From Bugula neritina (taxonomy: Eukaryota > Bryozoa > Gymnolaemata > Cheilostomatida > Bugulidae), in contig OZ037773.1 of assembly GCA_964035545.1 (NCBI GenBank), forward strand, positions 939,751 to 1,003,750: 64,000 nt of DNA. Direction: 5' to 3'. The notes under the pieces are model-generated. The model had not been told where the DNA came from, made no database searches, and saw nothing but the letters and a program-made list of their open reading frames with translations. Both the position numbers and the translations under genes were made by a program. Below, in pieces: positions 1-64,000 of the stretch. Position 1 is the stretch's first letter; the number at the start of each line of letters is the position of its first letter.

Positions 1-26
1 CTTCTGCCCTCACTGTTGTACGCAAG

Positions 27-44
27 ATCCCACCGCTGCCATCA
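27..44 (-). other. Primer-binding site, tRNA-Leu type (element G)
   Basis: The plus strand reads ATCCCACCGCTGCCATCA, which is the 3' end of a metazoan tRNA-Leu plus CCA with one mismatch. It lies one base inside the LTR starting at 46. This is the minus-strand primer site of a gypsy-type element whose body lies left of the window. The same 18-mer occurs without mismatch in elements B and D. Confidence 0.75.
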
Positions 45-45
45 C

Positions 46-393
46 TGTTGTAATTTGCACAATTACTATGCGTGGGTTTTTGCTTGCATATTCAGTATGC
101 GTTCTAACTAGTAATTACTAGGGTAGTAGCCGTATAATAATCTTCATTATCCACAATAAACACAGTATAAAACATTACATCAAATTACAGTAATACAATA
201 GCCATCTAACTAGGTTCGTACACTTCAAGTCCTCGCTCACAACAACGTGATAATTGCCAACTACCCGGGAACTGTCACTGGGTCGGAAGTTCACCTTCTG
301 GTTCTTCTTATTGGATAATACATGGGGGGCTTTTAGTATTCCCCGAACGGAGAGGAGATGATTTTACATTATGATACTGCGTGACCCACTACA
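46..393 (-). mobile_element. 5' LTR of a truncated-by-window gypsy element (G)
   Basis: The segment starts TGTTGTAATT, ends in CTACA (TG...CA) and abuts the tRNA-Leu primer site, so it is the 5' LTR of a minus-strand element running off the left edge. It resembles the LTR at 31643-31985 along most of its length, for example in the shared GCGTGG and GCATATTCAGT-like blocks, so the two belong to one LTR family. No second LTR is in view. Confidence 0.65.
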
Positions 394-418
394 CCATGCT
401 AATAAGTTTATTGGTTTT

Positions 419-661
419 CTTTTAAAGCAGCACAAATTTATATGAAGAAAATTGTTTGAATTAATTTATTGTTTTTGAAGCAGTACAAATTTATTTGAAG
501 AAAATTGTTTGAATTGATTTATTGATTTTGAAGCAGCACAAATCTATTTGAAAAAAATATTTGAATTGAGAAATTTACTTCAAAGCTGCACAAATTTACA
601 TTGGAGAAAATATTTGAATTGAGAAATCTATTTCAAAGCTGCACAAGTTTATGGAGAAGGA
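419..661. repeat. Minisatellite, about 58-bp unit, four to five copies
   Basis: A unit containing AAGCAGCACAAATTTAT, then GAAGAAAATTGTTTGAATT, recurs about every 58 bases with growing divergence (AAGCTGCACAAATTTAC in the right-hand units). It sits just outside the LTR at 46-393. No coding function is visible. Confidence 0.8.
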
Positions 662-784
662 AATGTTTTAAATGTTGATGTTAAACTGTAATTCTCTTGT
701 GAGTTTAATCTAGATAATTTGTCTATCTTGTTTGTCAGACTTATTAATTTATGCTCGCTAGTATAATGTAAACAGAGCAAGATT

Positions 785-1282
785 TCAAAAGATCGCTAGG
801 ATAATCTTTATTTTGGTTTGGGTAATTTCTTGTAATATTTCATTATTGTGTTTAATGTTTTTGTTAGTTAGTTGCCAAATGTATTTGCTAAGTTCTGTTT
901 GATTAATTGCTCTTTCCTTGTTTTTAAAGGATGAGTTGTGGTTTGCGTATTTTAGTTTGAACGGTCCATCACTCAAGCCAATGTATGTTGCAGGCTCGTT
1001 TTCGGTAGTTTCTACAGTTGCTTGGTATATTACTCTGATCTCCTGACAGTTTCCTTTTTCTGTGGACAACTTTCTTTTTCTCTGCAGTTGCAGTTTTTTT
1101 CTGGGGGTTTTGTTTTGTTGCTTCTGTTTTTCTAAGACTTTGTTATTGTGGACGTTTATGGTCTGTTTTATGTTTGGCATGCAGCTGTAGCTAACTTTTA
1201 TATTGTTCTTGTTGATTATTTTATAGAGTGGGTGTTGTTTTGGAAATTCCTCATTTATGAAACTATACAACACAATTATCAA
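785..1282 (-). pseudogene. GIY-YIG endonuclease tail of a Penelope-like retroelement (fragment)
   Basis: The 165-codon frame has a lysine-rich N-terminal part followed by a GIY-YIG-like domain: VIYQATV at about residues 84-90, TYIGLSD at 99-105, then a basic residue, NHNSSF and SKYIWQL. This is the C-terminal endonuclease layout of retroelements that fuse a reverse transcriptase to GIY-YIG (Penelope-like elements). The reverse transcriptase itself is missing, so this is a 5'-truncated copy. A near-identical but shorter fragment lies at 40130-40384. The Met start is probably not a real start. An alternative is a GIY-YIG domain of another mobile family. Confidence 0.55.
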
Positions 1283-2084
1283 AAGGTGTAATTCATGCCT
1301 ATGGGAATGTTTCTTTATTTTTTACAAACCTAACATGTGTACTTTAAACAAGCGAAACGAGCTGTTGTCAACCTGCTGACACTCAAAAAAATTCTTACTG
1401 TGCAACCACAAAACCTAGCAACTCTGTTGCCTATTTATATTTTATGTACTATGGTAAATAATACCCAAATACATATAAAGTATAGTCACCCAACAACAAT
1501 ATCATGCATCTGCTATCAATTTTGCTTTTACATTATGTGTTTATTTGATATTATAATTAATTACACTTACAAATCTATATAACAACAAAGCCACTGCTAT
1601 GTTTGCGTTGCGTTTTACATTGTGTTTAGCATGTTAATTTTCTTGATGTAAAGATTTAAATTTACCAATAAAATTGTGCCTGAAGAGTTCTGAAGAGGCA
1701 TAAAACTCTTAGTAGCGCAATAAAAAAACATATAATTAAATTGCTCTTTTCTTCAATAACATAATTGCTCATTATTATACGCATAACAATTTGAGCACTT
1801 TTTCATCTGCTGTTTTTTAAAATATTCGCGCTATATATATATAATTTCAAGTCAAGCGTTTTGTTTTATCCCAAAATTAAATATCTCAACTTATTTTTCT
1901 ATAGTTAACTTTAAACTAAAAATATTGCGTTTGACAGCTTACATGTATATAATATATAATGAATATATAAGTTTATATGTAAAGATTATAAGTTTATTTT
2001 ATATCCAAAATTGCATCAATACCAAATATAAATACTCTATTTTTTGAAAGATTGAGTTCTTTTGATTCATTTTTTAAATATAGA

Positions 2085-2087
<3 letters not shown>
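1283..2087. other. AT-rich spacer, nothing recognised
   Basis: The stretch is very AT-rich with short stop-bounded frames only. I see no domain, RNA gene or repeat boundary. Confidence 0.5.
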
Positions 2088-2147
<60 letters not shown>

Positions 2148-2176
2148 CTACATATATATATATATATATATCTCAA

Positions 2177-2238
<62 letters not shown>

Positions 2239-2259
2239 CTATATATATATATATAAATA
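2088..2259. repeat. (TA)n microsatellite, interrupted
   Basis: Several pure TA runs are separated by AGGCTAC, CTCAATC and AGGC. The tract borders the 3' end of the left arm of the inverted retroelement pair. The Tyr-Ile repeat reading frames here are artefacts of the repeat. Confidence 0.95.
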
Positions 2260-2344
2260 TATCTTTACGAGCTAGCAATTTGATTATAAATAAGTATACG
2301 AGAAACATTGTTGATTTATTACTTTATATGGCAAAGTAATTATA

Positions 2345-2378
2345 CTGATATTTCGGGTACCACTGTACCCATCTTCAG
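2345..2378 (-). ncRNA. Hammerhead-ribozyme-like motif, left arm
   Basis: On the minus strand CTGAAGA is followed by a perfect 6-bp stem (GGGTAC/GTACCC) with an AGTG loop, then GAAA and TATC. This is the order of the hammerhead core (CUGANGA, stem II, GAAA, then a cleavage triplet of NUH type) with a minimal stem III. Penelope-like elements are known to carry such minimal hammerheads in their terminal repeats. Fold and activity are inferred. Confidence 0.55.
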
Positions 2379-2630
2379 AGTAGCAATGAATGAAATTCAA
2401 AAATTATTACGTTACGTTAGACGTTATGCATGACACAAAGAATAGAGAGTGGCAGTTATTGTATATTATTGAAACTTAGGGAGATAATCTTATTTTATAT
2501 ATTACGCAGGTCAAAAATTATACTGATTTTTTTTTTGCATAAAAATAAATTAGAGTTGACAAAAAAAAAATATCCAAGTATAAAAACAGCAAGAATTAGT
2601 GAAACTATGTGAGAGTTGAGTAGTGTGGAG

Positions 2631-3029
2631 CTATTGATATAGTTTTAATGGTATGGAGTAATTTTGTTTATTGAGTTCCGTTTTTATTTGTTTAATGTAA
2701 AGAGCTTCGGTTACTTTTCGATGGTTGATTCCATTAAATGAATGATTTAAAACTGTTACATTGTCTATTGATATGTTTCCATGATTAGTGGTGGAGATGT
2801 GTTGATAAATTTTGGAATTAATGTCATGGCAGTGTTCATGTATCCTATGTGATAGGCGGCGTCCGGTCTCGCCTACATATGTGTGTTTGAGATTAAAGTC
2901 TGAACTTAAGGGGGTTCCTTTAAATGAAATCCGGGCATTGAGTTCATTTGGAAAAGAGTCTGTAATTAATTTATTGAGGGAGCGGATTAGGTTTTCTCCT
3001 GTTACAGATAAAACCGATAAAGAACACAT
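2631..3029 (-). pseudogene. Penelope-like element 3' part with GIY-YIG domain, left arm of inverted pair
   Basis: The frame encodes a fragment of the region between reverse transcriptase and endonuclease (NARISFKGTPLSSDFNLK), joined directly to HTYVGETGRRLSHRIHEH, the GIY-YIG core (Tyr-Val-Gly, Arg two turns later). It ends PLKLYQ and stop. The right-arm copy keeps a CP(x4)C segment before the same core, so this arm appears to have lost that piece. About 350 bases of 3' non-coding sequence follow, including the hammerhead-like motif. There is no intact reverse transcriptase. The element is 5'-truncated and dead. Confidence 0.65.
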
Positions 3030-3330
3030 TCACAACCTAGTCTATAAAATAACCTGCCCTGAAGCTACCTGTCAACAAACATATATAGGGGATACCGGAC
3101 GCCGCCTATCACATAGGATACATGAACACTGCCATGACATTAATTCCAAAATTTATCAACACATCTCCACCACTAATCATGGAAGCATATCAATAGACAA
3201 TGTAACAGTTTTAAATCATTCATTTAAAGGAATCAACCATTGAAAAGTAGCCGAAGCTCTCTACATTAAACAAATAAAACCGCAACTCAAGAAACAAAAT
3301 TACTCCATACCATTAAAACTATATCAATAG
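3013..3330 (+). pseudogene. Penelope-like GIY-YIG domain, right arm of inverted pair
   Basis: The plus-strand frame reads LVYKITCPEATCQQTYIGDTGRRL then RIHEH, a GIY-YIG nuclease with the Cys-Pro...Cys segment usual just before it in Penelope-like elements. Compared with the left arm, an in-frame TGA (3241-3243, after GINH) separates the last 29 codons, which still match up to PLKLYQ and stop. It is the mirror image of the element at 2631-3029: both 3' ends point outward into (TA)n tracts. Confidence 0.65.
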
Positions 3331-3581
3331 CTCCACACTACTCAACTCTCACATAGTTTCACTAATTCTTGCTGTTTTTATACTTGGATATCTATTTTTT
3401 GTCAACTCTAATTTATTTTTATGCAAAAAAAAATCAGTATAATTTTTGACCTGCGTAATATATAAAATAAGATTATCTCCCTAAGTTTCAATAATGTACA
3501 ATAACTGCCACTCTCTATTCTTTGTGTCATGCATAACGTCTAACGTAACGTGATAATTTTTGAATTTCATTCATTGCTACT

Positions 3582-3615
3582 CTGAAGATGGGTACAGTGG
3601 TACCCGAAATATCAG
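3582..3615 (+). ncRNA. Hammerhead-ribozyme-like motif, right arm
   Basis: CTGAAGA, a 6-bp hairpin GGGTAC/GTACCC, GAAA and TATCAG occur in order. It is the exact mirror copy of the motif at 2345-2378. Conservation of the stem in both arms is expected from their recent common origin and is not independent proof of function. Confidence 0.55.
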
Positions 3616-3670
3616 TATAATTACTTTGCCTAATAAAGTAATAAATCAACAATGTTTCCCGTATACTTAT

Positions 3671-4094
<424 letters not shown>

Positions 4095-4680
4095 GGTGAT
4101 AGCCCGCTCCCTCAGCGACCCCACCCTCGACCTTGAGGGTATGTGAGCGAGTCTCGCTTCCAGAGACTGCGCGAGTGCTTCCAACAGTTCCACTACCATG
4201 TCGGTCATCTGGCGCGACCTTAGAGGCAGTTGAAGACTTGGTGGTGGCGACAGCTACGCGGGTCGCTGTCCAAGTCTCGCTATAAGTAGTTGCTATCTCT
4301 GCTTCAACTTGATGGGACCCTGCACAGCTCCTGTGTATCTGTGTGCATCTTTGACCACCGCCACTTCTCTCCTCAGAAACTGGTGATGGAGACCTAGGTC
4401 ACTAACCGCCTGCACAAAAAGTGCCGAAGGTGTGCTGCTTACGGGTAACGGGTGACAGGTCACTATGCGCAGTTTGCGCTAATCGTTTAACTGTGGTGGG
4501 ATGTTCTTGCAGGGAGGTGCCCGGGTTGCGCCGCAACTCTTGCAAGCAGACTCGGGGGTCTATAGGGGAAATGCCAAATCGAGTCCGTAATGCCTAGCCA
4601 AGCTTACAGAGTATCGTTTCGTGCGACAATGCTCTATACCACGCACAGCTTCTGCTTGCAACCCTCCTCAAGCCCTGCGG
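4095..4680 (-). pseudogene. Gypsy gag remnant
   Basis: On the minus strand a frame reads ALRTRFGISPID, then LQELRRNPGTSLQEHPTTVK and RLAQTA. This aligns with the middle of the gag of element A (ALRACFGITAIDAR, TSLQEHAATVKKLAQIA). Further along the same strand comes ARQMTDMVVELLEAL, matching the VDRMVKMLGQLV segment of gag. Stops and indels interrupt it. It directly abuts the non-LTR element on its right, so the apparent GC-rich leader of that element is in part gypsy-derived. Confidence 0.6.
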
Positions 4681-4967
4681 CGATTGGAGCGTAGCGACGG
4701 GAACAGGGAAGTGAAGCCTGGAAGTTTCCAGTTACAAACCAGCACGTAGGCGGTAGAGACTTATCAGTCGCTCAACTTAGGACAGGGAGCAGTATGGTTG
4801 TTCGGTAGTGATCTCTATGACTGAGCAGTCCTTTTTAGGACCCACTCTGCTCACCTCAATCAGAGGAGAGGGCTAGAAAAGGTGCCCCAAACATAGTCTG
4901 CTCCCAACTCAACCTGGCTGGATTACCGCGTCCAGCGGGTTCACCTCTTTGCGGTCAGAAAATACAA

Positions 4968-7900
4968 ATGAACATAGCAACCTGGAATGTACGGACAATG
5001 ATGGACAATGATAAATCAAACAGACCTGAGAGAAGACTGGCTTTCATAGCTCGTAAACTCAGAAGACTAAATGTAAACATAGCAGCCCTTCAGGAAACTC
5101 GCTTAGCTGATGAAGGGCAGCTCACGGAAATTGGTGGTGGGTACACTTTTTTCTGGAGAGGGAAACCAGCTGATGAACAGAGAGTTCATGGGGGTGGTTT
5201 CGCTATCAAGAATGAGGTTGTGAGGAAACTCGACCAGCTACCAGTGGGAATCAACGACAGGATGATGACTCTCCAACTAAACCTACGCCGCAACAGGAAA
5301 ACAACATTGATCTCAGCATATGCACCGACATTGCTTGCTGATCATCAGGAAAAGGAGCAGTTCTACTCCAATCTAGATATGGTTCTATCAAGGATCCCCA
5401 AGAGTGCGAAAATCATGGTCCTTGGAGATTTTAATGCTCGGGTTGGAAAAGATCACCATGTGTGGAAAAAGATAATTGGTAAAGATGGGACTGGGAAGCT
5501 AAATAGCAATGGGGAAATGCTGCTCACCAAATGTGCTGAACACTCCTTGGTAATCACAAACACTCTTTTTAGACAGAAAGACCGACGCAAGACCTCATGG
5601 AGACATCCCAGATCTGGCCACTGGCACCTTATCGACTACATCATTGTCAAACAACGGGATGTGCAGGATGTGTGTATAACCCGAGCTATGGACCTATCTG
5701 ATGCTTGCTGGACAGACCATCGACCGATTCTGGCAAAAATGAACATATGTATTCATCCAAAACAAATGAACAGGAAAAGAAAGCAGACAAAAATAACTCT
5801 ATCGCTGCTCAACCAGCCAGAAATAAAGCAGAGCTTCCAAAGTGAGCTCACAGAGAATATCCAAGATATTGATATAAATTCTACTCATGGCAGCTGGGAA
5901 GTTCTGAGAGATTCGATCTTGAAAACATGCCACTCAACCCTGGGTAAACCAGAACGAAAACATGAAGATTGGTTTGATGACAACGAACAAGAAATAAACG
6001 AGCTCATGAAGGAGAAACGCCATGCTTTCAGCTTATGGCACCAAGACTATAGAAATGTGGAAAAAAGGGAACATTATCATAAAATGAGAAGGAAAGTACA
6101 GGCGAGAATAAGGACAATAAAAAATGACTGGTGGATCCGAAAATCTGAGGAACTTCAGAGACTTGCTGAGACAAACAGTAGCAAAGAGTTCTTTTCCGCT
6201 ACGAAGAGATTGTATGGCCCAATTTTTGGAGGATGTGGGCCAATAGCTTCCAAAGATGGTTCCACAATACATAAGGGGAAAGATGAGATCAAGGGCAGAT
6301 GGGCTGAACATTTCTCAGAGCTGCTTAACCAAGACACTATGGTAGATGAGAAGACCTTAGAATGTCTGCCACAACTGTCAATACTGACCCACCTAGCCAA
6401 ACCCCCAACGATTGACGAACTTGAGAAAGCATTATCCATGACTAAGTCAGGAAAAGCTGCCGGACCGGATGGAATACCTGGAGAGATTTTTAAAGGTGGT
6501 GGGCTAGAATTGAACAGAAAATTGCTGGAGCTCTTTCAGCTGATTTGGGAAAAAGAATCACTTCATCCTGATCTGAAGGATGCTAATATTGTAACTCTTT
6601 ACAAGAAGGGTAACAGAGCCGATTGTGGAAACTATTGGGGTATCTCTCTGCTATCCATTGCTGGAAAGCTTCTGGCGAGAATAGTTAGTTTTAGACTTGG
6701 CCAATTGACAGAGAGATGCCTACCAGAGAGCCAATGTGGCTTCAAACCTTACCGAGGAACTGTGGATATGATTTTTGCTGCTCGGCAGATTCAAGAAAAA
6801 TGCCTAGAGCAGCACCGTGATCTGTTTATGGCATTCATCGATCTAAAGAAAGCCTTTGACACAGTTCACGGACCAACGCTGTGAAAAGTGCTAGGCAAGA
6901 TTGGATGCCCCGACAAATTAGTTACCATCATTCGCATCTTACATGATGACATGAAGGCATCAGTATTAGTTGATGGAGACCACTCTAAGGAGTTTCCTGT
7001 GAACACATAAGTAAAACAGGGATGTGTGATAGCACCTACTTTGTTCTCGATTTTCCTCACTGCTGTACTTCAACTAGTGAGTGAATGTATGCCATCTGGA
7101 GTAAGAATCAGATATAGATTTAATGATATTTTCAATGTCAGACGTCTCAGAGCTAAGACGAAGACAGCTACCGAGGCTATCCATGAACTGCAGTATGCTG
7201 ATGATAACATGATCATGGCTCATTCCGAGGAGGAACTTCAACTTGCTCTCACAGCATTCAATACAGCATACACCTCTCTTGGTCTAACACTCAATGCCAA
7301 GAAGACGCAAGTAATGTACCAACCACACCCGAATACTGAAAGACATGAGGATTTTTCCCTCGAGGTGGGAGACCAAATATTAGACCAAGTCACTACCTTC
7401 AACTATTTAGGTAGCTGCCTATCCTCTAAAGCAAACATTGATGCTGAAATAAACCGAAGACTCCAGGCCGCCAGCTCCGCATTTGGGAGGCTGCAAACAC
7501 GCGTTTTCAACAACAAGGATATATACAGACAGACCAAACTAAAAGTATACAAAGCCATTGTTCTCCCGACACTACTTTATGCCTCTGAAACTTGGGTAAC
7601 CTACAGCCACAACCTGCTGTCCCTCGAGAGATTTCACAACCGCAGTCTCAGGCGAATCCTCGGAGTCAAATGGCAAGACAGGCAGACTACTAACAGTGTC
7701 CTCGATAAAGCTCAAACTACAAGTATTACTAGCATGATTGTGAAGAGACAACTGAAGTGGTCTGGCCATGTGGTAAGAATGGATGATAACCGGCTACCAA
7801 AAAAGATCATGTACTCTGAGCTGAACACTGGAAATCGCTCACAGGGTGGTCAGAGGAAAAGGTATAAAGACACTCTACACGAGAGCCTTAAGCAGTGTTT

Positions 7901-8156
7901 CATTCGACCACAGACCTGGGAAGTTCAGGCCTTGGACAGAAAAAATTGGAGAACTGTTGTGCATCAAGGGACAGCGATTTTTGAACAACAACAACGCCAA
8001 AAACGAGAGCACAAACGGTTGTTAAGGAAAAGCAAGGAGTTATGCTCTGTTACACACCCACCAGTGACTGACTCTAGTAACATTTGTCCTCACTGTGGCA
8101 AATTATGCCGATCTCGAATTGGGCTTGTGAGTCACCTCAGAACTCACAACCTCTAG
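4968..8156 (+). pseudogene. Non-LTR retrotransposon ORF: APE endonuclease, reverse transcriptase, C2H2 finger
   Basis: A single frame of about 1,062 codons is broken only by TGA at 6882-6884 and TAA at 7008-7010. The N-terminal part is an apurinic-type endonuclease: NIATWNVRT at residues 2-10, ALQETR near 40, GDFNAR and the C-terminal TDHRP. The reverse transcriptase follows with GKAAGPDGIPGE, CGFKPYRGT, FIDLKKAFD (just before the first stop) and YADDN after the second. The C-terminus has CPHCGKLC...HLRTH, a C-x2-C-x12-H-x3-H finger. The first stop sits where such elements usually have Trp (TGG to TGA). It is otherwise almost full length, so a fairly young but inactive copy. I do not assign a clade with confidence. 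Confidence 0.85.
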
Positions 8157-8290
8157 TAGGATTTTACGGATTTTTGAACTGGAACGGATTACGGATCACG
8201 GCACAGACTAGGGCTTGCAAGCAGACATCATACTCAGTACACGAGGGATTGCTGACACACACACAAATTAATTATTATTATTATTTTAAT
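8157..8290 (+). mobile_element. 3' UTR and ATT-repeat tail of the non-LTR element
   Basis: After the stop there are about 110 bases of UTR ending in ACACACACAAATT and a run of ATT units. The tail coincides with the left edge of the duplicated block. In copy 2 the same ATT run near 42198 has no LINE in front of it. Confidence 0.6.
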
Positions 8291-9719
8291 GACAGCAATT
8301 TTAGTGGCTGTGATTTTTGCTAATTTTCGGTATGCTATATTGTTCAGAAGAACCATCAAATATTCAACGCACTCCTTAGATATTGTTGGAAACCATGTTT
8401 AATATGGATTTCAGTGATCAATTGTATGATTTCAACTTTAAGTTTGGGAGGTACGTTTCATGAGTTTTAAATAAAAGTATATGCATCAAGGTATGCATAA
8501 AACTATTACCAGTTTATTGATCATTTTTTTGGTACAGAGTGTAAAATGATATTGTAGTCATTTTGAACAATACATGCAATGAAACAGGAAAAAAACATGA
8601 AGCAAATCACAATCTTAAAAAACAAATAGTTTCAATAGCGAAATAATCTACAGAGTAAAAACTTCAAATTTCAAATGCATTTCATAGTATAGAGAAATTT
8701 GGCAGTCAAGAGAGAGAACGTCAACAAACCCAATATCTATTTTGTTTCTTCAGTGAAAATGAGTGAGATTTTATCAACAGCTAATGGATCTGTAAAAAGA
8801 CGGTGAAACTCTCATCTTATTTTTTTGGGGTCTCCTGTATTCTCATTAATTAGGAGTTTGTTTTCTGCAAATGACAATAATGTTATTTTAAACTAACGTA
8901 ACACACAGACCAATCAGAAACAATTGCTTAATGATACATTTTGTGCACAGGCTCCATAAAAAAATTTGCCAAGAGAAATAGTTGCATTGAATAAAACTCC
9001 AACTATAAATTAATGCAAACCACAAATAATCCGGAAGGGCATTCATTCACATAATGAGCAGTCAGTTATGAAAATGCAGTGTAGAGTTGAGCTGGTTGAA
9101 AAGTTTGAAGCCTAATGTTACATGGTTACATTTGAATGGAGCCAATTGTACCAGTGAAAACAATACTGTTAAAAAGTTGATAAACGCAAATTTAATTAAC
9201 TAAAGATCATGATAATTTCAGTAAATAATTTGACTGTAATATCAATTGGTTTCATTTCAAATCAATTACAAACATTGCACATAAAAATAGAAGTGACCGA
9301 ACTTAAAAGTTGGTGTCAAAAGTGGAGGAATACTTATGAAGAAGTTCAGTAGATATTAATAATGAGGATACTGAAATGAGATCAATAAGACAATGAAAGC
9401 TTGACAATCCGAAACTAAATGAGACAAAATAGGTTGGATTAAGGCCACACTAAAAAGATTTTCCAATTTTAAAATTATGCCACTTGATCAAAATGAGTGA
9501 AACTCAAGTGACCAATCACATTTGCCCAATTGCTGTGGTATAGATATTAATACATGTTTGAGCCTCGTTCACCTGTCTCAGTGATGCACCATTAATTTTT
9601 TGGACGATTAGGACAAAACTCAAAGGCAGGCTAGTTGAACAGTATAAGCCAAGTAGATGATCTATGATGATAGGTAATTGAATATTGTTTGTTTTCAGCA
9701 GTTTTCAGTTTTCAGTTTT
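8291..9719. other. AT-rich duplicated spacer, nothing recognised
   Basis: No domain or RNA gene is visible. The stretch matches 42220-43643 closely. A short TTTTCAG tandem run near 9695-9720 in copy 1 replaces the first 100 bases of the element C LTR. Confidence 0.5.
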
Positions 9720-10081
9720 CTGCCTACATTGTTACGCTACCTCTCGGAACAATGAATGGGATCAACCAATTAGAAAGAAACTAATGATCATACTATCATA
9801 CGATCAATAGCAACTTGAATCAGTAGCTGCAGCTAATGCTTTGGGATGGAGGTAATGGTGTAAGATCCCTAGCAGCGTGCATGAGCAGTTGGATAGTAGC
9901 GCTTGGTCAGTTAGGTTGCATGCTTAGTATCTGTCATGTTATGTACTTCTTCACAGTTATGTACTGTATTTCACTCATGTATAATTCGTATTGAAAAGAC
10001 GCTATCAATACTTTACGTCGGCAGTTATCAACTTTAATCTTAAATACCCGCAAAATTAGTAAATAGCAAAAATTTAGAACA
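9720..10081 (+). mobile_element. 5' LTR of gypsy element C, copy 1, 5'-truncated
   Basis: It corresponds to 43744-44104 in copy 2, where the LTR is complete. It ends TTTAGAACA and is followed one base later by TGGTGGCA, the first eight bases of the tRNA-Leu primer site used by the other elements. The rest of the primer site is diverged. Confidence 0.65.
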
Positions 10082-10104
10082 ATGGTGGCACGATAGAAAC
10101 TTTT

Positions 10105-11240
10105 GAAGGCTAATGCACCTGGTCAAAGAGTAAGAGTATAACCAGTGACGATAAAGGAGACATCATCTGTCTAGAGCAGATCAAACTGGCAGCTGTAGAG
10201 GATGTCATAGGTGGCCAGCGCCGTCTATGACCAGGTATTATTTGCAGGCTCCTACCGTCTGCGGAGAAGATGTGGAGCAGTTTATTGCGGAGTTTAGCAA
10301 TGTGGCAGCCAGCTGCGGTCAAGCCTGACGGGATCGGCCAGAATGGCGACAACATCTTTGAGAGCCTGATTTGGTCTCACCACTTGAGATGAGCGTGTAC
10401 AAATCCAAGGGCTTAGGAGAGATCTCAAGACTCCCTTGCATGAGCACGCAACCAAAGTGGAACAGCTGGCGCAGAAGCTTGCCGGCAGAAGGTCGGAAGA
10501 GTTCAGCATTAGAGGCGTTCTCCAGTCGGTCAACATCGGCTTGAAAAGGCACTTGCTGGTAGCCAAAGTTGATACGATGAAATAAGCGTTTCGGCTTGGG
10601 AATGCCTATTTCCAAGCCCCCAGCGCATGCCGCACTAGTGTGAATGCGCGGCAGGTAAACATCACCGATGGGTTATCGCCAACGTTAGCTGCTGCGGCAG
10701 CCCATGTAGCCACGACAGCAGCTAGAAAAACCGGCTTAACCGCGAGAGTGGTCGGAGAGTTGTTGGCCAAAATTTGTCGCCGGCTTCAACAACAGTCAGT
10801 TGAGCAGCCTGCTATGCCACCGACAGCTGCCGCCGGCAGACGCACCCCTGTTTGTTGGAGTTGTGGTAGTAGAAGACATCTTTTGACGAGCTGTTTCGAC
10901 GGTTGAAGAAAGCAGTTGAACCTGGATGGCCCACCCTAGATTCCGGCAACCGTGGGCGTCAAGTTAACTCTTTGGGACCAAGGCCCAGGCCCAAACCCTA
11001 CAAGGTGAGGAAGCGGCCTTCAGGGGAATGGCAAGCCCCAAGGAGTCAGCAGACTGCAAGGTTTGCTGAAACCTCCAGCTTTGTCACTCAAAAATTGCTT
11101 TGAGGGATTGCAGGAGGAAGAAGTATACGAGGAGTGGGAGCAGGAACAAGATTTCACTCGGCCTGCCACAAGACCTCGGAAACCCCCTCGCAATCGTAAA
11201 GTGCAGGTGCATTCCAAACTTCATGCACATGAAGTGTAGC
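10105..11240 (+). pseudogene. Gypsy element C gag, copy 1
   Basis: Recognisable pieces are EDVEQFI near the start (the same capsid motif as in elements A, B and D), a central region with several frameshifts, and a clear CCHC zinc knuckle CWSCGSRRHLLTSC (C-x2-C-x4-H-x4-C) at 10853-10894 for nucleic-acid binding. A basic segment rich in Arg and Pro follows. Multiple stops show long decay. The same damaged gag is present in copy 2, so most lesions predate the segmental duplication. Confidence 0.7.
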
Positions 11241-11248
11241 CTCCAGAG

Positions 11249-13731
11249 ATGAGATGCTCAGTGAGCGCTCAGCCATGTGGTTGCAGTTATTTCCTGCCCG
11301 GCAAACGTGCCGGCAAAGCTGCAACATTCCTGTTGGACACTGGGTGTACTACTAATCTCCTGAGCTGTTTTTGCACACTCAATGCAAAAGACAGAGCTAA
11401 CCTGGAGCCATATGAAAGGAACACGACATGTTGGTGGACAGGTTGTGTATTCTATTCTCTGGCAAGAGTGAGCTGACAGGTCAAGTCTGTGATCAGGTGA
11501 TCAGCGAGACCTTCATCGTCAGTCAGCTGACGGAAGATGCCATCTTGCGAATGCTTTTCCTGACAAAACACAAGTGCTACATTAACCTTAACAAGTTAGT
11601 GGTGATGTTGGCCAGGCGTGAGCTTGCAGGCAGGCGTTCAGCAGACCCTTGGTGGGGTGAGTGCAGCTAGTGCGGCGTTGCACCATTCCTGGGGGCTTCA
11701 AGGCTACAGTTTGCTGCAGAGTGAACTGTAGGAAAACCTCTGACTTAGGAGTGGTGAAAGGGGCACTTGGAGGTGTCCAGCTCGGGAGCAGCCTAAATCA
11801 GCTGAACAAGTGTGAGGAGTTTTTGGTACAGTATGTGAATCTTTTTGCACAGCCGGTGGAGTTGCCGGCTAGTTCGTTAGTGAGGAAGCTTCACTTCGTG
11901 CAAGAGGAAGATGTGAGGCCCCACACGGAGACGGCGGAGGTGACCTGTGGGGTACCCACTATGAACCGCAGGGGGCAGGTGCCTGAACACTTGGTAGCTT
12001 TGTACGAAAATGCTGGCGATGACCGTGGGAGTAACAGGGAATGCCATGTAGTGGCACATTTACTCTCTGAGTACAAAGATGTGTTCAGTCATGGCGACCA
12101 TGACATGGGCCTGACTAAAGCTATCAGTCATGAGATACGCTTGGCGGTGAAGACGGGGCTTATTCAATGGCCAACCAGCCGGTTAGGTTCTGAGAAGAAA
12201 AAGGAAGTTAGTGGTCAGGTGCAAGATCTTCTCAGCCGGGAGGTGATTGAGCCACCCCATAGTGCTTGGAGCTCTCCAGTTGTCCTGGTTTAGAAAAAGG
12301 ATGGCAGCTGGAGGCTTTACGTAGATTATTGCAAACTAAACAGTGTAACTATTTATGATGCTTACTCTCTTCCGAGCATTGATGAGTTGTTGGATGCCTT
12401 AGCTAGTAGCAAATTTTTCAATACGGTAGATTTGCTGAGCGGATACTGGCAAGTGCCCCTGAGCCCTGATGCACAGGACAAGGCTGCATTTAAAATGCAG
12501 AATGGGCTATGGAAGTGGGAGGTGCTGCCGTTTGAACTTACATCCGCTCCAGTCACCTTTCAGCGACTTATGGAGCAAGTTCGCAGTGAGCTACACTGAA
12601 AGACATTGTTCATCTACGTTGATGATATCATTGTCCTTTCTCCCGCTTCTGACACTCATTTCAGTCGGCTTAGAGAAGTGCGCGACAGACTCTGAGTTGC
12701 CAGTCTAAAGATCAAGCCCTCTAAGTGTGCATTGTTGCAGCAAGAAGTTAAGTACCTAGACCATGTAGTTGGCCAGGACAAAGTCACGACAGACCCTGAG
12801 AAGGTCTGAGCTGTGAGAAACTAGGTTGTCCCATTGGACCTCACTGAATTTCAAGCATTCTTGGAGTTGATAGGGTACCACAGGCAGTATATACTCGACT
12901 TTACAGAAATTGCTCAGCCGTTGAATCGGCTGACAGTGGACGTATGCAGAGCAGCGAGCATTAGAGCATCTCAAGAATTGCTGGATGGCGACACCTATCT
13001 TGGCGTACCCTGATTCAGCAAAAGAGTACATTTTGGACACTGATGTGGGAGCTGTGCTATTTCAGGCCCAGAATGGTCCAAGGTGGTGGTGGCTTACTAG
13101 AAAAAAACTATGTCGGCCCATGAAAAGAGCTACTGCACCACCAGGAAAGAGGTTCTGGCAGTAGTTAAGGCGGTTAAGCATTTTAGACCGTATCTGTATG
13201 AGCGGATGTTCAGGCTTCGAACGGATCATGCATTCTTGATATGGTTGTGCAGACGAGCTGAACTTTATAGTCAAGTTGCGCATTTGCTTGAGATCCTGGC
13301 TGAGTTTTCTTACCGAATCCAGCACGGATCCGGAAAAAAACACGGTAATGTTGATGGATTGAACCGGCGGCGTAGAGAGAACTGTAAGCAATGCTTAAAC
13401 ATTGAGCCCAGGGATGGTGGAGCTTCTCGCTCGAACACGAAAGAGCAAATAGGGACAGCAGGTGTATACAGCTGAGAAAAAGGCCAACTCCGGTCAGAGG
13501 CCTCCTCCTACTCTTTTGTGTGAGCAGCAATGGCGATTGAGGAGTGCTCCTCCCTTGCATAAGGAATGGGACTGGGTCTGGATAATCAGTCACTACCAGC
13601 GGTGCGGACAGGCAGCTAAGTTACGGCCAAAGTTCGTGGGTCGTAATTGTGTGACTGAGGTCATGCTCAAGTACACGTATAAAGCAGATCGATTGGGTCA
13701 AGTGTCGATCCAATACGAGGCTCGCCTGTAG
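11249..13731 (+). pseudogene. Gypsy element C pol, copy 1 (integrase core missing)
   Basis: The aspartic protease LLDTGCTTNLLS is at about 11333-11370. Reverse transcriptase pieces follow: SAWSSPVVLV near 12265, the [13 protein letters not shown] block near 12440, and YVDD after an in-frame TGA at 12598. RNase H has FRPYLYE, then TDHAFLIWLC near 13230. The sequence then jumps to the far C-terminal integrase (KFVGRNCVTEVM, QVSIQYEARL near 13630-13730). The catalytic HHCC and DDE core of the integrase is absent, so an internal deletion has occurred. Many stops and shifts are present. Confidence 0.75.
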
Positions 13732-14179
13732 CCATTTTGAGTAAGCCCTGATGCATCAGGGCAGAATCCTACACTCCTGAAGCCTACGTGCCGTCTGACA
13801 GTGAGGGGATGGGCTAGGCCACACAGGATATTAAAGGTTTTAGTGCAGAATCCGGAAGAGGCGGCCAAAGAGCCGGCAGTAATTGAACGTTGTATTCCCC
13901 AGTGGTGTATGCACTAAATTAGTTGGGGTGCTCAGGAGGGGCGGAGCCAACTCACAGGCTGAAGGAGCTGTTATGTAATCACTATTGCTGTGTAGGGTTA
14001 CCCTTTTCAATTGTAACTATTGAAGTGACAGCACGTCTTCGTGACCATTGGCAGCTACGAGCCTTAAACAGACAGTATGACTGACACTGTGACCCATTTG
14101 GAGAGCAAGTTCATTAGGGAAGTTCTGTTATTTAATTAAAATTTAGCCTAGTAGCCAAATTCAGTCTTACTTTATCATA
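13732..14179 (+). other. Element C 3' region between pol and ORF3
   Basis: Non-coding or decayed. Pieces resemble the Pro-rich integrase tail region but are too broken to call. Absent from copy 2 through deletion. Confidence 0.4.
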
Positions 14180-15046
14180 ATGATCAAGTTGGTCTCCTGG
14201 CTAGATGCCCTTCTCCGCAAGGGGAGGATATATCTGATGCTGGTTTGGAGATGCTGTCCGACCTGCATTTTGGTAACCAGTCGACTGAACCACCACACAG
14301 ATGCTAATGCGATGCAAGTGACCACCAGTGATGCCTTGCCTTTGCCAGAGGCTCTACTCAAAAAGGCAAACTGGACTACCAGGCGGACGAAGATGTTGGT
14401 CCAGGTGATCATTGGAACGTAGACTAATAAGAAATGGGAAATGCACTTTTATTCCACCATGAAGCGGGTGAGCCTGCACGTGCCACAGCATTTCACAGTG
14501 AGCTTTTGCCCCAGTAGCGTCCACAATTTTTATAGACGCTATCTTCTGTCATCAAAGGAATCAGCAGTGCCATATCGGCCACTTAGTCGAGGTAGATCAA
14601 GACTTCTATGCGCAATTCTGAAACTTGATTCTCCCCATGTATCCTCCCCATTGAGACGTGAGTCATTGCTGCAGGGGTTTCCCAGTACCTGGCCGGTGAT
14701 ACCAAGCGACTCAGATGCCACTGGTTCCAACTATGACCCTGTAGTCTATGTGTTTGATGAAGTACAGACGTGTTCTCTTTGCGTGATGGTAACCCGTGCT
14801 GGTCGGTCAGCAGAAGAGTCTACTCAGCCACTTCCCTCTCAGTCCTCCCGTACCCTTGCATTGCTCCGGAAGAGAAGGGAGAAATCAAAAACTACGACAG
14901 TCCCTAATGACACAATAGATGCTGAGATATGTACTAACTTAGAAAAACTACAACGATGCTGCACACAACTGTGTAAGGAGCAGTGAAGGACAGCATCGAA
15001 ACTAGCTAGGTTGCAGAAGCTCTGCAACAGATGGACTGCTAACTGA
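14180..15046 (+). pseudogene. Element C third ORF (zinc-finger/coiled-coil protein), copy 1
   Basis: Two overlapping frames align with the third ORF of element A. NWTTRRTK at about 14365-14390 matches NWTTRATE. After a frameshift come LHVPQHF, SFCP, RYLLSS and LLQGFPSTWPVIPSDSD, matching HLPQHY, TFCP, DYLLRH and LEQGFPSPRPIIS. The first Cys pair of the finger is lost here. The C-terminus, read through one TGA, is a short Leu-rich coiled coil (LEKLQRCCTQLCKEQ, then LARLQKLCNRW). It is older and more broken than in A, but it shows that the extra ORF is shared by a different gypsy family. Confidence 0.65.
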
Positions 15047-15343
15047 ACAAAACGTACCTTAGCCTATACAAAAAGTGATGAATAACTATTTCTTGCTACT
15101 ATTCCCAGCAAAGACTGCTAGTGATGCTAAGAAAGGTATCCAGTCACAATTGCCATTTAGCAACACGACGCAAGAAAACGAGTCCAATTAGCCTGTTTAA
15201 ACGCCCTTCACTTTACACAGTGGCAGTTTGTATTTGCTGCAACTACATTTAATACAATATATGACTCCGTTTCTTAGTACCGATTACGTTTTATAATAAT
15301 CTATTATAATTCTAGCAATGGATAACAAAAGCATACCTTTTGA
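15047..15343. other. 3' flank of Ig gene copy 1
   Basis: The sequence downstream of the Ig stop codon (minus strand) is AT-rich. In copy 2 the matching interval also contains about 450 bp with a partial element C LTR, which is deleted here. Confidence 0.5.
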
Positions 15344-15510
15344 TTATCCAATCACTCCTGAGACTACTACTGCAACTATCACAGCAATGAAAGTAGAAAG
15401 TATGCCACCTATCAGACCTCCCTTGTTCACAGCAGTTGTAGTGGGGGTTGTAGGGGGTATGGTGGCAGTATCCGTCCACATTATTTCCCATTTGATAGTC
15501 ACTGTCTTTG
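15344..15510 (-). CDS. Ig gene copy 1, exon 6: Thr-rich stalk and C-terminal hydrophobic segment
   Basis: The acceptor TTTCAG precedes 15510. The exon reads SKTVTIKWEIMW, then TATIPPTTPTTT, AVNKGG, and the hydrophobic stretch LIGGILSTFIAVIVAVVV ending SGVIG and TAA at 15344-15346. A hydrophobic stretch at the very end after small residues (NKGG) fits a GPI-attachment signal. A type I membrane anchor without tail is the alternative. A GTATGC donor-like site lies a few bases after the stop, so an alternative last exon cannot be excluded. Confidence 0.75.
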
Positions 15511-15638
15511 CTGAAACCGATTTAAAGACATTTTGAAGAAAAAATAAGTTTAAACTTAAAAAACATCTACCACTAACATTAGCAAATTAGAAAAAACATT
15601 TACAATTGTCATTCATTTATATAAGTGCTAATTCTTAC

Positions 15639-15930
15639 ATAAGCCATTTTCAGCGGTACATTCAGCTGTTTCTGTTACACCGTTTGTCCGAGGAACTAGA
15701 GTCAGCTCATTGGATGATTCAGTTGTCACAACTCTATTATATGTCCAAGTGAACGTAGAGGGCGGTGGGTTGGCATCCACATGTTGGCTACAATCTAGTC
15801 TAGCATCAGAATGTCCAGGATTGAGTTCTTTCACAATTGGATCTGGATCATCAGCCTTTCTATCCAAGTCTACAGAAATGAAATTCATAGCACAGGGCTG
15901 TCTAACAGGAGGCCCCAGGACCGGATGTGG
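15639..15930 (-). CDS. Ig gene copy 1, exon 5 (Ig3), main part 3' of the insertion
   Basis: It encodes an I-set-like domain: LDCSQHVDANPPPSTFTWTY with the first Cys and core Trp, then TETAECTAENG with the second Cys. It ends at the donor T|GTAAGA at 15639. The 5' 12 bases of the exon lie at 23395-23406 on the other side of element B. The target-site copy gtgg (15927-15930) is exon sequence. Confidence 0.8.
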
Positions 15931-16235
15931 TGTTGTATTTTTCAGAATTAGGGTTGATGTGTAACCAAGAGAGTCTATTTGTTGCTAGAGACTTCACCAG
16001 GATTAGTCGGGTTGATATCGTTGTATTTTAACACAAGAATACATAATAAAAAGGATATAAAAACTGGTAACAAATCACACGTCTATTTAATTTACTGCAC
16101 TATCCTCAACTGACTAGTAGCGCGAAGCTAACTACTGCTACTCACTAGCAGCTTCGCTAATTGGCTGAGTACATTGTTCCGGGTCAATACGCGACCCTGC
16201 GTATTGTGCTGTTGGTAGCTCCACGAGCCACCACA
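15931..16235 (-). repeat. Gypsy B 3' LTR (lower-coordinate copy)
   Basis: Starts TGTTGTATTT and ends CCACCACA on the plus strand. The adjacent CCGCCCCCACC is the complement of the polypurine tract, so this is the 3' LTR of a minus-strand element. Confidence 0.93.
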
Positions 16236-16513
16236 CCGCCCCCACCAGCAGAAAGCCCTCTTTCTGATATAAAAATAATTTACAAGTAACTACGTACATC
16301 AGTGGACTAAACGGGAGCAAACATATAAAATGTATATACAAGATCCAAATTAGTTAGATACATATATATAGATATAAAAAGAATACACAATAAACTAACA
16401 TTAAGTAATTAGTAAGTCTTATTTACATATAGAGTACGTGCCACAGTCACGGCAGGGAAGGCCACAGTGAGGTAGTAGAGGAGTGAGGTGGAAGGCTGGG
16501 GAAGGAGCTCATA

Positions 16514-17591
16514 TTAATCCTGGGCTGCTCGTTTCATACGTTTGATAGACTCTTGTAGCGACCGGAGCTAACTGGATGCGGCATAAATGCAGGGGGCCAG
16601 TCTGTAAACCTCTTGTTCCAGCTCATTTGTCCTGGTCTCTACTTCTCGTAGGTTTTGGGCCAGAGGGGATGAGCGGGAGAAAGTCTGCTGCTGCTGGTGT
16701 CTTTTTTCGTTCTGCGGACGGAAGTGGGAGAGGAAGTGTGTACGTCTTCGTGTCTACCCTCTGTAGTACGACACGGGGGAGTGTATGTGGTCGACGTATG
16801 GGACTGAGAGGTGGGGAATTAGATGACTTCGTAGGTTTATCTACGGGTTCCGAGATGATGGGTTTAGGGGAGGGAAAGCCTTGCTCCAGGCGAGATAGCC
16901 GAGCTGGGTCGGTGATGAGAGGTCTGATAGCTTTGAGGAATGCTGAGTAAGATGATTTATCCACATCGTATACGTGTCCCTGAAAGCAATGCATGGTGCG
17001 TTGATGACGCAGTAGATAGTCTCGGTTATAACTATATTCCCCGCAGGGGCAGAACGTTGTGATAAAATGCTGCGGCAAGTGGACTCCTAATCTACGACGA
17101 GTTGTAAACCGCTGTTGACATAGCTGGCATTCGCGGTTATTGTCATCCCCTCTATATCTCTTAATTTCTGTCTTTGTGGCAGGGGTAGTCCAGTTGAAGG
17201 TTGCTTCTAGCTGGTGTGGCAGCTGTCTGGTTGTGGAAGTTGCTGAGACCGGCTCTGGGTCCCACGCCATCTCTAGAGAAGGCATGCCCGGAGAGACGGG
17301 CGCGAGTGTGTCTACAAAAGTAGAATTATTGTCAGATCGCGGCGGACCTTTACAACATAATTCCAGTGACTGTCGACTGTTACTAGTCTGAGAGTCACAA
17401 CTTTTAGAATGCACTCGAGAGACCAGTGAATCATGTGTGGACTGACCAAGAACAGTGTCTAGCTCCAGGTTTAACAGACCGTCGGCCATTATAGCGTCCT
17501 CGTCGTCATTCACGTGAAACGTGGTCCCCAGTAATTCTAATTCAAGCTGATGAATTAGCTCAGAATTTACTGGCATGGAGCCTGTTTCCAT
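16514..17591 (-). pseudogene. Gypsy B ORF3: C2H2-like zinc-finger and coiled-coil protein
   Basis: The frame opens with METGSMPVNSELIHQLE and an acidic N-terminal third. It then has a C-x2-C-x12-H-x3-H finger (CQLCQQRFTT...VHLPQHF), a second variant finger (CPCGEY...LLRHQRTMHC), a conserved block around LSRLEQGFPSPKPII, and a Pro/Ser-rich stretch. A one-base insertion near 16690 relative to element A throws the last 55 codons out of frame. In the right frame the end reads LQESIKRMKRAAQD and stop at 16514-16516, a coiled coil. It has no signal peptide or membrane segment, so it is not Env-like. The function is unknown; nucleic-acid binding is inferred. Confidence 0.75.
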
Positions 17592-17608
17592 GGATAGGAA
17601 TACAAGAT

Positions 17609-17920
17609 TTATACTGGCTTACCTGTGAACTCGGTATTAGTGTCCATACTCAATGTTCTTGGTAAGGTTGGAGCTAATTGTAAAGTACATCTGCCCTTGG
17701 CGATGTCAGCGTAAGAAAAGGCTGGGCATCGTTTCTGAGGCACGAGGTCGGAATTATTTGCTTTATGCGCATTAATTCCTCCCACTACTCCGCCCTCGCA
17801 AAAGTTGATATTTGCGTGGGGTTCACAACTCCAACATTTCTCCGTACGGTTTTCCCTTAGACTTCCATGTGTGCCGCTTCTAATGCAGTCACATACGAAG
17901 TCTTTTAAATATGGTGGGGG
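17609..17920 (-). CDS. Gypsy B Cys/His-rich tail after integrase
   Basis: In the frame that follows the gypsy pol signature end (PPPYLKDFVCDC) the sequence continues for about 100 codons: CWSCEPHANINFC (C-x2-C-x3-H-x5-C), then FSYADIAKGRC, ending FTGKPV and stop at 17609-17611. Element A has the same extension, but the D pol frame stops soon after YLQDFWCD. A good donor consensus (CAG|GTAAGC) overlaps the end at 17617-17622. The role is unknown. It could be a C-terminal extension of pol or a separate spliced product. Confidence 0.55.
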   Translation of the reverse strand, partial: PPPYLKDFVCDCIRSGTHGSLRENRTEKCWSCEPHANINFCEGGVVGGINAHKANNSDLVPQKRCPAFSYADIAKGRCTLQLAPTLPRTLSMDTNTEFTGKPV

Positions 17921-17943
17921 TCTCCTCGTACGCTGTCCCCGTT

Positions 17944-20900
17944 CTAGGGGGGTGACACGCTCGCCGGTTCATTAGCAGGGGCCTCTAATGGCAATTCTAC
18001 TTCACCGTTAGCGGTCACTTCTTCCTGTTCTCCGGATGGAGCCCCTCCCTCCGTGGGGGTTTGCACTTCCGGAACCGGCTCGGTTTCTGGAAGTGATGGA
18101 ATCAGACTTGGCGGCGGCGGACGCGCCTCTGTTGGCAAAAGCTGTCGCTTTTCTCTCACCAAGTCTTCTTCCCGCGGTATGACCACTTCATATTCACGTC
18201 CATGCCGCCGTCACCCACGCGTTGTTGTCTGGCTTCTAGGCTCTAACAACGGGGGGGGGCTTCTCCCACTGCGTCGGGGCTAGCCCAATACGGTTTCAAG
18301 CGAGACTCATTCTGAATAGACACCTGTCCTGAGCGTTCAATCTTGTACGTATGATTGGGCATAGCCTCGACGATCACGTAGGGTCCCACGAACTTAGGCT
18401 GTAACTTAGCTGCCTGTCCGCGACGTCTACGGTAATTGACCATCCACACCTAATCCCCCGTCTGATAGAGGGGTGGTTCCTCGGAATCTTCGTGTCGCAC
18501 CTTCCACTGCTGTTCGCGCAGTATTTCGTGTGCGGCCTTCATCCGTTCCACTAGTTCACTGGCATACTCATGAACCGAGTTGTCTTGCTCTGGAACGTGG
18601 TAGGTGAGATGGTCGGGGACACGAGTCTCTTTCCCGAGCATCAAGAGGTTTGGGGTTTCACCAGTACTGGTGTGTGGGGTGCTACGGTATGCACGCATGA
18701 CCTGCGGCAACACCGTGTATCATTCCTCTTTTCCGCGTCCAAGGAGGAGGTTCCGGAGCGCATCACCTAGCATCCGGTTGTTGCGCTCTACCACCCCGTT
18801 ACCTTGAGGGTGGTAGGGTGTGGTCCGGCTCTGATTTACTCCCAAGAGGCAGCAAAGGTTGCTCATCAGTTGAGACTGGAATTGAGCGCCTTGATCAGAG
18901 TGTATCTGTTCGGGGAGACCGAAATAACAGAATACATGTTGGTCTAGCACCCGGGCCACGGTTGGAGCCGACGCATCTGGGATGGTCAGAGCGTCCGCCC
19001 ACCTCATGAAGTGGTCGGTCAATACTAAGATCCAACTATTGCCTCTGGGGGTTGGAGGCATAGATCCGACCAGGTCTACAGCGACTACTTGCCAAGGCCT
19101 TCCAGCATATAGCCTCCGCCGTCCCGCTTCGCCAGGAAGACGGCCATGCTTACTGGCCTGGCAGATTTCGCACTGTTTGACTCTGAGTTGGACGTCCCGC
19201 TCCATCTGGGGCCAATACCACCGGAGTTGTAGTTTGGAGATCACTCTCTTGACTCCTGCGTGAGCCTGTTTGTAAGCGTCCCAAATCAGCTCACGGCGGA
19301 TGGCAGTGGGGCAGACCACCCTCTTCCTCTCTGGGTGTCTGCCGCTGGCAGCTAAAGAAATGGTCAGTAGATCATCCTGCCCGATCCGCAGCGAGTCCCA
19401 ACGCTGGCAGTATAGCTGGAACTCGGCGCATCCCTGCCGTATGCGTTCCTCGCTGAGTCGTCGCCCTTCCTATTTGGCCCGATATATATCCGCTACTACC
19501 CCAGGCAGCTCTCCTTGGAGCTTCTTCAGCTCCCGGACATCATCAGCCAGTACAGGATTGGCGCGGAAGTTTTGTACAACCTCCGGGGACTCGTCAACTT
19601 TCTGCCTGAGTTGACCCTGATCCCAATCAAATTGTGCTCGGTGGTGAGCCAGTGTCTCTAATTCACATCGCGGGGAACCTCCATCCCTCCTCTCGATATT
19701 GAGACACTGTTTGCAACTATCAGGTCGGCGGCTCAGCCCATCCGCATTGCTGTGTCTCTTGCCCGGTCGATGTTCGATCCGGTACGAGAACTCAGCTAGG
19801 ATTTCGAGCCACCGGGCGACCTGACTGGAGGGCTCTGCTCTCTTGCACAACCAGATCAGTGAGGCATGATCCGTACGCAGCCGAAAATTCCTGCCATATA
19901 AGTATGGTCTGAAGTGCTTCACTGACTTGATTACTGCCAGCAGCTCCTTGCGGGTAGTGCAGTAATTTCGTTCAGTGGGTGAGAGAGACTTGCTGTAGTA
20001 AGCTACTACTACTTCTCGGCCTTCCTGCACTTGAGACAGCACAGCGCCAACATTCTGGTCACTGGCGTCAGTGTTGAGGATGTACTCCAGAGCGGGGTCT
20101 GGGTAGGCCAAGATGGGTGCCGTCAGTAGGCAACCCTTGAGGCGATCGAACGCTTCTTGTTCGACCGGGGTCCTCTGCCCCGTCACCCCCCTTTGCGGTG
20201 AGCCGGTTTAACGGCTGGGCTATGCCCGCAAAGTCTGGTATGTATTGTCTGTAATACCCTACCAGCCCCAAGAAAGCCCGGAGTCCGGTCAAGTCTTGGG
20301 GGGTGACCCAGTCTTCTATCGCCCGTACCTTTTCGGGATCCGTTGCCACACCGTTTCGACCGACAACGTGCCCCAGGTACTTGACCTCCGGCTGCAATAG
20401 AGCGCACTTGGAAGGTTTGAGCTCAAGACCGGCACCTCGGAGTCTCTCGAAGACCTCCCGCAGATGACTGACATGTGTCTCGAAATCTCGGAAGATCACG
20501 ATGACATCATCGAGGTAGATCAGCAGTGTCTTCTAATGGAGCCCGCTGAGGACTTGCTCCATCAGCCTCTGGAAGGTGGCTGGGGCAGAGGTTAACCCGA
20601 AAGGCAACACCTTCCACTTCCACAAACCGTTCCTTGTGATAAACGCCGCTTTCTCCTGGGCGTCGGGACTCAGAGGAACTTGCCAGTAGCCACTCAGCAA
20701 GTCTAACCTACTGAAGTACTTGCTGCCGGCTAGGGCATCCAATGACTCGTCAATACGAGGTAAAGGGTAAGCGTCCTGTATGGTTACGCTATTGAGTTTG
20801 CGGTAATCCACACAGAACCGCCAACTGCCGTTTTTCTTCTGTACCAGTACGACCGGCGAGCTCTACGCACTATGGGCGGGCTCTATGAGGCCGCGGTCCA

Positions 20901-21845
20901 GAAGATCCCGTACTTGTCGGCTAACCTCCTTTTCTTTTTCTGGCCCCAGCCTGCGTGTGGGTTGGCGGACAGGGACTGTCCCTGCAGTCAGCGGTATTTC
21001 GTGTCTGACAACTCCAGTCAGCCCCACGTCATGATCTCCGCTGCTGAACACATCACCGTAGTCGCGTAGCAACTTCGCCATAGCTTAATGTTCCTGGTTG
21101 CTCGCGCAGCCACCACAGGCTGTCTCATATAACTCCCGGATGTGAGTTGGGACCACTCCTCTCTTTTGAGTAGGGTGTCTAGGGGGTGTCTCCGTCGCAT
21201 CACCCAGCGACGGGCCCACGTCCTCTTCCTGGACGGAGTGAATTTGGCCCAGCATTGACCCAGCTGGAAGCTTGATGGGCTCGGTAAAGGGGTGTTGACA
21301 CACTGCACTAAGATCTCCCCTTGCTCAGTTAGTCGGTTTAAACTACTGGCGAGTTGGATCCTTTCGTGCGCGCCTTCAACGAACCCGAGTCTTGCTATCC
21401 GGTTGCTGTTCACTCGGCAGTGGATAGTGGCTCTGGAGCGTCCAGGTACAGTGCAGTTTCGAACTACCTGAACACCGCCCACTAAAGGACGCCCAAACTT
21501 ATTCACACAGGCGAGTTCTCGCCCGCCCATCAGCACTGCCGACTTGCCAAAGTCTATGCGGCATTGGTGCTGCTTCAAGAAAGGCATTCCGAGGATAGCA
21601 TCTTCCTTCAGCTGGCTTATGACAAAGGTCTCTTGTACAGCCTGGTCTCGGACACGCCCAGAGAGCTCGCTAATACCGTAGAAGGGAATACACGACCCGT
21701 CTGCTAGGGTGCCATGTTCTCCCGTAGGCCTATACGGTCGTACTCTATCCCTGTCTTGGCGGGGCAGTGCCTCAAAGACTCTACGACTGAGAAGGTTGGT
21801 AGTACAACCGCAGTCTAGCAGGAAGGTGACGACGTTACCCGCCAC
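17944..21845 (-). pseudogene. Gypsy B pol: protease, RT, RNase H, integrase, Pro-rich tail
   Basis: The protease reads LLDCGCTTNLLS, with Cys where the family has Thr or Ser after the catalytic Asp. RT pieces are at 20533-20811 ([10 protein letters not shown]) and 20068-20499 (a TAG replaces the Trp codon just before KTLLIYLDD). RNase H (DTDASDQNVGAVL, RPYLYGRNFRLRTDHASL) is at 19470-20186. Integrase (CEICQASK, VAVDLVGSMP, HSDQGAQF, YHPQGNGVVERNNRM) is at 18720-19319, with the GPY motif (KFVGPYVIVEAM) at 18243-18449. An in-frame TGA separates this from the Pro-rich tail, and the same TGA occurs in element A. At least five stops or shifts make the copy dead. Confidence 0.88.
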
Positions 21846-22188
21846 CTTTCCGGGTAGGAAGTAGCTCTCTCCGTGTGGTTGTACTTTCCCCCCCCCGCAT
21901 GTGTTGTCCTAAGTGGGTAGGACGGCGGGGGTTTTACCCGTGGTTTACGGGGTTTCCGGCGACGTGGTCGGTGCCGGCGGGGTTCGGAGCTCTCCACTGG
22001 GCCTTCTGGCTCTAATTTAGTGGCGGGCTGCTCTTCCCGAGGTAACCGGTGGAACCGGTTGGTGAGTGGCAGGGAGAAGGTACTCGGCCGCTGTGCGGGC
22101 CTGCTAGTCCTGCGTGGTACCTGCCACTCGGGGGGAGTGTACCGTCGTGTCCGTACGGACAGGCGGCAGCGTGTCCCACCCTGTTCCT

Positions 22189-23055
22189 TCAGTTTCGGCC
22201 CGCGGGGAGGAAGGGCGTCCGCGGGCCGTGACAGTTTAACGCCCCCTGGTGTTGGGGTCGTCCTGGCTGTCTATGGTCTTGACCAGCACTAGTCCAGCCC
22301 GGCCCCGCAGGTGCTGGGGGCAACCGCGGTTCCTGACCGGGGCCAGCGCTGGCAAGAATCGTTACCAGCTGTCCCAACATCTCTACCATACGGCCCACTT
22401 CGGCTTCCACAGGGGGAGCTTTGGGGCCCGCCGTAGCTCTGGCAGCACTGACTCCAACTGCTGGTGGGTTCCCTTGCGCTCGGTGCATTTGGGTAGCTAA
22501 CAGATAAGCTTCTCCAGCCTTTAAGGCATCCTCTATCGTGGTGATCCCTTTAGCTCGTAGTTGGTAGTGTAGGCCCAGGTCGTTCAGTGACTGGACGAAA
22601 GCGTCGTAGGTGTAACGCTCTTGGTGTTGTGCTGGTAGGTCACCATATGCAATTTGTGCCAGCTTCTTCACCGTCGCGGCATGCTCTTGCAGCGAGGTCC
22701 GCGGGGTGCGGCACAATCTCTGTAACCGGGTCCTGGCGTCTATTGCGGAGATGCCAAAGCGGCCCCGCAACGCAGCCAATATCCCGTCTACGTCCGTTCC
22801 TATTCCGTACGGCTTGGCTTGCTCCGCCAACGCTCTCCACAACTAGATAAGGGCCACTCTATGCGGCCATTGTGCAATATTGATGACTTCTCTAAACTCC
22901 TGTATAAACTATTCGACATCTTCTGACCCAGTAAAGGTGGGGGCTTTCAAGCGATATCGATAAGCCTCTTTTCCCACATGATTCACAGGAATGACATCAT
23001 TTCTTCGCTCACCTTCTACTGGGGGTGGTTGCATTCTAGCATTTTCAGTCTCCAT
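22189..23055 (-). pseudogene. Gypsy B gag
   Basis: It starts METENARMQPPPVEG at 23055 and encodes about 288 residues. The capsid-type motif AYRYRLKAPTFTGSEDVEQFIQ is followed by AQWPHRVALI, a TAG at 22843-22845 (Gln or Lys in relatives), then the long helical part ARTRLQRLCRTPRTSLQEHA and a Pro-rich end. No canonical CCHC knuckle is seen at the C-terminus, unlike in elements C and D. The single stop makes this copy defective. Confidence 0.85.
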
Positions 23056-23069
23056 CTTTGATGTACACT

Positions 23070-23087
23070 ATCCCACCGCTGCCACCA
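23070..23087 (-). other. Primer-binding site of gypsy B, tRNA-Leu type
   Basis: The plus strand reads TATCCCACCGCTGCCACCA one base inside the 5' LTR. ATCCCACCGCTGCCACCA equals the 3' 18 bases of metazoan tRNA-Leu including CCA. Confidence 0.85.
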
Positions 23088-23088
23088 C

Positions 23089-23394
23089 TGTTGTATTTTT
23101 CAGAATTAGGGTTGATGTGTAACCAAGAGAATCTATTTATTGCTAGAGACTTCACCAGGATTAGTCGGGTTGATATCGTTGTATTTTAAGCACAAGAATA
23201 CATAATAAAAAGGATATACAAACTGATAACAAATCACACGTCTATTTAATTTACTGCACTATCCTCAACTGACTAGTAGCGCGAAGTTAACTACTGCTAC
23301 TCACTAGCAGCTTCGCTAATTGGCTGAGTACATTGTTCCGGGTCAATACGCGACCCTGCGTATTGTGCTGTTGGTAGCTCCACGAGCCACCACA
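23089..23394 (-). repeat. Gypsy B 5' LTR
   Basis: 306 bp, TG...CA, next to the primer-binding site. About six differences from the LTR at 15931-16235. Confidence 0.93.
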
Positions 23395-23406
23395 GTGGCC
23401 TCCAGC
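23395..23406 (-). CDS. Ig gene copy 1, first 12 bases of exon 5
   Basis: On the minus strand the acceptor ATGTAG is followed by GCTGGAGGCCAC, and then element B begins. Copy 2 shows the same exon start uninterrupted at 48750. Confidence 0.7.
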
Positions 23407-23778
23407 CTACATTTATGCGGCTCTCAAAGGCATAACAAATAAAACTATTTTTCACACATATATGAATTTGAGAGATAAACCAAATTTTGAATGTATTATT
23501 TATATAAATGCTAAAAAATGTAGTATGCAGTAACTATTGGGACTTTATTTTGTATTGATAAATAAGACTTTAGAATGATATATCTAAAAATAACTGACGC
23601 TGCGGTACCCAGTTCAAACTAAAGTTTAAAATATGGCTGGTGCCACTGGAATATTCCCCTTCAGAGGCACTCCCTTTGAAAGGTTGGACACCCCTGGTCT
23701 AGCACCTTACATGTCAACTAAAAATTTCACATTCAAAGAGTAGGTATAACTAGAAAAATATTGATGATGCTTACTTAC

Positions 23779-23919
23779 ACTGTGGTGTGATGGCAACAGT
23801 TTGTTCAGTACTCCCTCTCTTCCAGTTAGAATGTTTTGTATCTGTACAGAATAAAGTTAGTCCAGCTCTGTCTGTCTCTGTGGGAGTATATTTTCCAGCC
23901 ACTGTGTTACCATTTACCT
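23779..23919 (-). CDS. Ig gene copy 1, exon 4 (second half of Ig2)
   Basis: Acceptor TTTATCAG, donor T|GTAAGT, 141 bases, phase 1 at both ends. It encodes VNGNTVAGKYTPTETDRAG, then LTLFC and NWKRG, the distal sheet and second Cys of Ig2. Only two residues differ from copy 2. Confidence 0.85.
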
Positions 23920-24992
23920 CTGATAAACAAAACATGTATATGTATACTATTTCTTCAAAGACTCCCTGCACACTTCACTTATGCAGTACTGAAAGATTCT
24001 TATAATAATATGTTAGTTTTCATTTACATACTATTTTAAGGTTGGATGGTAAAGGTAAAGGCGACTGGAAATTTGATTCCCATGCAATCAGAAATCCTAA
24101 AACATTTTAGCATATACTTAAACAACATTCATCTTAAAACAGAATGCAAATGAAAAGTAACATATATAAGAATATTTTAATACTGCATAAGTGAAGTGTG
24201 TCAGGGCAAGAAAACTACCAGAGAAGAAGCAAAACATATAAATACAGTCTACAAGCACAATTCTATGGTAAATTTGCTCAGGACTCATTTATGCACATTT
24301 TCTACTTTCCTGCAATACTTAAAAAAATAAATTGAAAAGATTTTTCTGTAACAGTTGCTAAATCAGCCTTAAACCTTCTTTTAGCAAAAAAATTTAGTTC
24401 CAGCTTAATTTTAATAAAAAATTTCACGATATAACAGGCGAGTTAGTTTGTGGTTGACGAATATTATTGGTTATTTAATTGAGACTGAAAAAAAAGACTG
24501 TAGACACTTTTTTTCGAATCATCTAACTTTTTACATTTCAATCTATTATAGCAAACTGATTTATAAACTATTGTAAACTCATTAGATAATATTCTTAGAG
24601 TTTTACAACATTCAAATATTTATATAATTAAATAGGAATACAGACTCCCTCGAAACCTACTGGTCCCGATACCCTTATCTGTGACATAGCAGAATACCAG
24701 ATTTAACTCACAGAACAGTTAAATACCGACATTTTGTCTCTATATATACGCATATACATAAGTTACAAAAAGAAAATTCAAGTTCATCTCATGTCTTATG
24801 TTACTTTGTCAGGAATGGACAGCTCTGAGATATGAAGGGAGCACTGCATATTTCATCACTTGTATAACAATAATTAGCTAAACTAAAACCTGGTTTGTTG
24901 TTCACTAAATTTAAAATTTAATTTGCTTCTAGTTTTCTAGATAGAAATTTGGGGAAGCTTGTTGCACAACATTTAGACAGGTATATACTTAC
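23920..24992 (-). other. Intron 3 of Ig gene copy 1
   Basis: AT-rich, no ORF or repeat boundary recognised. Nearly identical to 49264-50341. Confidence 0.7.
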
Positions 24993-25103
24993 TGTATTCA
25001 TAGACTGACACAGGATCTGCTCCTGTAGAGTTACAATCAAAGGTAAATTCTTCCCCTTCTATAATAGTTGCTGGTTTATTAAGTGATATGCCAGTTGGAG
25101 CAA
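24993..25103 (-). CDS. Ig gene copy 1, exon 3 (first half of Ig2)
   Basis: Acceptor CTACAG, donor A|GTAAGT, 111 bases, phase 1 both ends. It encodes APTGISLNKPATIIEGEEF and FDCNSTGADPVSVYEY with the first Ig2 Cys. The protein sequence is identical in copy 2. Confidence 0.85.
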
Positions 25104-25698
25104 CTGTAGAATAAAGAAATGCACAATATACATTTTTAAATACAGGTGCATTGATGTATTGTAAATTAGGTTAGGACTGCAGTAAGGGCCGTGTGCTATA
25201 TCCTGGGTAAATTGTGTCAATAAAAAGTGTAAATTTAAGTAGCAAAACTGCAACATTCCAAGTCTGCCTATGATAACAGTTATCTGAAACTACTTGCCAA
25301 CCAGATATCCTTATGTGATCCTAAACAGAAAATCTCAAACAAAGGCATAATAAACTAAAATTTGTCCTCTACCAAACAAGGATAGGAAATATACTATTTT
25401 GATTTAACTAACCACCACCATCATGGGAAAAGTTAAAGTTTATCACGCGATCTTTCCATGAGATACTGAACAGAATTTTTCAACAAAGGCCTAATATAAC
25501 AAATATTATCCACTATCCATAAAATGCATATCAATCACACTATTTCAATACCAATAATACCAATCTTGGGAACAGTTAAATTTGTCTATGAGGAAGAAGG
25601 AGGAAATTAGTTAGAAACTATGAGAAGTTGTACTAGAAATGGCTAAAGTGGTATATAAAGGCTATCAGTGACCAACGAAATTAGTTTGAAGTGTTCAC

Positions 25699-26112
25699 CT
25701 TTGACTTCCATTGAAATTTTTAAGGAGAGAACTTCTCCCACACCACCTCCTTCAAACCCTCTACAGTAGAACTTCCCTTTGCGTGATGAATCAGTTGCAG
25801 TGAGTTGTACAGAAAGAGTGAACCCTTCAGGTTTACCAACTGAGTTACAGTCTGCATGGCTGACTCCAGAACCTTCTATTCCAGAGACAGTAATAATTTC
25901 TGGAGTTGATGAACTCCGCCATACTGTGTCATCCTCAGCACTTCGAGTACATCCACTTTGATAGATTGTACTGTCTCCATCAGCTTCATATCGTAACTGT
26001 AAAGTTCTCAGATCAGTATAACCAGATGCTTCACATGTGAAGGTTATATTCTCATCTTTATAGAAGTCAGGTGAGCTTGTAGTAGTGTAGTTCATCTCTG
26101 TAGATGGTTGAC
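25699..26112 (-). CDS. Ig gene copy 1, exon 2 (Ig1, hypervariable)
   Basis: A 414-base exon with acceptor TTTAG and donor G|GTGAAC. It encodes one Ig domain with four cysteines: FTCEASGY, SGCTRS, ADCNSVG and KFYCRGFEGG. The last Cys sits in a Y-x-C position usual for V/I-set strand F. An extra Cys pair suggests a second disulphide. Against copy 2 (51049-51462) 34 of 133 residues differ from MNY onward, clustered in the loops around TVWRSSSTPE and GSGVSHAD, with no indel and every Cys and Trp kept. Confidence 0.88.
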
Positions 26113-26357
26113 CTAAACATATGTCATTTTAATAGTTTAGCTCAATACTAATCCAATTGTGGAAATGAAAAGAAGAATTTTGGCCAACTCATTCAGACTT
26201 TTATGTGACACTGCCATCACAAGAAAGGAACATCTACAAGTTGTGTGAGCATAAAAATCATATGTAAAAGGAATAGAAATGTGGTTACCAACATTCATTT
26301 AAAAGTAAGAACCAGACTTATCAATCACTGAAAATTTATTCAGAAATATTCACTTAC

Positions 26358-26415
26358 CAATTGTGTAGCTAAATAGTACTAATACTTTAAAAATGGTTAT
26401 CCAGGGAAGTTTCAT
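26358..26415 (-). CDS. Ig gene copy 1, exon 1 (signal peptide)
   Basis: ATG at 26413-26415 opens MKLPWITIFKVLVLFSYTI, a basic residue followed by a hydrophobic core as in a secretory signal. The donor G|GTAAGTGA gives phase 1, matching exon 2. TTTTCAG lies five bases upstream of the ATG, so a 5' UTR intron is possible. In copy 2 the donor reads G|TTAAGTGA. Confidence 0.75.
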
Positions 26416-26419
26416 ATTC

Positions 26420-27060
26420 CTGAAAATAACAAATAACACTAAATAGTATAAATACTGGCCTGCATACTTAAATATATATTAGCTATAAAAACCAGCTAGG
26501 AAAAAATACTGGATAAAGAAATGTTATAAAATTAAAGAAATTCATAAAAGCAAACGCCATCATTATGATGAATGAAGTTAACAGCTGGAAATGTAGAAAC
26601 TGCCTACAAATGAGAACCAGTGAATTAGTGTGTGCAACAGACAGCAGGGTGGCCAGAATCATCTTGAGGTCACAGCAAATCAAAGCAAGCCAAGTCACTG
26701 GCTAACCAAGTTAGGTTTAGCGGATTGAAAACAATGACTGGAAAGAAAATAGATTGAATAGATTTCAAAGTTGGATAAGTTAGTTTTAATTTCAACTATT
26801 TTGAAATTTATGTCTATCTACATAAATAGATTTACTGAAAACAATGATGAAGTTAAATTTAATATGTCATGCAATGCATTTCTCTACATGAATATTCTAA
26901 AGAGGAAAAGTTTTATTACAAGTAATTCAGACCTGCAAGCCTAATAAAGTGATATGTATATAAATCTAGTGTCAATTACAGACAAAAATAATCCAGTATC
27001 TATCTACAGTCATTATAATATCTATAAAATAACATAACTCTTTGTATGAGAAGAACAAGA
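26420..27060. other. Upstream region of Ig gene copy 1
   Basis: No repeat recognised apart from an intact empty target site (gtgatatgtatata near 26949-26962) for gypsy A, which occupies the same position in copy 2. The stretch is almost identical to 51760-52297. A small 71-codon frame here is identical in both copies but has no recognisable features. Confidence 0.5.
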
Positions 27061-27188
27061 TGTAGTGTTGTCTTTAGTAAAATCAAATCTTTATTGTGAG
27101 TAGAATGGGTAGTCTGTATCAGGTGAGCTCCAGTGGCAGACTGAATCTACACTGAGAGCTCATCTGCTTTTATACACAAAAATTCACA
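27061..27188 (-). mobile_element. LTR-like fragment (element H), copy 1
   Basis: Starts TGTAGTGTTG and ends ATTCACA, with a reversed AATAAA (CTTTATTG). The block CTGAATCTACACTGAGAGCTC is shared with 59869-59996 and, more diverged, with 41560-41747. It lies at the 3' side of a decayed minus-strand gypsy integrase. Confidence 0.4.
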
Positions 27189-27299
27189 GTCCAGAACAGG
27201 GATGGGCAAATGTTTTTGAAATGGGGCCGGTGACAGGGCAATTGTGGGTGGGCCGGCCAGGTCTTTTTTATCTGGCTGCCTGGTAGTCCGGGATCATTG

Positions 27300-28400
27300 C
27301 CTCACCATGCCAAAGCTATCTGTATAGGCCGGGCAATAGTTGGTTCGATTGCGGTCGAGGTAGCGCTAGCTCTGATCAGCTGGGTAGATAGCAGGGTGGT
27401 AGCTTCATCTTTCATCTCCTGAGTTAGGTCCAAGCAGTTCATTGATGTGGGGTATCGCCGCATACTTCGGCCAACACGACCCGAAAAAGCTGCGTGACTG
27501 TTGGCCATGTGACTGTGCCGGTCTGAGGGTTGTGCTTCTGGAGTCGTCAGGAACATTCCGGATCCGAGGCTCAAAGTTTTTACCCGTATTGGGTGTACCA
27601 CTCCTCTGTGGGGACATCTCCAGGTGTCCCTCGTGGTAGTCGGCCAAATATCTAGGTGGCCTCCTACTCCTCTGGATTCTTTCAAAGGTGGCTGATCTTG
27701 TACCCTTGGTGGCTCCTTAGGTGTTGTGGGTAGGGGCCCCCACTGCCACCCGCGTCAGGGGTGGGAATGTCCTCCACTGGTGAGGGTGCTGGTTTTGGGG
27801 CCTGCTGCAATGGATGGTCTGGTGGCGGGGGTGGCTCCAGCTCAGAGTCAGGTTCCGGCCTCTTACAAAGATCACTACCTTTCGGGTTGGGTCACTTTCC
27901 CTCCAACTTTGGGTTGACGATTGGGCTTCAAGAGGGGTGAAGCTTGTCTTACTGCGTCTAGACTATCCTGGTATGGTATCAGGGGCTGCTCACTCTGAAC
28001 TGATACTTGCCCTAGCATTTCAAACAATACATGTGGTTGGGTAGCCCCTCCACCACACAGTAGGAACCCAATATTTTGGGCTAAAGCTTAGCCGGTTGTC
28101 CACATAGCCTACAATAGGTCACCATCCAGACCCAGTCCTCTGCTTGGTATAGGGGGAGCTACTCGAAGTGTTCCGTCCGCATCTGCCATTGCTTCTTCCG
28201 CAAAGCAGCATGGGCCTTGCCCATGATCTTTACCAGCTTCTCCATGTACTAATGTACTGGGGACTCGGGAGCTGGAACACGGTACTTCAGGTGATCCGGA
28301 ACCCGTGTTTGCCGGCAAAGCATCATCAAGTTTGAGGTCCCCTCCGTGCTGGATTGTGGTGTGCTACGGTAAGCTCGCATGATCTGAGGCAGCACCGCGT
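27300..28400 (-). pseudogene. Gypsy element H integrase C-terminus and Pro-rich tail, copy 1
   Basis: On the minus strand MRAYRSTPQSSTEGTSNLMM, then LCRQTRVPDHLKYRVPAPE, VWMVTYCRLCGQPAKL, and ILGSYCVVEGLPNHMY match the integrase end of elements A and D (RAYRSTPHTSTGETPN, KFVGPYVIVEAMPNHTY). A tail rich in Pro and Glu follows (PEPDSELEPPPPDHPL). Several stops interrupt it. Gag and the rest of pol are missing. The same remnant is in copy 2, so it predates the duplication. Confidence 0.65.
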
Positions 28401-28798
28401 CCCCAGGAGATAAGTTGCAAGGGGCAGAGAGGATGATCCCACGATCGGGGAGCCCGCCTGTCGGCCTGGTCGCTTTGCAACTCGGTCACCGTAGCCTGTA
28501 GGCCCTTCACTATGTTCATCAACATGGTGAGCTGCGATGGCTCCGGCGATTTAGTAGTCCGTGACACTAGTAAAACTAAATGTATTTTCAATGTGTCTGT
28601 TGGAGCACATCAGTTGTAACTGCAAGAGTGATTATTATTAAATTATTATTGTTAGCTACTTTATCAGCAATACTCTGTTATAATTTAAATAGTAATGCTA
28701 TAGCTCAATCACAATTGTATGTGTTAAATGAGTAAAAATTATTGCAGTATTTTCACGAGGAGATCTAGTCGGGGAGTCCCGCGTTTCTGTTTGAGAGG
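28401..28798. other. Decayed element H flank, nothing coding
   Basis: A short minus-strand frame with a coiled-coil look (MLMNIVKGLQATVTELQSDQ) may be a gag scrap. The rest is AT-rich. Confidence 0.35.
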
Positions 28799-29047
28799 CT
28801 AAAGGCCAAGCTGAGAACATGGGTCGGTAACACTTTCTCGTCCCTTTAATCCAGCAATAAAGCTTACTGCCTTGTGCTCTAACATTTCCAGAGACTCAGT
28901 GTCTTTAGCTAATGTTGGATCCCATACGATATCTACGTACTCAAAAATGGAACGGATTAGTGTAGGCCAGTAGCTTACCTTCTCTGGGGGCATCATGTAG
29001 AACATGTTTAATTGCTCCCAGAATTTTTGAGGCCTTTTCCTTTTCAA
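28799..29047 (-). pseudogene. LINE reverse transcriptase C-terminal fragment, copy 1
   Basis: The 82-codon frame contains PTLIRSIFEYVDIVWDPTLA, then LEMLEHKAVSFIAG and SVTDPCSQLGL. This is the thumb and C-terminal region typical of non-LTR reverse transcriptases (pattern R-x-I-L/F-E-Y-x-x-x-V-W-D-P). Nothing of the catalytic domain remains. The twin at 61572-61820 differs at three residues. Confidence 0.6.
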
Positions 29048-29427
29048 ATGTAATATGATTGCTGTAGTGGTAATTTAATAATTACATTCAGTGGCTAGCT
29101 TTGGCTGGCATACGATATTGGCTGTCTGCATAATATGGAATATTATTGTTATCTGTATAAACTTCAGACTGCCATTGTCCTACCAGCAGACAGTCCATAT
29201 CAATAAGGTGAATAGATGAATAGACACATTGCGGTTTAGTATTGCAACAGCTTGACTTTACTGCTTATGATTTGGATTACATAATCCTCAATGACTAAGA
29301 TCATAAATACTTTCAATTCATAACTCTGCTGTCTAGAAACCAGAGTTTGACGACCTGCAGTAATATAGTTATATTGGTGAGTGTGGTGTATGTGTGGCTT
29401 GAAAGAAAATGAAAAGTATAAAAGGGA

Positions 29428-29688
29428 GTGTGTATGAGAGAACGAGAGGAAAGAGAGAGGAGAGATAGAGTGAATGAAGAGATTGAAGATTGTGCAGAAT
29501 GCATTAAGCTATATGAGCGAGTGCTAGCCCACTTGAGACTTGACAATACCCCTACAAACAAATACCTCTACAGACTGATGGGAGCTGGAGTCACCTCGCA
29601 GCCAAGCCAAGCGACCTGTGCCTGTATGCTGGACTCGAGCTCACCTGAAGGCTACAACCCAATTATATTATTCGGTGAGATGCAATAG
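29428..29688 (+). CDS. Hypothetical 86-residue ORF, copy 1
   Basis: It encodes an Arg/Glu-rich start (MCMREREERERRDRVNEE), then ECIKLYERVLAHLRLDNT and a Ser/Pro-rich end. The predicted protein is identical in copy 2 (62201-62461), although bases on both sides differ. No family is recognised, and no promoter or intron is visible. It may be an exon or a chance frame. Confidence 0.25.
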   Translation: MCMREREERERRDRVNEEIEDCAECIKLYERVLAHLRLDNTPTNKYLYRLMGAGVTSQPSQATCACMLDSSSPEGYNPIILFGEMQ

Positions 29689-30948
29689 CTGATAACTCCA
29701 TATCCCGATATAACATGATGATCCGATTTAAGGTTTGACTGCATTAAAATTCCCAAGTATGTTGTTGAGTCTCCCTAATTTATCTTTACTTTACCTAGCT
29801 TGTACAGAGGTTTGTAATTTCGATAGGAATACGAAATTGAATATGAATAACTATACCTAACTGTAACTATAACTATAAGTCAATAACTATTAGCACTACT
29901 ACTGGAATTGTGATTGTATTTATAATAATTATCACCATCACAATCAATATTATTACCACAATGAACATCTTAATCAAAAATATAACATCATTACTACAGT
30001 TTTAGTTTATTATTATCTCAGTTGAGGTAGCACTTCCGCAGCAACTGAAATGCCTATAGAGAGGGAAGCCTCTTGTGACAACTTATAATAATATTACACC
30101 AGAGTTAGCGCTTGTAGTTGTACTTGTTACATTTACAGCAATTGCTGTTTGATCAGTAATCATAATGAGTAATTGCAATCAGTTATTCATATATCATATA
30201 TGATATAATGATTCATTACTATTCAAATGGTGATCATAATATTATTATTAATCATAATGACAATCATAATGGATAATAAATATAAACTTCAATATGATAA
30301 TGATTGAAATTTAAATGTGAAAATCAAAAAGAAAATGAAAATCAAATAATATCATTATTAAATTTAAATCAAAATGTCATTTCACATTTGTCCTTGAAAT
30401 TGAATTTGACGAAAAATATTTAAACTCATATTCAAATTTAAAGTAGTAATAAATTTGTATACGTTTACGTATTTTATGACAGCTTCCACGCACTACTATA
30501 CTAGTGCAACACACCAATCAACAACTAAACATAGTCACTAACTGTAAAGTGAGCACTTAACATAATTAATTAAAGTAGTAAAAATAGCATAGTGTAATGA
30601 ATACCTAATAGTTGGTCGAGAATTCAGTGTTGCGTTTAGTATAACGTTTCATTTAAATAAGTTATCGCATCGCTTGATTCTCGCCTACGCAACGACTGCT
30701 AGTTGTATTAATTAGATAGCAGCACGCCCTCGCCCATTGGCTGTGGTTTGACGCTTTGGTAGCCCGGATGTTCGTTGCAGACTGAACCTACAGCTAGTAG
30801 AATAGTAGCGCTCTAGCAATGCAAGTTTCATCGCATCAATAACAATCAAATTTAATATGATATAATTATTAAAATGTAAATCAATTTGAATTGTGCATCA
30901 ACAGCACACGCGAATCTGCTTCTTCTAGCTCACTGTCACATGGTGCAA
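29689..30948. other. AT-rich duplicated sequence, nothing recognised
   Basis: Simple-sequence-like ATAAT and ATCATAAT runs with small indels relative to 62462-63707. No gene supported. Confidence 0.5.
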
Positions 30949-30949
30949 T

Positions 30950-31232
30950 TGTAGTAATTCGTGCAATTACTGTGCGTGAGTTCCTAGCTTGTAATTATGA
31001 CTTGGTTATCCACCGCAATATAGGGCTTTTGATAAAATTAGAAGAGATTTATTTATAAGTACATACTAATAAAAGAGTATAAGAAAACACACGGGTTAAA
31101 GGATTACATCTTTCTGTTACTAGTTCGCTCTCTCTACTAACTACTTTCGTTACGCATCGCTAGGGGTTATCACCTGACGCACTCCTAATTGGCTATATAA
31201 CACGTGGACGCGTGTTTTACGTACTCACTACA
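30950..31232 (-). mobile_element. Gypsy-type LTR E at the right edge of duplication copy 1
   Basis: Starts TGTAGTAATTC and ends CACTACA. It is followed by CCGCCCCCCCCCCCAGCAGG, the complement of a polypurine tract like that of gypsy B. The body of this element is not intact: about 150 bases further the sequence switches to a different LTR fragment. Its first base coincides with the end of homology to copy 2. Confidence 0.6.
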
Positions 31233-31384
31233 CCGCCCCCCCCCCAGCAGGAAGCCTAAATTCCTGATAATACAAATACAACTAAAAAGATACAACAATA
31301 AAAAAATATAAAACGAAAAGGGAGAGCTTGTAGGGTATGTACATAAAAAAACACATATATATATATAAAAAAATATAAACAGTA

Positions 31385-31556
31385 TGAACTAGTCTTGCCT
31401 TGTTTAACTGCGTGCATTAGTAGCTAGCAATAATTGTCCAGCCGAGTATAAGAGAGATTGTACGCATTCCAATTGTCAGCTATTATGCCAAGCGTATAGA
31501 GAGTAAGCCACGAGGAGTTATCCTTTCCATAATAACATAAACTAAAATCCCTTACA
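31385..31556 (-). repeat. 172-bp repeat, identical to the outer end of LTR D
   Basis: The sequence TGAACTAGTC...CCCTTACA is identical, base for base, to 39200-39371. The inner side (TTCTCCTCACC) is the complement of a plausible polypurine tract. I read it as a truncated 3' LTR of element D. Confidence 0.7.
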
Positions 31557-31642
31557 TTCTCCTCACCTATCGAAAGGTACACTCTCTAACTAATACACAA
31601 TTGAAAAAGAATATAACACATAATAATAAAACAGTATAATAT

Positions 31643-31985
31643 TGTTGTGAGTTTTAGCACAATAATCAAGCGTGGATTGCCTGCGTATTTAGTTTCAATT
31701 TAACTAGCAACTACTAACAGAGCTTGCGTACGATAACCTTTATTTAATTCGATAAACATAATTATAACAGTAAGTCAAAACCACAATACATCAATCAATT
31801 ATAAACACGTCTAGCTACTACGAGCCCCTGCTCTCGACAACGTGGTTTCTGCTAGCTGACCCACGAACAGTCACTTGACCGGAACCTTGCCTTCCGGTCC
31901 TTCTGATTGGTTGGTAGAACATGGTTATAAGTATTCCCATACAGGAGGAGACAAATGCATTATTATGCTACGTAATCCCATTACA
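31643..31985 (-). mobile_element. LTR F (family of the LTR at 46-393)
   Basis: Begins TGTTGTGAG, ends CATTACA, 343 bp, alignable to the LTR at 46-393. No clean target duplication is seen on its sides, so it may be a remnant of nested insertion or recombination rather than a simple solo LTR. Confidence 0.5.
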
Positions 31986-32115
31986 CCATAAAATAAGTAT
32001 CCTACTCATTAGTCACAAGAGTTCCGACACACACAATCTATTCACATCACCTCCACAAAGAATAAGTACCAGTTGCTACCAGTCAGAGGGGTATGGGGAA
32101 GTCGGGGTTGTAAGG

Positions 32116-32235
32116 TTACTTTGCTAGTCGTCCCTCGAGTCTCGTATTTAGTTTAGTCACTTCAGCAGCCACCTGTTCCTGTTCTTTACAGAGACGAGCC
32201 ATCGTCGCTGTAGCTTCTTTACATCCGTCAACAGG
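32116..32235 (-). pseudogene. Element D ORF3 remnant: C-terminal coiled coil
   Basis: On the minus strand DGCKEATATMARLCKEQEQ is followed by VAAEVTKLNTRLEGRLAK and TAA at 32116-32118. This is the same position (downstream of integrase, just before the LTR) and the same character (short C-terminal coiled coil) as ORF3 of elements A and C. The upstream finger region is not readable. Confidence 0.5.
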
Positions 32236-32889
32236 GACTGGTCGGGGCTAGCGTTTCGGTTAATCGGGCCACGGGTACTCTTCCTCTTCTACGGTCAGAG
32301 GGGGGCGGTGGCTGTGTGACGGTAGGATCTATCTTCTATTTCCTCAACCTTGAACGGTCTCACCTCCAACAGAATGCCAGAAACTGTTGAAGGGGTTTTC
32401 ACCTGGTCAGTACGACACCTCGACTGAGTCTCGCAATCTACTAACCACTGATTATTATGAAATCACGCGGTCGACTGCCTCACTCAAGTCGTCAGTGAAA
32501 TCACCTGACTTGGGAAACCAGCTTTATCGTTATGATAAAGCGAGACTGATTTAAAGCTACCAGCTTGAATTCCACTCAAATAGTAGAATTATACTAGTAG
32601 ACTTACCATAAGGCAGCCACGACATTAGTCTGCTGCCCACTTAGGCCTCGTAGTACGGCAGCCTGCCGGGTACGTGCATGCAAGTTGGCAGTTGAAATAG
32701 AAAAGAACGCTCTTCGCAGTGAAAGTAATTACATAATACCTCCTTCACTAGCGAGCTGGCTTCGCTCTTTCCATTACCTCGCCCCCCAGACTTGTTATGT
32801 GCTGGTTGACAGGTTATAGTATAGTATGCATGTCAACCAAGTCACACCAGAAGTCTTGCAAATAAGATGGTGGCGCCCTGGTACGTTGG
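32236..32889 (-). other. Element D 3' region, decayed
   Basis: Between the ORF3 end and the pol tail. A frame at 32814-33188 carries the pol end QRTRAPPSYLQDFWCD. The rest is unreadable. Confidence 0.4.
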
Positions 32890-35800
32890 CTACGTTCCAA
32901 CGGTACCGTGGAATTTGCTGCGACTGGTGACTCTTCTGCACGGGTGGTGTCGCCAGTACGGGGGGTCCACCAGTACGGGTGGTCCTCCCCCAGCTGCCTC
33001 TTCCTCATGATTTTGAGGAATTTCCACCTCATCCGGGGCGATGGGCCTGTCGACCGGCTCCACAGGTGGTGGGGCCGGCTCCGACAGGTCTTCTGGTGTC
33101 TTGGCCTCCTCCTCCTGGGGTGGAGGTGGCCGGGGCGGGTCGGGCGGCGCGTCGGCCGCCCCATCCTGATCTTGCAGTGTCTCCTCAATCTCTTTATACG
33201 CCATGCCTCGCCCCCTCATAGGGGGGCGTCTAGCGGGCTCTAAGAAAGGAGGTGCTTGACCTGCTGCATCAGGACTCGCCCAGTGAGGTTTCAGCCGTGC
33301 CTCGTTCTGGACCGACACTTGTCCAGACCGTTCCACTTTATAGGTGTGATTGGCCATCACCTCAATCACGCAGTAGAGACCCACGAACTTCGGCTGCAAC
33401 TTGGCTGCCTGTCCGCGTCGCCGGCGATGAGTGGTCATCCAGACCCAGTCTCCCGCCTTGCAAAAAGGGGGGTCGTCAGAGTCACCACTTCTGACCTGCC
33501 ATTGCAGCTCACGTAGCACCTCGTGAGCCGTTCTCATGCGTTTTACGAGCTTGTCCACGTAATCGTGGACGCTGCTCTCGGGAGCCGGAACATAATAGGT
33601 TACGTGCTCAGGAATCCTGGTTTCTCTACCCAGCATGAGAAAATTAGGGGTCTCCAGTGTACTGGAGTGAGGGTACTACGGTAAGCTCGCATGATCTGCG
33701 GCAGCACCATGTCCCACTCTTCCTGGCTCCTACCGATGAGCAGGCTTCTCAGTGAGTCCCCTAGCATTCGGTTGTTCCGCTCCACAACCCCGTTCCCTTG
33801 CGGGTGATACGGGGTCATCCGACTCTGGTTTACCCCCCACATTTTACAGAGATCGCTCATAAGCTGCAACTGAAACTGGGCGCCTTGATCAGAGTGTATC
33901 TGCTCCGGCAAGCCGAAATAGCAGAATACCTGCTGATCCAAGGCTCTGGCCACTGAGGGGGCCGACGCATCTGGAATAGCCAGTGCATCAGCCCACCGCG
34001 TGAAATGGTCAGTTAGTGCCAGTATCCAGTTATTACCTCTCGCTGTTGTGGGCATGGGGCCTACCAGATCTACAGCGACTACTTGCCACGGGCGACCGGC
34101 ATGGTGGCGACGCCTCCCTGCGGTCTCAGTGGGGCGGCCATGCTTACTAGCTTGGCATACCTTGCACTTCCGTACCCGGAGTCGGACATCCCGGGTCATA
34201 CCGGGCCAAAACCACTGGGGTTGAAGACACCTAGTCACCCGGCTAGCTCTCGCGTGAGCTTGCTTATGGGTGTCCCAGATCAACTCCCGCCTCAGAGCGG
34301 ACGGGCAGACTACCCTCTCTCGCTCACTGCGATTGGTGCCGGCTGCCAACGTTATCGTTAGCAGCCCATCGCTGTCAAACCGGAGGGAGTCCCAGCGGTC
34401 ACAGAAGTACTTAAACTCTGCACTCTTCACTCGCTGTTCGGCCTCACTCGGCCGCCGTCCCTCCTTCATGGCCCGGACTAGGTCAGCTACCACCCCTGGT
34501 AGCGTAGCCTGGAGCCGACACAGCTCCCTGACGTTCCTGAGCAGCATAGGGTTTGCGTGAAGGTTGTTAACAGCTTCATTAGGGGATTCGGACCGGAGTT
34601 GTCCTTCTTCCCAGCTGTATACACCCGCTTTCCCCAACTGTGCTTCAACGTCCGAGCGAGGGGGTCCACCATCCCTGCGCTCAATGTTCTGGCACTGCTT
34701 ACACAGGATAGTTAAGGGCAACCTTTTAGTTCTAGCTGCTATGCTGATGATGCAGTGTTATCATATAAGAAATCAGTCCCAGTAAAATAAAATCTTACCT
34801 AATTGTGCTAAAATCAAAATTTAAAAACTATGTTGTAGATAGCTTTATTCCTCAGCGCGGTTTTTTTTGGAATTTTTAATTTTCCATTTTTTGGCTAAGC
34901 TACAGACGAAAAACTATCCATTTTCTCCTTTTTTTAGCTGAAAAAACATCATGTCAGTCCCAGTAAAATATCTCAGCAGGAAAACATAATATCTGAAAAA
35001 AGAAAACACTGTTGGAATTCTGAGATATTTCTGCAGCGGGGTTTTTGTAATGCTTCTAATAGCTTTTATAGATTTGCTATAAATTAGTGATTTATACGCT
35101 GAAAATGAGATAATTTTGCTTTACTAATAAGCACTGCTCATCACTTCGCGCTTCAGTGAACGCGTAGAGATGAAAAGATATTGGCTTGTCCATTACTAAT
35201 TACAGACCTGCTAACCTACAAGCTAGTGAATAGCTTGGTGTGTAATTCATTCATAGAGTAGCCACAATGGAATGTTGATATATAATGCAGCCCTAATTGA
35301 GCTTGCTGTTTATTGGTCATAATCTAATATCAGGCTAAACATACACAGGCAGGCAACACGCATGCCACCCACAGAACAATATTATAGAAAAAACCTAGAC
35401 TACATTGTGAGCTAAATTTATGATATTCTTAGTAAGGATGCCCTTAACTATCCTGTGTACACCCATCTGCTTGGTGGCGGCTGAGTTCGTCGGCATTACC
35501 GTGTTTCTTACCGGGTCGATGTTCGATCCGATAAGAAAACTCTGCCAGCATTTCCAGCCAGCGCGCTACTTGGCTTGATGGTTCCGCCCGTCAACACAGC
35601 CATATCAAAGACGCATGATCCGTCCGAAGCCGGAATGTGCGCCCATATAAATATGGTCTAAAGTGTTTGACTGCCTTGACTACTGCCAAGAGTTCCCTCC
35701 TGGTTGTACAGTAGTTTTTCTCAGGCGCCGACAGGGCTTTGCTATAGTAAGCCACCACCACCTCGCAACCATCTTGGACTTGCGACAGCACAGCCCCCAC

Positions 35801-37714
35801 ATTATGGTTACTGGCATCAGTATCCAAAATGTACTCCTTCGCAGGGTCAGGATACGCCAAGATGGCCGCTTCCACCAGGCGATCCTTTAGGTGGTCAAAT
35901 GCCTTCTGCTCGGCCTGTGTCCACTGCCATTGCACCCCTTTTGCTGTCAGCGGATTTAACAGCTGTGCAATTCCGGCGAAGTCTGGTATGTACTGACGAT
36001 AGTACCCTACCAGTCCCAGGAATGCCCGCAATTCAGGGAGGTCGACAGGAACAGCCCAGTCCCTCACAGCCCGTACCTTCTTGGGGTCGGTGGCAACCCC
36101 GTGTCGACCAACTACATGGCCCAGGTACTTGACCTCGCGCTGCAGTAATGCACACTTAGAGGGCTTGAGCTTCAGACCAGCAGCTCGAAATCTGTCAAAC
36201 ACCTCCCTGAGTCGACTGACATGTGCGTCGAAGTCGGGGGAGATGACAATGACATCATCGAGATATATGAGCAAGGTCTTCCAGTGCAGCCCACTCAGGA
36301 CCTGCTCCATGAGTCGCTGGAAGGTGGCCGGTGCAGACGTAAGTCCGAATGGCAATACCTTCCATTTCCAGAGCCCATCCCGCGTTATAAACGCGGCTTT
36401 TTCCTGTGCTTCAGGACTCAGGGGCACCTGCCAATACCCGCTTAACAAGTCCAACGTGCTGAAGAACTTGCTACCAGCTAAGGCATCAAGTGATTCATCG
36501 ATCCTAAGAAGAGGGTAAGCGTCCTGGATGGTCACGCTTTTCAGCCTGCGATAATCAACGCAAAACCTCCAGCTCCCATCCTTTTTCCGAACCAGGACGA
36601 CTGGAGAACTCCAGGCCCCATGGCCTGGCTCAATCAGGTCCCGGTTCAGAAGGTCATGCACCTGACAGCTCACTTCTCTCTCCTTCTCAGGACCTAACCG
36701 GCGAGTCGGCTGCCGGATGGGCGCCGTCCCCGATGCCAGGGGTATCTCATGACAGACAGTCTTAGTCAGACCCATGTCATGGTCGCCGCAACTAAACACG
36801 TCCTTGTACTCAGAGAGTAGCCGCGCCATCACCAGGCGTTCTCGCTTGCTCTCACAGCCATCACAGGCATCCTCGTACAACTCCGCTACATGTTCAGGCA
36901 CCGGCCCCCCGCCGTCTCTAGTGGGTACCCCACGGGGTTCGTCCGCCATCTCCAGCGCGGGCCCTACATCCTCCTTCTGTATGGAGTGGAACTTCTCCAC
37001 TAGAGACCCAGCCGGCAATTCTACCGGCTCCGTGAAAGGATTTACGCACTGGACCAGGAACTCCCCCCGCTCATCCAGCCTATTCAGACTGTTAGCGAGC
37101 TGGACGCCCCCCAGTGCACCTTCCACCGCTCCCAACTCGGAGATTTCCCTACAGTTCACTCTGCAGCAAACTGTAGCCCGGGAGCGCCCAGGTACAGTAC
37201 ATCGCTGTACCACCTGCACTCCCCCCACTAAGGGTCGGCCAAATCGGTCGACACAGGCCAGCTCACGCCCGGCCATCACCACCGCCGACTTGCTAAAGTC
37301 GATGTAGCACCCGTGTCGCTTCAGAAATGGCATGCCCAAGATGGCGTCCTTCTTGAGTTGACTGACGATGAAGGTCTCACTGATCGTCTGATCATGGATT
37401 CTACCAGTCAACTGGATTACTCCATAGAATGGAATACACGACCCGTCCGCCAACGTGCCGTGTTCCCCTTCATATGGTTCTAGACTAGCCCTGTCCCTGG
37501 CACTGAGAGTGTCTAATAGACGCCGACTCAGTAGGACTGATGCTCGTGTGGGCAACCGAGGAAAATCCCTGTTTTGCTCCCACTCGTCGTTCACTCCCTC
37601 ATCAACCAAACCTTCAAAGCAGTTTTTGAGTGCCCAAGCCGGAGGTTTTGGTGGGCTTCGCAGCCTACTAACTCTCCTTGGGGCTTGCCACTCTGGCGAA
37701 GGCGGCCTCCGCAC
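32890..37714 (-). pseudogene. Gypsy element D pol, split by a MITE
   Basis: The 707-codon frame at 35591-37714 covers protease, RT and RNase [56 protein letters not shown], ending LIWLC at a TGA that replaces an Arg or Lys codon. The protease has lost its catalytic Asp-Thr-Gly stretch: sequence jumps from RLPTRAS to VLLSRRLLD. After a 756-bp insertion (34702-35457), integrase resumes at 33600-34721 (CKVCQASKHGR, VAVDLVGPMP, HSDQGAQF, YHPQGNGVVERNNRM). The C-terminal part at 32890-33636 has KFVGLYCVIEVM and a long Pro/Glu tail. It is long and little decayed, but dead. Confidence 0.9.
34702..35457. mobile_element. MITE with TA target duplication inside element D pol
   Basis: Terminal inverted repeats begin CACAGGATAGTTAAGGGCA at 34702 and end with the reverse complement at 35457, with one mismatch in about 22. 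TA lies on both sides (34700-34701 and 35458-35459). The element has no transposase frame. The TA target fits a Tc1/mariner-type non-autonomous element. It interrupts pol between RNase H and integrase. Confidence 0.8.
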
Positions 37715-37829
37715 CCGGTGGGGTTTTGGCTTTGGCCTCTGCCTTGGGGGGTTAAACTGGGGCCCACGGTCGGCGGAAGTTACCGTGGGCCATTGCTGTT
37801 TAACTGCCTTCCACTACCGCGGGGGCAAC

Positions 37830-38652
37830 TTCAAATGAAGTGTCCACCACTACCACAGCCCCAGCATACGGGGCGGCGCCTGTCGTCGACAGCTACCGAC
37901 GACCTTCTGGGTCGCTAGGCTGTCGACTGCTGGCGCAGTTGCCTGATCTCGGCTAGCAGTTCTCGAACCAAGCTTGTGGTCAAGCTAGTCGGCTCGTCGG
38001 CTGCTGCCGAGGCGACATGTACAGCTGTCTTCGCCGGCGACGTCGACACGTCGTCGTCTGCTCCGACCTGCTGTATTGTCGCCCCAGGTCGGCACGCACT
38101 GTTGGCTTGGAAATAGGCATTCCCAAGCCTTAGAGCTCTTTCCATAGTCTCAACCTCGGCCACCAGCAGATGCTGTTTCAGCCCGAGGTTGTTAATAGAC
38201 TGGAGGAATGCATCCAGTGCTAAGCTCTGTCGACTATCAGCAGGCAAGTCGTCGTAGGCGACTTGTGCCAGTCATTCGACTACGGTAGCATGCTCTCGCA
38301 GGTTGGTCTTAGGATTTCTCCTAAGCCCCTGGAGTTGCACGCGAGCATCTCGAGCGGTTAATATAAACCGGGCTCGTAATGCTTCAAATATGTCACCGAC
38401 ATTCCGGCTTATCCCATAGGGTTTAGCCGGCCCTGTCAGACATAACAGCAGCTGGATCAGAGTAACCCTATTCGGCCATCTGCAGATAGCCGCCACATCA
38501 CTAAACTCAGTGATGAATTGCTCCACATCTTCTTCCCCTGAGAAGATGGGAGCCCGCAAGTGATACCTGTCCATAGGCAGCGCTGGGCCGCCTATGTGAT
38601 CCTCCTCTACTGCTGCCGGTTCCTGTCCGGGCGTGTCGTCCTCGTCGGCCAT
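37830..38652 (-). pseudogene. Gypsy element D gag
   Basis: It starts MADEDDTPGQEPAAVEEDH at 38652. The capsid motif YHLRAPIFSGEEDVEQFI, then RNPKTNLREHATVVE, ends at a TGA (38269-38271) and continues in the same frame with LAQVAYDDLPADSRQ. The C-terminal part carries a CCHC knuckle CWGCGSGGHF...SC near 37850, with one stop inside it. The order gag, knuckle, protease is normal for Ty3/gypsy. The stops look like C-to-T changes (CGA to TGA). Confidence 0.85.
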
Positions 38653-38694
38653 CTTCTTTCTACTCCCTGGCTAGGAGCATTTGTATTAAGTGGG

Positions 38695-38712
38695 ATCCCA
38701 CCGCTGCCACCA
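38695..38712 (-). other. Primer-binding site of element D, tRNA-Leu type
   Basis: ATCCCACCGCTGCCACCA, one base inside the LTR at 38714. Identical to the element B site. Confidence 0.85.
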
Positions 38713-38713
38713 C

Positions 38714-39371
38714 TGTAGTGAATTTCGCAGTTCACTATATTTTGTGGGTCGACTTAAACAAAGCTACTACACCAGGTTATTTACGTTATAATAAGTTTAT
38801 TATTTACAAGATACAAAAATTGAACTACTGCTAACATGAATTGAACGATTACATAATAAATGAGCCTTTATGCACAACTACTCTAAGCGAAGTCCCAAGC
38901 TGCTCTCTACTCAGCGCTCAGCGCTCAGCTACTCAGCGCTCTTCCACTACGAGTAGCTAGCTCCACCTGCTATCAATTAGCATGTCAGTCCTGATTGGCT
39001 AGCGTTAGTGGTGCCACTGTCGACTGTAAGATACTGTCGGATAACAGTCGACGCCGAGTTGTTCCTGTCGATGCTAATTAACTCCATAACCATAAGCATA
39101 ACGCTAGCATTTTCTACTGAGCACACTAACTGTCAGTGCAAACCATCTACACCTCCTATTGAGCTAATTGGCTATTCTGCGTACGGTTGTTGATTCTATT
39201 GAACTAGTCTTGCCTTGTTTAACTGCGTGCATTAGTAGCTAGCAATAATTGTCCAGCCGAGTATAAGAGAGATTGTACGCATTCCAATTGTCAGCTATTA
39301 TGCCAAGCGTATAGAGAGTAAGCCACGAGGAGTTATCCTTTCCATAATAACATAAACTAAAATCCCTTACA
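38714..39371 (-). mobile_element. 5' LTR of element D
   Basis: Runs TGTAGTGAAT to CCCTTACA, about 658 bp, next to the primer site. A CTCAGCG tandem run lies at about 38911-38942. The outer 172 bp recur identically at 31385-31556. Confidence 0.65.
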
Positions 39372-40056
39372 CTAGGATAATCTTTATTTTGGTTCGGTTA
39401 ATTTCTTGTCACCAGGTAGTTCCTGTGGGCCTCCTCGCCCCGTGGCACCAAATATCTACTACTACTGCCCAAGACTGCTTTGAGCGGCAGAAGGCATTGC
39501 TTATATACACAGAGTGGATCGCGATTGAATGACGCAGATTCCGGTAGTGTCATCCGTAGTTACTCGTCGGGCACCGCATAAACATGCGGCAAGGGTTTGC
39601 AAAGTTGTCGTCCTTGACGTTTGGTTTCAACATAATCTATAGTCATGTTTAGCAGGCGGTACTGGGAGGTATACTTCTTTTAACCATTACAATATCTGTC
39701 TTTGGCAAAAACAATTGTTAATTTAGCAGGGTTATGGATTTCATTGAATAAATTTTAATTTTACCTTTTCTTGAATAATAGTGTTCATAACAACATGCAG
39801 GCACGCTAGAAAGCTCCTCCTAGAGAATGTGACTTGACATTTCAATCTCTTAAATACTTTTATTCCATCTATTTATGTATTTTAATCCATTGGCTTTATA
39901 GCTTTTACACACAGTTCTCATACATATATATATATAGTATGTTTTTATTCTTGTTACATTACATCTTTAACATTTTATCTGAAGATTGTGTACATTCAAT
40001 GCACATGAAACTAGTAGTAATAAAGTGTTTTAAATCAAATTTTATCGTTCATTACT

Positions 40057-40097
<41 letters not shown>

Positions 40098-40129
40098 CTC
40101 AATATTATAAGGAAAATAATTAATAATAA
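39372..40129. other. Mixed fragments
   Basis: 39372-39404 matches 798-835 (edge of the GIY-YIG fragment). 39404-39540 matches the gag 5' region at 40568-40680. The rest is AT-rich with a short TATATA tract at 39925-39938 and (TA)n at 40064-40094. Confidence 0.5.
40064..40094. repeat. (TA)n microsatellite
   Basis: A pure TA run of about 30 bases, just outside the second GIY-YIG fragment. Confidence 0.9.
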
Positions 40130-40384
40130 TTAGGCTTTCCTTAATATTTTCCAACTTTTATTGTGTTTAATGTTTTTGTTAGTTAGTTGCCAAATGTATT
40201 TGCTAAGTTCTGTTTGATTAATTGCTTTTTCCTTGTTTTTAAAGGATGAGTTGTGGTTTGCGTATTTTAGTTTGAACGGTCCATCACTCAAGCCAATGTA
40301 TGTTGCAGGCTCGCTTTCGGTAGTTTCTACAGTTGCTTGGTATATTACTCTGCTCTCTTGACAGTTTCCTTTTTCTGTGGACAA
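40130..40384 (-). pseudogene. GIY-YIG retroelement fragment, second copy
   Basis: It encodes CQESRVIYQATVETTESEPA, then TYIGLSDGPFKLKYANHNSS and SKYIWQLTNKN, the same domain as at 785-1282 with few changes. It is truncated at its N-terminus, where it joins gypsy gag sequence at 40395. Confidence 0.55.
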
Positions 40385-40394
40385 CTTTCTTTTT

Positions 40395-40662
40395 CTCAGG
40401 TCCTAACCCGCAAAGGGTTTGGCCTGATCTGCCAAAGCCAGCTGCAATTTCAGCAGGGCAATTGAGCAGGTGGCCATTGAGTAACGGCTATCACATCTCT
40501 GAACTATTGAATGAATTGTTCTATGCCCTCATTGCCAGTGAAGACAGGGGCCTTCAGACGATAGCTGTCACCAGGTAGTTTCCTGTGGGCCTCCTCACCC
40601 CGTGGCACCAAATATCTACTACTACTGCCCAAGACTGCTTTGGGTGGCAGAAGGCATTGTTT
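40395..40662 (-). pseudogene. Gypsy gag N-terminal remnant
   Basis: On the minus strand LPGDSYRLKAPVFTGNEGIE, then QFIQ, a stop, and FRDVIAVTQWPP, matching the gag start of element A (CLKAPTFTGSEDVEQFI...AQWPHRVALIQL). The family differs from A to D in detail. The part near 40568-40662 is repeated at 39404-39510. Confidence 0.6.
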
Positions 40663-40665
40663 ATA

Positions 40666-40829
40666 CACTGCGTTTCCATGACTGCGCATAATGCGAATGA
40701 ATGCTTCGTACGGATTATTTGTGGTTTGTGGTTTGCATTAACTTATAGTTGCGGTTTCATTCGATGTAACTGTTTCCATTAGCCGAATGAAAAAATCCAT
40801 TCGCATAATGCGATAATGGAAACGCAGTG
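40666..40829. mobile_element. Short MITE (164 bp) with long terminal inverted repeats
   Basis: CACTGCGTTTCCAT at the left pairs with ATGGAAACGCAGTG at the right, and the pairing continues through CGCATAATGCGAATG, about 38 bp in all. ATA flanks both sides (40663-40665 and 40830-40832). The paralogous empty site TTATATACACAG is at 39501-39512. The 3-bp duplication suggests a PIF/Harbinger-like origin. Confidence 0.75.
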
Positions 40830-40832
40830 ATA

Positions 40833-41231
40833 TACACAGAGTGGATCCTGATTGAATGACGCAGATTTTATTTTGAGTAAAGGCAGTGAGCATTGAGTTT
40901 TTTATTAGTACAATAAGTAGTCGTCTGTAAAGGTATTGTGAGTGGTTCTTATAGTAACATTGTTGACGTGGTAGTAGAAATAAAAGCTTTGAGGTTCAAG
41001 AAATGGAAAGAAGCAGAAGTCCAACCTGCTATGCATGAAGAAGTGCAGAGGCTGAATACTGCAGGTGAATTTATTCAAGAATAGTTTACAAACAGTTGCC
41101 TCAACTAAAATATCATTAAAATGAAAAGAGATAATCATCAACTTCATACTTTTAGTAAGACGAATGCATAAAATTATTGCCATTTCAAAGAGATTTGCGC
41201 TTGAATCATTCTGTGCATGTGTGTATATTTA
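40833..41231. other. Spacer, nothing recognised
   Basis: No gene or repeat end supported. Confidence 0.4.
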
Positions 41232-41302
41232 TGTGGTGTACTGGTTAGCATTTGCTTGGGAAACGGGGGTCTTGGGTTCCAACTTTAGCGAGGGTGGAGA
41301 GT
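41232..41302 (+). repeat. tRNA-derived SINE head (remnant)
   Basis: GTGGTGTACTGGTTAGCAT resembles the 5' part of tRNA-derived SINEs with the A box (TGGTTAGC). CTTGGGTTCCAAC about 35 bases later resembles the B box (GGTTCGANTCC) with mismatches. The anticodon arm is not convincing, so I call a SINE or tRNA pseudogene rather than a tRNA gene. Confidence 0.4.
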
Positions 41303-41559
41303 GGGTTTCAAAAATTTTGTAACTTTGCTACATCTTGTTAACGAACTAATTTATCTGCATACAATGTATAACTTAGTTTGACTTTTCTTCATCTTCAATT
41401 ACACAACTTGTATTTGTTTTGCTTCCTGTCACTTTTTGTTGGGTTTTGATGAACTTTTTTATTCTTCTTCAGATTGATTGTTCTGTATAAATAATTTAGT
41501 TTTGTTTTGATAAAAAGCTCAACAACAGTTTAACGAAGTATATATATTGTAGTAAACTG

Positions 41560-41747
41560 TGTGGGTTTTGAATGCAACTAGCGCCTACATGCTCTAGAGA
41601 GAATAAGCCAAGTACTTGAATACGAATGAAAGTTAAACTTTATTTGCATCAGATACAGCTTATGTGGTCCTACTACCAGCGAGCTCCAGTAGTAGTCTGA
41701 ATCTACACTGGAAACTCGCCTGCTTTTATACACAAGAATTCACATCT
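41560..41747 (-). mobile_element. LTR-like fragment related to element H
   Basis: Shares CTGAATCTACACTG, then GCTTTTATACACAA and ATTCACA, with 27061-27188 and 59869-59996. It also has a reversed AATAAA. No coding part is attached. Confidence 0.35.
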
Positions 41748-42197
41748 AGAATGTTCCAACAGACAAAAGAAAGTTAAGCTTGACAGTAACAAAAGAAAAA
41801 TAGACAAAGGAGAATGAATCATTCAATAGGCCAAGAATTTAGCTATAATAACAACCTATTGAAGGCATTCATAAAAGCTACACAAATTTCCAGTATCAGT
41901 ATTAATGCAAAACGATAAAATAGCAAAAAGGGAAAATAACTCTGGAAATGCGTATTTAATGAAAATTACATTATACTGAAAGCTTTAACAACAATCACAA
42001 TAATAGGGCATTAGAAAGCTAGCCCAACTTAGCTACAATTACAGCATTCAAAATATACGCAACAGTAATTATAATACTGACACACGCAGTTACTTGAGAA
42101 CAGTAGAGGATGAGAATCTATCACAATATTAGTACCAAACACACTTACTGCATTAACTTCTAACAACTGTTAATCTGTTTATGTATTTGTACAAATC
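41748..42197. other. AT-rich spacer left of duplication copy 2
   Basis: Nothing recognised. Confidence 0.4.
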
Positions 42198-42219
42198 ATT
42201 AATTATTATTATTTTAATG

Positions 42220-43643
42220 ACAGCAATTTTAGTTGCTGTGATTTTTGCTCTTTTCAATATGCTATATTGTTCAGAAGGTCGCTCCTTAGATATTGTTGGA
42301 AACCATGTTTAATATGGATTTCAGTGATCAATTGTATGATTTCAACTTTAAGTTTGGGAAGTACGTTTCATGAGTTTCAAATAAAAGTATATGCATCAAG
42401 GTATGCATAAAACTGTTACCAATTTATTGATCATTTTTTTGATACAGAGTGTAAAATGATATTGTAGTCATTTTGAACAATACATGCAATGAAACAGGAA
42501 AAAAACATGAAGCAAATCACAATCTTAAAAAACAAATAGTTTCAATAGCGAAATAATCTACAGAGTAAAAACTTCAAATTCCAAATGCATTTTTTGGTAT
42601 AAAGAAATTTGGCAGTTAGGGGAGAGAACGTCAACACACCCAATATCTATTTTGTTTCTTCAGTGAAAATGAGTGAGATTTTATCAACAGCTAATGGATC
42701 TGTAAAAAGACGGTGAAACCCTCATCTCATTCTTTTGGGGTCTCCTGTATTCTCATTATTTAGGAGTTTGTTTTCTGCAAATGACAATAATGTTATTTTA
42801 AACTAACGTAACACACAGACCAATCAGAAACAATTGCTTAATGATACATTTTGTGCACAGGCTCCATAAAAAAGTTTGCCAAGAGAAATAGTTGCATTGA
42901 ATGAAACTCCAACTATAAATTAATGCAAACCACAAATAATCCTAAAGGCGATCATTCACATAATGAGCAGTCATGAAAATGCAGTGTAGAGTTGAGCTGG
43001 TTGAAAAGTTTGAAGCCTAATGTTACATGGTTACATTTGAATGGAGCCAACTGTACCAGTGAGAACAATACTGTTAAAAAGTTGATAAACGCAAATTTAA
43101 TTAACTAAAGATCATGATAATTTCAGTAAATAGTTTGACTGTAATATCAATTGGTTTTATTTCAAATCAATTACAAACATTGCACATAAAAATAGAAGTG
43201 ACCGAACTTAAAAGTTGCTATCAAAACTGGAGGAATACTTATGAAGAAGTTCAGTAGATATTGATAATGAGGATACTGAAATGAGATCAATGAGACAATG
43301 AAAGCTTGACAATCCGAAACTAAATGAGACAAAATAGGTTGGATTAAGGCCACACTAAAAAGATTTTCCAATTTTAAAATTATGCCACTTGATCGAAATG
43401 AGTGAAACTCAAGTGACCAATCACATTTGCCCAATTGCTGTGGTATAGATATTAATACATGTTTGAGCCTCGTTCACCTGTCTCAGTGATGCACCATTAA
43501 TTTTTTGGACGATTAGGACAAAACTCAAAGGCAGGCTAGTTGAACAGTATAAGCCAACTAGATGATCTATGATGGTAGGTAATTGAATATTGTTTGTTTT
43601 CAACAGTTCGCCATCCTTCTATTGTTGCTGAGGTGTTATATAT
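42220..43643. other. AT-rich duplicated spacer, nothing recognised
   Basis: Copy of 8291-9690 with scattered substitutions and small indels. Confidence 0.5.
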
Positions 43644-44104
43644 TGTGGTGATTTATGATGTATCGGAAAGGCAACTCTTGTAATTAGTCTGCTACTCTGA
43701 TGTGCATTGTCTAGAATACGATAAGCTACACTTGGCCTAGTACTGCCTACATTGTTACGCTACCTCTCGGAACAATGAATGGGATCAACCAATTAGAAAG
43801 GAACTAATGATCATACTATCATACGATCAATAGCAACTTGAATCAGTAGCTGCAGTTAATGCTTTGGGATAGAGGTAATGGTGTAAGATCACTAGCAGCG
43901 TGCATGAGCAGTTGGATAGTAGCGCTTGGTCAGTTAGGTTGCATGCTTAGTATTTGCCACGTTATGTACTTCTTCACAGTTATTTACTGTATTTCACTCA
44001 TGTATAATTCGTATTGAAAAGACGCTATCAATACTTTCCGTCGGCAGTTATCAGCTTTAGTCTTAAATACCCGCAAAATTAGTAAATAGCAAAAATTTAG
44101 AACA
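43644..44104 (+). mobile_element. 5' LTR of gypsy element C, copy 2 (complete)
   Basis: Begins TGTGGTGATTTATG, ends TTTAGAACA, 461 bp. The first 150 bases recur at 47682-47830 as the 3' LTR. TGGTGGCA follows one base later as the start of a degenerate tRNA-Leu primer site. Confidence 0.7.
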
Positions 44105-44127
44105 ATGGTGGCACGATAGAAACTTTT

Positions 44128-45262
44128 GAAGGCTAATGCACCTGGTCAAAGAGTAAGAGTATAACCAGTGACGATGAAGGAAACATCATCTGTCTAGAGC
44201 AGATCAAACCGGCAGCTGTAGAGGATGTCATAGGTGGCCAGCGCCGTCTATGACCAGGTATCATTTGCAGGCTCCTACCGTCTGCGGAGAAGATGTGGAG
44301 CAGTTTATTGCTGAGTTTAGCAATGTGGCAGCCAGCTGCGGTCAAGCCTGACGGGATCGGCCAGAATGGCGACAACATCTTTGAGAGCCTGATTTGGTCT
44401 CACCACTTGAGATGAGCGTGTACAAATCCAAGGGCTTAGGAGAGATTTCAAGACTCCCTTGCATGAGCACGCAACCAAAGTGGAACAGCTGGCGCAGAAG
44501 CTTGCCGGCAGAAGGTCGGAAGAGTTCAGCACTAGAGGCGTTCTCCAGTCGGTCAACATCGGCTTGAAAAGGCACGTGCTGGTAGCCAAAGTTGATATGA
44601 TGAAATAAGCGTTTCGGCTTGGGAATGCCTATTTCCAAGCCCCCAGTGCATGCCGCACTAGTGTGAGTGCGCGGCAGGTAAACATCACCGATGGGTTATC
44701 GCCACCGTCAGCTGCTGCGGCAGCCCACGTAGCCACCACAGCAGCTGGAAAAACCGGCTTAACCGCGAGAGTGGTCGGAGAGCTGTTGGCTAAAATTTGT
44801 CGCTGGCTTCAACAACAGTCAGTTGAGCAGCCGGCTATGCCACCGACAGCTGCCGCCGGCAGACGCGCCCTTGTTTGTTGGGGTTGTGGTAGTAGAAGAC
44901 ATTTTTTGACCAGCTGTTTCCACGGTGGAAGAAAGCAGTTAAACCTAGATGGCCCACCCTAGATTCCGGCAACCGTGGGCGTCAAGTTAACTCTTTGGGA
45001 CCAAGGCCAAGGCCCAAACCCTACAGGGTGAGGAAGCGGCCTTCAGGGGAATGGCAAGCCCCAAGGAGTCAGCAGACTGCAAGGTTTGCCGAAACCTCCA
45101 GCTTTGTCACTCAAAAGTTGCTTTGAGGGATTGCAGGAGGAAGAAGTATACGAGAAGTGGGAGCAGGAACGAGATTTCACTCGGCCTGCCACAAGACCTC
45201 GGAAACCCCCTCGCGATCGTAAAATGCAGGTGCATCCCAAACTCCATGCACATGAAGTGTAG
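44128..45262 (+). pseudogene. Gypsy element C gag, copy 2
   Basis: Same features and mostly the same lesions as 10105-11240. The CCHC knuckle CWGCGSRRHFLTSC is at 44876-44917. Substitutions relative to copy 1 are scattered without frame preservation, as expected for a dead gene drifting after duplication. Confidence 0.7.
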
Positions 45263-45271
45263 CCTCCAGAG

Positions 45272-47219
45272 ATGAGATGCTCAGTGAGCGCTCAGCCATG
45301 TGGTTGCAGTTATTTCCTGCCCGGCAAACGTGCCGGCAAAGCTGCAACATTCCTGTTGGACACTGGGTGTACTACTAATCTCCTGAGCCGTGTTTACACA
45401 CTCAATGCAAAAGACAGAGCTAACCTGGAGCTATATGAAGGGAACACCACATGTTGGTGGACGGGTTGTGTATTCTATTCTCTGGCAAGAGTGAGCTGAC
45501 AGGTCGAGTCTGTGATCAGGTGATCAGCGAGACCTTCATCATCAGTCACCTGACGGAAGATGCCATCTTTCGAACGCCTTTCCTGACGAAACACAAGTGC
45601 TACATTGACCTTAACAAGTTGGCGGTGATGTTGGCCAGGCGTGAGCTTGCAGGCAGGCGTTCAGCAGACCCTTGGTGGGGTGAGTGCAGCTAGTGCGGCG
45701 TTGCACCATTCCTGGGGGCTTCAGGGCTACAGTTTGCTGCAGAGTGAACTGTAGGAAAACCTCTGACTTAGGAGTGGTGGAGGGGCACTTGGAGGTGTCC
45801 AGCTCGGGAGCAGCCTAAATCAGCTGAACAAGTGTGGGGAGTTTTTGGTACAGTATGTGAATCTTTTCGCACAGCCGGTGGAGTTGCCGGCTGGTTCGTT
45901 AGTGAGGAAGCTTCACTCCGTGCAGGAGGAGGATGCCAGGTCCCACACGGAGACGGCGGAGGTGACCTGTGGGGTACCCACTATGAACCGCAGGTGGCAG
46001 GTGCCTGAACACTTGGTAGCTTTGTACGGAAATGCTGGCGATGACCGCGGGAACAGCAGGGAACGTCGTGTAGTGGCACAATTACTCTCTGAGTACAAAG
46101 ATGTGTTCAGTCATGGCGACCATGACATGGGCCTGACTAAAGCTATCAGTCATGAGATACGCTTGGCGGTGAAGACGGGGCTAATTCAATAGCCAACCTG
46201 CCGGTTAGGTTCTGAGAAGAAAAAGGAATTGAGTGGTCAGGTGCAAGACCTTCTCAGCCGGGAGGTGATTGAGCCACCCCATAGTGCTTGAAACTCTCCA
46301 GTTGTCCTGGTTTAGAAAAAGGATGGTAGCTGGAGGCTTTACGTGGATTATTGCAAACTAAACAGTGTACCTGTTTATGATGCTTACTCTCTTCCGAGGA
46401 TTGATGAGTTGTTGGATGCCTTAGCGGGTAGCAAATTTTTCAATACGGTAGGTTTGCTGAGCGGATACTGGCAAGTGCTCCTGAGCCCTGATGCACAGGA
46501 CAAGGCTGCATTTACAATGCAGAATGGGCTATGGAAGTGGGAGGTGCTGCCGTTTGAACTTACATCCGCTCCAGTCACTTCTCAGCGACTTATGGAGCAA
46601 GTTCGCAGTGAGCTACACTGAAAGACATTGTTCATCTACGTCGATGATATCATTGTCTTCTGCTTCTGACACTCATTTCAGTCGGCTTAGAGAAGTGTGC
46701 GACAGACTCGGGGTTGCCAGTCTAAAGCTCAAGCCCTCTAAGTGTGCACTGTTGCAGCAAGAAGTTAAGTACCTAGACCATGTAGTTGGCCGGGACAAAG
46801 TCGCGACAGACCCTGAGAAGGTCTGAGCTGTGAGAAACTAGGTTGTCCCTTTGGACCTCACTGAATTTCAAGCATTCTTGGGGTTGATAGGGTACCACAG
46901 GCAGTATATACCCGACTTTACAGAAATTGCTCAGCCATTGAATCGGCTGACAGCAAAGCCGGTCCGCTGGCAATGGACGTATGCAGAGCAGCAGGCATTA
47001 GAGCACCTCAAGAATTGCTGGATGGTGACACCTATCTTGGCGTACCCTGATTCAGCAAAAAAGTACATTTTGGACACTGATTCAAATGACCACAATGTGG
47101 GAGCTGTGCTGTTTCAGGCCCAGAATGGTCTAAGGTGGTGGTGGCTTACTAGAAAAAAACTATGTCGGCCCATGAAAAGAGCTACTGCACTACCAGGAAA
47201 GAGGTCCTGGCAGTAGTTA
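45272..47219 (+). pseudogene. Gypsy element C pol, copy 2 (protease to RNase H)
   Basis: Protease LLDTGCTTNLLS near 45355, RT SGYWQVLLSPDAQ near 46455, YVDD after a TGA, and LIGYHRQYIPDF near 46880. RNase H LDTDSNDHNVGAVLF is near 47070 and better preserved than in copy 1. The sequence ends at the deletion junction (AAGGCGG at 47217-47223) that joins RNase H directly to ORF3. Confidence 0.75.
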
Positions 47220-47402
47220 AGGCGGAAGAGAAGGAAGAGATCAAAAACTACTACAGTCCCTAATGTCACAATAGATGCTGATATATGTACTAACTCAGAG
47301 AAACTACAACGATGCTGCACACAACCGTGTAAGGAGCAGCGAAGGACGACATCGGAACTAGCTAGGTTGCAGAAGCTCTTCAACAGAGGGACTGCTAACT
47401 GA
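47220..47402 (+). pseudogene. Gypsy element C ORF3 C-terminus, copy 2
   Basis: In frame to the stop at 47400-47402: TIDADICTNSEKLQRCC, CKEQRRTTSELARLQKLFN, a Leu-heptad coiled coil. Here the TGA seen in copy 1 is CGA (Arg), so the ancestral ORF read through. Confidence 0.6.
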
Positions 47403-47681
47403 ACAAAACGTACTTAGTGATTGTTTCGGCTCGTGGGTATGAGTTCTTACATTATTGCAGAATGCTGATTTTCATTTCAAGTTGCGAGGCAGTGCATTAA
47501 TTGTAAAAATGTATCAGTATATCCTCACTATGGTGGTGCTAGTGCCATGCTTTTATATGCTTATTCTTCTGTGTGTTTCATAATATTTTAGTTTCATATT
47601 TTTGTGTGTGTTTGTCACTATCGTTTCTAATGTCTCGTGGCTTAGTTCTCGGTAACCATGCCTTCTGATAGGTCAGGAGAG
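47403..47681 (+). other. Element C 3' untranslated region
   Basis: No coding frame. Ends in GGTCAGGAGAG, a plausible polypurine tract before the 3' LTR. Deleted from copy 1. Confidence 0.5.
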
Positions 47682-47830
47682 TGTGGTGATTTATGGTATA
47701 TCGGAAAGGCAACTCTTATAATTACTCTGCTATTCTCATGTGCATCGTCCAGAATACGCTAAGCTACACTAGGCCTTGTACTGCCTACATGGTTATGTTA
47801 TCTCTATGGACATAAATTCACTACAATATG
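47682..47830 (+). mobile_element. 3' LTR of element C, copy 2, truncated
   Basis: Matches the first 150 bases of 43644-44104 with clear divergence (an old insertion), then stops abruptly. The rest of the LTR is missing. Confidence 0.6.
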
Positions 47831-48155
47831 TCAGTTTTGTGTTAATATTTGTCATTGATTTTCTGGTGGATCCGCCTATACAAAAAGTGATAAATAACTA
47901 TTTCTTGCTACTATTCGCAGCAAAGACTGCCAGTGATGCTAAGAAGGGTATCCAGCCACAATTGCCATTTAGCAACATGACGCAAGAAAACGAGTCCAAT
48001 TAGCCTGTTTAAACGCCCTTCACTTTACACAGTGGCAGTTTGTGTTTTCTGCAACTACATTTAATGCAATATATGACTCGGTTTCTTAGTACCGATTACA
48101 TTTTATAATAATCTATTATAATTCTAGCAATGGGTAACAAAATCATACCTTTTGA

Positions 48156-48322
48156 TTATCCAACCACTCCTGAGACTACTACTGCAACTATCACTGGAAT
48201 GAAAGTAGAAAGTATGCCACCTATCAGACCTCCCTTGTTTACACCAGTTGTAGTGGGGGTTGTAGGGAGTATTGTGGCAGTATCCTTCCACATTATGTTC
48301 CATTTGATAGTCACCGTCTTTG
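48156..48322 (-). CDS. Ig gene copy 2, exon 6 (stalk and hydrophobic C-terminus)
   Basis: Reads TATILPTTPTTT, GVNKGG, LIGGILSTFIPVIVAVVV and SGVVG, with stop at 48156-48158. Six residues differ from copy 1. The frame is intact, which supports it being a real exon. Confidence 0.75.
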
Positions 48323-51300
48323 CTGAAACCGATTTAAAGACATTTTGAAGAAAAAATAAGTTTAAACTTAAAAAACATCTACCACTAACATTAGTAAATT
48401 AGAAAAAACATTTACAATTCTCATTCATTTATATAAGTGCTAATTCTTACATAAGCCATTTTCAGCTGTACATTCAGCTGTTTCTGTTACACCGTTTGTC
48501 CGAGGAATTAGAGTCAGCGCATTGGATAATTCATTTGTCACAACTCCCTTATATGTCCAAGTGAACGTAGAGGGTGGTGGGTTGGCATCCACATGTTGGC
48601 TACAATCTAGTTTAGCATCAGATTGTCCAGGGTTGAATTCTTTCACAATTGGATCTGGATCATCAGCCTTTCTATCCAAGTCTACAAAAATAAAATTCAT
48701 AGCACAGGGCTGTCTAACACGAGGCCTTAGGACCGGATGTTGCCCCCAGCCTACATTTATGTGGCTCTCAAAGGCATAACAAATAAAACTATTTTTCACA
48801 CATATATGAATTTGAGAGAAAAACCACCTTTTGAATGTATTATTTATATAAATGCTACAAAATGTAGTATGCACTAACTATTGGGACTTTATTTTGTATT
48901 GATAAATAAGATTTTAGAATAAAATATTTGAAAATTACGGACGCTGCGGTACCCAGTTCAAACTAAAGTTTAAAATATGGCTTTTGCTACTGGAATATTC
49001 CCCTTCAGTGCCACTCCCTTTGAAAGGTTGGACACCCCTGGTCTAGCACCCTACATGTCAACTAAAAATTTCACATTCAAAGAGTAGGTATAACTAGAAA
49101 AATATTGATGGTGCTTACTTACACTGTGGTGTGATGGCAACAGTTTGTTCAGTATTCCCTCTCTTCCAGTTAGAATGTTTTGTATCTGTACAGGATAAAG
49201 TTAGTCCAGCTCTGTCTGTCTCTGTGGGAGTATATTTTCCAGCCACTGTGTTACCATTTACCTCTAATAAATAAAACATGTTCATGTATACTAATTCTTC
49301 AAAGACTCCCTGCACACTTCACTTATGCAGTACTGAAAGATTCTTATAATAATATGTTAGTTTTCATTTACATACTCTTTTAAGGTTGGATGGTAAAGGT
49401 AAAGGTAAAGGCGACTGAAAATTTGATTTCCATGCAATCAGAAATCCTAAAACATTTTAGCATATACTTGAACAAAATTCATTATAAAACAGAATGCAAA
49501 TGAAAAGTAACATATATAAGAATATTTTAATACTGCATAAGTGAAGTGTGTCAGGGCAAGAAAACTACCAGAGAAGAAGTAAAAAGTATAAATACAGCCT
49601 ACAAGCACAATTCTATGGTAAATTTGCTCAGGACTCATTTATGTACATTTTCTACTTTTCTGCAATACTTAAAAAAATAAATTGAAAAGATTTTTGTGTT
49701 ACAGTTGCTAAATCAGCCCTAAACCTTCTTTCAGCAAGAACAAATTAGTTCCAGCTTAATTTTGATAAAAAAATTTACGATATAACAGGCGAGTTGGTTT
49801 GTGGTTGACGAATATTATTGGTTATTTAATTGAGACTGAAAAAAAGACTGTAGACACTTCTTTCGAATCATCTAACTTTTTACATTTCAATCTATTATAG
49901 CAAACTGATTTATAAACTATTGTAAACTCATTAGATAATATTCTCAGAGTTTTACAACATTCAAATATTTATATAATTAAATAGGAATACAGTGCTCCCT
50001 CCAAACCTGCTGGTCTGATACCCTTATCTGTGACATAGCAGAATACCAGATTTAACTCACAGAACAGTTAAATACGGACATTTTGTCTCTATATACACAC
50101 ATATACATAAGTTACAAAAAGAAAATTCAAGTTCTTCTCATGTCTTATGTTACTTTGTCAGGAATGGAGAGTTCTGAGATATGGAGGGAGCACTGCATAT
50201 TACATCACTTGTATAACAATAATTAGCTAAACTAAAACCTGGTTTGTTGTTCACTAAATTTAAAATTTAATTTGCTTCTAGTTTCTTAGATAGAAATCTG
50301 GGGAAGCTTGTTGCACAACATTTAGACAGGTATATACTTACTGTATTCATAGACTGACACAGGATCTGCTCCTGTAGAGTTACAATCAAATGTAAACTCT
50401 TCCCCTTCTATAATAGTTGCTGGTTTATTAAGTGATATGCCAGTTGGTGCAACTGCAGAATGAAGGAATGCACAATATATATTTTCAAATACAGGTGCAT
50501 CGATGTATTGTAAATTAGGTTAGGACTGCAGTAGAGGCCATTTGCTATATCCTGGGTAAATTGTGTCAATAAAAAGTGTAAATCTAAATAGTAAAACTGC
50601 AACATTCCAAGTCTGCCTATGATAACAGTTATCTGAAACTACATGCCAACCAGATATCCTTATGTGATCCTGACCAGAAAATCTCCAACAAAGGTATAAT
50701 AAACTAAAATTTGTCCTCAACCCAACAAAGATAACAAATATATTATTTTGATTTAACTAACCACCATCATCATGGGATAAGTTGAATATTATCACTAAAT
50801 CTTTCCATGAGATACTGGACAGCATTTTTCAACAAAGGCCTAATATAACAAATATTATCCACTATTCATATAATGCATATCAAACATACTATTTCAATAC
50901 CAATAATACCAATCTTGGGAACAGTTAAATTTGTCTATGAGGAAGGAAGGAGGAAGTTAGTTAAAAACTATGAGAAGTTGTACTAGAAATTGCTAGAGTA
51001 GTCTATAAAGACTATCATTGACCGAAGAAATTAGTTTGAACTGTTCACCTTTGACTTCCATTGAAACTTCCGAAGAGAGAATTTCTCCCACACTTCCTCC
51101 TTCAAACCCTCTACAGTAGAACTTCCCTTTGAGTGATGAATTAGTTGCAGTGAGTTGTACAGAAACAGAGAACCCTTCAGGTTCACCAACAGAGTTACAG
51201 TATGGATTACTGACTTCAGGACCTTCTATCCCAGAGATATCAGTAATATCTGGAGTTGATATACCAACCCATACTGTGTCATTCTCAGGACTTAGACCAC

Positions 51301-51757
51301 ATCCACTTCTGTACATTTCACTGTCTCCATCAGCTTCATATCGTAACTGTAAGATTCTTAGATCAGTATAACCAGATGTTTCACATGTGAATGTTACATT
51401 CTCATCTTTATAGAAGTCAGGTGAGCTTGGAGTACTGTAGTTCATCTCTGTAGATGGTTGACCTAAACATATGTAATTTTAATAGCTTAGCTCAATACTA
51501 ATCCAATTGTGGAAATGAAAAGAAGAATTTTGGCCAACTCATTCATGTGACACTGCCATCACAAGAAAGGAACATCTACAAGTTGTGTGAGCATAAAAAT
51601 CATATGTAAAAGGAATAGAAATGTGGTTACCAACATTCATTTAAAAGTAAGAACCAGACTTATCAATCACTGAAAATTTATTCAGAAATATTCACTTAAC
51701 AATTGTGTAGCTAAATAGTATTAATACTTTAAAAATGGTTATCCAGGGAAGTTTCAT
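48156..51757 (-). CDS. Three-Ig-domain surface receptor gene, copy 2
   Basis: Exons on the minus strand: 51700-51757, 51049-51462, 50342-50452, 49123-49263, 48451-48750 and 48156-48322. Lengths equal those of copy 1 exactly, and all junctions are phase 1. The order is signal peptide, Ig1, Ig2 (two exons), Ig3, Thr-rich stalk, C-terminal hydrophobic segment; 396 residues if correctly spliced. All coding exons are open. The only lesion is the first donor, TTAAGT instead of GTAAGT. If GT is taken one base earlier, the reading frame is lost. The gene may therefore be a recent pseudogene or use another first exon. The role in surface recognition is inferred from architecture. Element A lies about 540 bp upstream of the ATG. 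Confidence 0.8.
48451..48750 (-). CDS. Ig gene copy 2, exon 5 (Ig3, intact)
   Basis: 300 bases, acceptor ATGTAG, donor T|GTAAGA. CWGQHPVLRPRVRQPC, then LDCSQHVDANPPPSTFTWTY and TAECTAENG. This shows the uninterrupted form of the exon that gypsy B splits in copy 1. Confidence 0.85.
49123..49263 (-). CDS. Ig gene copy 2, exon 4 (Ig2 second half)
   Basis: 141 bases. TPTETDRAGLTLSC and NWKRGNTEQTVAITPQ. Borders TTAG and T|GTAAGT. Confidence 0.85.
50342..50452 (-). CDS. Ig gene copy 2, exon 3 (Ig2 first half)
   Basis: 111 bases, acceptor CTGCAG. The protein is identical to copy 1 and the few base changes are silent. Confidence 0.85.
51049..51462 (-). CDS. Ig gene copy 2, exon 2 (Ig1, hypervariable)
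   Basis: 414 bases, same borders as copy 1. Four cysteines at the same positions (FTCETSGY, SGCGLS, PYCNSVG, KFYCRGFEGG). Loops differ: TVWVGISTPDITDIS and GPEVSNPY against TVWRSSSTPEIITVS and GSGVSHAD. Confidence 0.88.
51700..51757 (-). CDS. Ig gene copy 2, exon 1 (signal peptide), donor mutated
   Basis: MKLPWITIFKVLILFSYTI, one conservative change from copy 1 (Val to Ile). The junction reads ACAATTG|TTAAGTG where copy 1 has ACAATTG|GTAAGTG. Confidence 0.75.
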
Positions 51758-52297
51758 ATTCCTGAAAATAACAATTAACACTAAATAGTATAAATACTGG
51801 CCTGCATACTTAAATATATATTAGCTATAAAAACCAGCTAGGAAAAAATACTGGATAAAGAAATGTTATAAAATTAAAGAAATTCATAAAAGCAAACGCC
51901 ATCATTATGATGAATGAAGTTAACAGCTGGAAATGTAGAAACTGCCTACAAATGAGAACCAGTGAATTAGTGTGTGCAACAGACAGCAGGGTGGCCAGAA
52001 TCATCTTGAGGTCACAGCAAATCAAAGCAAGCCAAGTCACTGGCTAACCAAGTTAGGTTTAGCGGATTGAAAACAATGACTGGAAAGAAAATAGATTGAA
52101 TAGATTTCAAAGTTGGATAAGTTAGTTTTAATTTCAACTATTTTGAAATTTATGTCTATCTACATAAATAGATTTACTGAAAACAATGATGAAGTTAAAT
52201 TTAATATGTCATGCAATGCATTTCTCTACATGAATATTCTAAAGAGGAAAAGTTTTATTACAAGTAATTCAGACCTGCAAGCCTAATAAAGTGATAT

Positions 52298-52603
52298 TGT
52301 GGTGGCTCGTAGAGCTACCAGCAACACAATACGCAAGGTTGCGTATTGACCCGGAACGATGTATTAGCCAATTAGCTAAGCTGCTTATGAATAATAGTAG
52401 CAGCTTCGCGCTACTAGCCCAGTTGAGGATAGTGCTGTAAATTAAATAGACGTGTGTATTATTAACTGTTGTATATTAGATTTTATTATGTATTCTTGTA
52501 TTCAAATATAACGATATCTACTCGACTTATCACGGTGAAGTTTCTCCAGTAATAAATAGACTCTCTTGGTTGCACATCGACCCTAATTCTGAAAATCATA
52601 ACA
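52298..52603 (+). repeat. Gypsy A 5' LTR
   Basis: Starts TGTGGTGGCTC and ends AATCATAACA. An AATAAA at 52551-52556 can serve as polyadenylation signal in the R region. Confidence 0.93.
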
Positions 52604-52604
52604 G

Positions 52605-52622
52605 TGGTGGCAGCAGTGGGAT
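52605..52622 (+). other. Primer-binding site of gypsy A, tRNA-Leu type
   Basis: TGGTGGCAGCAGTGGGAT is complementary to the tRNA-Leu 3' end with one mismatch against the sites of B and D. Confidence 0.85.
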
Positions 52623-52636
52623 AGTGTACATCAAAG

Positions 52637-53503
52637 ATGGAGACTGAAAATGCTAGAATGCAACCACCCCCAGTAGAAGGTGAGCGTAGAAATGATGTTA
52701 ATCCTGTGAATTGTGAGGGAGAAGACGCTTATAGATATTGCTTGAAAGCTCCCACTTTTACTGGGTCAGAAGATGTCGAACAGTTTATACAAGAATTTAG
52801 AGAGGTAATGGAGATTGCTCAATGGCCGCATAGAGTGGCCCTTATCCAATTGCGGAGAGCGTTGACGGAGCAAGCCAAGCCGTACGGAGTGGGAACGGAC
52901 GTAAACGGAATACTGACTGCGCTGCGGGCCTGTTTTGGCATCACCGCAATAGACGCTAGGACCAAGCTACAGAGATTGTGCCGCACCCCGCAGACCTCGC
53001 TGCAAGAACATGCCGCGACGGTGAAGAAGCTGGCACAGATTGCGTATGGTGACCTACCAGCGCAACACCAAGAGCGTTACACATACGACGCCTTTGTCCA
53101 GTCACTAAACGACCTGGGCCTACACCATCAACTTCGAGCTAAAGGGATAACCAGAATAGAGGATGCCCTGAAGGCTGGAGAAGCTTACCTGTTGGCTACC
53201 CAAATGCATCGAGCACAACGGAACCCACCAGTAGTTGGAGTCAGTGCTACCAGGGCCACGACAGGCCCCGAAGCCCCCCCGCTGGAAGCCGAAGTGGACC
53301 GTATGGTAAAGATGCTGGGACAGCTGGTAACAATTCTGGCCGGCGCTGGCCCCGGTCAGGCCCTGCGGTTGCCCCCAACACCTGTGGGGCAGGGCTGGAG
53401 TAGTGCTGGTCAGGACCATAGACAGAAAGGACGACCCCAATACCAGGGGGCGTTTAACTGTCACAGCCCGCGGAGGCTCTCCCTCCCCGCGGGCTGCAAC
53501 TGA
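52637..53503 (+). CDS. Gypsy A gag
   Basis: 288 codons, intact. Start METENARMQPPPVEGE. The capsid motif APTFTGSEDVEQFIQEF at about residues 37-53 is followed by AQWPHRVALIQLRRAL, then the helical ARTKLQRLCRTPQTSLQEHA, AYLLATQMHRAQRNPP and a Gly/Pro-rich end. It would form the particle shell. The end FNCHSPRRLSLPAGC has Cys and His but not the CCHC spacing found in elements C and D, so RNA binding may be handled elsewhere, possibly by the Cys/His tail after integrase or by ORF3. Confidence 0.85.
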   Translation: METENARMQPPPVEGERRNDVNPVNCEGEDAYRYCLKAPTFTGSEDVEQFIQEFREVMEIAQWPHRVALIQLRRALTEQAKPYGVGTDVNGILTALRACFGITAIDARTKLQRLCRTPQTSLQEHAATVKKLAQIAYGDLPAQHQERYTYDAFVQSLNDLGLHHQLRAKGITRIEDALKAGEAYLLATQMHRAQRNPPVVGVSATRATTGPEAPPLEAEVDRMVKMLGQLVTILAGAGPGQALRLPPTPVGQGWSSAGQDHRQKGRPQYQGAFNCHSPRRLSLPAGCN

Positions 53504-53804
53504 AGGAGTCTGGTGGGACACGCCGTCGTCTGTCCGTACAAACACGACGGAACACTCCCCCCGAGTGGCAGGTACCACGCAGGACTAGCAGGCCCGCACA
53601 ACGGCCAAGTACCTTCTCCCTGCCACTCGCCAACCGGTTCCACCGGTTACCTCGGGAGGAGGAGCCCGCCACTGAAATGGAGCCGGAAGGCCCAGTGGAG
53701 AGCCCCAAACCCCGCCGGCACCAACCTCGCCGCCGGAAACCCCGTAAACCACGGGTGAAACCCCCGCCGTCCTACCAATCTAGGACAGCAAACGTGGGGG
53801 GGGG

Positions 53805-56800
53805 GTGAAAGTACAACCACATGGAGAGAGCTATTTCCTACCCGGAAAGGTGGCCGGCAACGCCGTCACTTTCCTGCTCGACTCCGGTTGTACTACCAAC
53901 CTTCTCAGTCGTAGAGTCTTTGAGGCACTGCCCCGCCCCGCCGGGACAGGGATAGAGTACGACCGTATACGGGGGAACATGGCACCCTGGCAGACGGGTC
54001 ATGTATTCCCTTCTACGGTATTATCGAGCTCCTTGGGCGTGTCCGAGACCAGGCTGTACAGGAGACTTTTATCATAAGCCAACTGGAGGAAGATGCTATC
54101 CTCGGAATGCCTTTCTTGAAGCAATACCAGTGCCGAATAGACTTCAGCAAGTCGGTGGTGCTGATGGGCGGGCGAGAACTCGCCTGGGTGGATAAGTTTG
54201 GGCGTCCTCTGGTGGGCGGTGTTCAGGTAGTTCGAAACTGCACCGTGCCCGGACGCTCCAGAGCTACTATCCACTGCCGAGTGAACAGCAACCGGGTAGC
54301 CAGGCTCGGGGTCGTTGAAGGCGCGCACGAAAGGATCCAACTCGCTAGTAGTTTAAACCAACTAACTGAGCGAGGGGAGGTCTTGGTGCAGTGTGTCAAC
54401 CCCTTTACCGAGCCCATTGAGCTCCCAGCTGGGTCAATGCGGGGCCGGTTCCACTCCGTCCAGGAAGAGAACGTGGGCCTGTCGCTGGGTGACGCGACGG
54501 AGACACCCCCTCGACACCCTACTCAGGGACGAGGGGCAGTCCCAACACATCTCCGGGAGTTATATGAAACAGCCTGTGGCGGCTGCGCGAGCAACATGGA
54601 ACGCCAAGCGATGGCGAAGTTGCTACGCGACTACGGTGATGTGTTCAGCAGCGGAGATCATGACGTGGGGCTGACTGGAGTTGTCAGAGACGAAATACCG
54701 CTGACTGCAGGGACAGTCCCTGTCCGGCAACCCACACGCAGGCTGGGGCCGAAAAAAGAGAAGGAGGTTAGCCGACAAGTACGGGATCTTCTGGACCGCG
54801 GCCTCATAGAGCCCGCCCATAGCGCGTGGAGCTCACCGGTCGTACTGGTCCGGAAGAAAGACGGCAGTTGGAGGTTCTGTGTGGATTACCGCAAACTCAA
54901 TACCGTAACCATACAGGACGCTTACCCTCTACCTCGTATTGACGAGTCATTGGACGCCCGAGCCGGCAGCAAGTACTTCAGTATGTTAGACTTGCTGAGT
55001 GGCTATTGGCAAGTCCCTCTGAGTCCCGACGCCCAAGAGAAAGCGGCGTTTATCACACGGGACGGGTTGTGGAAGTGGAAGGTGCTGCCCTTCGGGTTAA
55101 CCTCCGCCCCAGCCACCTTCCAGAGGCTGATGGAGCAAGTCCTTAGCGGGCTCCATTGGAAGACACTGCTGATCTACCTCGATGATGTCATCGTGATCTT
55201 CCCAGACTTCGAGACGCATGTCAGTCGTCTGCAGGAAGTTTTCGAGAGACTCCGAGGTGCCGGTCTTAAGCTCAAACCTTCCAAGTGCGCTCTATTGCAG
55301 CCGGAGGTCAAGTACCTGGGGCACGTTGTCGGGCAAAACGGCGTGGCAACGGATCCCGAAAAGGTACGGGCGGTAGAAGACTGGGTCACCCCCCAAGACT
55401 TGACCGGACTCCGGGCTTTTTTGGGGCTGGTAGGGTATTACAGGCAATACATACCGGACTTTGCGGGCATAGCACAGCCGTTAAACCGGCTCACCGCAAA
55501 GGGAGTGACGTGGCAGTGGACCCCAGTCGAACAAGGAGCGTTCGACCGCCTCAAGGGCTGCCTGCTAACGGCGCCCATCTTGGCCTACTCAGACCCCACT
55601 CTGGAGTACATCCTCGACACGGATGCCAGTGACCAAAATGTTGGCGCTGTGCTGTCTCAAGTGCAGGAAGGCCGAGAGGTAGTAGTAGCCTACTACAGCA
55701 AGTCTCTCTCACCCGCTGAACGAAATTACTGCACTACCCGCAAGGAGCTGCTGGCAGTAATCAAGTCAGTGAAGCACTTCAGACCATACTTATACGGCAG
55801 GAAGTTCCGGCTGCGTACGGATCATGCCTCGCTGATCTGGTTGTGCAAGAGAGCAGAGCCCTCCAGTCAGGTCGCCGGTGGCTCGAAATCCTAGCTGAAT
55901 TCTCCTACCGGATCGAACATCGACCGGGCAGGAGACACAGCAATGCGGATGGTTTGAGCCGCCGACCTGATGGAGGTTGCAAACAGTGTCTCAACATCGA
56001 GAGGAGGGACGGAGGTCCCCCGCGATGTGAGTTGGAGACGCTGGCTCGCCATGGAGCACTGTTTGACTGGGACCAGGGTCAACCCAGACAGGAGGTTGAC
56101 GAGTCCCCGGAGGTTGTACAAAACCTCCGCGCCAACCCTGTACTGGCCGATAGTGTACGAGAGCTGAAGAAGCTCCAAGAAGAGCTGCCTGGAGTAGTGG
56201 CAGACATATATCGGGCCAAAAAGGAAGGGCGACGACCCAGCGAGGAACGCATAAGACAGGGATGCGCCGAGTTCCGGCTATACTGTCAGCGTTGGGACTC
56301 GCTGCGGATCGGGCAGGATGGTCTACTGACCATTTCTCTAGCTGCCAGCGGCAGACACCCGGAGAGGAAGAGGGTGGTCTGTCCCACTGCCATCCGCCGT
56401 GAGCTGATTTGGGACACTCACAAACAGGCCCACGCAGGGGTCAAGAGAGTGATCTCCAAATTACGGCTCCGGTGGTATTGGCCACAAATGGAGCGTGACG
56501 TCCGACTCAGAGTCAAACAGTGTGAGATCTGCCAGGCCAGTAAGCATAGCCGTTCCCCTGATGAAGCGGGACGGCAGAGGCTATATGCTGGAAGGCCCTG
56601 GCAAGTAGTCGCTGTAGACCTGGTCGGACCCATGCCCCTGACCCCCAGAGGCAATAGTTGGATCTTAGTACTGACCGACCACTTTACTAGGTGGGCGGAT
56701 GCTCTGGCTATCCCAGATGCGTCAGCCCCAACAGTGGCCAGGGCATTAGACCAACATGTATTCTGTTATTTTGGTCTCCCCGAACAGATACACTCTGATC

Positions 56801-57480
56801 AAGGCGCTCAATTCCAGTCTCAACTGATGAGCGACCTTTGCTGCCTCTTGGGAGTAAATCAGAGCCGGACCACACCCTACCACCCTCAAGGTAACGGGGT
56901 GGTAGAGCGCAACAACCGGATGCTAGGTGATGCGCTCCGGAGCCTCCTCCTTGGACGCGGCCAAAAGGAATGGGATACGGTGTTGCCGCAAGTCATGCGT
57001 CCATACCGTAACACCCAACACACCAGTACTGGTGAGACCCCAAACCTCTTGATGCTCGGGAGAGAGACTCGTGTCCCTGACCATCTTACCTACCACGTTC
57101 CAGAGCAAGACAACTCGGTTCACGAGTATGCCAGTGAACTAGTGGAACGGATGAAGGCCGCACACGATATACTGCGCGAACAGCAGTGGAAGGTGCGGCA
57201 CGAAGATTCCGAGGAACCACCTCTCTACCAAACGGGAGATAAGGTGTGGATGGTCAATCACCGTAGGCGTCGCGGGCAGGCTGACAAATTAAAGCCTAAG
57301 TTTGTGGGACCCTACGTGATCGTCGAGGCTATGCCCAACCATACGTACAAGATTGAGCGCTCAGGACAGGTGTCTATCCAGAATGAGTCTCGCTTGAAGC
57401 CGTATTGGGCTAGCCCCGACGCAGTGGGAGAAGCCCCCCCGTTGTTGGAGCCCAGGAGGCAGACAACAACACGCGGGTGA
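53805..57480 (+). pseudogene. Gypsy A pol: protease, RT, RNase H, integrase
   Basis: Protease FLLDSGCTTNLLS near 53870-53910 is in one frame. An indel at the CCCCGCCCCGCCGGG run shifts to the frame at 54107-55894, which carries the rest of protease, RT ([36 protein letters not shown] at 55175-55186) and RNase H (DTDASDQNVGAVL, LRTDHASLIWLC). A one-base loss near 55877 moves to 55843-57480, the integrase: Cys pair CEICQASK, catalytic region VAVDLVGPMP, HSDQGAQF, PQGNGVVERNNRM, and GPY motif KFVGPYVIVEAM. It ends at a TGA that gypsy B shares. Only two shifts separate it from an open pol. Confidence 0.92.
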
Positions 57481-58084
57481 CGGCGGCATGGACCTGAATA
57501 CGAAGTGGTCATACCGCGGGAAGAAAACTTGGTGAGAGAGGAGCGACAGCTTCTGTCAACAGAAGCGTGTCCGCCACCGCCAAGTCTAATTCCATCACTT
57601 CCAGAAACCGAGCCGGTTCCGGAAGTGCAAACCCCCACGGAGGGAGGGGCTCCATCCGGAGAACAAGAAGAGGTGACCGCTAACGGTGAAGTAGAGACGC
57701 CATTAGAGGCCCCTACTAATAAACCGGCGAGCGTGTCACCCCCCCTAGAACGGGGACAGCGTACGAGGAAACCCCCACCATATTCTAAAAGACTTCGTAT
57801 GTGACTGCATTGAAAGCGGCACGCATGAAAGTCTAGGGGAAAACCGTACGATAAAATGTTGGAATTGTGAAACCCACGCAAATATCAACTTTTGCGAGGG
57901 CGGAATAGTGGGAGGAATTAATGCGCGTAAAGCAAATAGTTCCGACCTCGTGCCTCAGAAACGATGCTCAGCCTTTTCTTACGCTGACATCGCCAAAGGC
58001 AGACGTATCTCACAACCAGCTCCAATCTTACCAAGAACGTTGAGTATGGACATTAATACCGAGTTCACAGGTAATCCAGTATGA
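57481..58084 (+). CDS. Gypsy A pol tail: Pro-rich region then Cys/His-rich extension
   Basis: In the frame of integrase, after one TGA (57478-57480), a Pro/Glu-rich tail runs to KPPPYSK at about 57790. A one-base shift relative to gypsy B then separates it from DFVCDCIESGTH, KCWNCETHANINFC (C-x2-C-x3-H-x5-C), FSYADIAKGRR and the stop at 58082-58084. PPPY(L/S)KDF is a usual gypsy pol end; the following 90 codons are extra and are conserved with gypsy B. Possible roles are zinc-dependent nucleic-acid binding or targeting. This is inference. Confidence 0.55.
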
Positions 58085-58101
58085 GTCTTGTATTCCTATC
58101 C

Positions 58102-59175
58102 ATGGAAACGGGCTCGATGCCAGTAAATTCTGAACTAATTCAACAGATTGAATCAGAATTACTGGGAACCACATTTCACGTGAATGACGATGAAGACACT
58201 GTAATGGCCGACGGTCTGTTAGACCTGGAGCTAGACACTGTTCTTGGTCAGTCCACACATGATTCACTGGTTCCTCGAGTGCATTCTAAAAGTTGTGACT
58301 CTCAGGCTAGTAACAGTCGACAGTCACTAGAATTATGTTGTAAAGATCCACCGCGATCTAACAATAATTCTACTTTTGTAGACACACTCGCGCCCGTCTC
58401 TCCGGGCATGCCTTCTCTAGAGATGGCGTGGGATCCAGAGCCGGCCCCACCCACTTCCACAACCAGACAACTACCACCCCAGTTGGAAGCAACCTCTAAC
58501 TGGACTACCCGTGCCACAGAGAGAGAGATTAAGACTCATAGAGGAGATGACAGTAACCGCGAATGCCGCCTATGTCAGCAGCGGTTTACAACCCATCGTA
58601 GGCTGAGAGTCCACTTGCCACAGCATTACATCACAACGTTCTGCCCATGCGGAGAATATAGTTACAATCGTGATTATCTACTGCGTCACCAACGCATTAT
58701 GCAGTGCTTTCAAGGACACGTCTATGAAGTAGACAAATCATCATATCCCGCATTCCTTAACGCCATCAGACCCCTCATCACCGACTCGGCTTGGCTGTCT
58801 CGCCTAGAGCAAGGCTTTCCCTCCCCTCGACCCATCATCTCTGAAACCATGGATAAGCCTACAAAATCAGCTAACTCCCCACCTCTCAGTCCTATACGCC
58901 AACCGCATACACTCCCCCGTGTCGTACTACAGAGGGTAGACACGAAGGCGTATACACTCCCTCCCCCACTTCCATCTTCAGAACGAAAAAGGCACAGACA
59001 GCAGACTTTCTCTCGTTCTTCCCCTCTGGCCCGCAACTTACGTGAAGTAGAAGCTAGGGCACACGACCTGGAGCAAGAAGTGTATAGACTGGCCCCGCGC
59101 GTGCATGCTGCATCCAGTGAACTCAAGTATCTACAGGAGTCTATTAAACGCATGAAGCGGGCGGCCAACGATTAA
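58102..59175 (+). CDS. Gypsy A ORF3: C2H2-like zinc-finger and coiled-coil protein, intact
   Basis: 357 codons from METGSMPVNSELIQQIE; I chose this Met because gypsy B starts there too, though a Met lies seven codons upstream at 58081. Residues 1-130 are acidic and Ser/Pro-rich. A classical finger has Cys155, Cys158, His171, His175 (C-x2-C-x12-H-x3-H). A variant finger has Cys181, Cys183, His196, Cys202. Then come WLSRLEQGFPSPRPII, a basic Pro-rich segment, and a coiled coil from about residue 307 (LREVEARAHDLEQEVY ... LQESIKRMKRAAND). There is no signal peptide or membrane segment, so it is not an envelope gene. Related ORFs occur in B, C and, as a remnant, D. It sits between pol and the 3' LTR and is probably made from a spliced or internal transcript. 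Confidence 0.85.
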   Translation: METGSMPVNSELIQQIESELLGTTFHVNDDEDTVMADGLLDLELDTVLGQSTHDSLVPRVHSKSCDSQASNSRQSLELCCKDPPRSNNNSTFVDTLAPVSPGMPSLEMAWDPEPAPPTSTTRQLPPQLEATSNWTTRATEREIKTHRGDDSNRECRLCQQRFTTHRRLRVHLPQHYITTFCPCGEYSYNRDYLLRHQRIMQCFQGHVYEVDKSSYPAFLNAIRPLITDSAWLSRLEQGFPSPRPIISETMDKPTKSANSPPLSPIRQPHTLPRVVLQRVDTKAYTLPPPLPSSERKRHRQQTFSRSSPLARNLREVEARAHDLEQEVYRLAPRVHAASSELKYLQESIKRMKRAAND

Positions 59176-59453
59176 CATGAGTCCATCTCCAACTCCATAC
59201 TACTCTTCCCCTACCTCTCTGTGGCATTCCCTCCCGTTACGGTGGCACGTACTCTACATGTAAATAGGACTTTCTTTTACATACTTGCATCATTCATTGT
59301 GCATATTTTTTTATATATACCTGTATCTCTAATCAGTTGGCTCTTGTATATTATACTTTTGTACTGTTCTCTATCTGCCCACCGATGTATACGTTTTTTT
59401 TATGTGAATTATATTTTTTTATCAGAAAAAGGGCTTTCTGCTGGAGGGGGCAG

Positions 59454-59759
59454 TGTGGTGGCTCGTAGAGCTACCAGCAACACAATACGCAAGGTTGCGT
59501 ATTGACCCGGAACGATGTATTAGCCAATTAGCTAAGCTGCTTATGAATAATAGTAGCAGCTTCGAGCTACTAGCCCAGTTGAGGATAGTGCTGTAAATTA
59601 AATAGACGTGTGTATTATTAACTGTTGTATATTAGATTTTATTATGTATTCTTGTATTCAAATATAACGATATCTACTCGACTTATCACGGTGAAGTTTT
59701 TCTAGTAATAAATAGACTCTCTTGGTTGCACATCGACCCTAATTCTGAAAATCATAACA
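59454..59759 (+). repeat. Gypsy A 3' LTR
   Basis: 306 bp, preceded by the polypurine tract. Differs from the 5' LTR at three positions by eye (one in TTCGAGCTAC, two in TTTTTCTAG). Confidence 0.93.
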
Positions 59760-59868
59760 ATATGTATATAAATCTAGTGTCAATTACAGACAAAAATAAT
59801 CCAGCATTCATCAACAGTCATTATAATACCTATAAAATAACATGACTCTTTGTATGAGAAGAACAAGA

Positions 59869-59996
59869 TGTAGTGTTGTCTTTAGTAAAATCAAATCTTT
59901 ATTGTGAGTAGAATGGGTAGTCTGTATCAGGTGAGCTCCAGTGGCAGACTGAATCTACACTGAGAGCTCATCTGCTTTTATACACAAAAATTCACA
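59869..59996 (-). mobile_element. LTR-like fragment (element H), copy 2
   Basis: Counterpart of 27061-27188. Confidence 0.4.
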
Positions 59997-60110
59997 CTCC
60001 GGAAAAGGGATGGGCAAATGTTTTTGAAGTGGGGCCGGTGACCGGGCAATTGTGGGTGGGCCGGCCAGGTCTTTTTTGTTGGCTGCCTGGTAGTCCGGGA
60101 TCATTGCCTC

Positions 60111-61180
60111 ACCATGCCAAAGCTATCTGTATAGGCCGGGCAATAGTTGGTTCGATTGGGGTCGAGGTAGCGCTAGCTCTGATCAGCTGGGTAGATGGCA
60201 GGGTCGTAGCTTCATCTTTCGTCTCCTGAGTTAGGTCCAAGCAGTTCATTGATATGGGGTATTGCCGCATACTTCGGTCAACACGACCCGAAAAAGCTGG
60301 GTGACTGTTGGCCATGTGACTGTGCCGGTCTGAGGGTTGTGCTTCTGGAGTCGTCAGGACCATTCCGGATCCGAGGCTCAAAGTTTTTACCTGTATTGGG
60401 TGTACCACTCCTCTGTGGGGACATCTCCAGGTGTCCCTCGTGGTAGTCGGCCAAATATATAGGTGGCCTCCTACTCCTCTGGATTCTTTCAAAGGTGGCT
60501 GATCCTGTACCCTTGGTGGCTCCATAGGTGTTGTGGGTGGGGGCCCCCACTGCCACCCGCGTCAGGGGTGGGAATGTCCTCCACTGGTGAGGGTGCTGGT
60601 TTTGGGGCCCACTGCAATGGATGGTCTGGTCGCGGGGGTGGCTCCAGCTCAGAGTCAGGTTCTGGCCTCTTACGAAGATCACCACATTTCGGGTTGGGTC
60701 ACTTTCCCTCAAACGTTGAGTTGACGAAGCTTGTTTTACTGCGTCTAGACTATCCTGGTGTGGTATCAGGGGCTGCTCACTCTGAACTGATACTTGCCCT
60801 AGCATTCCAAACAATACATGTGGTTGGGTAGCCCCTCCACCACACAGTAGGAACCCAATATTTTGGGCTAAAGCTTAGCCGGTTGTCCACATAGCCTACA
60901 ATAGGTCACCATCCAAACCCAGTCCTCTGCCTGGTATAGGGGGAGCTACTCGAAGTGTTCCGTCCGCATCTGCCATTGCTTCTTCCGCAAAGCAGCATGG
61001 GCCTTGCCCTTGATCTTTACCAGCTTCTCCATGTACTAATATACTGAGGACTCGGGAGCTGGAACACGGTATTTCAGGTGATCCGGAACCCGTGTTTGCC
61101 GGCAAAGCATCATCAAGTTTGAGGTCCCCTCCGTGCTGGATTGTGGTGTGCTACGGTAAGCTCGCATGATCTGAGGCAGC
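60111..61180 (-). pseudogene. Gypsy element H integrase C-terminus, copy 2
   Basis: Counterpart of 27300-28400: MRAYRSTPQSSTEGTSNLMM, then PDHLKYRVPAPE and the Pro-rich tail PEPDSELEPPPRDQ. It shares the stops of copy 1 and has one further short deletion near 60725. Confidence 0.65.
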
Positions 61181-61571
61181 ACCACGTCCCCAGGAGGTAA
61201 GTTGCAAGGGGCAGACAGGATGATCCCACGATCGGAGAGCCCGCCTGTCGGCCTGGTCGCTTTGCAACTCGGTCACCGTAGCCTGCAGGCCCTTCACCAT
61301 GTTCATCAACATGGTGAGCTGCGATGGCTCCGGCGATTTAGTAGTCCGTGACACTAGTAAAACTGAATGTATTTTCAATGTGTCTGTTGGAGCACATTAG
61401 TTGTAACTGCAAGAGTGATTATTATTAAATTATTATTATTAGCTACTTTATCAGCAATACTCTGTTATAATTTAAATAATAATGCTATAGCTCAATCACA
61501 ATTGTATGTGTTAATTGAGTAAAAATAATTGCAGTATTTTCACGAGGAGTCCTGCGTTTCTGTTTGAGAGG
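61181..61571. other. Element H flank, nothing coding
   Basis: Counterpart of 28401-28798 with a short deletion near 61540. Confidence 0.35.
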
Positions 61572-61820
61572 CTAAAGGCCAAGCTGAGAACATGGCTCGG
61601 TAACACTTTCTCGTCCCTTTAATCCAGCAATAAAGCTTACTGCCTTGTGCTCTAACATTTCCAGAAACTCAGTGTCTTTAGCTAATGCTGGATCCCATAC
61701 GATATCTACGTACTCAAAAATAGGACGGATTAGTGTAGGCCAGTAGCTTACCTTCTCTGGGGGCATCATGTAGAACATATTTAATTGCTCCCAGAATTTT
61801 TGAGGCCTTTTCCTTTTCAA
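61572..61820 (-). pseudogene. LINE reverse transcriptase C-terminal fragment, copy 2
   Basis: Contains PTLIRPIFEYVDIVWDPALA and LEMLEHKAVSFIAG. Counterpart of 28799-29047. Confidence 0.6.
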
Positions 61821-62200
61821 ATGTAATATGATTGCTGTAGTGGTAATTTAATAATTACATTCAGTGGCTAGCTTTGGCCGGCATACGATATTGGCTGTCT
61901 GCATAATATGGAATATTATTGTTATCTGTATAAACTTCAGACTGCCATTGTCCTACCAGCAGACAGTCCATATCAATAAGGTGAATAGATGAATAGACAC
62001 ATTGCCGTTTAGTATTGCAACAGCTTGACTTTACTCCTTATGATTTGGATTACATAATCCTCAATGACTAAGATCATAAATACTTTCAATTCATAACACT
62101 GCTGTCTAGAAACCAGAGTTTGACGACCTGCAGTAATATAGTTATATTGGTGAGTGTGGTGTATGTGTGGCTTGAATGAAAATGAAAAGTATAAACGGGA

Positions 62201-62461
62201 GTGTGTATGAGAGAACGAGAGGAAAGAGAGAGGAGAGATAGAGTGAATGAAGAGATTGAAGATTGTGCAGAATGCATTAAGCTATATGAGCGAGTGCTAG
62301 CCCACTTGAGACTTGACAATACCCCTACAAACAAATACCTCTACAGACTGATGGGAGCTGGAGTCACCTCGCAGCCAAGCCAAGCGACCTGTGCCTGTAT
62401 GCTGGACTCGAGCTCACCTGAAGGCTACAACCCAATTATATTATTCGGTGAGATGCAATAG
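62201..62461 (+). CDS. Hypothetical 86-residue ORF, copy 2
   Basis: Protein identical to 29428-29688. No family recognised. Confidence 0.25.
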   Translation: MCMREREERERRDRVNEEIEDCAECIKLYERVLAHLRLDNTPTNKYLYRLMGAGVTSQPSQATCACMLDSSSPEGYNPIILFGEMQ

Positions 62462-64000
62462 CTGAAAACTCCATATCCCGATATAACATGATGATCCGAT
62501 TTAAAGTTTGACTGCATTAAAATTCCCAAGTATGTTGTTGAGTCTCCCTAATTTATCTTTACTTTACTTAGCTTGTACAGGGGTTTGTAATTTCGATAGG
62601 AATACGAAATTGAATATGAATAACTATACCTAACTATAACTATAACTATAAGTCAATAACTATTAGCACTACTACTGGAATTGTGATTGTATTTATAATA
62701 ATTATCACCATCACAATCAATATTATTACCACAATGAACATCTTAATCAAAAATATAACATCATTACTACAGTTTTAGTTTATTATTATCTCAGTTGGGG
62801 TAGCACTTCCGCAGCAACTGAAATGCCTATAGAGAGGGAAGCCTCTTGTGACAACTTATATTAATATTACACCAGAGTTAGCACTTGTAGTTGTACTTGT
62901 TACATTTACAGCAATTGCTGTTTGATCAGTAATCATAATGAGTAATTGCAATCAGTTATTCATATATCATATATGATATAATGATTCATTACTATTCAAA
63001 TGTTGATCATAATATTAATCATAATGACAATCATATGGATAATAAATATAAACTTCAATATGATAATGATTGAAATTTAAATGTGAAATTCAAAAAGAAA
63101 AGGAAAATCAAATAATATCATTATTAAATTTAAATCAAAATGTCGTTTGTCCTTGAAATTGAATTTGACGAAAAATATTTAAACTCATATTCAAATTTAA
63201 AGTAGTAATAAATTTGTATACGTTTACGTATTTTATGACAGCTTCCACGCACTACTATACTAGTGCAACACACCAATCGACAACTAAACATAGTCACTAA
63301 CTGTAAAGTGAGCACTTAACATAATTAATTAAAGTAGTAAAAATAGCATAGTGTAATGAATACCTAATAGTTGGTCGAGAATTCAGTGTTGCGTTTAGTA
63401 TAACGTTTCATTTAAATAAGTTATCGCATCGCTTGATTCCCGCCTACGCAACGACTGCTAGTTGTATTAATTAGATAGCAGCACGCCCTCGCCCATTGGC
63501 TGTGGTTTTACGCTTTGGTAGCCCGGATGTTCGTTGCAGACTGAACCTACAGCTAGTAGAATAGTAGCGCTCTAGCAATGCAAGTTTCATCGCATCAATA
63601 ACAATCAAATTTAACATGATATAATTATTAAAATGTAAATCAATTTGAATTGTGCATCAACAGCACACGCGAATCTGCTTCTTCTAGCTCACTGTCACAC
63701 GGTGCAACTGCTGTAACCAATCACATTACTCTCAGACTGTGTCAGAGCCAGTCTTATTGCACTTACCATTACATCAACAAACAAATTTCTGGATACAAAT
63801 ACATAATAGAGCATCAACCAATTAAATTAAGAGCTACAACTAGAAAGAGCTGAAAAGTTGACCTTAAAAATATCAGCACCACTGTCAGATCAGAGAATAT
63901 ACAATATTTTATATTTTTGCAGAGTAGATACTGCACAGTAACTTGATGTATTTGCACCTTACAGAATGATATGCTAATAGTAATGGTGATTATGATTGGA
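62462..64000. other. AT-rich sequence to window end, nothing recognised
   Basis: Duplicated up to 63707, then unique. The plus-strand frame at 63650-63853 spans the duplication edge and has no features. Confidence 0.5.

Follow-up and report, generated by a model that had tools for sequence, protein, structure and literature searches.

A multigene family of V-set receptors in the bryozoan Bugula neritina with a variable first Ig exon that is likely reshuffled between copies

Families of variable antibody-like receptors often detect germs or foreign colonies. In lophotrochozoans, the FREPs of snails are secreted proteins that combine a variable immunoglobulin (Ig) domain, diversified by gene conversion and point mutation, with a C-terminal fibrinogen domain, and in vertebrates the KIR and LILR genes form tandem clusters that undergo gene conversion and include members with and without signalling tails. 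The closest systems described from colonial animals are the Alr genes of Hydractinia and the fester co-receptors (FcoR) of Botryllus. According to section 17 of PMC11067881 and parts of PMC12065747, the Alr genes are clustered single-pass members of the Ig superfamily in a colonial animal, some of them highly polymorphic in their extracellular part, and ITAM and ITIM motifs occur on candidate genes; the family described here resembles them in its clustering, its single-pass membrane build, its ITAM- and ITIM-like motifs and its colonial host. It also resembles FcoR, for which parts of PMC12065747 describe a multigene set of type I proteins with a variable-type Ig domain and ITIM or hemITAM tails.

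In bryozoans, fusion and rejection of colonies are known from behavioural work. A portion of PMC11686985 cites work in which larvae of B. neritina recognise kin, and in which fusion is perhaps restricted to relatives. The consulted portion of the B. neritina draft genome paper (PMC7576161) mentions only weak similarities to Alr1, the term "immun" is absent from PMC13326412, and among the matches listed from the open-licence literature there was no molecular allorecognition locus of a bryozoan.

The window analysed here is a stretch of 64,000 nucleotides (positions 939751-1003750 of OZ037773.1, hereafter C9) from the colonial cheilostome bryozoan Bugula neritina. It contains two copies, A and B, of a gene belonging to a variable V-set receptor family that is real and for which no earlier description was found; the pair represents a tailless branch of this family, and copy B is damaged at one splice site. 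Both coding sequences comprise 6 exons and 373 residues and are open throughout. The features are as follows, in window coordinates.

51700..51757, minus strand, copy B exon 1 (coding part), signal peptide MKLPWITIFKVLILFSYTI, with donor TT and not GT
51049..51462, minus strand, copy B exon 2, phase 1-1, hypervariable Ig1 with a V-set fold (AlphaFold2 model and fold searches)
51254..51298, minus strand, copy B exon-2 codons 55-69, hypervariable patch covering the end of strand C', the C'-C'' turn and strand C''/D
50342..50452, minus strand, copy B exon 3, encoding the first half of Ig2 (Pfam finds Ig_3 in the joined A/B protein)
49123..49263, minus strand, copy B exon 4, second half of Ig2
48451..48681, minus strand, copy B exon 5, Ig3
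48156..48322, minus strand, copy B exon 6, hydrophobic membrane segment followed immediately by a stop codon, without a cytoplasmic tail
26358..26415, minus strand, copy A exon 1 (coding part), signal peptide, with a GT donor
25699..26112, minus strand, copy A exon 2, Ig1
24993..25103, minus strand, copy A exon 3
23779..23919, minus strand, copy A exon 4
15639..15869, minus strand, copy A exon 5, Ig3
15344..15510, minus strand, copy A exon 6, membrane segment and stop
15931..23394, no strand assigned, LTR retrotransposon within copy A intron 4, with LTRs 98.0% alike
52298..59759, plus strand, second LTR retrotransposon of this family, located upstream of copy B, with LTRs 99.0% alike

Genes of the family share an architecture in which phase-1 introns separate the signal peptide, the V-set Ig1, Ig2 (in two exons), Ig3 and the membrane segment. 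In the AlphaFold2 model and the fold searches Ig1 is a V-type beta sandwich of the V-set class, and a comparison of Ig1 with the PDB by sequence returned nothing convincing. At the damaged splice site of copy B, window positions 51698-51699 read TT, and a GT donor is present in the other 12 of the 13 copies found of this exon-1 type (near the copy at 178k, exon 1 was not found within 1.5 kb); the normal transcript of copy B may perhaps be lost through this substitution. From its ORFs, we take the LTR element in intron 4 of copy A to be of Gypsy type. Beyond the 3' end of copy A, at window positions 4839-8156, lie ORFs like those of non-LTR retrotransposons, presumably of the endonuclease and reverse transcriptase type, and an Rfam search of the window gave zero matches.

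The original prediction held that a hypervariable Ig1 exon is embedded in a gene that is otherwise nearly frozen between the two copies. The exon lies where it had been placed, at 51049-51462 and 25699-26112 on the minus strand, with 414 bp in each copy, AG/GT borders and canonical phase 1, and its four Cys and its Trp are kept in both copies; the 34 residue differences counted by hand are right, although they fall among 137 residues rather than 133. In an ungapped comparison, 51 of the 414 bases of exon 2 differ. In a gapped alignment of the two copies, in which some exon/intron borders are 1-4 bases off the final coordinates, divergence amounts to 1/540 (0.2%) in the 5' flank, 2/233 (0.9%) in intron 1, 46/411 (11.2%) in exon 2, 49/595 (8.2%) in intron 2, 3/110 (2.7%) in exon 3, 45/1072 (4.2%) in intron 3, 2/142 (1.4%) in exon 4 and 22/382 (5.8%) in intron 4. 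The proteins encoded by exon 3 are identical, those of exon 4 differ at 2/48 residues, as had been noted, and the reported 8-base indel is present and located in intron 1. Near-identity of the introns and 5' flank hence applies to the 5' flank and intron 1, and the description of the remaining gene as nearly frozen is correct for the 5' end, exon 3 and exon 4 only, because introns 2-4 differ by 4-8% and exon 5 by 9/78 residues. The divergence of A and B along the gene is a mosaic.

Most of the base changes in exon 2 do alter amino acids (39.5/51), yet this proportion equals the neutral expectation: the Nei-Gojobori method yields 11.5 synonymous and 39.5 nonsynonymous differences, with dS 0.135, dN 0.136 and a ratio of 1.01. 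A dN/dS at or below 1, with introns as neutral reference, had been named as the outcome that would refute the original reading; judged by its own synonymous sites exon 2 stays at this level, and with the 5' flank and intron 1 as reference it lies above it. Synonymous differences in exon 2 exceed divergence in the 5' flank and intron 1 (p 5e-10) and do not exceed that of intron 2 (p 0.17), so that exon 2 and intron 2 seem to form a block with a history separate from that of the 5' end. Nonsynonymous divergence exceeds that of intron 2 marginally (p 0.046) and that of intron 3 clearly (p 4e-7).

Further family members, whose existence had been anticipated, were recovered by tblastn as at least 73 matches in the 215.8 Mb genome. 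Among the matches listed, 33 on C9 span query residues 2-138 (405-417 bp), are stop-free and lie outside a degenerate array. They fall in three clusters, all on this one chromosome, with 11 copies at 0.03-1.09 Mb (the window group), 13 at 3.07-3.25 Mb and 9 at 4.13-4.21 Mb. In the window group, exon 2 is open in all 11 copies and has the four Cys and the Trp in each, and in the 3.1 Mb cluster the copy at 3076k no longer has the first Cys. Next to one tblastn match, a very long open frame was produced artificially by a run of N; this match was retained as one alignment row and is outside the count of 33. Over the 3,411 bases compared, the loci at 70k and 104k show no difference, which reflects either a very recent duplication or an assembly duplicate, and copy 104k was omitted from most counts owing to its identity with 70k. 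The array at C9:3157.9-3161.8k consists of 8 head-to-tail Ig1-like units with a 487-bp period and 85% matches, some of them with stops or frame breaks, and their 3' ends differ from those of intact exons. An array of Dscam-like, mutually exclusive alternative exons was not favoured, as the units look degenerate, and a role as donor cassettes was likewise set aside, since inspection of the aligned copies by eye did not reveal the distinctive patch words of the array (SESEKVW type). More distant Ig1-like exons, with 25-41% identity, occur at 211k, 227k, 359k, 368k and 827-865k on C9, at 3.74-3.82 and 5.21 Mb on C1 and at 28.2 and 33.4 Mb on C2, suggesting by their sequence a wider superfamily. 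Mitochondrial COX1 of the assembly, translated with code 5, agrees with the B. neritina protein at 507 of 509 positions (99.6%). Elsewhere in the assembly, extra COX1 matches were observed on C17, C65 and C196, two of them split with internal TGA codons and one without TGA, along with a near full-length COX1 copy in a nuclear scaffold (C6:11.17 Mb); these possibly represent organelles of cobionts or bacteria and a nuclear mitochondrial copy.

Codon-level comparisons were based on an alignment of 27 of the 33 copies (11 + 13 + 3), with six other copies of the 4.1 Mb group outside it; stops or truncation excluded 3225k, 3240k and array unit L038. For the whole of exon 2, dN/dS is 1.01 between A and B, 0.87 for 10 window-group copies and 0.57 for 23 copies. 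In all three groups, nonsynonymous divergence among the 124 windows is highest at codons 55-69; this patch was chosen from a table without the 4.1 Mb group, 3 of whose 9 copies were used later and whose sequences had already been seen. Within the window group, dN/dS for the patch reaches 2.51 (2.23 uncorrected, with a bootstrap interval of 0.94-6.83 that includes 1), and the ratio is 0.65 in the 3.1 Mb group and 0.87 in the 4.1 Mb group, so that the excess above 1 is limited to the window group. As a control, exon 3 in 10 window-group copies has pS 0.105 and pN 0.039, versus 0.117 and 0.103 for exon 2. In 12 copies of the 3.1 Mb group exon 3 is as unconstrained as exon 2 (pN 0.096 vs 0.094), because second units seem to have their own Ig2 type. 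These sequence comparisons suggest, without proving, selection on a small patch of exon 2.

The contrast between exon 2 and its surroundings is sharpest in the pair 70k/147k, which differs at 0/298 bp upstream, at 3/558 (0.5%) in intron 2 and at 33 positions in exon 2, where synonymous and nonsynonymous sites are both raised. Since synonymous sites are raised too, imported or reassorted sequence is favoured over point mutation alone. Exon 2 diverges more than both flanks in 10 of the 13 alignable window-group pairs (of 55), against 3 of 7 alignable pairs (of 91) for the 3.1 Mb group and 0 of 1 (of 3) for the 4.1 Mb group; the contrast is mainly a feature of the window group. For the exon-2 differences between two copies, both states are found in the other 24 copies in 26/33 cases for 70k/147k, 41/51 for A/B, 12/12 for A/1087k, 4/4 for A/915k, 33/42 for A/1036k, 27/38 for B/147k and 35/39 for 34k/147k, against an expected share of about 27% under uniform random change. 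Between copies that lie 2 to 4 Mb from one another, short words at codons 55-58 and 65-69 are repeated with the same codons. In the downstream flank, analysed in window-group copies only, shared states exceed the expectation of 13% in four of five pairs (49/73 for A/B, 19/44 for 70k/147k, 10/30 for A/915k and 37/58 for A/1036k), with no excess for A/1087k (4/24); reassortment, or mosaic structure, therefore extends beyond exon 2. Repeated mutation of a small number of tolerant sites could likewise give rise to such shared states. The PHI test gave 1/1000 shuffles for 26 copies, and its signal was weak or absent within the groups, with 26/1000 for the window group, 315/1000 for the 3.1 Mb group and 347/1000 for 23 copies of both groups together. 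In the exon-2 tree copy B groups with 147k (support 82/87), and AU tests, applied to exon 2 for three clades that the flanks define, returned 0.067, 0.094 and 0.066, none below 0.05. Import or reassortment of exon 2 is thus likely, though not formally proven by tree tests, and reshuffling driven by gene conversion appears to be the likeliest cause of the exon-2 peak. Where the original prediction had offered diversifying selection or import, the second fits better than mutation alone, and whole-exon dN/dS is not above 1.

The tailed members of the family lie elsewhere on C9. One complete gene, at 3.197-3.202 Mb, comprises ten exons and nine GT-AG introns, all of phase 1, and encodes 702 stop-free residues in the order signal peptide, Ig1, Ig2, Ig1, Ig2, Ig3, membrane segment and tail, with a single hydrophobic span by eye. 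Some genes of the 3.08-3.24 Mb cluster likewise have a doubled Ig1-Ig2 unit and a tail carrying tyrosine motifs. Matches to the tail exon were located at C9:3.08-3.24 Mb, and the same search returned a membrane-segment match on C1, opposite-strand matches of repeats and one stop-ridden match on C5. Tail motifs were assigned by their usual definitions, an ITAM being YxxL/I-x6-12-YxxL/I, and ITIM and YxxM likewise. Among seven tails read at 3.08-3.24 Mb, YxxL-x9-YxxL/I is present in 6, an ITIM-like motif in 6 and YxxM in 5; the ITAM pattern, with a spacing of 9, hence occurs in 6/7 tails, and it is absent from A, B and 34k, in which a stop directly follows the membrane segment. Four further tails (3079k, 3086k, 3207k and 3229k, the last with a stop) are additional to these seven, and no tail was seen by eye in the gene at 4142k. 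Not all tailed genes are whole, since in the gene with the tail at 3164k Ig1 is present only as a fragment in the DNA read. In tails at C9:3.18-3.23 Mb, units of 13 residues (39 bp), such as TDNSPYTEL/M, are repeated a variable number of times, and slippage may thereby alter the number of motifs. As A and B are without a signalling tail, any recognition locus would have its signalling members about 2 Mb away.

Taken together, we consider it likely, with a probability of roughly 0.6, that these genes form a multigene family of V-set receptors whose Ig1 is reshuffled between copies and which most likely serves in non-self recognition, whether microbial or allogeneic. Variation of Ig1 is highest in the 15-codon patch of strands C'-C'', and where recent copies differ, the variants mostly occur in other copies as well. 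Ectopic gene conversion would move pieces of Ig1 between copies; alternatively, conversion may homogenise the flanks while selection keeps Ig1 diverse. The patch would be part of a predicted binding face that tells ligands apart, tailed members would signal upon binding, and the tailless members of the window may act as anchored co-receptors, decoys, ligands or a reservoir of variants. The suspected recognition locus is in this sense partly borne out, as a multigene, recognition-type Ig receptor family in which, within the window group, exon 2 is the most variable part; allorecognition is a possible role by analogy. A more specific proposal, which we regard as speculative and rather unlikely, would make C9 a bryozoan allorecognition complex, with conversion-reshuffled V-set receptors meeting via their C-C'-C'' surfaces, ITAM- or ITIM-tailed readers and tailless self labels such as A.

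Non-self recognition could also be confined to germs, the family then comprising innate receptors without any part in colony recognition, similar to FREPs in use and not in build. Tandem variable Ig genes with tails of activating and inhibiting type, as found here, fit immune receptors generally, which makes this branch of the reading a serious candidate, if one to which we give somewhat less than even odds; allorecognition needs receptors too, given the fusion of cheilostome colonies and the kin settlement of B. neritina larvae treated in part of PMC11686985. That point mutation and diversifying selection alone drove exon 2 apart after duplication, with no import, agrees with the concentration of nonsynonymous change in one patch in all three clusters, with the window-group patch pN/pS of 2.23 (interval including 1) and with the most recent distinct pair, A/915k, whose 4 exon-2 differences are all in the patch region. 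This account is improbable in view of synonymous sites that are raised alongside nonsynonymous ones in A/B and 70k/147k, and of differences that mostly exist already as variants in other copies.

It is likewise unlikely that the window copies are decaying tailless paralogues under relaxed constraint that have lost a recognition role. The missing GT donor after exon 1 of copy B, the stops after the membrane segment in A, B and 34k, and the LTR elements in intron 4 of A and upstream of B would agree with decay, but 11/11 exon-2 copies of the window group are open and retain the four Cys and the Trp, A and B are open across all six exons, exon 3 is constrained (pN 0.039 vs pS 0.105), and relaxation does not make an exon outpace its own introns. 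An assembly artefact, by which allelic copies or mis-joined repeats were set in tandem, is most improbable: the identical pair 70k/104k could be a false duplicate, but the retrotransposons of A and B are inserted at different places, the two copies diverge from each other along the gene, and the assembly, apparently that of PMC11480708, is described there as built from long reads with Hi-C and curated.

A search of 5.8 billion proteins, in a collection including nr and UniRef, identified no protein homologue for a 375-residue A/B mix or the 702-residue model at E-values of 0.001 and 0.01, by a method that needs shared 5-residue words and covers a limited length range. With respect to the Alr genes of Hydractinia, the bryozoan family differs in that this word-based search found no sequence relative and in that its window members are tailless; moreover, population polymorphism and control of fusion belong to Alr, and the Bugula family is known here from one assembly. 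FcoR proteins carry a sushi domain, whereas Ig is the only family above the Pfam cut-off in the 702-residue bryozoan model. Pfam likewise reported no fibrinogen domain in this model or the window protein, and unlike in snail FREPs, a membrane segment comes after Ig3 in the bryozoan proteins, with a tyrosine tail in some members. KIR and LILR belong to a different phylum, and the protein search detected no sequence relation between them and the bryozoan family. The family supplies named exons for resequencing, and the occurrence of clustered V-set genes with ITAM-like tails in one more colonial phylum would make the independent use of a shared signalling grammar directly testable.
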